IMG/VR virus record: IMGVR_UViG_3300013099_000064
Coordinates: 1 to 29,129 of that record
DNA length: 29,129 nt
Reading direction: 5' to 3' (one strand)
Source of the DNA: a virus
Shown here in pieces: positions 1-29,129 of the stretch. The position numbers were made by a program, and so were the translations under genes. Position 1 is the stretch's first letter; every line of letters begins with the position of its first letter. Below the pieces are notes generated by a model, which made no database searches, had not been told where the DNA came from, and saw only the letters and a program-made list of their open reading frames with translations.

Positions 1-3000
1 AAATTTTTGGGATTCTTGACCTAAACTAGGAACACCTACTATTCTACTAAATTTTTCTAAATAATCCTTAGCGTCTTTTGATTTTCTTTTACCAACAACA
101 TTCTTAGTAAAAGTATTCATAAGGCTAGGATTTTCTAAACGTTCAAGAACACTAGAAGAAGACATTCCACCATCTTTCTTAATAGTATTTAACATTTTAA
201 CTATTTCTTTTTGATCTTCAAATAAGTTATTAATACTACTTTCAAGTAGCATATTATAACTGCCTTTCTTTCCTTCAGACCCTTTAAAATCTAATAAGTT
301 ATCATATAAGTTTCTGGCGGTTGATTTAGCTTCTTTGTATTTAGCAAGTAATCTATCTTTTTCTTTACCTGGAGTTAGATGATCAAATTCAGGAACTTCA
401 GGATCTCCATAACGATCTTGATGGATACCTCTCTGTTTAAAAGGAGTTGCCCCAGAAGTTCTCATCTTATATAAAGGCATTAAAGGATCTTCAGCCATTC
501 CTAATACATTGACCCCGCCCGTACCTAACTGATCACTAATAGTACTCTTAATAAAAGTTTTTTCGTCGCTACCTTTAAACATCTTTTTCCTCTTAGCTGT
601 ACCCCATGTAGACACAGATTTCTTAAGTCCTGCATAAGCAGCTTCTACTACCTGATCACTTAACTCCTGTAAGAAACCTTCAAAACCAACAGCTTTAACT
701 ATATAATCTTGAAGCGCTTTTCTGTCTAATCCGTCAGTAGACATGGCTTGCATTTGAAACTGTATAGGAGCAGTCTTATCCCCACGACCTTCAGCTATCT
801 TTAATGCATCAGCATGCAGATCATTTGTAGATACCTTACCCATATTACGTCTAAGTGCTTTTTCATTTGCTTCAGAGAAATCCTTAAGATCACCATAAGA
901 ACCTTCTCTATTATTTATTTTATCTACTAACTCCTTTACGCCAGGTTTACCTCTAGATATAAGTTGAGCCATTTCAGTTGCAATCGGAGTTTCACCTGCA
1001 TGCTTTACATCAAGACCCTTTTGAATACCCACACGCATAAACTCATTCATCATAGTAGTTAATTCTTCGCCCATCCGTCCGCCTGTTGATTTTAAATCTT
1101 TAGGAAATCTTCTAGCAACATTCTCTGTAGGATTAAATTGAGCTCCAGTTCTTATAACGCCGCCACCAAAACCAACATTACTTTCAAATATCTTTAATAA
1201 TCTATTTAAGGACTCTGTATCTCTACCAGTATTAATCTTAAATAGCTGTGCATTAATTGTATTTAAATATTTAGTATTGTATAATTCATTTTTAATACTT
1301 TCTTCCATTACTGCTGAAATTTTTCCGCCCATATCTTCTAAGGCTTTTAGTAAGTCAGCACTGTAATGGTCTACCCCTGTTTTCTTATCAACTCTAGGTG
1401 TAACAGCATCTAGTGCTTTAGCAATTTCTGTCTGTATGTTTTCATCTCTATAAGCTTCAGGAATCAAGTTAGTCAACGCGCTATGAACACCTTGAGGTTT
1501 ACCATCATCTCCTGGAAAATCTGATAGTATATCCAAACGTTGCTTTGGTTTTAAATACTCCATCTCCTCAGTTAAGAATGGTTTCTTTAGAAACTCAAAA
1601 CCTTCTTTTTCTGGGAACTTTTTCTGAAAGGATAATTGCTGTTCTGCTAAAGTAAACTTACCTGTAGCAGGTACAAGAGCATCATATGTGAATTCGTCCC
1701 TAAAAGTTTGTGCAGTGGTACCTTTTGAATAGTTATAATCAGTTAAAGTTTTGTAATGCTGCGCAATCTCTCTACGTGCTGCGGCAGTTTTGGCGGAATG
1801 GATCTCTATTTGATCACCATCAAAATCCAATTTCTGTTGATGAGCCACATATTTAGGTATAACATCAGACAAAGCTTTATCTAAGGCTTCAATAGTTTTA
1901 GTTAGTTTAGATATTTTATCTTGATCAGGTGTTCCTTTGGACTGCTCCTTCTCGCGTTCAATGCTCAATTTATCTACTGTTTTATCTACTTGTCTTTTAG
2001 CTGTATCAAACATATCTATATCAAAGTCTGGCATACCTGGAGCCATTAAAGAATGTGAACTAAATATCTTCCCACCCTTACCTGTTGGTTGCTCGCCGGC
2101 TCTCAATAGTTTAGCTTCATAAGGCTGAACAGACGAGATACCTGTAAAAGGATAACGAACACTTTCAATAAAAGTAGATAGTTCGGAATCAATATATCTC
2201 TGCATGAACTCGGCCATCTTTGGAGTAACATCTTTCATAGCTTCTTCCAAGGACTCCTTGTAATTTATCATCTTTAATAAATTAGAGTTCTCTTGTATAG
2301 GAGTAGATAGTCTTTCTATAGAGTTATCATCATAAACTTTATATTTTTTTAGAAAAGAAGTAGGCAGCTTAGCAGCATACCCTTCTGAAACACCTAACTC
2401 ATGCTGTTTCAATACCGGCATTCCCTTTTCTCTCTTCTGTATTATTGACTTTTTATGGTCTTTATTAAGGTCTTCAATATTCTTTGAAGCAGACATTAAC
2501 CCATCTAAGCTAACACCTAAACCATCAGAATCAGCACTGATAGTAGCAAGGGCTTTACTAAAAGCATCTAGCTCTTGCGTCTTATCAACTACAGCATTAA
2601 CTGCTTTAGCCATAACAGCTGGAATCTTTCTTGTGAACATGAACTCTTGAACAGAACCTGTCTTACCAAGAACAGAACTAGCCAGTGTACTGTAGTATTC
2701 TATTTTAGCTCTTTCTAAACTTTCAACTGCTCTTTTTAAATCTTCATCTGAATCGGCTGGTTTAACGTTTAGTTTACCCAGTAAAGGCTCTAGGGATGAC
2801 ATACCTATATCAGCTTTAGCATCAACCAAATTAGCCGTCTTGTCCCATCTAGCTTTAAACTTACCTTGATCTGGTTCGCCTGCTGGTCCAATTATTTGGT
2901 CTATTGCTTGACTGATCGTATTTTGGTATTGTTGAGCTGAATTTTGTTTTCTATCAGTTTTTCTAGTTTTAAAGAAATTTCTTATATACTCCCCTCTATT

Positions 3001-6000
3001 CTTAAATGTACCGGGAGCTTTACCATAAGTCATCCTATCATCTACTGGAGATTCATCTAGAACAGGCATAAGCTTCTGTAAAATGTTATTTAATTTGGTA
3101 GTTTCTTCTTCTGATAGTTGTTTACTTTTAGGATCTTTACCGACTATGCCTCTGACCTCTGCACGATAGTTAGTCATCCTATCTTTTATTCTGCCTACAG
3201 TCTTCCAAATAGCGGTTGAACCAGTCTCATCCGCCTGCCCTGAAACTTCATCTACACGTTTAGCTGCATTTACTACACCTTGTAACCGTCTTGATATTAA
3301 GTCTAGTCCACGTTCACCGGCTATACTAGGCTCTGGGTAAGTAGTCCTTGCTAGAGCTCCAGGAACATAGAAAGACTCTCGTTTAGTGAGATCTTTTGTA
3401 TCAGGAATCTTTAAGTTCATTGCGCCTGGAAACTTAGCAGTATCTAATAAAGTATTAGTTAATATCCTACTTGATTCTTCTTCAGGCATTTCATGAATAT
3501 TATCCATGGAAGAGCTAGGAACAAACCTTCCTGTAGATTTAGTAAAAGATCTTAAACTTTTTACATCTACTTCTTGAGCTGAAGATAATAAAGCTGTAGA
3601 CATTTCAGATCTCTCATCATTTAATACCTGTAGAGCTTTTAAGTACTCCCAATGTTTCTTAGCTTCTAAAGGAATATCAGCAGCGAGTTGTTTAACGAAC
3701 TTGGATTGTTCTCCAAATATACTAAGATAAGCACCAACAGCTGGAATATTTAATCGTTCACCTTTTATCTGTTTCTTTATATCAGTCTCGGACCATGCTG
3801 GATTAGAGTGAGGATCTTCTACAATCTCTACAAATTTAGAACCTATTAAACTTTTTCGTTTGTTTCCAAACTCATCTACCATATCAGAATAGTAATTAGA
3901 TTCTGCTTCTAAAGCAGCTAATTTTTGAGCAGTTACTTCAGCTTCCTTTCTGGAAGCTAAATCTTTACTCTGATCTTTAGTTCTTTTAGAAACAGGAGTT
4001 TTTTCAATCTTCTTTGCTTCATCTGCGCTTATTAAGTTCTTTCTCTTCTCAAGCATAACCAAGATTTGTTCTCGGATTTTCTTTTCTGATTCATCATAAC
4101 CACTAAAACCTAAAGCCTCACTAATATTACTTAAGCTAGAAAATTTTACATCTTTTTTATCGGCAGTACCTAACATACTTTCATAAGTAGACTTATCAAA
4201 CTTATTTTTTAAAGTAGTAGATCCTTGACCTCCAGCGCCAATAACATTATTCATTATAGTTTCTAATGTTTCAGTCTGAAGTCCACGCTTAGCTGTACTA
4301 TGAGAACTTATTCTAATATCAATTGGTACTTCTTTAAATAATTCTCCTTCCTTGCCATTCTTCTTAGCGATCTTCTTATTATTAATGTATGCAGACTTTA
4401 AACCTTCTATACCTGCCACATCTTTTGCTAATTTTATATCTAATTTACTTATTGACTCTTGGGTTTTAATAAATAGTTTTTGTTGAGCTTTAGTAGCTAC
4501 ATCATCTGGAACTACCCCTAAACTAGCGTCTGTAAACATACTTAACATGAACTTATTACCACTACTAATAAGTTCTTGACGAGAAGCATCTAAATCTTTT
4601 TCAGATAAACCTAATTTCTTTGAGTTGGCCTCAAACAGTTCTTGTACTAATTCACCCATACTTTTTGGAAGTACAGCGGTACCCAAACCGGCAGTAGCTC
4701 TTTCTGATTCGCCAATGACTCTTACTTTCTTACCTTTAAACATATTAGCCATTTGCTCGCTGGTTTTATCATTAGGTTGTGTAGAAGTTATTGACACCCC
4801 CTTTGAGCCAGCTCTAGTCGTAAACTTTCTACCATAATAGTTAAAAAATGTCTCAGCTATCTTTGCAGACTGTACTTGAATACTCTTACCTCTAACGGTA
4901 GTAATAACTTTTTGAACTTCTTTTATCAAGGCGGTATCAGCTCTCCCCTTGTACTCTTGTTTAACTCCAAGTACTTCTTGAAAAACTTTATTAGCTTTCT
5001 GAATTGCATCTTCTGATGCAGCTAGAAGCTGTCCTTGCTTTATATCACTCACAGCACCTTCTTTAGAAGTTCTAATGGTGCCTTTAGGCGTAGTAAGACT
5101 CATTCTACCTAATTTATCAGGAGCAACTATCGTTTTAGTTACAGAAGTTAAGACGTCAGCCAATTTACCTGATATAACTACCTGGTCTTCAAAGGTACCA
5201 GCAGTGTTACGCATTTCAGCCATAACATTGAAACCATACCCCTGTGTGCCAGCTCGTCCACCAGCTATTAGTTTAGTTTCTTTTTCAGAACGTAAACCAG
5301 GAAAGTCTGTACCTACCCCACGGGAAGGTCTATAAGCTAGAGCATTAGTAGTACTAGCTATATTTCTACCTAACTGTTGAAACTGTGCACCAAAAGGAGC
5401 TAGCTCTGATAGTGTATCTGTGTACATCTTAATATTAGTTGCACTAAAAGCTGCTAAATATTTAGAGTCTTCATTCTGTTTTTCTTTTCTAAATTCAGTA
5501 AGAGTAGATGCTTGAGCTTCAGGTATACCTAAACTAGAAATATTGTCTACACCTGTTGGTAATCTTCCACCATACTTACCTTTATCTACATCAGTAAGAA
5601 TTTTAGTATCTTTAATAAAATCACGTAAAGAAAGATTTAAATCCCTAATGAATTGCTTCTGACCTTCAGCAGTATAACTACTTGCACCTTTATCATAAAG
5701 ACTAGAAGATAAGGTCATTAAGTTTACTACTTTCTCTTGATGAGAAGATCTTCTAGGTCTAGATGGGTCCGCTATTGGAATTAAACCTATTAACTTTCTA
5801 AAAGAAGTTTCAAGATTTCGTATACCCTTACTATAATCAGGATTTTGGCCTAGTTGTTTTAAAGGAGAGAATCCACCATCAGCTCCTTCCAGTAATTTTT
5901 TAAACATTTTATAGATATCTTGAAACTCAACAGACTCCATACTCTTTACCATATCATAAGCAGATACTTTAGCCTTGTCCATTGCGCCCATAAACTCTTC

Positions 6001-9000
6001 TATTGTGACTGACCCTGCTATAAATTTATCATACATTTCAGTAGGCAGGGCATCTATTACTTCAGCAGTAGATTCATCTTTTTTAGCTTTGACTCTTTTA
6101 TTAGCTACTAGTATAGCAGCAGTTTTATATTGTTCCACAATTTCAGTACGTATTGATTTAGAATCAATTGTTTGATTACCTTTTTTATCAAAGACATCTT
6201 TTGCTTTTGCAAGATCCGTTATCATATTTTTAGATATATTATCCGCATCTTTAAATCTAGCACCTGAAGGTCTATAACCTATGTCTTTAATTTTACTAGA
6301 ATAATTTTTATCTATATCAAAGGTCTGTGATTTAACTAAGGATTCAAACATCTTTTCAAACCCTGTTTTATACGTAGCAAATTTTGGGATAACTCTCTGG
6401 CTACCTTGTTGCGTTTCAAAAGTAGCTGCACCAGTAGTAGATAATCTAGCGGCGGGAAGTGAAACAGTTCTTGTTAACTTCTGTTCTTTAAGCTGATTTT
6501 CTGCTGTTATTTCACTAACGGTCTTCTTATAGATATTAGCTTGCCGTTCCTTTAGACCTTCTATAGCTTTAACAAGCCCTTTGGATGGCTCTGTACCCGC
6601 ACCTGAGTCATGCTTCTTTTTAATAGTTGCTAATGCTTGTTGAGTACTTTTATCCAATCCTTTCCAATTAGATATGTCATCAAAAGAAAAACGCTTTACC
6701 CATCCAGCTATTGCTTCAGATAGTTCATTTTCATTTTGTTTCACTAACTCCTCAAATACTTTATCTTTAAATTTATCTATTAATACGGTTGGATCAGTAA
6801 GATTTTTAGCTGCGCCAGTCTTTTTTTGAAGTGCTCCTATATCAGCTATCTTAAAAGAGTATTCTTTTCCTGAAGTTTTTTTGTTGAATCCTTCAGTGAG
6901 TTTAAAAAATTCTGAAACATTAGCATTTTCTTTTTTTCTTACTATACGCCAATCTTTAGGTTTGCCTCCTTGTTTAGCAGCCCTTTCTCTAGTATCCTTA
7001 AGTTCTTTATCTAGTTCCTCTACCATAAACTGCTGTAGATCTAATAAAGAATTAGCTAAGCCTTTAACATTCTCTTCAACAATACCTCTGGCTTCTTCAC
7101 CAGCATCAAGTTTCCTTTTGACAGGTATAGTTGTATTTCTAGAAGGTCCTATTTGAGATTCATTATAACTATAAACCTGTTTCTGTGTAGTAGGAAATTT
7201 TTTGGTATCTTTAGAACCAGTATTCTTAACAGATACACCGAAGTCTTTAAACATATCTGTAGGTTTATTCTGTGCTATTCTATTTTGAGATGCTTCAATA
7301 GCTTTACTTACTTCTTCAACTCCTTTTAATTCTTTCTTTAATTGACCAACAGCCTTAAGAATGTTTTCCATCTCATTACCACCACCAGCTGAAGTTATAG
7401 TACTCCTTATTTCCTTAAGAAGTGCTTCAGCTTCAGGAACTTGACTATAAAAAGGACCGCTTGGGCGTTTACTTGCTGGGGATGAACCTGCTTGTACTCT
7501 AGATAAACCTGCCTCATTACTTATAAATCTTAATAATTCTTTAGGATCTTGAACTTTAGAATTTACTTCTCCTTGTAAATTTTTACTATATACGCTTCTG
7601 GCATTATTCCTATCATAGTCTGGTCCACCTCTTTTAGATTCTTTAGTTACTTTAGTTAAAAGATCATTTAATTCTTTTATTAAGCTATTAAAAACAGAAA
7701 CCAATTCCTGTGCTTCTTTTTTATTACTGCCTGAAGAAATAACATTTTTGCCAGCATCTGCTGATCTTTTAGCCCCCCATAACCTAGAAGAACTATGGTA
7801 TTCTATAGTTTCTTTTGCCAGTTCCCTACGCATAGATTCAATATGTTTTGGATCGTATATAGGCCTTACTGGAATATTTAAAGGTTCAACAAGTTTACTT
7901 GAAGTCTTATTAAATCCTTTAAATTCTGATGCGTCAGGAGTAAGTTTGATAGGAATTGCTTTTTTAGGCATTGCATTATCTATAGCAAGCTGTACATCTT
8001 TAGAAGTTATATCAAGGGTCATTGATATAGTTCTTGCTGCATTTATTACTTTATTCATACTAGTAATAAACTTACCGTAATCTTGTCTTTTTATTGCTGG
8101 TTCTTTTACACCTTTTGGAACCTGTGTAGACAGTTTAGCTATATCTTTAAATACGTTTTGAAATACCTTAACGTCTACAATATCTTTAGAAGCTAGACTT
8201 GATAATTCTTTTGAAGCTGCACTTATAGAGGTCCCAACTTTCTCTAATCCATCTATAGTACCCTCGAATCTATCAAGAGCTTCAACTAGTTTCTTAATGC
8301 CTGGACTTTCTTCTATCTTTATATTTTGTTTTAAGACTGTAGATAATTCATTAAACATTCCTTTAGTAAACAAGGTAGGATCACTAGAGACTGCTTTTCT
8401 AGAAGTACGGACACTAGTAACAGTTCTAGTCTGTAATAACTTTACTTCTTTGATTATACCATCAAATTTTTTCTGCAAATCCTCAGGAAGCTTGCCTATC
8501 TCGCCTACTATATTAGCTACTTGAGATATTAAAGATTTAATATCATTATTACCTTTAGTAATATTTTTTAAGAAGGGGCCTAACTCGGTTAGGTCTACTC
8601 CTCCACCACTCTTTGAAAAACTTTTAGCTTGTTGGAAAGCTTTAATACCTGTCTTGCTTAAAGATAGTAGACTACCCATGGTTGTATTTAATTCATCTAT
8701 TATGCTATAGAATTTAGGAGGTATAACACCACTTACTGCTGTTTGTAACGTTCTCTGTAATTCTTTTTGGGAAGCTGGATCAATAGTTACACCTTTAGAT
8801 GCTAGAGCTTTAGTTAAAGCAGCAACAGTTGTAGCTGATTGATTATCTAAACTTTTTGTTATGGCAGATACATCTAATATCTTGCCTGGAGTTGCTCCTG
8901 GAGCTGCAGACGCAGCAGTACCAGTGAAAGTTTGTTTAATTGTCTGATTAACTATAGTTTTAACAATAGAAGTAATCTCTGCCTTACTAAGAGAGAAACC

Positions 9001-9234
9001 ACCACCAGATCCCTTACTTAAATTTTCTATAGCTTTCAACAAAGCATTACTAATAGCACTTTTGCTTTGTTCTTTAATGGCAGCTTTAATATCTTTTAAA
9101 GTGTCATTTACATTTTTTTGTAGATTTTTATCAGATTTTGACAGCTCTACAGTAGGAGTTCCTCCACCTTTAGAACCTTTTGCTGCAGCAGTATTCGAAG
9201 TTGTTTCATTAATGTTTAAGTTATAATCGACCAA
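1..9234 (-). CDS. Giant tape-measure-position protein containing a single-chain two-barrel RNA polymerase (3' end beyond window)
   Basis: The frame is open from a TTG at 9232-9234 to the left edge, at least 3078 codons with no stop. The TTG is chosen because AGGAGG (9243-9248) lies 8 nt upstream and no ATG is near. Residues 1-1300 are Lys/Ser/Thr-rich, Cys-poor and look mostly helical, like a tape measure. Residues about 1320-1662 match the catalytic part of RNAP beta: FED 1348-1350, GRKFTTRAGSKGV 1468-1480 (K1470 and K1478 match E. coli K1065 and K1073), and PIDI at 1637. Residues about 2281-2874 match beta-prime: GVSEGYAAKL, RYP 2360-2362, DFDGD 2470-2474 (three metal-binding Asp), a bridge-helix-like and a trigger-helix-like segment. 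It follows the tube and chaperone-like genes, which is the tape-measure slot. The likely role is a virion RNAP carried in the tail and ejected with the DNA. The RNAP call is firm; the tape fusion and virion packaging are inference. The C-terminus is not seen. Confidence 0.93.
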   Translation of the reverse strand, partial: MVDYNLNINETTSNTAAAKGSKGGGTPTVELSKSDKNLQKNVNDTLKDIKAAIKEQSKSAISNALLKAIENLSKGSGGGFSLSKAEITSIVKTIVNQTIKQTFTGTAASAAPGATPGKILDVSAITKSLDNQSATTVAALTKALASKGVTIDPASQKELQRTLQTAVSGVIPPKFYSIIDELNTTMGSLLSLSKTGIKAFQQAKSFSKSGGGVDLTELGPFLKNITKGNNDIKSLISQVANIVGEIGKLPEDLQKKFDGIIKEVKLLQTRTVTSVRTSRKAVSSDPTLFTKGMFNELSTVLKQNIKIEESPGIKKLVEALDRFEGTIDGLEKVGTSISAASKELSSLASKDIVDVKVFQNVFKDIAKLSTQVPKGVKEPAIKRQDYGKFITSMNKVINAARTISMTLDITSKDVQLAIDNAMPKKAIPIKLTPDASEFKGFNKTSSKLVEPLNIPVRPIYDPKHIESMRRELAKETIEYHSSSRLWGAKRSADAGKNVISSGSNKKEAQELVSVFNSLIKELNDLLTKVTKESKRGGPDYDRNNARSVYSKNLQGEVNSKVQDPKELLRFISNEAGLSRVQAGSSPASKRPSGPFYSQVPEAEALLKEIRSTITSAGGGNEMENILKAVGQLKKELKGVEEVSKAIEASQNRIAQNKPTDMFKDFGVSVKNTGSKDTKKFPTTQKQVYSYNESQIGPSRNTTIPVKRKLDAGEEARGIVEENVKGLANSLLDLQQFMVEELDKELKDTRERAAKQGGKPKDWRIVRKKENANVSEFFKLTEGFNKKTSGKEYSFKIADIGALQKKTGAAKNLTDPTVLIDKFKDKVFEELVKQNENELSEAIAGWVKRFSFDDISNWKGLDKSTQQALATIKKKHDSGAGTEPSKGLVKAIEGLKERQANIYKKTVSEITAENQLKEQKLTRTVSLPAARLSTTGAATFETQQGSQRVIPKFATYKTGFEKMFESLVKSQTFDIDKNYSSKIKDIGYRPSGARFKDADNISKNMITDLAKAKDVFDKKGNQTIDSKSIRTEIVEQYKTAAILVANKRVKAKKDESTAEVIDALPTEMYDKFIAGSVTIEEFMGAMDKAKVSAYDMVKSMESVEFQDIYKMFKKLLEGADGGFSPLKQLGQNPDYSKGIRNLETSFRKLIGLIPIADPSRPRRSSHQEKVVNLMTLSSSLYDKGASSYTAEGQKQFIRDLNLSLRDFIKDTKILTDVDKGKYGGRLPTGVDNISSLGIPEAQASTLTEFRKEKQNEDSKYLAAFSATNIKMYTDTLSELAPFGAQFQQLGRNIASTTNALAYRPSRGVGTDFPGLRSEKETKLIAGGRAGTQGYGFNVMAEMRNTAGTFEDQVVISGKLADVLTSVTKTIVAPDKLGRMSLTTPKGTIRTSKEGAVSDIKQGQLLAASEDAIQKANKVFQEVLGVKQEYKGRADTALIKEVQKVITTVRGKSIQVQSAKIAETFFNYYGRKFTTRAGSKGVSITSTQPNDKTSEQMANMFKGKKVRVIGESERATAGLGTAVLPKSMGELVQELFEANSKKLGLSEKDLDASRQELISSGNKFMLSMFTDASLGVVPDDVATKAQQKLFIKTQESISKLDIKLAKDVAGIEGLKSAYINNKKIAKKNGKEGELFKEVPIDIRISSHSTAKRGLQTETLETIMNNVIGAGGQGSTTLKNKFDKSTYESMLGTADKKDVKFSSLSNISEALGFSGYDESEKKIREQILVMLEKRKNLISADEAKKIEKTPVSKRTKDQSKDLASRKEAEVTAQKLAALEAESNYYSDMVDEFGNKRKSLIGSKFVEIVEDPHSNPAWSETDIKKQIKGERLNIPAVGAYLSIFGEQSKFVKQLAADIPLEAKKHWEYLKALQVLNDERSEMSTALLSSAQEVDVKSLRSFTKSTGRFVPSSSMDNIHEMPEEESSRILTNTLLDTAKFPGAMNLKIPDTKDLTKRESFYVPGALARTTYPEPSIAGERGLDLISRRLQGVVNAAKRVDEVSGQADETGSTAIWKTVGRIKDRMTNYRAEVRGIVGKDPKSKQLSEEETTKLNNILQKLMPVLDESPVDDRMTYGKAPGTFKNRGEYIRNFFKTRKTDRKQNSAQQYQNTISQAIDQIIGPAGEPDQGKFKARWDKTANLVDAKADIGMSSLEPLLGKLNVKPADSDEDLKRAVESLERAKIEYYSTLASSVLGKTGSVQEFMFTRKIPAVMAKAVNAVVDKTQELDAFSKALATISADSDGLGVSLDGLMSASKNIEDLNKDHKKSIIQKREKGMPVLKQHELGVSEGYAAKLPTSFLKKYKVYDDNSIERLSTPIQENSNLLKMINYKESLEEAMKDVTPKMAEFMQRYIDSELSTFIESVRYPFTGISSVQPYEAKLLRAGEQPTGKGGKIFSSHSLMAPGMPDFDIDMFDTAKRQVDKTVDKLSIEREKEQSKGTPDQDKISKLTKTIEALDKALSDVIPKYVAHQQKLDFDGDQIEIHSAKTAAARREIAQHYKTLTDYNYSKGTTAQTFRDEFTYDALVPATGKFTLAEQQLSFQKKFPEKEGFEFLKKPFLTEEMEYLKPKQRLDILSDFPGDDGKPQGVHSALTNLIPEAYRDENIQTEIAKALDAVTPRVDKKTGVDHYSADLLKALEDMGGKISAVMEESIKNELYNTKYLNTINAQLFKINTGRDTESLNRLLKIFESNVGFGGGVIRTGAQFNPTENVARRFPKDLKSTGGRMGEELTTMMNEFMRVGIQKGLDVKHAGETPIATEMAQLISRGKPGVKELVDKINNREGSYGDLKDFSEANEKALRRNMGKVSTNDLHADALKIAEGRGDKTAPIQFQMQAMSTDGLDRKALQDYIVKAVGFEGFLQELSDQVVEAAYAGLKKSVSTWGTAKRKKMFKGSDEKTFIKSTISDQLGTGGVNVLGMAEDPLMPLYKMRTSGATPFKQRGIHQDRYGDPEVPEFDHLTPGKEKDRLLAKYKEAKSTARNLYDNLLDFKGSEGKKGSYNMLLESSINNLFEDQKEIVKMLNTIKKDGGMSSSSVLERLENPSLMNTFTKNVVGKRKSKDAKDYLEKFSRIVGVPSLGQESQKF
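613..957 (-). other. Bridge-helix-like and trigger-helix-like segments of the RNAP
   Basis: SRGKPGVKELVDKINNREG (residues 2760-2778, DNA 901-957) follows the bridge-helix pattern G-x-x-G-x4-[IV]-x2-[LI]-x4-G seen in E. coli SGARGSAAQIRQLAGMRG. It starts about 290 residues after DFDGD, compared with about 310 in E. coli. Near residue 2858 (DNA 613-663), LSDQVVEAAYAG matches LADTALKTANSG of the trigger-loop N-helix at L, D, A and G. Its spacing from the bridge helix is about 95 residues, somewhat shorter than in E. coli. The trigger-helix match is weaker than the bridge-helix match. Both are my alignments by eye. Confidence 0.65.
1750..2394 (-). other. RNAP beta-prime-like double-psi barrel with catalytic DFDGD
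   Basis: This covers residues about 2281-2495 of the giant protein. GVSEGYAAKL (2281-2290) matches beta-prime GLPKKMALEL. RYP (2360-2362), six residues, then VQ-x-Y matches RAP, six residues, IQ-x-F (E. coli R425 region, which contacts the incoming nucleotide). DFDGDQIEIH (2470-2479, DNA 1798-1827) matches DFDGDQMAVH; its three Asp would hold the catalytic magnesium. Two differences from cellular enzymes stand out. The Asn before the motif (E. coli N458) is replaced, since the residues here are K-L-D. The distance from RYP to DFDGD is about 108 residues instead of about 35, because of a hydrophilic, charged insertion. Confidence 0.93.
4249..5277 (-). other. RNAP beta-like catalytic region of the giant protein (double-psi barrel with two lysines)
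   Basis: This covers residues about 1320-1662 of the giant protein. In order it shows A-x-M, six residues, then FEDQVVIS (1348-1355). The E. coli beta segment has the same A-x-M, six residues, FEDSILVS. Next comes GRKFTTRAGSKGV (1468-1480, DNA 4795-4833), identical to E. coli GDKMAGRHGNKGV at 7 of 13 positions, including both catalytic lysines 8 residues apart. Last is PIDIRISSHSTAKRGLQTE (from 1637), which lines up without gaps on beta PVDIVLNPLGVPSRMNIGQ. About 155 residues separate KGV from PIDI, much more than in E. coli, so the barrel carries an insertion. The comparison was by eye against remembered sequences. Confidence 0.9.
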
Positions 9235-9242
9235 GTTAGTAC

Positions 9243-9248
9243 CCTCCT
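9243..9248 (-). promoter_or_regulatory. Ribosome binding site that sets the TTG start of the giant gene
   Basis: A perfect AGGAGG on the minus strand lies 8 nt before TTG 9232-9234. No ATG or GTG in frame lies nearby, so the rare TTG start is well supported. Confidence 0.85.
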
Positions 9249-9296
9249 AAATTTACAATAAAAAATCCCTTAAACCTTTAGTAGTTACTTAATTCC

Positions 9297-10304
9297 CTAT
9301 CCTCGCTTTATCCTTTTTTTAATGTCGGCTTTGTCTTTTAGACGTTTAGCCTCTCTGGGGGTATCATACTTTATATCTTGGTATAACTCATTAGAGGCAG
9401 TAACAATTACTTCCTCTGAATCAAATGCTGATAGTTTGCCTGTTGATTTATTCTTGCTTCGCCTTGCGGCGTCCTCTCGGTTCCTTTCCTCGTAGAAGTG
9501 TTTCATGAAGGCATCGAGTGCCTCATCATCCTCTATAACTAAATCACTAGGTCTATCTTCTGGCATCATTTGATAAATATTATCATAATAATTAGACCAA
9601 TATGCTAAACTTAACATGTCGGTTGAATAATTCGCTGATGGCACACCAAATAAAGATTCAGAAAGTTTTTGACTATTTATATATCGGATACGCCATAAAT
9701 TATGTCTTGCTACAAATCTAATTACATCTATTACAAGCCCTGAATAAAAAATTAAAAAAGAAGTTAAAACTTTATCTCTATTAACTATATTAGTAGTATC
9801 TTTAAACTCATTAAAGGTTTTCCAAATGAGTTTATTGTCTTCGTTAAAAGCACATCGCCAACATAAGTATAATGATTTTTCTTCATTAGCTTTAACTTCA
9901 GCAGACATCATTAATTTGGAAGTCTTTTTATAGTTAAGTTCGTTGATCTCAGTCTTTACCTTAGCTATAACTCCCTTAATTCTATCTTGATTGGACCTAA
10001 CAACTGTTGTTTTAGCAAGAAGTATTCTTTGTCCTTCTAGTTGTGTGTACAATTTGTCCAACCTCTTTTGATCTTCTTCGGTGAATAAATTTCTTTGTTT
10101 AATTAATTCTTCTAAAGAAGATCTATCTAGTAATCCACTTTCTATAGCTTTGTCATATTCTGCTTTATATAGAACGTCTGCTTGTAATTTGATATGATTA
10201 TTTGGATATTTTAAAGTTACAAATTTACCATCAATTATTTTAATTATTGATCCGGTGGCTATACTTGTGATATATCTCTCTACATCATCGTCGTCAATAA
10301 GCAT
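9297..10304 (-). CDS. Putative tail-assembly protein upstream of the tape-like giant (chaperone slot), 335 aa
   Basis: I do not recognise a named family. The protein is 335 aa, mixed-charge, with an acidic start (IDDDD at residues 3-7), a Lys-rich helical middle (about 65-145) and a very basic C-terminus. Residues about 145-245 hold the most conserved-looking part: LYLCWRC, IWKTFNEF, ARHNLWRIRY and LAYWSNYYDNIYQ, followed by an acidic IEDDEALDAFM. The IWKTFNEF region resembles VWETYEDFL of the preceding 252-aa protein. It starts 17 nt after that gene and ends 62 nt before the giant gene, the slot filled by tail-assembly chaperones in many phages. The ribosome site is poor (AAAGAA close to ATG), which suggests translation coupled to the preceding gene. 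The function is inferred from position. Confidence 0.6.
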   Translation of the reverse strand: MLIDDDDVERYITSIATGSIIKIIDGKFVTLKYPNNHIKLQADVLYKAEYDKAIESGLLDRSSLEELIKQRNLFTEEDQKRLDKLYTQLEGQRILLAKTTVVRSNQDRIKGVIAKVKTEINELNYKKTSKLMMSAEVKANEEKSLYLCWRCAFNEDNKLIWKTFNEFKDTTNIVNRDKVLTSFLIFYSGLVIDVIRFVARHNLWRIRYINSQKLSESLFGVPSANYSTDMLSLAYWSNYYDNIYQMMPEDRPSDLVIEDDEALDAFMKHFYEERNREDAARRSKNKSTGKLSAFDSEEVIVTASNELYQDIKYDTPREAKRLKDKADIKKRIKRG

Positions 10305-10321
10305 AAGTTCTTTTTTAGCCT

Positions 10322-11080
10322 TTACTTCTTAGTCAAAGTTTTCTTTGTTTTTGGTTTAGCCTTAGCTTTCGGGGTTGGTTTAACTTCCTTAACTTCAGGA
10401 GGTGATTCCACTTCCTCTGCTAATCTTTCTGCTTCTACTGCGTCAGCTGCTTTCTTAATAATATCCTGTTCTACTTCTCTCATAGCCATTGCTTCAGGAG
10501 TGTTTTCAAGAAAATTAGAGTCGTAACCCTGTAGAAATAACATTACTTCATACCGAGCCTTCAATGTCAATGACTGGGAAGTAGAAGACAAAAAATCTTC
10601 ATAGGTTTCCCAAACTTTATTTTTATCTTTCTTTTGAATAATTCTTGAAGTTAGATATTCGAGCCTCGCATCATCAGCAATCTGTTCGCAGGTGTTACTC
10701 ATGGGGCCACTTAATCTCTGGTTCCATTGAAATAAGGCTTCCCTTGCTTGAGCTACATCTACTGCCATGGCTGCTTTTTCTTCGTTAGATTCTGTGTCAT
10801 TTAGTCTAGAAATGAGTTCATTGAGAGTATAGGCCAGTTCATCAGCACGTCTATCGAAGTCAGTACCGACGATGTCACGTTTTCTAAGAATGTCCATTAA
10901 CTCTGCACTTGTAGGAATACCTTCAGTAAGGCATTTGGTGTAGGTTTTACTATACTGCCAGTCTGCACCACGAATGTCTTCCGCTTTAGGTGCACCAATA
11001 AAATACTCAGTCTCTTCATCAGCTCCGAAAAAACTACGTCTATCCTCATAAATCTCTTCTGTTTTGTTTTCTTCTACCAT
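10322..11080 (-). CDS. Putative tail-assembly protein, 252 aa, with Lys/Pro-rich tail
   Basis: This is a conserved-looking phage protein without a function I can prove. Its N-terminus is acidic with FFGADEETEYFIGAP, then ADWQYSKTYTKCL and helical segments. A stretch FQWNQRLSGPMSNTCEQIAD leads to VWETYEDFL and ENTPEAMAMREVE. Residues about 225-252 are a flexible, basic Lys/Pro/Thr tail. The start has an AAGGAG site (AAGGAGAAATAAAATG). It lies between the 84-aa gene (11-nt gap) and the 335-aa gene, after the tube gene and before the giant gene, so a tail-assembly chaperone-like role is the best guess. A minor tail or scaffold protein is also possible. Confidence 0.6.
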   Translation of the reverse strand: MVEENKTEEIYEDRRSFFGADEETEYFIGAPKAEDIRGADWQYSKTYTKCLTEGIPTSAELMDILRKRDIVGTDFDRRADELAYTLNELISRLNDTESNEEKAAMAVDVAQAREALFQWNQRLSGPMSNTCEQIADDARLEYLTSRIIQKKDKNKVWETYEDFLSSTSQSLTLKARYEVMLFLQGYDSNFLENTPEAMAMREVEQDIIKKAADAVEAERLAEEVESPPEVKEVKPTPKAKAKPKTKKTLTKK

Positions 11081-11091
11081 TTTATTTCTCC

Positions 11092-11346
11092 TTATCCTTT
11101 ATTCCTAAATTCGATTACTTCTTCAGTGAGTTTATTAAATTCAATCTCATAAGCATCGAACTCCTTGGTTAGATTACGCATACAGTCATTTCCAACACGT
11201 AATATTTTTGATCTTAATTGTTTAAAGTTATCTTTAGGACATGCTACATCAGCAAAATCTAGCGTCTTTTCCATCATCCTAGTAACCTCTTTCCTCATTG
11301 CCTGTATAAGCCTCTTCCGGCTGTTGTCCTTAAATTTTTCTCCCAT
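11092..11346 (-). CDS. Small basic helical phage protein, 84 aa
   Basis: No family is recognised. It is 84 aa and mostly charged and helical: the N-terminal half is Arg/Lys-rich (residues 1-30) and the C-terminal half mixed acidic and basic (FDAYEIEFNKLTEEVIEF). Two cysteines are spaced far apart. The start is preceded by a purine-rich AAGGAAGGTAAAGG. It is the first gene after the two hairpins that follow the tube gene and is 11 nt from the 252-aa gene. It is probably part of the tail-assembly set. Confidence 0.55.
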   Translation of the reverse strand: MGEKFKDNSRKRLIQAMRKEVTRMMEKTLDFADVACPKDNFKQLRSKILRVGNDCMRNLTKEFDAYEIEFNKLTEEVIEFRNKG

Positions 11347-11368
11347 AGCCTTTACCTTCCTTTAGTCA

Positions 11369-11407
11369 TATTCTTGTCCTAAGAATAGGAGGGGGCTTGC
11401 CCCCTCC
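11369..11407 (-). terminator. Two adjacent hairpins after the tail-tube gene (probable terminator or processing site)
   Basis: On the minus strand GGAGGGGG-CAAG-CCCCCTCC (11388-11407) forms an 8-bp GC-rich stem. It is followed without a gap by TATTCTT-AGGAC-AAGAATA (11369-11387), a perfect 7-bp AT-rich stem. No long T run follows the first stem, so termination may be partial. The structure sits 24 nt after the tube stop codon and before the 84-aa gene. It could uncouple high tube expression from the genes behind it or protect the mRNA 3' end. Confidence 0.6.
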
Positions 11408-11431
11408 CTTCTTAATATGTTGTCTTTCTAA

Positions 11432-13012
11432 TTAAGCATTACGCATAATAGCGTTAACATCAGCATAAGCTATATCGCCTTTAACTACATACAGATCATT
11501 ACTGGATTTGAAACCAAATGTCTGTGTTGCATTAGATCCAACGTCAAGGGTCATACCCTCATCAGTGATCTTAAGGTTTTTAACAATTATAGTTTTAAGT
11601 GCATACTCTTGATCGAGTGCGCTATATGTTGCCATTGTACCATTAAGGAAATATTCATCACCAATCATATCACTGCCTGCAAGAACTTTACGTCCTGCAC
11701 CAGTAGCTCCACCGGCTTCTTCATCAGTTTGTTCAAATACTTTAACAACCAGAGTCAGATTATCTTTAGTCATAAGATCTGTAAGATCTATAGATTGGAT
11801 AGTCGTTGCATCATAGTCGACCAGTTTTCCTGCAAACTTTGCCCAGTTTTCCAAATCACCAGCAGTAGTATCAATACTCATAGTAATTGGAATAGGTAGA
11901 GTAAGTGGTCTATCATAAGGACCTAAGTGCCCGAGCTCCGCAAGGGGTTCACGAGTAAGATCAGTAGAGATAGTAGCACCAGTTAATCTCCAAGCATTAT
12001 CATAATCGGTTGCAGCAGAATCTGGATCAACAATATATACTTCTACTTGACCTTGTCTTAATGCGCCTACGGCGTCAGGTCTAGTAGTTTCCTCTGTTAG
12101 AGGTACGAAGTAGTCATTCATTGCACCTGCATAATCATTAGCAGAGTAAACCACCTGAAGCACATCATCATCAATAGGAACATTAATAGATGTTGGGAAA
12201 TGGATAGTGTGTCCAGTCCCAGTATCTTCATAGATATATTTGCCTTCAAAGCCTGGCTGATCAACATCGCCAGAAACTCCAACAACAATTGCTACATTTT
12301 CTGCAGTGCCTGCTGCTGTGTCATAATGAGTAACGGCAGATACACCGTTGTTGTCTTTTCTCAAAAAGCCTAGGCCTGTTGAAAGTATTGCAACATCCAT
12401 ACCATCTGCTAAAGTAAGATCCCAAGTAGTAGCACTACCTGAAATAGTTACTGTCTCAAAATTAACAAACCTACCATCATTCAGTAACCACATTTTATTG
12501 TCTGTTTCCGCGCCATAGTTCTCTGTAGCGTTAGCTCCAGTTGTATAGCTGTATTCCAGACTATTGATATACACTTCATCAAGAAACAAAGTTTGATCAA
12601 TGTTATTAGCCAAAGTACCAATAGAACACTCGTCCTGAACTGGTGCCCATAAAGTAACACCAGTAAGATTACCACAGGTTACTGCGAAGTCAGCCAATGC
12701 CACACCATGCAAATAAGTTCCATTTGCAATAAGATTAGCATTAGTTACGTCAGCAGTAGCATCCATAGCAATTTTTGCTGGAGATACCTGGGCTAGTTTA
12801 GCGAATGTTTTTACGTCACCAAAATCATTGGTGTTCAAAGTTACAGTTACTGCAGGTACATCATCAACTACATCGATTATATCTAAGTGACCAAGCTCAA
12901 ATATATCTTCAGATGTAAAAGATGTGGTAGTCCCGAGAGACTGAACTCTATAAAGTACTTCACCATCAACCCATACGGATTGTGAAGCATAAATTATTCT
13001 ATTACGTGCCAT
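11432..13012 (-). CDS. Major tail-tube-like protein with internal duplication, 526 aa
   Basis: This 526-aa beta-rich, acidic protein is probably the main tail tube subunit. Two parts of the chain look alike. Residues about 20-75 hold ELGHLD (E39) followed by V-x-V-T-x-x-L-N-T and FAKLA; residues about 340-400 hold ELGHLG (E359) followed by P-I-T-M-S-I-D-T and WAKFAG. This suggests a duplicated tube domain about 320 residues apart, with extra domains between. The start has AGGAGG 10 nt upstream. It follows the terminator-like gene after a 110-nt gap, is followed by the double hairpin, and precedes the chaperone-slot genes, the order expected of a tube gene. No separate sheath gene is seen next to it, so a non-contractile tail is likely. 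A sheath role is a less likely alternative. Confidence 0.7.
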   Translation of the reverse strand: MARNRIIYASQSVWVDGEVLYRVQSLGTTTSFTSEDIFELGHLDIIDVVDDVPAVTVTLNTNDFGDVKTFAKLAQVSPAKIAMDATADVTNANLIANGTYLHGVALADFAVTCGNLTGVTLWAPVQDECSIGTLANNIDQTLFLDEVYINSLEYSYTTGANATENYGAETDNKMWLLNDGRFVNFETVTISGSATTWDLTLADGMDVAILSTGLGFLRKDNNGVSAVTHYDTAAGTAENVAIVVGVSGDVDQPGFEGKYIYEDTGTGHTIHFPTSINVPIDDDVLQVVYSANDYAGAMNDYFVPLTEETTRPDAVGALRQGQVEVYIVDPDSAATDYDNAWRLTGATISTDLTREPLAELGHLGPYDRPLTLPIPITMSIDTTAGDLENWAKFAGKLVDYDATTIQSIDLTDLMTKDNLTLVVKVFEQTDEEAGGATGAGRKVLAGSDMIGDEYFLNGTMATYSALDQEYALKTIIVKNLKITDEGMTLDVGSNATQTFGFKSSNDLYVVKGDIAYADVNAIMRNA

Positions 13013-13122
13013 ATTTTCTAATTCCTCCTATATATTTTTGTTAAACAGCACACAGGTTGGTATTAAAACGTCCTCTCACATACCATTAATTGAGGCGTAT
13101 CTTATTGGTTATGAGCCTTTCC

Positions 13123-14094
13123 CTATTTTCTTGTATAAGTTTCTATTTCAAAACTTATCCTAGATCTATAAGCGTTCAAGTCGCTTAACATGACCTCTCC
13201 ACGATTCCTAGACATTAATAACGGTAAATTAACATGCCTAGAAGACACTTTATTAAAAGTCATCCCCCCGTGAAGATGATTCAAATTATTTAAAGACGTT
13301 CTATTAAATAAGGAGGTTAGTTTATTAGAGTTCTCCTTTCTACCATAAAACGTTCCATCAAAGTCTAGTACATCACCAGTTGGAAAATCATATACTGGAG
13401 CTGACTTATTATAAAATCCATCATGTAAGGTCTCTACTATGTCATTACGTTCTGAAGTATTACTTGCAAACACGTGCACTTCTACTTTTCTTTTGACTTT
13501 TTTTCCAGCACCTAATTGGTAGCCTTCTTTGTCTGTACCACTCATATCAATTACTACAACAGGAGGATCTGCTGCTTCAATAGCGGCCCATTCATCCACT
13601 ACACTGATGTAGTTATAGTAATAATCTACATAGCTTGGTATAGGACTACCAGTAGCCATTATTATTCTACCATCTATATAGTCTACTAAATATTCTGAAC
13701 TTGATATAGTATTAAAATCTGCATCGTATACTACTACTCTATTAACTTGTTCTGGGGTACCCATACAATCATTACCAGCTATAATAGTACCTGATATAGT
13801 TCCACCATAATCAGTACCAGAAACCGTAACAAACTCAGGAACACAAGTCTCTACAGAGTACACACAATCACCGTCCGAATCATAGGCAGGACAATCAAAG
13901 AACACCCAACCTCTACCTCTCTCAGTAGGAGAAGGTTCTAATGGAGAGATAGCTTGATATACGTAACTACCAGCACAAGATAGTTCGGGCATTATTTCTA
14001 ACACTGCCATATCTTCCTTCTCTACAAAGGTTCTTAGTACTGTGTCCTTTATATAACGATATAAACTTAGATCCTCTTTTCTTATATTTTTCAT
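13123..14094 (-). CDS. Probable tail terminator / tail completion protein, 323 aa
   Basis: The protein is 323 aa. Its middle is beta-rich (about residues 60-185), with several Cys (in FDCPAYDSDGDCVY and near ETCVPEF). Residues about 195-260 have the VEVHVFASNTSERNDIVETL pattern seen in proteins that close the tail end, where an alpha/beta fold carries an Arg-containing helix. The end RSRISFEIETYT also fits. AAGGGGG precedes the ATG. It lies between the 203-aa neck-like gene and the tube gene, the usual place of the tail terminator. The call rests mainly on position and these weak features. Confidence 0.5.
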   Translation of the reverse strand: MKNIRKEDLSLYRYIKDTVLRTFVEKEDMAVLEIMPELSCAGSYVYQAISPLEPSPTERGRGWVFFDCPAYDSDGDCVYSVETCVPEFVTVSGTDYGGTISGTIIAGNDCMGTPEQVNRVVVYDADFNTISSSEYLVDYIDGRIIMATGSPIPSYVDYYYNYISVVDEWAAIEAADPPVVVIDMSGTDKEGYQLGAGKKVKRKVEVHVFASNTSERNDIVETLHDGFYNKSAPVYDFPTGDVLDFDGTFYGRKENSNKLTSLFNRTSLNNLNHLHGGMTFNKVSSRHVNLPLLMSRNRGEVMLSDLNAYRSRISFEIETYTRK

Positions 14095-14104
14095 ATACCC
14101 CCTT

Positions 14105-14716
14105 TCAAAATTTCTGTTTAATTTTTTTCGTACTAGTCTTTATTGATTTATCAAGCCAATCTTCTATATTAGCATTAACATATTCTTCAGCCGGTCCAAA
14201 AACATCTTTGTCTAATCCAGGCTGATTTGAGAATGCAAATTTTACTAATTTCTTTTTTAAAACATCTTTTTCTTTTTTACGTACTTGATCAGTATATCTT
14301 ATTAGATAAACTCTTTTTTGTTTAGTTACCGTCTCATCTATAGGATTCCTATTTACAGTAGTTTTGCCTGAAATCTTAACTAAATCATCATGATCAATCT
14401 CTACAAAAGAACCTATTGGACCTGTTAAAATAGTTTGAATTATAGGTATACCTGAAAAATCAAATGTGTCTAATTCAGGCAGAGATAAATTTATACTGTC
14501 TTCTTCTCTAGCTATAAAAACAAAAGTATCTAACCTCTCTTCAAACGCATCTCTATATAACATAGGATTAGTTTTACTATGAGTATCAGTCACTCTGACA
14601 GATAGAGTATCATATCCATCCATAATTAATTCCTTGACCTCATCTATATGATCTTCAAAAGCTTCAACTAGTTCTGAAACTATAAATTTTTTACTTTGTT
14701 TAATTTTAGAAGCCAT
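14105..14716 (-). CDS. Neck / minor connector protein, 203 aa
   Basis: No family is recognised with certainty. It is 203 aa with a helical N-terminus (residues 1-35), a central beta part and a very basic C-terminus (KTSTKKIKQKF). The ATG overlaps the stop of the preceding gene by one base (TAATG), with AGGAG just upstream, so the two are translationally coupled. Its position between the Cys-rich closure-like protein and the terminator-like protein suggests an HK97 gp10-like or other neck role. Confidence 0.5.
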   Translation of the reverse strand: MASKIKQSKKFIVSELVEAFEDHIDEVKELIMDGYDTLSVRVTDTHSKTNPMLYRDAFEERLDTFVFIAREEDSINLSLPELDTFDFSGIPIIQTILTGPIGSFVEIDHDDLVKISGKTTVNRNPIDETVTKQKRVYLIRYTDQVRKKEKDVLKKKLVKFAFSNQPGLDKDVFGPAEEYVNANIEDWLDKSIKTSTKKIKQKF

Positions 14717-15306
14717 TATTCTCCTGAGTAGTTCTTCAATATCTCATTACTATCAATACTGGCTTTATCTGTAGTAAACGCAGTTATAACAAGTACTGTC
14801 TGGTTACCTAATCCTCTTAATATAGGGGGTCTAGATAGTCTACAAGTTACTCCATCTATTATCAGCTTATCACAGTTCTTAAATAATTCAAAGTGCCTGG
14901 TGTCGGTTTTTAACTCCACAATAGTAGAACCTTCAGTCCCAGCTGGAGTAAAGGTTAAGTCATTACGTTCATTAGGGCTCCAAGTAACTAGGCAGTCCAC
15001 CCAAACTCTACGTAAAGTTTCCAGAAAACCTTTACCCTTACATATGGGACATCTACCTACCTTAAAAAATTTATATTTAAGATCAGCCCCAGAACCTAGT
15101 TCTTGTTGCTTATTCCTAGCCTCTAAAGGTGTCCATTTACATTTACCAGTGGAACTATTAGTTAATTTATCATAGAAGCAATTAAAACACTCACTTTTCA
15201 ATGGTTGTTTATATAATAGTATTTTTCTACTAAGTGTGCCAATAACTTTCTTCATAGATCTTTTAAATCTGTCTTTAGTTTTTGTGCTTATTCCTCTATG
15301 TCCCAT
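14716..15306 (-). CDS. Head-closure-type protein with CxxC pairs, 196 aa
   Basis: The N-terminus is very basic (GISTKTKDRFKRSMKK). Then CFNC (residues about 41-44) and CPICKGKGF (about 85-93), with another Cys in GKCKW, give a small zinc-ribbon-like insertion. A beta-rich C-terminal half follows, with LIIDGVTCRLSRPPI. The pattern of a CxNC...CPxCxGKG insertion followed by a beta barrel is one I associate with small phage head-tail joining proteins. AGGAG lies 7 nt before the ATG. The neighbours, a connector-like 330-aa protein and a neck protein, agree with head closure. Function is from pattern and order, not proven. Confidence 0.55.
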   Translation of the reverse strand: MGHRGISTKTKDRFKRSMKKVIGTLSRKILLYKQPLKSECFNCFYDKLTNSSTGKCKWTPLEARNKQQELGSGADLKYKFFKVGRCPICKGKGFLETLRRVWVDCLVTWSPNERNDLTFTPAGTEGSTIVELKTDTRHFELFKNCDKLIIDGVTCRLSRPPILRGLGNQTVLVITAFTTDKASIDSNEILKNYSGE

Positions 15307-15318
15307 ATTGAACTCCTA

Positions 15319-16311
15319 TTAGTCTATTAGAACTCCTGATATTCCTCGCATCATTAATACTTTTACTAAATCATCGAGTCGTTTGGTTAAGTCATCTAAT
15401 AAAACTTTTCTTATTTTTAAACCACCTTCAGGATTATAAGTTGTGCCTTCATCTTTAATCATGGCTCCATCCTCTGTAGAATCCTCAAGTAGTTCCTGTC
15501 TCAATAAATCAATTGATGTCTGTAACATATACACCTGTGAAGTGGCTGTCTCTTCAGACAATGCAGCGGGTGGAGGACAATTTTCATATGCGTGCATAAT
15601 CTCTCTATCAGAATTACGGAAAGTGTAATACCAAATATCTACTCCGTGTTCAATCTCTTTAATAATATTATCACCACAAATATTAGTTATACCAGAGCAA
15701 GTAGAACAAATTTCATCTATATATTCTTGAAACTTTAATAGCTTGTAGCCATTAACAGATGGATTCAATGTATCGGTAAATGCTTTACCGCCCATAGTTA
15801 TATACACCGGCCACCCTTTCTCATCCATTTCATAAGTCTTTCCGTCAGGGTGCACTGAAGCCATGGCTTCATCACCATACTCTCTACGTAATGATTTGGG
15901 ATCGCCTATGTATAATCTAATTCTATCTATTATTCTTTGGTCACTAGAGCCATAATTAACTTCTTTTGGGAATTCAGGATCATAATACAAATCGCCTGTC
16001 TCTCCTAGAATCGGATCAGACCAACCACTAGAAGCACCTAATCCACTACCTGTCGTGTAGACATATCTTGAACTATACCAATCATCAAAACTACCCTCGA
16101 AATCATAAGTCTGGTAAAAAGAAGTACCAGTCTTTAGATCAATTGGAATTGGATAATCTTGAGTACCAGACACCATAACCCAATCTGTTAAAGCTAATGT
16201 AGGTGATGCTGGCTGATCACTCTCTGTACCTGTGTATCTAACAATCTGTATCTGATTATAGACTGTTAATACTGTGTCTATACTGTCTATTGTAAATGTT
16301 AATCCTATCAT
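15319..16311 (-). CDS. Head-tail connector-like structural protein, 330 aa
   Basis: The first 120 residues are beta-rich, with FTIDSIDTVLTVYNQIQIVR, and carry an acidic, Tyr/Ser-rich stretch. Residues about 195-245 hold CSTCSG and CGDNIIKEIEHG, then IWYYTFRNSDREIMHAYENC, which looks like a packed helical core. The last 60 residues are helical and charged (KIRKVLLDDLTKRLDDLVKV). GGAGG precedes the ATG. It begins the group 330-196-203-323-tube, the order adaptor, closure, neck, terminator, tube of long-tailed phages, so an adaptor or connector role is likely. It could also anchor the appendage proteins encoded just before it. Confidence 0.5.
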   Translation of the reverse strand: MIGLTFTIDSIDTVLTVYNQIQIVRYTGTESDQPASPTLALTDWVMVSGTQDYPIPIDLKTGTSFYQTYDFEGSFDDWYSSRYVYTTGSGLGASSGWSDPILGETGDLYYDPEFPKEVNYGSSDQRIIDRIRLYIGDPKSLRREYGDEAMASVHPDGKTYEMDEKGWPVYITMGGKAFTDTLNPSVNGYKLLKFQEYIDEICSTCSGITNICGDNIIKEIEHGVDIWYYTFRNSDREIMHAYENCPPPAALSEETATSQVYMLQTSIDLLRQELLEDSTEDGAMIKDEGTTYNPEGGLKIRKVLLDDLTKRLDDLVKVLMMRGISGVLID

Positions 16312-16326
16312 ACTTCGTCCTCCGTA

Positions 16327-19029
16327 TTATAAATTTATTGGTTTAGGAAATGGACTATACACTTTAACTTTAGGTGTAATAGTACCTATATCTTTTTTAC
16401 TAGCTTTAGGGCCAGGTATCAATGATAAATCTTCTGACTTCATTGGGGCTGGAGTAATTAATTCAGCGGTCATACCCATCTCCCCAATATTGTAAACATC
16501 TGGATCTGGATTACATATAGGTACAGTTACCAAAGAACCCATAGTGAGCGCCACATTATCCAACCAGAAACTAATATCACCTTCCATTTTAAAACGTAGT
16601 TTATTTATATAAGTAGGCCAACCTTCTTTATCAGTTTGAGGTGTTAGTTTAAAATTAGATAAAGGTATCATAACCTTAGTCCAAGGGCCTAATGAAGCTA
16701 TGTCTATATAAGAACTTAAATTAACGTCCACACCATAAGAATAATTAGTGGAGTATAATCTAATAACTACGTCTTTCTTACTATTCCAACTCTTGATATT
16801 AATCCAAAATGAAAGAAAATCATAATCATTTGAATCCATGTCTAATGCGTTATTTCTATAAAAATAAATAGATTCATTATCTTTATCATAACTAACATCT
16901 AAACCATTTGTGCCTCTGTATTTAGAGGCTGTAGACTCTTCACCTGCTCCAGATCTCAACCAATCAGCTTCAACATCTAATATACCAGTTCCGTTCCATA
17001 TATTATATATTGACGCCGAATCTGGACAAGTTTCTGTAATTAATAGAGTATCATAATCACTAGTAGTAGTACCTGTACCATACACAAACCCAGTAACCTT
17101 GTACCATCCTGTAGTAGAAAAACAAAGAGTCTTTTGTTGTTGGTCTATTCCTATAGGACTTTCCCATACTAAATTCCAAGGACCTTCTTCTGTTATACCT
17201 GAAGACACTGTCCATCCGTAATTATTTACTGTACCATCAGAGGAAGTACCTACTACATTAATACTGTAGTAACAATCTTCTGGAGTAACTGTTACTGTTG
17301 TTTCAAATACTACATCTTCAGAAATACAGGTAGTTTTTGTATCCCAACCATCCGACCATTCAGCACATAAACTTACTTGGGCTGCGGCTGACGTAGGTAT
17401 TTTTTCAAACTCATAACTAAAAGGTGTATCTGTTATAGAGGCTACTCCAGTAGCATCTGTCCAAGTCCATGAGTACTCCACATGATTAGGTAAACCTAAT
17501 CCTACCCTACTAGTATTAATAGAGGTATTAGTAAAACTTATACCACTACCTACAGGTGCTGGTACTGGTTCTTGTATAAAACGTACAGTAGGTCCAGAAA
17601 ATTTGCCTTGTACTATAATCTCACTGTGAGTGACTGTGTTATCATCCCATCCATCATTCCAATTAATCACTATTCCTACAGAATGACTACCTGAATTAGT
17701 GAATGCTCCTGGTGTAGACAAATTTCCATACCATGAAGCCCCGAGTCCTTCTGTGTGTTCTACTGTAGTACCCTTAGGTACATCATTTATAACTGTATCA
17801 GTACTACCATCGTCTATAGTCCAATCAATTCCAGTTATTCTATTATCAACATCACTTCCTGTGTAGTTAAAAGAAACTACTGTACTAGGCACACTGACAG
17901 TATTATTAACAGCCTCATTACAAACTAGATCTAAAGCAGAAGGAGTTCTAAATTTAGACTGTGTGAAATTCTCTGTATAAACTGTAGTCTGGTTCTCATG
18001 TCCATCAAACCAATTTACAGTGACTTCCACTGTATGAGTTCCTGGATTAGTAAACGCTCCTGGCGTAGCTGTATGATTTAACCACGAGGTACCTTCTCCT
18101 TCAGTATGTGATGCTATATCATTCGCCCCAGTAGTAGCTGATGTAGTAGTATTACCATAAGCTCCACTATCATTTATAACCCAATCTATAGAGGTTATAG
18201 TACCATCTACATCTGTACCAACATATTTAAAATACACTGGAGTGTCTGGTGTTGTTATGGTATTTCCTTGTGTGGTTCCTCCACTTGTACATCTAGCTAT
18301 ATTCGGACTAGGGGCATGCCAGTAAGTTTTGATCTCCACTGTGTCAGACGTTGTATCGTCACAATAGTCTGAAATCTCTATACCTACTGAGTAGGTCCCT
18401 GATGAGTCCCAACTATAAGTAGAATTAGCAGATCCTGCTAAACCTAAAGTAGTCTCACCATTACCCCAATCGTAATCCGTAGACTCGACTTTATTTATAC
18501 TACTTATATTCTGGCCCCATCTAGTATCCCAGTGCCACATAGTAACACTACCAGCCGAAGCAACTCCATTGAAAACCCATGAGTGAATATCGTTACTATT
18601 ATTAGTTACACTGTAGGTAGTATTAACATAAGCGTGCGTCGGTATATTATCATACCATACTAAATTAGGTGCCATGTTGTCTTTTATTTGAGCATCATGG
18701 GTATAGAATGACCCACCACCAAGTATAAGTTCAAACGCTCCCCATTCAGTCAATAAACCGCAATCAGCTAGTCTATTAGGATCTCCTTTCCAAAATACTA
18801 TCACTACCCTAGCATCACTTAAAGCTACACCATCCTGAGTCAACCAGTCAGCGTCTCCAAGGTTTATATTAAAATACCCTGAAGCTTCACAGGATCTAAC
18901 GTTATTCCACTTGGAAGCACTAGAAGCTGTTTGGCCTTTATAAAAATAGCCTTGATAATAGATACTAGAGTTACCTATATTAGTATCCTTATCATATGTG
19001 CGACCATCAAAGGTAATATTCAAGCTCAT
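16327..19029 (-). CDS. Large appendage protein with PKD/Ig-like repeats and a C-terminal carbohydrate-binding-like domain, 900 aa
   Basis: I start it at ATG 19027-19029 (MSLNITFDGR), with AGAGAGG 11 nt upstream; an ATG 24 codons earlier lies inside the preceding gene. The N-terminal 150 residues are beta-rich with many Trp. Then come Ig/PKD-like units from about residue 160. Two are clearly repeats of each other (about 245-355 and 367-470): both have P-x-x-V-x-F-x-Y-x-G-x-DVD, ITxIDWxI, HTEGxGxSW, TPGAFTNxGxHxV and a W-x-DG loop. Two more divergent units follow (from about 480 and 580). Residues about 674-825 look like a beta-jelly-roll sugar-binding domain ending with FWLDNVAL. It is probably a surface-exposed head or neck fibre or whisker that contacts polysaccharide. 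There is no signal peptide. Confidence 0.7.
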   Translation of the reverse strand: MSLNITFDGRTYDKDTNIGNSSIYYQGYFYKGQTASSASKWNNVRSCEASGYFNINLGDADWLTQDGVALSDARVVIVFWKGDPNRLADCGLLTEWGAFELILGGGSFYTHDAQIKDNMAPNLVWYDNIPTHAYVNTTYSVTNNSNDIHSWVFNGVASAGSVTMWHWDTRWGQNISSINKVESTDYDWGNGETTLGLAGSANSTYSWDSSGTYSVGIEISDYCDDTTSDTVEIKTYWHAPSPNIARCTSGGTTQGNTITTPDTPVYFKYVGTDVDGTITSIDWVINDSGAYGNTTTSATTGANDIASHTEGEGTSWLNHTATPGAFTNPGTHTVEVTVNWFDGHENQTTVYTENFTQSKFRTPSALDLVCNEAVNNTVSVPSTVVSFNYTGSDVDNRITGIDWTIDDGSTDTVINDVPKGTTVEHTEGLGASWYGNLSTPGAFTNSGSHSVGIVINWNDGWDDNTVTHSEIIVQGKFSGPTVRFIQEPVPAPVGSGISFTNTSINTSRVGLGLPNHVEYSWTWTDATGVASITDTPFSYEFEKIPTSAAAQVSLCAEWSDGWDTKTTCISEDVVFETTVTVTPEDCYYSINVVGTSSDGTVNNYGWTVSSGITEEGPWNLVWESPIGIDQQQKTLCFSTTGWYKVTGFVYGTGTTTSDYDTLLITETCPDSASIYNIWNGTGILDVEADWLRSGAGEESTASKYRGTNGLDVSYDKDNESIYFYRNNALDMDSNDYDFLSFWINIKSWNSKKDVVIRLYSTNYSYGVDVNLSSYIDIASLGPWTKVMIPLSNFKLTPQTDKEGWPTYINKLRFKMEGDISFWLDNVALTMGSLVTVPICNPDPDVYNIGEMGMTAELITPAPMKSEDLSLIPGPKASKKDIGTITPKVKVYSPFPKPINL

Positions 19030-19036
19030 ATATATA

Positions 19037-19744
19037 TTAACCTCTCTCTTCCAAATAACTACACTTAAATTTCTTATGTTGACTTTGTCTATTTTTTGCA
19101 CATGCGTACATACAACTTGGGGTTAAGTTGTTGTCCTTACAAAAATTTAAAAGCCCTTTAATTATCTCAGTGTGCCCGTCAGGATATGTTATTTTAAACA
19201 TTTTTGACGTTGGTGATTTTTCACCGACCATACCGTACATAGGGTTATTTTTCCCAGATGCTCTAACACTCATTAACTTACAATGAGATTCTGTTAGAGT
19301 TTTACCTTTATGGCTGTCGGACATCCTCTGCCTAGTCTCCCTAGACCATTTTTTACCTTTATTAGGATGTCCCTTTTTCAACAAGCTGACCTTAGTTGCT
19401 TCTGCCATCTTTTTTTTAGAAGATTTCGAATGTTTCCACCCTGATTGAACTTCTCCAAAAGAACGCATATTGTACCCTAATTTAACAGAATTATATTTAT
19501 TTATATAATAAGTCTCTTTATCATTAAGTATATTTTTAGCGACGTTATCTTCTAGAATTTCCCATATAAAGTCTCCCTCATTGTATTTTCTTAAAGCATT
19601 ATGAAAATGATAATTATCTATATTTCTATAAGCATCAGAGTAATGATGTTGTTTTCTTCTTTTTAATATTTGAATAGTCTGACCAATATAAACTTTATTA
19701 TTTAATATATTAGTAACTTTATAAATTACACCAAAAGACATCAT
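19037..19744 (-). CDS. Free-standing GIY-YIG homing endonuclease with NUMOD3-like DNA-binding repeats, 235 aa
   Basis: Residues 5-95 match the I-TevI catalytic domain closely: GVIYKVTN (GIY part), LNNKVYIGQT (YIG part), a catalytic Arg in KRRKQHH (about R29-R30), and Glu in KETYYINKYNS followed by GYNM. Residues about 100-170 hold three NUMOD3-like units (GWKHSKSSKKKMAEA, GKKWSRETRQRMSDS, GKTLTESHCKLMS). A C-terminal helix-turn-helix-like part ends in the NRQSQHKKFKC region. The gene starts immediately after the stop of the 144-aa gene (TAGATGATG) and ends 7 nt before the 900-aa gene, whose ribosome site lies inside its last codons. It is intact and probably spreads by cutting alleles that lack it at this junction. 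No intron is seen. Confidence 0.92.
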   Translation of the reverse strand: MMSFGVIYKVTNILNNKVYIGQTIQILKRRKQHHYSDAYRNIDNYHFHNALRKYNEGDFIWEILEDNVAKNILNDKETYYINKYNSVKLGYNMRSFGEVQSGWKHSKSSKKKMAEATKVSLLKKGHPNKGKKWSRETRQRMSDSHKGKTLTESHCKLMSVRASGKNNPMYGMVGEKSPTSKMFKITYPDGHTEIIKGLLNFCKDNNLTPSCMYACAKNRQSQHKKFKCSYLEERG

Positions 19745-20179
19745 CTATTCCCCCCAGTTAATAGTGATAGGAGTTCCACTAATACTCTTTAGCCAGAAAC
19801 CGGCTATCTCAAAATTACCGTTATCTTCGTAGATTAAATTAAAATTATGAGGAGAAGAAGCAGGCGTACTACCAACAACGTAAGAAAAGAACGCCTGTTG
19901 ATCTCCAGTATATGTATTAGCTATCTCAATTTTTCCTGTACCATATAGATCTTCTATTTGATCTAATACGTAGTTCTTAAACTTTGCAACCGTTGTATCA
20001 TCATGTATTAATCTATGTATTGATAAATCCCAATAACCAAACTGTATTGGAACTGACACCAGTTGCCATCCTTGCTCTAGTTCGATAGATCCTTTTCCAA
20101 AGCCGTCCATACTGCCTGTTATAATTTGTGGACTCCAAAGATCAAAGCCTCTAGATACCATAGGCCTTATATCAACCAT
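19745..20179 (-). CDS. Conserved phage virion-associated protein, 144 aa
   Basis: The protein is 144 aa, with motifs LEQGWQLVSVPIQFGYWD, HDDTTVAKFKNYVLDQIE and a C-terminal GFWLKSISGTPITINWGE. I associate this pattern with a small beta protein found in the appendage clusters of several large phages; its function is unknown to me. The start codon directly follows the stop of the 178-aa gene (TAAATG), and GGGGAG inside that gene is its ribosome site. The homing endonuclease gene follows without a gap. Confidence 0.6.
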   Translation of the reverse strand: MVDIRPMVSRGFDLWSPQIITGSMDGFGKGSIELEQGWQLVSVPIQFGYWDLSIHRLIHDDTTVAKFKNYVLDQIEDLYGTGKIEIANTYTGDQQAFFSYVVGSTPASSPHNFNLIYEDNGNFEIAGFWLKSISGTPITINWGE

Positions 20180-20716
20180 TTAGAATTCACTCCCCATACG
20201 ATAAGGTAAATCCTCACTAGTTGTTCTATAATGGGCGTAGGATACGCCAGAACTAACTGGGCTATCCCAATTTAAATCTTGGTCTCGTTTTATTACTGTT
20301 ACAATATAGTCAGTTCTGCCATACGGAACATTACGCGCTAATTGAGAGGGAGTGACAGTACCAGAAGCACTAATTCGAGGAACATCTATTACAGAGAAGT
20401 TATGAGGTCTATTAGATTTTGTAACTTCATAAATATTCTCTTCACTTATTACTATCTCTTCAGTATTAGCCATAAAACCAGAGCAAGAAGCATAACATAT
20501 ATAAGAGCCTGAATCAGGAATACTTAATTCAGTTTTATATATCCCTCCCTCAACAGTAGACTCAACTAAACTACCGCTTATTGGAGGAGATAGAAGTCCA
20601 TCATCAATTGTCCTCACATCATAGGTGACAGTTTGATTAACAACAAGCTCCGCAATTGTATCATCTAGAAGCGATACTGTTATTGGAAACAATTCATTTT
20701 TGTTTGCTTCTATCAT
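20180..20716 (-). CDS. Ig-like appendage protein, 178 aa
   Basis: Residues about 10-95 read as an Ig-like beta sandwich: alternating hydrophobics, GIYKTELSIPDSGSYICYAS with two Cys near the end. The C-terminal part has NVPYGRTDYIVTVIKRDQD, then WDSPVSSG and YRTTSEDLPYRMG. AGAGGG precedes the ATG at a workable distance. It is translationally linked to the 144-aa gene that follows, and the two probably act together in an adsorption or decoration structure. The exact function is unknown. Confidence 0.55.
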   Translation of the reverse strand: MIEANKNELFPITVSLLDDTIAELVVNQTVTYDVRTIDDGLLSPPISGSLVESTVEGGIYKTELSIPDSGSYICYASCSGFMANTEEIVISEENIYEVTKSNRPHNFSVIDVPRISASGTVTPSQLARNVPYGRTDYIVTVIKRDQDLNWDSPVSSGVSYAHYRTTSEDLPYRMGSEF

Positions 20717-20731
20717 AGTTTAATACCCTCT

Positions 20732-21310
20732 TTATTTTTTAGTCCATATTATCTCGAATAAATCAGAAGGTATTAAATAGTCATCTGGATAGATAAACGT
20801 ATTATCCTTAGAAACTCCACCTCTTAAAGGGTAATCATAACAAAAATCTGTAAATTCAGAACAATAAAATTGAGTAATATCTTGTTTATCAAAATCATAA
20901 TCGTACTCTATATCTTTTGCTAGTTGCTCATAAGCTCTTTTAATAGCTAGATCAACCTTGTCCTGTGCAATAGGCCTAACAACTGCAATGTTATCAGCTC
21001 TTAAGAAAGTTAGAATATCTTGTTTTATTATTCCATCTGTCATCACATGAATTATTTTATTATCCCCTACATATAAACCTACATGACCAAAGTCGCCTTT
21101 TATAAACAAAGAACTTATATAATGATCATGGGCATTTAATACTAAATCACCAGGTTGTAACGCGTCTATTATTTCCCGCCAGTCTGGTCCTTTTAGTTTA
21201 TATTTGGATTCCCCAAATAAAACTATTCCTCCTTTGTAGATTCTTATATTACCAAAAAAATCTATAAGGTTTTCTTTCAAGCGTCTAAAAAGACTTTTCT
21301 TACTTTTCAT
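20732..21310 (-). CDS. NlpC/P60-superfamily (YiiX-type, permuted) papain-like protein, 192 aa
   Basis: PGDLVL (residues 53-58) and GHVGLYVGDNKIIHV (75-89, H76) are followed by YCSEFT (149-154, C150). This His-before-Cys order is that of the circularly permuted NlpC/P60 group, which includes YiiX, and it differs from classical peptidoglycan endopeptidases where Cys comes first. The N-terminal 40 residues are basic and amphipathic. There is no signal peptide and no membrane helix. AGGAGG precedes the ATG. It lies among fibre genes, so it may be a virion-borne hydrolase acting on peptidoglycan or on lipid or amide bonds during entry. Fold is confident; substrate unknown. Confidence 0.75.
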   Translation of the reverse strand: MKSKKSLFRRLKENLIDFFGNIRIYKGGIVLFGESKYKLKGPDWREIIDALQPGDLVLNAHDHYISSLFIKGDFGHVGLYVGDNKIIHVMTDGIIKQDILTFLRADNIAVVRPIAQDKVDLAIKRAYEQLAKDIEYDYDFDKQDITQFYCSEFTDFCYDYPLRGGVSKDNTFIYPDDYLIPSDLFEIIWTKK

Positions 21311-21340
21311 AATTTCCTCCTTTTAGTATTAAATGAATTA

Positions 21341-22375
21341 CTATACTGTCTTCGCTCTATGCAAACACATTGTGCAGGCTATTGACCAATTATGGTCTCC
21401 TATTCCACTAACAGTAGTATTAGTATCTGCTACCATCTTTAAACGCATACCGTGCCCTAGCTGATCTGTGTCAGATGAATTAAGTGCTATAAATCCTGAA
21501 TCTAACAAGTGCATTTTACGTAAAAAATGAGCTAAAGTTATTTCTCCAGCAAACAAGTTATATCTGCCATCACCCGCAGGAGCAGAAGTTATATTTATAT
21601 ATCTTTTAGTAGTTGGGTCCCATTCAGCGTTAAAGAAGGCATTAGGATACTCACCTTGATCATTATCAGGCATATACACAAGACCTCCATCATGTAAAGT
21701 GATGTCTGAAGTTACATCGTAATTCCCGTATCCTTCAGGAGTAGGTACAATTAAATACCCACCATATAAAGTATAGTTAGCGCCTGCAGCGGGTACAATT
21801 GATGTTGCTCTAGTAACTAGTAAAAGATCTAAAGTATCAAGATAACAATTTTGCCAAGTAACATAACCTTCGTGAAGCCAAGTCTCATTTTCTACCATGT
21901 TAAAGTCAATGTATTTAATTAAAGGATCATTTTGTCCTACAAAATAATTAAATGAGAACGACTCACCATTACCTACAACCGATGAATTAGATGGATCATC
22001 TCCTTCACCTGTCCAACAAACAATAGTTCCAATCTTTCTAGATGTTTGATGAATTCTTAGTTTACCGGATCTATCTCTTAACTCGTCTGTAATATCTACA
22101 TTTAAATTCTGTTCCGAACTTTTAATTACCACATATTGGACATCATCTATGTCATCTGAAATACCGTCATGTAAAGATACTAATCCACTTAATGTAGTAA
22201 TATCTTTGGGTTGCAAAGTATCTCTAAACCAACAGTCGCATTCAATACCCCCTGTAGCTAAAAAAGCTAGTGATGTAGTTATTGATGATCCTCTTATTTC
22301 ATTATCGAACTTAGTTATATCTACTTCACCATTTAAGAAATCTGTAATTAAATAAGTATATTTTATATCTGTCAT
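21341..22375 (-). CDS. Tail/appendage fibre protein, 344 aa
   Basis: Started at ATG 22373-22375 (MTDIKYTYLI), which overlaps the stop of the 379-aa gene (TAATG) and has GGAGGG 7 nt upstream. An in-frame ATG five codons earlier covers the ribosome site and is less likely. The N-terminus has FNTD-like wording: ITKFDNEIRGSSITTSL, then CDCWFRDTL and LSGLVSLHDG, a module I associate with phage fibre-like proteins. The middle is beta-rich with a CW pair. The C-terminal 60 residues read DSGFIALNSSDTDQLGHGMR, then WSIACTM. It belongs to the fibre run and is probably exposed on the virion. Confidence 0.6.
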   Translation of the reverse strand: MTDIKYTYLITDFLNGEVDITKFDNEIRGSSITTSLAFLATGGIECDCWFRDTLQPKDITTLSGLVSLHDGISDDIDDVQYVVIKSSEQNLNVDITDELRDRSGKLRIHQTSRKIGTIVCWTGEGDDPSNSSVVGNGESFSFNYFVGQNDPLIKYIDFNMVENETWLHEGYVTWQNCYLDTLDLLLVTRATSIVPAAGANYTLYGGYLIVPTPEGYGNYDVTSDITLHDGGLVYMPDNDQGEYPNAFFNAEWDPTTKRYINITSAPAGDGRYNLFAGEITLAHFLRKMHLLDSGFIALNSSDTDQLGHGMRLKMVADTNTTVSGIGDHNWSIACTMCLHRAKTV

Positions 22376-23514
22376 TATGCTACCCTCCATATCTCTAATC
22401 GTGCTCTTCTAATATATGATGTTTTATTTGTTTCTCCGCCATAGTCTATATCAAAGAAATGATCCCCTGCTAATAATTGAGTAATTACAAATCCATTAAT
22501 TGCATGGTATGAATTATTATCTTTAGATTCTTGATTAATCTCCATCACTGTATCTGTGTCGTTTATAGTTACTCTTGCCTCAAAGTCAGACTTAGTATCC
22601 TTTCTACACCACTCAAAATACCATCCTAATCTATAGTATCCAGTAGGTATACCAACTACTTCTAGACTTGCTTTTTCTATATAACTAGTACTATTAGTAC
22701 TAGATAAAGAGTCATCTCCTCCCCAAGCGTACCAGGTTCCAAAAGCTAAAGAAGTTGGTGTATCAAAAGTTATATCTACTACTCCTCCACCTACATCCTG
22801 GGCAGTTACATTTTCCCCTATAAAATTTATGGTTGAATGAGGAGTATTAACTAAATTAGTGCCCTCTTCCTTTATAATTAAAGTAGACCCTGAACCATTC
22901 GTACCATCTACTCCAGGAGGACCTTGAGCTCCAGTAAGTTTTACTATACTTAAGAATTGATCTGATAAACAAGCTACCGGAGTAGATCCACAAGAAATAG
23001 CTAGCTCAATAAAATCTCCAATAGTTAAACTAGTTATAAACATATTTGCTTGACTATGCGTTTCGTCCTGATATAGATTCTGTAACACATAACTTCCATT
23101 TAAATCACTAGTACCATTAATCACCACTTTACTTATTACATCTCTTCTAGCACCAGAAGCCCTAACACTAGAAGAATAATTTATTAAGTACACTCCAGTT
23201 TCTTTAATATTTATTCTAGAATCCACAAGATTATCAAGTTCTAATACTGAAGTATCAGTAGATACATCTAAAGTATCAAAAGATATATACTGAAAAGTAG
23301 TAGTTAATGTAATATTAGATGTCCCACGTGCCTGAACAGCAGCTAATGGCAGACCACTAAGGGTAGTATTACTACCACTTGGGCCTATAAGTATATTACC
23401 TACACCATCACCAATATATAAACATTTAGTATCTGTAGTAAATCCTGGCTCAGCCAGTCCTAACGTAGGAAGCTGAGCCTCTATACCTTTTCTTATTTTT
23501 ATCTCAGTAGTCAT
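22375..23514 (-). CDS. Fibre protein with Mtd-N-like N-terminus and collagen-like segment, 379 aa
   Basis: The N-terminal 50 residues (EIKIRKGIEAQLPTLGLAEP, then FTTDTKCLYIGDG) match the small domain at the start of many phage receptor-binding proteins (major tropism determinant N-terminal type). The middle is a beta-sandwich; a short collagen-like GAQGPPGVDGTNG separates it from the C-terminal part, which ends as a beta-sandwich (GDHFFDIDYGG, SYIRRARLEIWRVA). AAGGAG lies before the ATG. Its stop overlaps the next start. It shares its N-terminal module with the preceding 347-aa gene, so both probably dock to the same virion part. Confidence 0.7.
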   Translation of the reverse strand: MTTEIKIRKGIEAQLPTLGLAEPGFTTDTKCLYIGDGVGNILIGPSGSNTTLSGLPLAAVQARGTSNITLTTTFQYISFDTLDVSTDTSVLELDNLVDSRINIKETGVYLINYSSSVRASGARRDVISKVVINGTSDLNGSYVLQNLYQDETHSQANMFITSLTIGDFIELAISCGSTPVACLSDQFLSIVKLTGAQGPPGVDGTNGSGSTLIIKEEGTNLVNTPHSTINFIGENVTAQDVGGGVVDITFDTPTSLAFGTWYAWGGDDSLSSTNSTSYIEKASLEVVGIPTGYYRLGWYFEWCRKDTKSDFEARVTINDTDTVMEINQESKDNNSYHAINGFVITQLLAGDHFFDIDYGGETNKTSYIRRARLEIWRVA

Positions 23515-23524
23515 AATTTACTCC

Positions 23525-24568
23525 TTATACAAATGTCCCACCGTCCACCTTTCTCACTTCTATTGAACCTCCAGAGTGACCAATAGAGTCATTATCAACT
23601 ATTACTCCTACACCGTTAGATGTTACGGCTACAGGAGCTATACCAGGACCTGTAGAAACATCTGGGTTTACTGTTATATTATCGACCCCAACTGTTAATC
23701 CATTACCTCCTCCTACATTCAGAGTATTGCCTGATTTAGTTAGTCCTGCTCCGGCTGTTATTCCTGCTAACCCTCCAAACTCAGACCAAATAACCCCATC
23801 CCATTTCTGGTATGTATCAGTAGCACGATCCCATACAAGAGCACCTTCACCTTCAGTAGACACATCATAAACTACAATAAAAGAGGTTCCATTATATGCC
23901 ACTATATCGTTATTTTGTAGACCAGTTATAGTACCAAAACCAGCATTAAGTGTAGTAGCATTAGTTATAATATACCTATCACCATTAGACGTAGTTGGAA
24001 CTAACGAAGCATCTTCTTGTATACCTAAAACATCAGCTTGAAAATCCAAACCTGTCATTGCTTGATCAATTGCTGTACTGATTTTATTAGCAGACCATAA
24101 ATCTGTTACTAAATTACCAGAGTCATTAATAGTTCTATGCAATGCTATTGCATCTAAATGTGCTCTAAGGGCACTACCAGATAGTTTACCACTGCCATCC
24201 CATAAACCATCAGGTCTATTTGTATCTAAATAAGTATTTAATACCTTGCCATAAGTGAGACCGTCTGATACATCATCTAAACTAGAAATTCCTCCAGAAA
24301 CATCTTTCCATGCAACTCCATTATCAACCCAAGTAGACAAATCATCAGTAGCATGGTACATTCTTCCTGATACTCCTGCTGCAGGACGTACAGCTAGTAA
24401 ACCTACTAACACCCTACCCACTTTATGTGCTACTGCACCATCAGATATAAATACTTCTTTAGTATCAGTGGTATATCCCATCTCTCCACTTTGAAGAGGG
24501 GTGCCTCCTCCCATAACAGTATCTAATTGAACCTTAGTACCTCGTCTAATTCTAATCTCTATTGCCAT
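23525..24568 (-). CDS. Fibre protein with Mtd-N-like N-terminus, 347 aa
   Basis: Residues 1-55 (EIRIRRGTKVQLDTVMGGG, GEMGYTTDTKEVFISDG) are the same module as in the 379-aa protein. Residues about 180-270 (GDRYIITNATTLN, NDIVAYNGTSFIVVYDVS, YQKWDGVIWSEF) resemble a repeated beta module of phage tail fibres (DUF2793-like in my reading). The rest is Gly/Ser/Thr/Val-rich and beta-helical in style. The C-terminus IEVRKVDGGTFV resembles the end of the neighbouring 141-aa protein. AAGGAG precedes the ATG. It is probably a trimeric fibre or adsorption protein. Confidence 0.65.
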   Translation of the reverse strand: MAIEIRIRRGTKVQLDTVMGGGTPLQSGEMGYTTDTKEVFISDGAVAHKVGRVLVGLLAVRPAAGVSGRMYHATDDLSTWVDNGVAWKDVSGGISSLDDVSDGLTYGKVLNTYLDTNRPDGLWDGSGKLSGSALRAHLDAIALHRTINDSGNLVTDLWSANKISTAIDQAMTGLDFQADVLGIQEDASLVPTTSNGDRYIITNATTLNAGFGTITGLQNNDIVAYNGTSFIVVYDVSTEGEGALVWDRATDTYQKWDGVIWSEFGGLAGITAGAGLTKSGNTLNVGGGNGLTVGVDNITVNPDVSTGPGIAPVAVTSNGVGVIVDNDSIGHSGGSIEVRKVDGGTFV

Positions 24569-24582
24569 AATATTTCTCCTTT

Positions 24583-25008
24583 TTAAATGAAGGCTCCTCC
24601 ATCAATATGTTCTATATCATATCTCAAGGTGCCTGAAGTTGTTAATAACTCATAATCCCTTACGATATTTTCTGGAATTTGAGCATCTGCTAAATACCCT
24701 ATATGACCAGTACCACTTAACGTATGTGGTTGGGCTACTACCTCAGTCACTACACGTAATCTCCCTTCAGTATCCAGATTTAAAGGGGCCCAATTCCCTT
24801 CCTTATGAGCCATATTATGTGAAGAGTTTTTAATATAACCTTCCGGATCAAGGTTTTGCTCTCTTACATTTATAGCCCCGCCACTTACAGTAGTAGCCAA
24901 TTCAGTAACTACTTCTAGTTTTGGGCCATTTATACCACTTATAGTTGACAAAGTATTACCTAAATTATCTACTAATGTTACTTCACCCTCTATTACTACA
25001 TACTCCAT
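24583..25008 (-). CDS. Small fibre-associated protein, 141 aa
   Basis: The protein is 141 aa, beta-rich, without Cys. It holds INVREQNLDPEGYIKN and ends in IEHIDGGAFI, similar to the last residues of the 347-aa fibre protein. Its ribosome site (GGGGGG) lies inside the last codons of the preceding gene (ending Gly-Gly-Tyr-stop), so translation is likely coupled. Role unknown; its place suggests an adaptor or short fibre piece. Confidence 0.55.
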   Translation of the reverse strand: MEYVVIEGEVTLVDNLGNTLSTISGINGPKLEVVTELATTVSGGAINVREQNLDPEGYIKNSSHNMAHKEGNWAPLNLDTEGRLRVVTEVVAQPHTLSGTGHIGYLADAQIPENIVRDYELLTTSGTLRYDIEHIDGGAFI

Positions 25009-25010
25009 AA

Positions 25011-25541
25011 TTAATACCCCCCTATAAGATTATCTCTGGAGTATTCAACAGATGTTACTTTACCAGCTACCCTATGAATTACTCCAGAAACAGTAGCTAC
25101 CACATGTGCCCCTGTTTCATAATCATATATATTTTTAACGAAAGAAGTTACCCTTCCTCCAGTCCTATTTAAAGCTGTAGAACTTATGTGATATGTTTTG
25201 GTATTATCAACCCACTCATCTACAGCAGATATTTTATGCCCAGTCCTTGTATACTCTACAAACTTACTACCATTATGTAGTGCTATATGCTGTGCTGGGT
25301 CAATACCACTACTTGAGACGGCCACAGTACCAGAAGAGGTTACTGACACCCAATCAGTATTCAGTAGACCTACCTTACTATAAATCCCGCCACCGTTATC
25401 ATTACGTAGAAATATAGAACCTAAATCAGCTACTAGCCCAGCTAGACTAGGATCACCTGCACCAGCCAGAATTTGAGTTAACCCATCTTCATGTAGTATT
25501 TCTATGCCATGTTTAGCGTTTAAGTAACTGGTTCTAACCAT
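25011..25541 (-). CDS. Fibre-associated protein sharing an N-terminal module with the 709-aa protein, 176 aa
   Basis: I start at ATG 25539-25541 with AGGAGAG (25546-25552) ahead; the TTG one codon earlier is too close to that site. Residues about 10-65 (KHGIEIL, GAGDPS, AG, DLGSIFLRNDNGG, YSKVG, DW) follow the same pattern as residues 7-65 of the 709-aa protein (KNGLKIF, GSADPS, AG, PLGSLYLKADGVSYKK, DW). The remainder is Thr/Ser/Val-rich beta structure. This shared part could be the virion-docking module. Confidence 0.6.
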   Translation of the reverse strand: MVRTSYLNAKHGIEILHEDGLTQILAGAGDPSLAGLVADLGSIFLRNDNGGGIYSKVGLLNTDWVSVTSSGTVAVSSSGIDPAQHIALHNGSKFVEYTRTGHKISAVDEWVDNTKTYHISSTALNRTGGRVTSFVKNIYDYETGAHVVATVSGVIHRVAGKVTSVEYSRDNLIGGY

Positions 25542-25557
25542 CAAACTCTCCTATTAA

Positions 25558-25716
25558 TTATTTGTATTTGTCTTTCTTTGAACCAAATAAATTACCGCAC
25601 CGTTCACAAGAATAAATATCATATTCTCTGTGTGATTGAATTTTACCGCCTTTTTTATGTATTGTGAACGTACAGAGTGTAAATCTTAAAATAAAATCCT
25701 TAACCTTTTTAAACAT
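25558..25716 (-). CDS. 52-aa basic mini-protein with a CxxC motif
   Basis: An ATG at 25714-25716 has AAGGAG upstream and opens a 52-codon frame ending at TAA 25558-25560. The product starts MFKKVKDFILRFTLCTF and ends in IYSCERCGNLFGSKKDKYK. The CERC pair is typical of half a zinc ribbon, and a further single Cys lies near residue 15. About one third of the residues are Lys or Arg. It is the first gene after the terminator and the promoter-like repeats. Function unknown. Confidence 0.7.
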   Translation of the reverse strand: MFKKVKDFILRFTLCTFTIHKKGGKIQSHREYDIYSCERCGNLFGSKKDKYK

Positions 25717-25750
25717 ATTATAATTCTCCTTTTCTTTTGAATAAACTTCA

Positions 25751-25809
25751 CCTAATTATAGGTAAGTTACTTAATTAATATTCTATTTATAAGATGGTTA
25801 CTTAAATAA
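25751..25809 (-). promoter_or_regulatory. Tandem promoter-like repeats, TTAAGTAAC-5 nt-TATAAWTAG
   Basis: On the minus strand TTAAGTAAC-CATCT-TATAAATAG is followed 31 nt later by TTAAGTAAC-TTACC-TATAATTAG. They lie just after the terminator and before the 52-aa gene. TATAAA/TATAAT resemble -10 boxes, but there is no good TTGACA at the usual distance. A phage-specific promoter pair is a reasonable reading; operator sites are the alternative. Confidence 0.5.
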
Positions 25810-25840
25810 CAAAAGGGGTCTGTAAAAAATACAGACCCCT
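25810..25840 (-). terminator. Intrinsic terminator after the 709-aa gene
   Basis: On the minus strand AGGGGTCTGTA-TTTTT-TACAGACCCCT is a perfect 11-bp stem with a 5-nt loop (25814-25840), followed by TTTTGTTATTT. It lies 48 nt after the stop of the 709-aa gene and ends that transcription unit. Confidence 0.9.
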
Positions 25841-25888
25841 CCCGTTTATTAACTAATTATATTTATTTAATTCAAGTTATCATAATTA

Positions 25889-28018
25889 TTAGCTAAGTAC
25901 AGCAACAGTATCAACAGAAGCAGTCTGAACAGTGATTCTCTGAGTTTTAACTGTAACAGGAGTAGCATCTCTGTTGTCGCAAGTAAGACTCATAAGAGTA
26001 CCATTAGCAGAAACATCAAAGTCAACTTTGAGTTTAGTACCAATAGTAAGAATAGCATATTCAGTTAGATCTGCAGAAGTAGTACCGTCATGCATAGCAT
26101 AAATTTCAGCTGCATATCTGTTACCACTACCATCATAAACCATTACGAACCATTTCGCTCCAAGATTTCCAGTTTGAGGAACAGTATCTACAACAGTATC
26201 TGTAGAAGAACCACCAACTGCGGTAGTAGCTTCTTTAAGAACTGCAGCAGCAAGGTTATCATGGGCAGTATCAACATTAACTATATACTGGTAGTTATCA
26301 TTACCAGAAGTACCAAGACCTGATACAGTTGCATCAGTAGCAGCAAGTGCAAGATCTAGAGCAGAGATAGCATCAACAGTTGATGAATCTACAGTTACAT
26401 AGTCAGTAGAGGTATAGTCCATACCAGCAAGCCCGGTAGCAGAACCAACAGCTGCCTCTAAATCAGTTATATCACCAGCATTAGTAGTAATATCACCAGC
26501 ATTAGTAGAAATATCACCAGCATTAGTAGAAATATCGCCTTCATTGGTAGTAACTCTACTTTCAAGATTAGAAATGTCTACATCATTATTAGTAGCATTA
26601 CCTACCAATTTTTCAATTGCACTTTCTACACTATCAGCTGAGGTAATAATTCCAGATGAAGAAGTAAAACCTGAAGACAATGCTATAGTAGCTGCAGTCT
26701 CCATATCAAAGTCGGCAATCTTAATAACATCTGACAGATCGTGCATCATCATATAAGAAGCGCCGTCTTCTTGGCTACCTGGAGCATCTGGGAAGTCATA
26801 TCTTACTGATACAGCGTCATTAGCTCCAAGAGTATCAGTCTGTACCCACTGATCTGCACCATCGTTCCAAGTATAAATAATACCTGAAGTAGTAGAATGA
26901 AGTGAAAGTATCTGATCACCATCAGCCCACATATCATGAGTCCAGAAAGGAACATCATCATCACCAAAATGATCGGTACCTGCATAAGCAGCTACACCGG
27001 TAAGAACTGCGTCACCAGTTGCAGCAGAAATAGACTGACGCCAGTTTACACCAGTCGCAGCAATATTATCTACCGCTTTTAGAGCAGCATCAAGTTTACT
27101 AATAGCTTCTTCTAGAGAATCTCCATCAGTAACGTAGAACTCCTGGTTATAATCAGGAGCAGATGCTCCTGCAGAACCAGTGTAAGCCTCAAGTGCAGTA
27201 ATATCAGAAGCATTAGCAGTTATACCACTAGCGTTGGTTACAATATCTCCAGCGTTAGTAATAATATCAGCCTCAGCACCGTCAATATCACCCTCATTAA
27301 CAGTTACTCTAGCGTCTAGAGCAGAAAGGTCAACATCTATTCCAGAAGTTGTAGCTTCAGCATCAGCAAGAGCCATATCTAATTTATCAATAGCATCCTC
27401 AAGAGAATCACCACCGACAATATAGTTTTCTTCAGTAAATTCAGTTACAGCAGAATCAATGTTGTTATTGTTTCCAATAAAAGTCTGGATATTATCAACA
27501 TTACCAGACTCGTCAGTATTAGAAAGTACCCAACCTGTGGTTGCGTCTCCTGTGTAAAGCATTTCAAAATAACAATAATTCAAATCAATAATCAGATCGT
27601 CACCTGAACCATTCATGTTCAGGCCGTTTAGATCGACTGTAATATTATTTGTTTCTATGTCACCTAGTCCAGCAAATCCAACAGTATCACCTTCTTCAGG
27701 TGCTGCTGGTAAAGTGACAGTAAAATCAGTAGAACTAGAATCAAGGATATATCCTTTACTAGAATCAGCTGTTGTAGCTCCACTAATAGTAGACCAAAGA
27801 AGTCCACCACCTTCAATTTCACTGTATGGTTGCCAATCGGTATCAGCAGCCCCAGTCTTTTTATAACTAACACCATCAGCTTTAAGATAAAGAGATCCTA
27901 AAGGAGCAGCAATACCAGCTGCCGCAGAAGGGTCCGCAGAACCATTCAGTACATCAGCTTCAACCTCATCAGTCATGTTGAAGATCTTTAAGCCATTTTT
28001 TATTCCAAAAAGAGCCAT
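25889..28018 (-). CDS. Repetitive fibre-like virion protein with coiled-coil heptads, 709 aa
   Basis: AGGAGG precedes the ATG. The first 65 residues share a module with the 176-aa protein. Residues about 80-170 are beta-rich. Then a set of units recurs: DSLEDAIDKLDMALADAE, DSLEEAISKLDAALKAVD, DSVESAIEKL and STVDAISALDLALAATD. Between them lie heptads such as TNAGDIS/T (about residues 238-273 and 490-517), encoded by 21-bp DNA repeats and expected to form a coiled coil or triple-helical stalk. The C-terminal 130 residues are a beta domain. The protein is very acidic with almost no Cys. Strong ribosome site plus its own terminator point to high expression. It is probably a head fibre, decoration or tail fibre protein. 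Confidence 0.7.
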   Translation of the reverse strand: MALFGIKNGLKIFNMTDEVEADVLNGSADPSAAAGIAAPLGSLYLKADGVSYKKTGAADTDWQPYSEIEGGGLLWSTISGATTADSSKGYILDSSSTDFTVTLPAAPEEGDTVGFAGLGDIETNNITVDLNGLNMNGSGDDLIIDLNYCYFEMLYTGDATTGWVLSNTDESGNVDNIQTFIGNNNNIDSAVTEFTEENYIVGGDSLEDAIDKLDMALADAEATTSGIDVDLSALDARVTVNEGDIDGAEADIITNAGDIVTNASGITANASDITALEAYTGSAGASAPDYNQEFYVTDGDSLEEAISKLDAALKAVDNIAATGVNWRQSISAATGDAVLTGVAAYAGTDHFGDDDVPFWTHDMWADGDQILSLHSTTSGIIYTWNDGADQWVQTDTLGANDAVSVRYDFPDAPGSQEDGASYMMMHDLSDVIKIADFDMETAATIALSSGFTSSSGIITSADSVESAIEKLVGNATNNDVDISNLESRVTTNEGDISTNAGDISTNAGDITTNAGDITDLEAAVGSATGLAGMDYTSTDYVTVDSSTVDAISALDLALAATDATVSGLGTSGNDNYQYIVNVDTAHDNLAAAVLKEATTAVGGSSTDTVVDTVPQTGNLGAKWFVMVYDGSGNRYAAEIYAMHDGTTSADLTEYAILTIGTKLKVDFDVSANGTLMSLTCDNRDATPVTVKTQRITVQTASVDTVAVLS
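26469..26552 (-). repeat. Four 21-bp coding repeats (NAGDI[ST]-type heptads)
   Basis: Units start at 26469, 26490, 26511 and 26532. Units 2 and 3 are identical, unit 1 differs at one base and unit 4 is degenerate. Each encodes one heptad of the 709-aa protein. Confidence 0.85.
27201..27305 (-). repeat. Five degenerate 21-bp coding repeats
   Basis: Units start at 27201, 27222, 27243, 27264 and 27285. They encode heptads such as TNASGIT and TNAGDIV. The cluster is an older copy of the array at 26469-26552. Confidence 0.7.
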
Positions 28019-28033
28019 ATTTTAAATTCCTCC

Positions 28034-28360
28034 TTAAAAAGTTTTTAATTTAACACTACATCTCATTAATACAGCCTCACCATTAGTTATCTTCAACTGA
28101 CAGTGAGTGCCTGCGAATACAGAAATGTTAACATTCGCATTAAATCTTTTTCCCAAGAAAGCATATGCAGTAGATTCAATAACACTATCATTGTATAAGC
28201 TTGATATTTTAGTAATGCCGCTTTTGCCGTCACATAGAATTTTTACATTCCAATCAAATGCTTCATACTTATCTAAATCAAGAGTAAAAAATTCTTCCGT
28301 TTGTCCAGGTTGTATAGTTTTTTCAACTAATCTTGTGTTGATTTTTTTTAAAACAATCAT
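28034..28360 (-). CDS. Small beta-rich phage protein, 108 aa
   Basis: It is 108 aa, with TIQPGQTEEFFTLDLDKYEA, DWNVKILCDGK and VNISVFAGTHCQLKITNGEA. Alternating hydrophobic residues throughout suggest a beta sandwich. A GGGTGGAC-type site precedes the ATG. It lies 15 nt before the 709-aa gene and may be its partner, for example a decoration or fibre-base protein. Family not recognised. Confidence 0.55.
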   Translation of the reverse strand: MIVLKKINTRLVEKTIQPGQTEEFFTLDLDKYEAFDWNVKILCDGKSGITKISSLYNDSVIESTAYAFLGKRFNANVNISVFAGTHCQLKITNGEAVLMRCSVKLKTF

Positions 28361-28393
28361 TTATACTGTCCACCCGTCGATTTTTTAGTTGGC

Positions 28394-28882
28394 CTATCTA
28401 GAAATTTGTAATTCTTTAACTCGCTTCTGTAATAATCTACATAGACTATCCTTATCAGCTAGCTGTCTAGCCTCATTCAAAGAGTACTTTAATAAATTCA
28501 AGTCCATTACCCTAGGTAAAATTTCTCTGGCTTTTCTAACTGTAAGATTAACTAGATCCTCAACTTGTAATTGCTTAATAGCTACTGAAGAAGTAAAAGT
28601 CTCATCTACAGAGTTACTAACTGGTTGAGTAGGAACAATAGCAGCTTTACTTTTTACAGCCTTACTGTTTACGTCCTTAAAATCAAATACTATATCCCAT
28701 TTTAATGCATCTTTCAATTTGATTTCTTGTAACCATTTTACAAAATCTTCATCAGGTTGCATGTCGTACTTTTTTCCATATTGTTCGTATAATTCCTCTA
28801 GAGGTATCTCTCCTCCAGGCCGTATTGAACGTTTCATGGCATATGCCCATTCTGATGATATATTCTTTACAAATCCTTCCAT
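28394..28882 (-). CDS. Conserved-looking phage protein, 162 aa
   Basis: I start it at ATG 28880-28882 (MEGFVKNISSEWAYAMKRSI) with AGGAGG (28891-28896) 8 nt before it. An ATG 21 codons earlier would translate that ribosome site and has none of its own. The N-terminal 70 residues (PGGEIPLEELYEQYGKKY, DEDFVKWLQEIKL, WDIVFDF) look like a small folded domain. A Ser/Val/Lys linker leads to a C-terminal helical part (LVNLTVRKAREILPRV, NEARQLADKDSLCRLLQKR). Function unknown. Confidence 0.65.
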   Translation of the reverse strand: MEGFVKNISSEWAYAMKRSIRPGGEIPLEELYEQYGKKYDMQPDEDFVKWLQEIKLKDALKWDIVFDFKDVNSKAVKSKAAIVPTQPVSNSVDETFTSSVAIKQLQVEDLVNLTVRKAREILPRVMDLNLLKYSLNEARQLADKDSLCRLLQKRVKELQISR

Positions 28883-28928
28883 AATTAATTCCTCCTTTTC
28901 TTTTTTGTTTTGACCTTGTCCTTTATGT

Positions 28929-29129
28929 TTAGTCCTTATTACCACGTAATCTGTCCATTACAAAATGAAACAGATTAGACAAACGATGTATAATGATAGC
29001 CATAATAAAAAAATCTATTATTTTATTATCTAAAGCAAACACTAATACTAGTGAAAAAGATGCTGCCCATACAGAAAAACAATAACCACAATCGAATATC
29101 TGGTGTATAAAGTTTAAAACTTTACTTTC
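28929..29129 (-). CDS. Partial membrane protein with CGYC motif (DUF1360-like), 5' end beyond window
   Basis: The frame is open from the right edge to TAA at 28929-28931 (66 codons visible). It reads FDCGYCFSVWAASFSLVLVF, then a second hydrophobic stretch DFFIMAIIIHRLSNLFHFV, and ends MDRLRGNKD. A CxxC-x-S-x-W just before a membrane helix, and a second helix ending in HRLSNLxHxxxDR, are the marks I recall from DUF1360-type proteins of phages and Firmicutes. The role is unknown. It ends 46 nt before the 162-aa gene. Confidence 0.6.
   Translation of the reverse strand, partial: ESKVLNFIHQIFDCGYCFSVWAASFSLVLVFALDNKIIDFFIMAIIIHRLSNLFHFVMDRLRGNKD

Follow-up and report, generated by a model that had tools for sequence, protein, structure and literature searches.

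An open reading frame in the window (the whole 29,129-nucleotide stretch of viral DNA analysed here, IMG/VR virus record IMGVR_UViG_3300013099_000064) encodes a protein in which the pentapeptide ELGHL occurs twice. The locus raises the question of whether this protein is a tail-tube subunit built from a duplicated domain, as a first-pass annotation had proposed, and what kind of tail such a subunit would serve. The frame delimited in that annotation was recovered exactly; it begins with ATG and encodes 526 amino acids (Table 1). Our explanation as a whole, to which we give a probability of roughly 0.86, is that a large, siphophage-like phage uses this product as its major tail-tube protein, with two duplicated and fused tube-fold domains and three subunits per pseudo-hexameric ring. 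It draws on four computed results: the internal repeat, a fold match that extends along the protein, the order of the genes, and the identification of the neighbouring gene as a tape measure in relatives.

Table 1 Features of the tube locus and of the neighbouring giant frame, in window positions
Feature	Position	Strand	Basis
Double-domain tail-tube protein, 526 aa, stop codon included	11432..13012	-	repeat, Foldseek, VIA
Tube domain 1, residues ~1-180, boundaries approximate	12473..13012	-	secondary structure; mean majority identity 0.87
Central accessory beta domain, residues ~181-310, variable	12083..12472	-	mean majority identity 0.54
Tube domain 2, residues ~311-526	11435..12082	-	mean majority identity 0.76; single-domain tube matches
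ELGHL, first copy (39-43), presumed long ring-to-ring loop (loop function inferred)	12884..12898	-	sequence, model
ELGHL, second copy (359-363)	11924..11938	-	sequence, model
GANAT, first copy (159-163)	12524..12538	-	sequence
GSNAT, second copy (492-496)	11525..11539	-	sequence
Codons 37-52, place of interruption in 15 split relatives; intact in the window	12857..12904	-	contig reading
84-aa ORF between tube and tape measure	11092..11346	-	no convincing family (PHROGs, Pfam)
252-aa ORF, putative tail-assembly-chaperone position (position only)	10322..11080	-	gene order
335-aa ORF, putative tail-assembly-chaperone position	9297..10304	-	gene order
Giant ORF truncated at the window end (3078 codons or more); N-terminal portion of putative tape measure with RNA-polymerase-like region	1..9234	-	relatives
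GRKFTTRAGSKGV, aligned by hhalign with E. coli RpoB GDKMAGRHGNKGV (1063-1075)	4795..4833	-	score within shuffled controls
DFDGD, aligned by hhalign with E. coli RpoC DFDGD (460-464)	1813..1827	-	34.2 vs maximum 25.5, 40 shuffles

Internal repeat of the tube protein

The two ELGHL copies, beginning at residues 39 and 359, had been taken as the mark of an internal repeat and of a duplicated domain, and the likeness indeed extends well beyond them. Residues 12-177 and 332-510 align locally with 46 identities in 184 columns and a score of 84, which none of 2000 shuffles reached (mean 39.8, s.d. 6.5, maximum 77). The repeat between the halves is thus confirmed as real. The best ungapped diagonal of 40 residues (140/473) spans a second motif pair, GANAT at residue 159 and GSNAT at residue 492, which was absent from the first-pass list. 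Comparison of profiles of the two halves gave a score of 27.8, above all 60 column-shuffled controls (highest 23.2), although the probability assigned by HHalign was low, at 14.9%. A comparison of the middle with the C-terminal profile was dropped because the two segments overlapped by construction.

The repeat was also examined in the family, using 28 proteins (that of the window and 27 relatives) with 200 shuffles each. It reached z ≥3 in 16 of them, at an identical register in all and with z up to 8.5, and 13 of these outscored every shuffle. Values below 3 were found in the other 12 proteins tested, namely five closer relatives (L009, L016, L018, L023 and L024; z 1.5-2.9) and all of the diverged relatives at 37-49% identity (L093, L098, L101, L105, L106, L108 and L110; z -0.9 to 2.6).

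Predicted structure and fold matches

An AlphaFold model of the protein, made from a 35-row alignment, has a mean pLDDT of 70.7 and a pTM of 0.72. Because pLDDT lies below 50 at residues 1-12, at residues 21-55 and in several loops, the first domain stands partly on low-confidence coordinates. The best Foldseek match in the PDB, and the sole one with E ≤0.001, is the P74-26 tail tube (E 2.0e-4); T5 and DT57C chains follow, and the E-values of the tube rows are modest throughout (2e-4 upward). With VIA-align, which re-aligns Foldseek's candidates only, the top eight rows, at Z 11.4-14.8, all belong to T5, DT57C, P74-26 or SH-Ab15497 and represent tube, tail-tip or baseplate chains; the next row drops to Z 8.0. 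The match to T5 pb6 (5ngj_A, Z 14.8, 291 residues, 4.1 A) covers model residues 4-523, and that to the P74-26 tube (8ed0_A, Z 13.8, 274 residues, 3.9 A) covers residues 7-512. Further rows in this group are a T5 tube chain (9iny_A, Z 14.5), DT57C (8hrg, Z 14.1), the SH-Ab15497 major tail protein (8xan_A, Z 13.2) and a T5 tail-tip chain (9ioz_A, Z 11.4). The second half also matches single-domain tubes, such as that of SPP1 (6yeg, Z 6.9).

The first-pass annotation had named different folding of the two parts as the outcome that would speak against a duplication. In the secondary structure of the model, strands and helices instead follow one another in the same order and register in both halves, in step with the sequence repeat (E56-61/E375-383, H67-73/H387-393, H78-81/H397-401, E141-157/E473-482 and E163-176/E496-504). 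The description as tail-tube-like agrees with the leading Foldseek and VIA matches, and that of a double-domain tube with the repeat and the alignment to T5 pb6 and P74-26 along the whole model; together, repeat and model place two tandem tube-fold domains in one chain. As far as a predicted model can carry it, a tail-tube identity with a double domain is well supported.

Between the two tube domains lies a beta-rich segment (residues ~181-310), a central extra domain that the first-pass annotation did not mention. It accounts for 51 of 97 insertion columns in the family alignment, and its majority identity, calculated like those of the other domains from 28 full-length alignment rows, is given in Table 1. 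The VIA matches of this segment reach Z 8.0 and are mostly to parts of phage baseplate, portal-tail and fibre or fibre-anchor proteins, which may reflect just a common arrangement.

Distribution of the family

Database searches with the window protein found no relative in PHROGs or Pfam (E ≤1), in the phage-record collection by tblastn (E ≤1), or among PDB sequences by single-sequence and profile search. When 35 family members were searched against PHROGs, the window protein gave no row and the others gave weak rows only (best E 0.0035). Relatives were found in IMG/VR, with 46 loci from the protein query and 63 from the alignment query, together 63 contigs that were examined. These are 19 to 545 kb long, and their tube proteins are 37% to 86% identical to that of the window. 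The sole relative in the genome collection is L150, a 20-kb contig in a Gammaproteobacteria MAG, which we do not count as host evidence. The 'moraphages' were considered as members of the same lineage and set aside as unlike, since the accessible part of their description (PMC12619734) gives them sheath genes and reports no RNA polymerase.

Genomic neighbourhood and tape measure

Downstream of the tube gene come three ORFs (84, 252 and 335 residues) and, after them, a frame of 3078 codons or more that is truncated at the window end. This frame reaches the window edge before any tape-measure domain, and its identity was sought in the records of tube relatives. Pfam PhageMin_Tail was found at E ≤0.001 in 41 of 48 such records, 39 of them over the cut-off. 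In 24 records the frame bearing the domain has at least 7,000 codons (23 of 7,007-8,654 and one of 14,712), while the remaining records have shorter frames, some apparently ended by contig ends. PhageMin_Tail also matches in 7 of 14 control genomes. In the record G001, whose tube protein is 86% identical, the domain (E 1.9e-27) lies in a frame of 7820 codons (G001:C1:72811-96270; L144, L145). Since PhageMin_Tail is located in the giant frames of relatives, the giant frame of the window is read as a tape measure as well, and in the relatives the tube gene stands beside a tape-measure gene. Tail-sheath families (PF17482 and PF04984) matched in none of 20 records, some of which may be fragments.

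A similar succession is present in Thermus phage P23-45, in which P23p94 (348 aa) and P23p95 lead up to the tape measure P23p96, much as the tube gene and small ORFs lead up to the tape measure here. P23p94 is annotated as hypothetical, and its probable identity as a tube protein is taken from its length, which equals that of the P74-26 tube chain.

Proposed tube assembly and alternatives

In the proposed assembly, one subunit would combine two tail-tube-fold domains derived from a duplication and fusion, and with two tube domains in each subunit, three subunits and not six would close a ring. From each half, a long loop with the conserved ELGHL segment would plug into a socket on the ring that follows. 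The rings would be stacked around the giant tape-measure protein encoded downstream, which would set the length of the tail, and we infer that the variable beta domain in the linker between the halves projects from the outside of the tube. The trimeric ring is proposed by analogy with known double-domain tubes. The T5 tube arose by duplication and fusion of a tube domain and forms trimeric, pseudo-hexameric rings (PMC5717097, accessible part), and the P74-26 tube likewise has duplicated tube domains and trimeric rings (PMC10034513, accessible part).

The role as the major rather than a minor tube protein is likewise our interpretation, and it has to be weighed against a second kind of trimeric protein with two tube-like domains, namely a minor ring-forming tail-tip or hub protein (of the T5 tail-tip ring or gp27/VgrG hub type) that is not the main subunit. 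The T5 tail-tip chain is among the structural matches, and according to the accessible text of PMC5717097 hub and spike proteins show such a duplication too, as an independent event. We nevertheless consider a minor ring protein unlikely, as the main tube proteins match better (Z 13.2-14.8), the gene is located just before the ORFs in chaperone position and the giant tape-measure frame, in an order similar to that of P23-45, and the other searched ORFs of the window gave no match to a family named for a tube (24583-25008 and 25011-25544 lay outside the search). That nothing but common loop motifs and a beta-rich composition makes the halves alike, in a single large tail decoration or fibre protein that is not a tube, would suit the 12 of 28 proteins with a weak or undetectable repeat and the low pLDDT of much of the first 55 residues, but is very improbable given a window repeat far above shuffles, a structural match that spans both halves, and a second half that by itself matches single-domain tubes.

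Comparison with known tubes

As a major tube protein with a double domain, the window protein would join a small group, as the accessible literature names threefold double-domain tubes for few phages (T5, phiCbK and P74-26). T5 pb6 and the DT57C tube share the two tandem tube-fold domains and match along the whole protein, yet their identity to the window protein in structural alignments is 9-12% and there is no sequence-profile match. The extra Ig-like domain of T5 is C-terminal (PMC5717097, accessible part), whereas that of the window protein stands between the two tube domains. The P74-26 tube is described in the accessible literature as smooth and without an extra domain, unlike the window protein with its central one, and its two domains are 16% identical (PMC10034513, accessible part), compared with the 46 of 184 columns found here. 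SPP1-type tubes, although matched by the second half, have single-domain subunits in hexameric rings (PMC10034513, accessible part), in contrast to the double-domain chain of the window. What is new here is a family without relatives in the searched collections, with a duplication still recognisable at sequence level and the extra domain located elsewhere.

RNA-polymerase-like region of the tape measure

The giant neighbour, a tape measure judging by its relatives, looks like it carries RNA-polymerase-like features, partly on the evidence of a predicted model. The hhalign program put the window sequence KLDFDGDQIEIHSA on RpoC DFDGDQMAVH with a score of 34.2, beyond the maximum of 25.5 among shuffled controls (n = 40). 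The pattern D[FYIL]DGD is found in frames of more than 500 codons at 33 of 47 loci, the window included, and several of the other 14 end before the site; among the 30 loci retrieved for the polymerase region, every one has it. Querying IMG/VR with this region gave no relative, and relatives were reached through the records of the tube loci instead. In G001 a single frame (7820 codons) holds both DFDGD, at codon 2452, and PhageMin_Tail, and in 29 of the 32 records with a polymerase-region match, that match and PhageMin_Tail are in frames of equal length. Pfam RNA_pol_Rpb1_2 was found at E ≤1 in 20 of 30 members (best 5.8e-5), with the window under the cut-off at E 0.078. In the record G036 (L110; tube 48% identical) the frame with the tape-measure domain has only 3591 codons and no polymerase-region match, and the fusion there may be absent, split or cut.

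A model of window positions 1-3600 (giant-ORF residues 1879-3078) has a pLDDT of 81.1 and is mostly helical. All 50 VIA matches listed are largest-subunit chains of RNA polymerase (Z 12.8-13.5, 256-501 residues), although for a helical model a Z of about 13 may reflect a common arrangement; the Foldseek search that supplied the candidates gave weak E-values, 1.6e-3 at best. A beta-like motif, GRKF..SKG, falls at the expected spot of RpoB, but its score of 20.95 lies within the shuffled range (maximum 24.6, n = 40), and on RpoC, at an unrelated place, the profile containing it scored higher (26.4). No polymerase emerged from PDB-profile and Pfam searches of that region. With these scores, homology of residues 700-1878 to the beta subunit is a lead and not a result.

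According to the accessible part of PMC10770324, the tape measure of P23-45 includes a virion RNA polymerase with a DFDGD motif, a fusion shown experimentally, and in the accessible literature on tape measures such a fusion is named for P23-45 only. The window type of tape measure resembles P23-45 gp96 but is larger, with 7820 codons in G001. The P23-45 polymerase is N-terminal with DFDGD at residue 779, and it is active as a 1200-residue fragment without a clamp (PMC10770324, accessible part), whereas the window DFDGD lies at about residue 2470 and the polymerase-like model aligns along its length with beta' chains. A close homology of the giant ORF to gp96 was considered and rejected, as hhalign aligned the motif only, with scores of 22.1 and 22.5 against a maximum of 23.4 in 10 shuffles. 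P23-45, with its polymerase-bearing tape measure, is a relative of P74-26, with its two-domain tube, and two unusual features thus seem to co-occur again at this locus. The pairing of a two-domain tube with a polymerase-fused tape measure seems to recur in diverse large phages, known here from metagenome contigs.

The longest of these frames comes from the 545-kb record (G032, L105; tube 41% identical). It has 14,712 codons with DFDGD at codon 1998 (L146-L148, G032:C1:288398-332533, minus strand). From its N-terminal end onward, Pfam recognised RNA_ligase (5.7e-10), LigD_N (4.2e-16), RVT_3 or RNase H (1.5e-25) and PhageMin_Tail (2e-26), with DnaJ (1.8e-13) far downstream of the last. Among the 33 records searched, RVT_3 within a tape-measure frame was found in G032 only. 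At even odds, the tube would be the barrel and the ruler would also be cargo: a beta/beta'-like RNA polymerase joined to a tape measure exceeding 7,000 residues, accompanied in the 545-kb relative by RNA ligase, LigD-type 3'-phosphoesterase, RNase H and DnaJ domains, would pass into the cell in a single chain, and its conduit would be a very long tube of trimeric double-domain type. Whether polymerase-bearing tape measures go with trimeric tubes, and whether several enzymes are injected as one ruler protein, are testable questions. The tube family offers material for reconstructing the duplication, yet its genomic company matters more.

Interrupted tube genes in relatives

Like the polymerase features of the tape measure, the introns of the relatives lie beyond what the first-pass annotation could see. 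The tube gene is split in 15 of the 63 contigs, with every break between codons 37 and 53, and is unbroken in the other 48; that of the window has no break and no Rfam gathering match. Some split patterns are shared (L005-L007; L014, L015 and L038; L035 and L036), giving ten arrangements in all, and L037 begins inside the tube gene. The Rfam group I model matches above the cut-off in L005 (three matches in a row; L005:9004-10004), L035 (L035:8198-10004) and L041 (L041:10001-10696), and also in the 64th contig, L150, at an insertion near codon 15 (L150:5001-5311). Scores under the cut-off were obtained for L034, L037 and L089, and no group I match at E ≤0.5 for L014, L040, L042 and L091. With such weak or absent Rfam matches, the intron type in these seven rests on the intron ends and on ORFs that resemble LAGLIDADG endonucleases (none was read in L037). 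Where the type of intron could be recognised, it is group I.

In L005, read by eye, exons of about 13 and 32 bases stand between introns. No exon for codons 38-48 was located in L042 (L042:28-1740) between the exons on either side, and an intron-core-like sequence is repeated, from either a lost exon or a collapsed assembly. The tube gene of the relatives is an intron hotspot, where as many as three introns crowd into some 16 codons, exons are very short and LAGLIDADG-like ORFs occur.

In Staphylococcus phage Twort the tail-tube gene is described as containing three group I introns and undergoing exon skipping (PMC11878797, accessible part). In the Twort record AY954970, three Rfam group I matches were found at 16606-17506, which from their place after ORF011 would be the tail-tube gene. 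They start about 330 bases into ORF106, unlike the breaks of the relatives within the first 53 codons, and Twort is a herellevirus. Its tube protein is not known to be related to that of the window.

Other genes of the window

A gene for a GIY-YIG/NUMOD3 homing endonuclease (19037-19744, minus strand; phrog_314 E 5.5e-33, NUMOD3 E 2.2e-10) is located between structural genes, and a YiiX-like permuted papain amidase (Peptidase_C92, E 4.1e-12; 20732-21310, minus strand) among the tail-side genes. The N-terminal domain of the major tropism determinant, Mtd_N, was found in the products of 22375-23514 and 23525-24568 (minus strand; E 3.8e-11 and 1.5e-9), two possible receptor-binding or fibre proteins.
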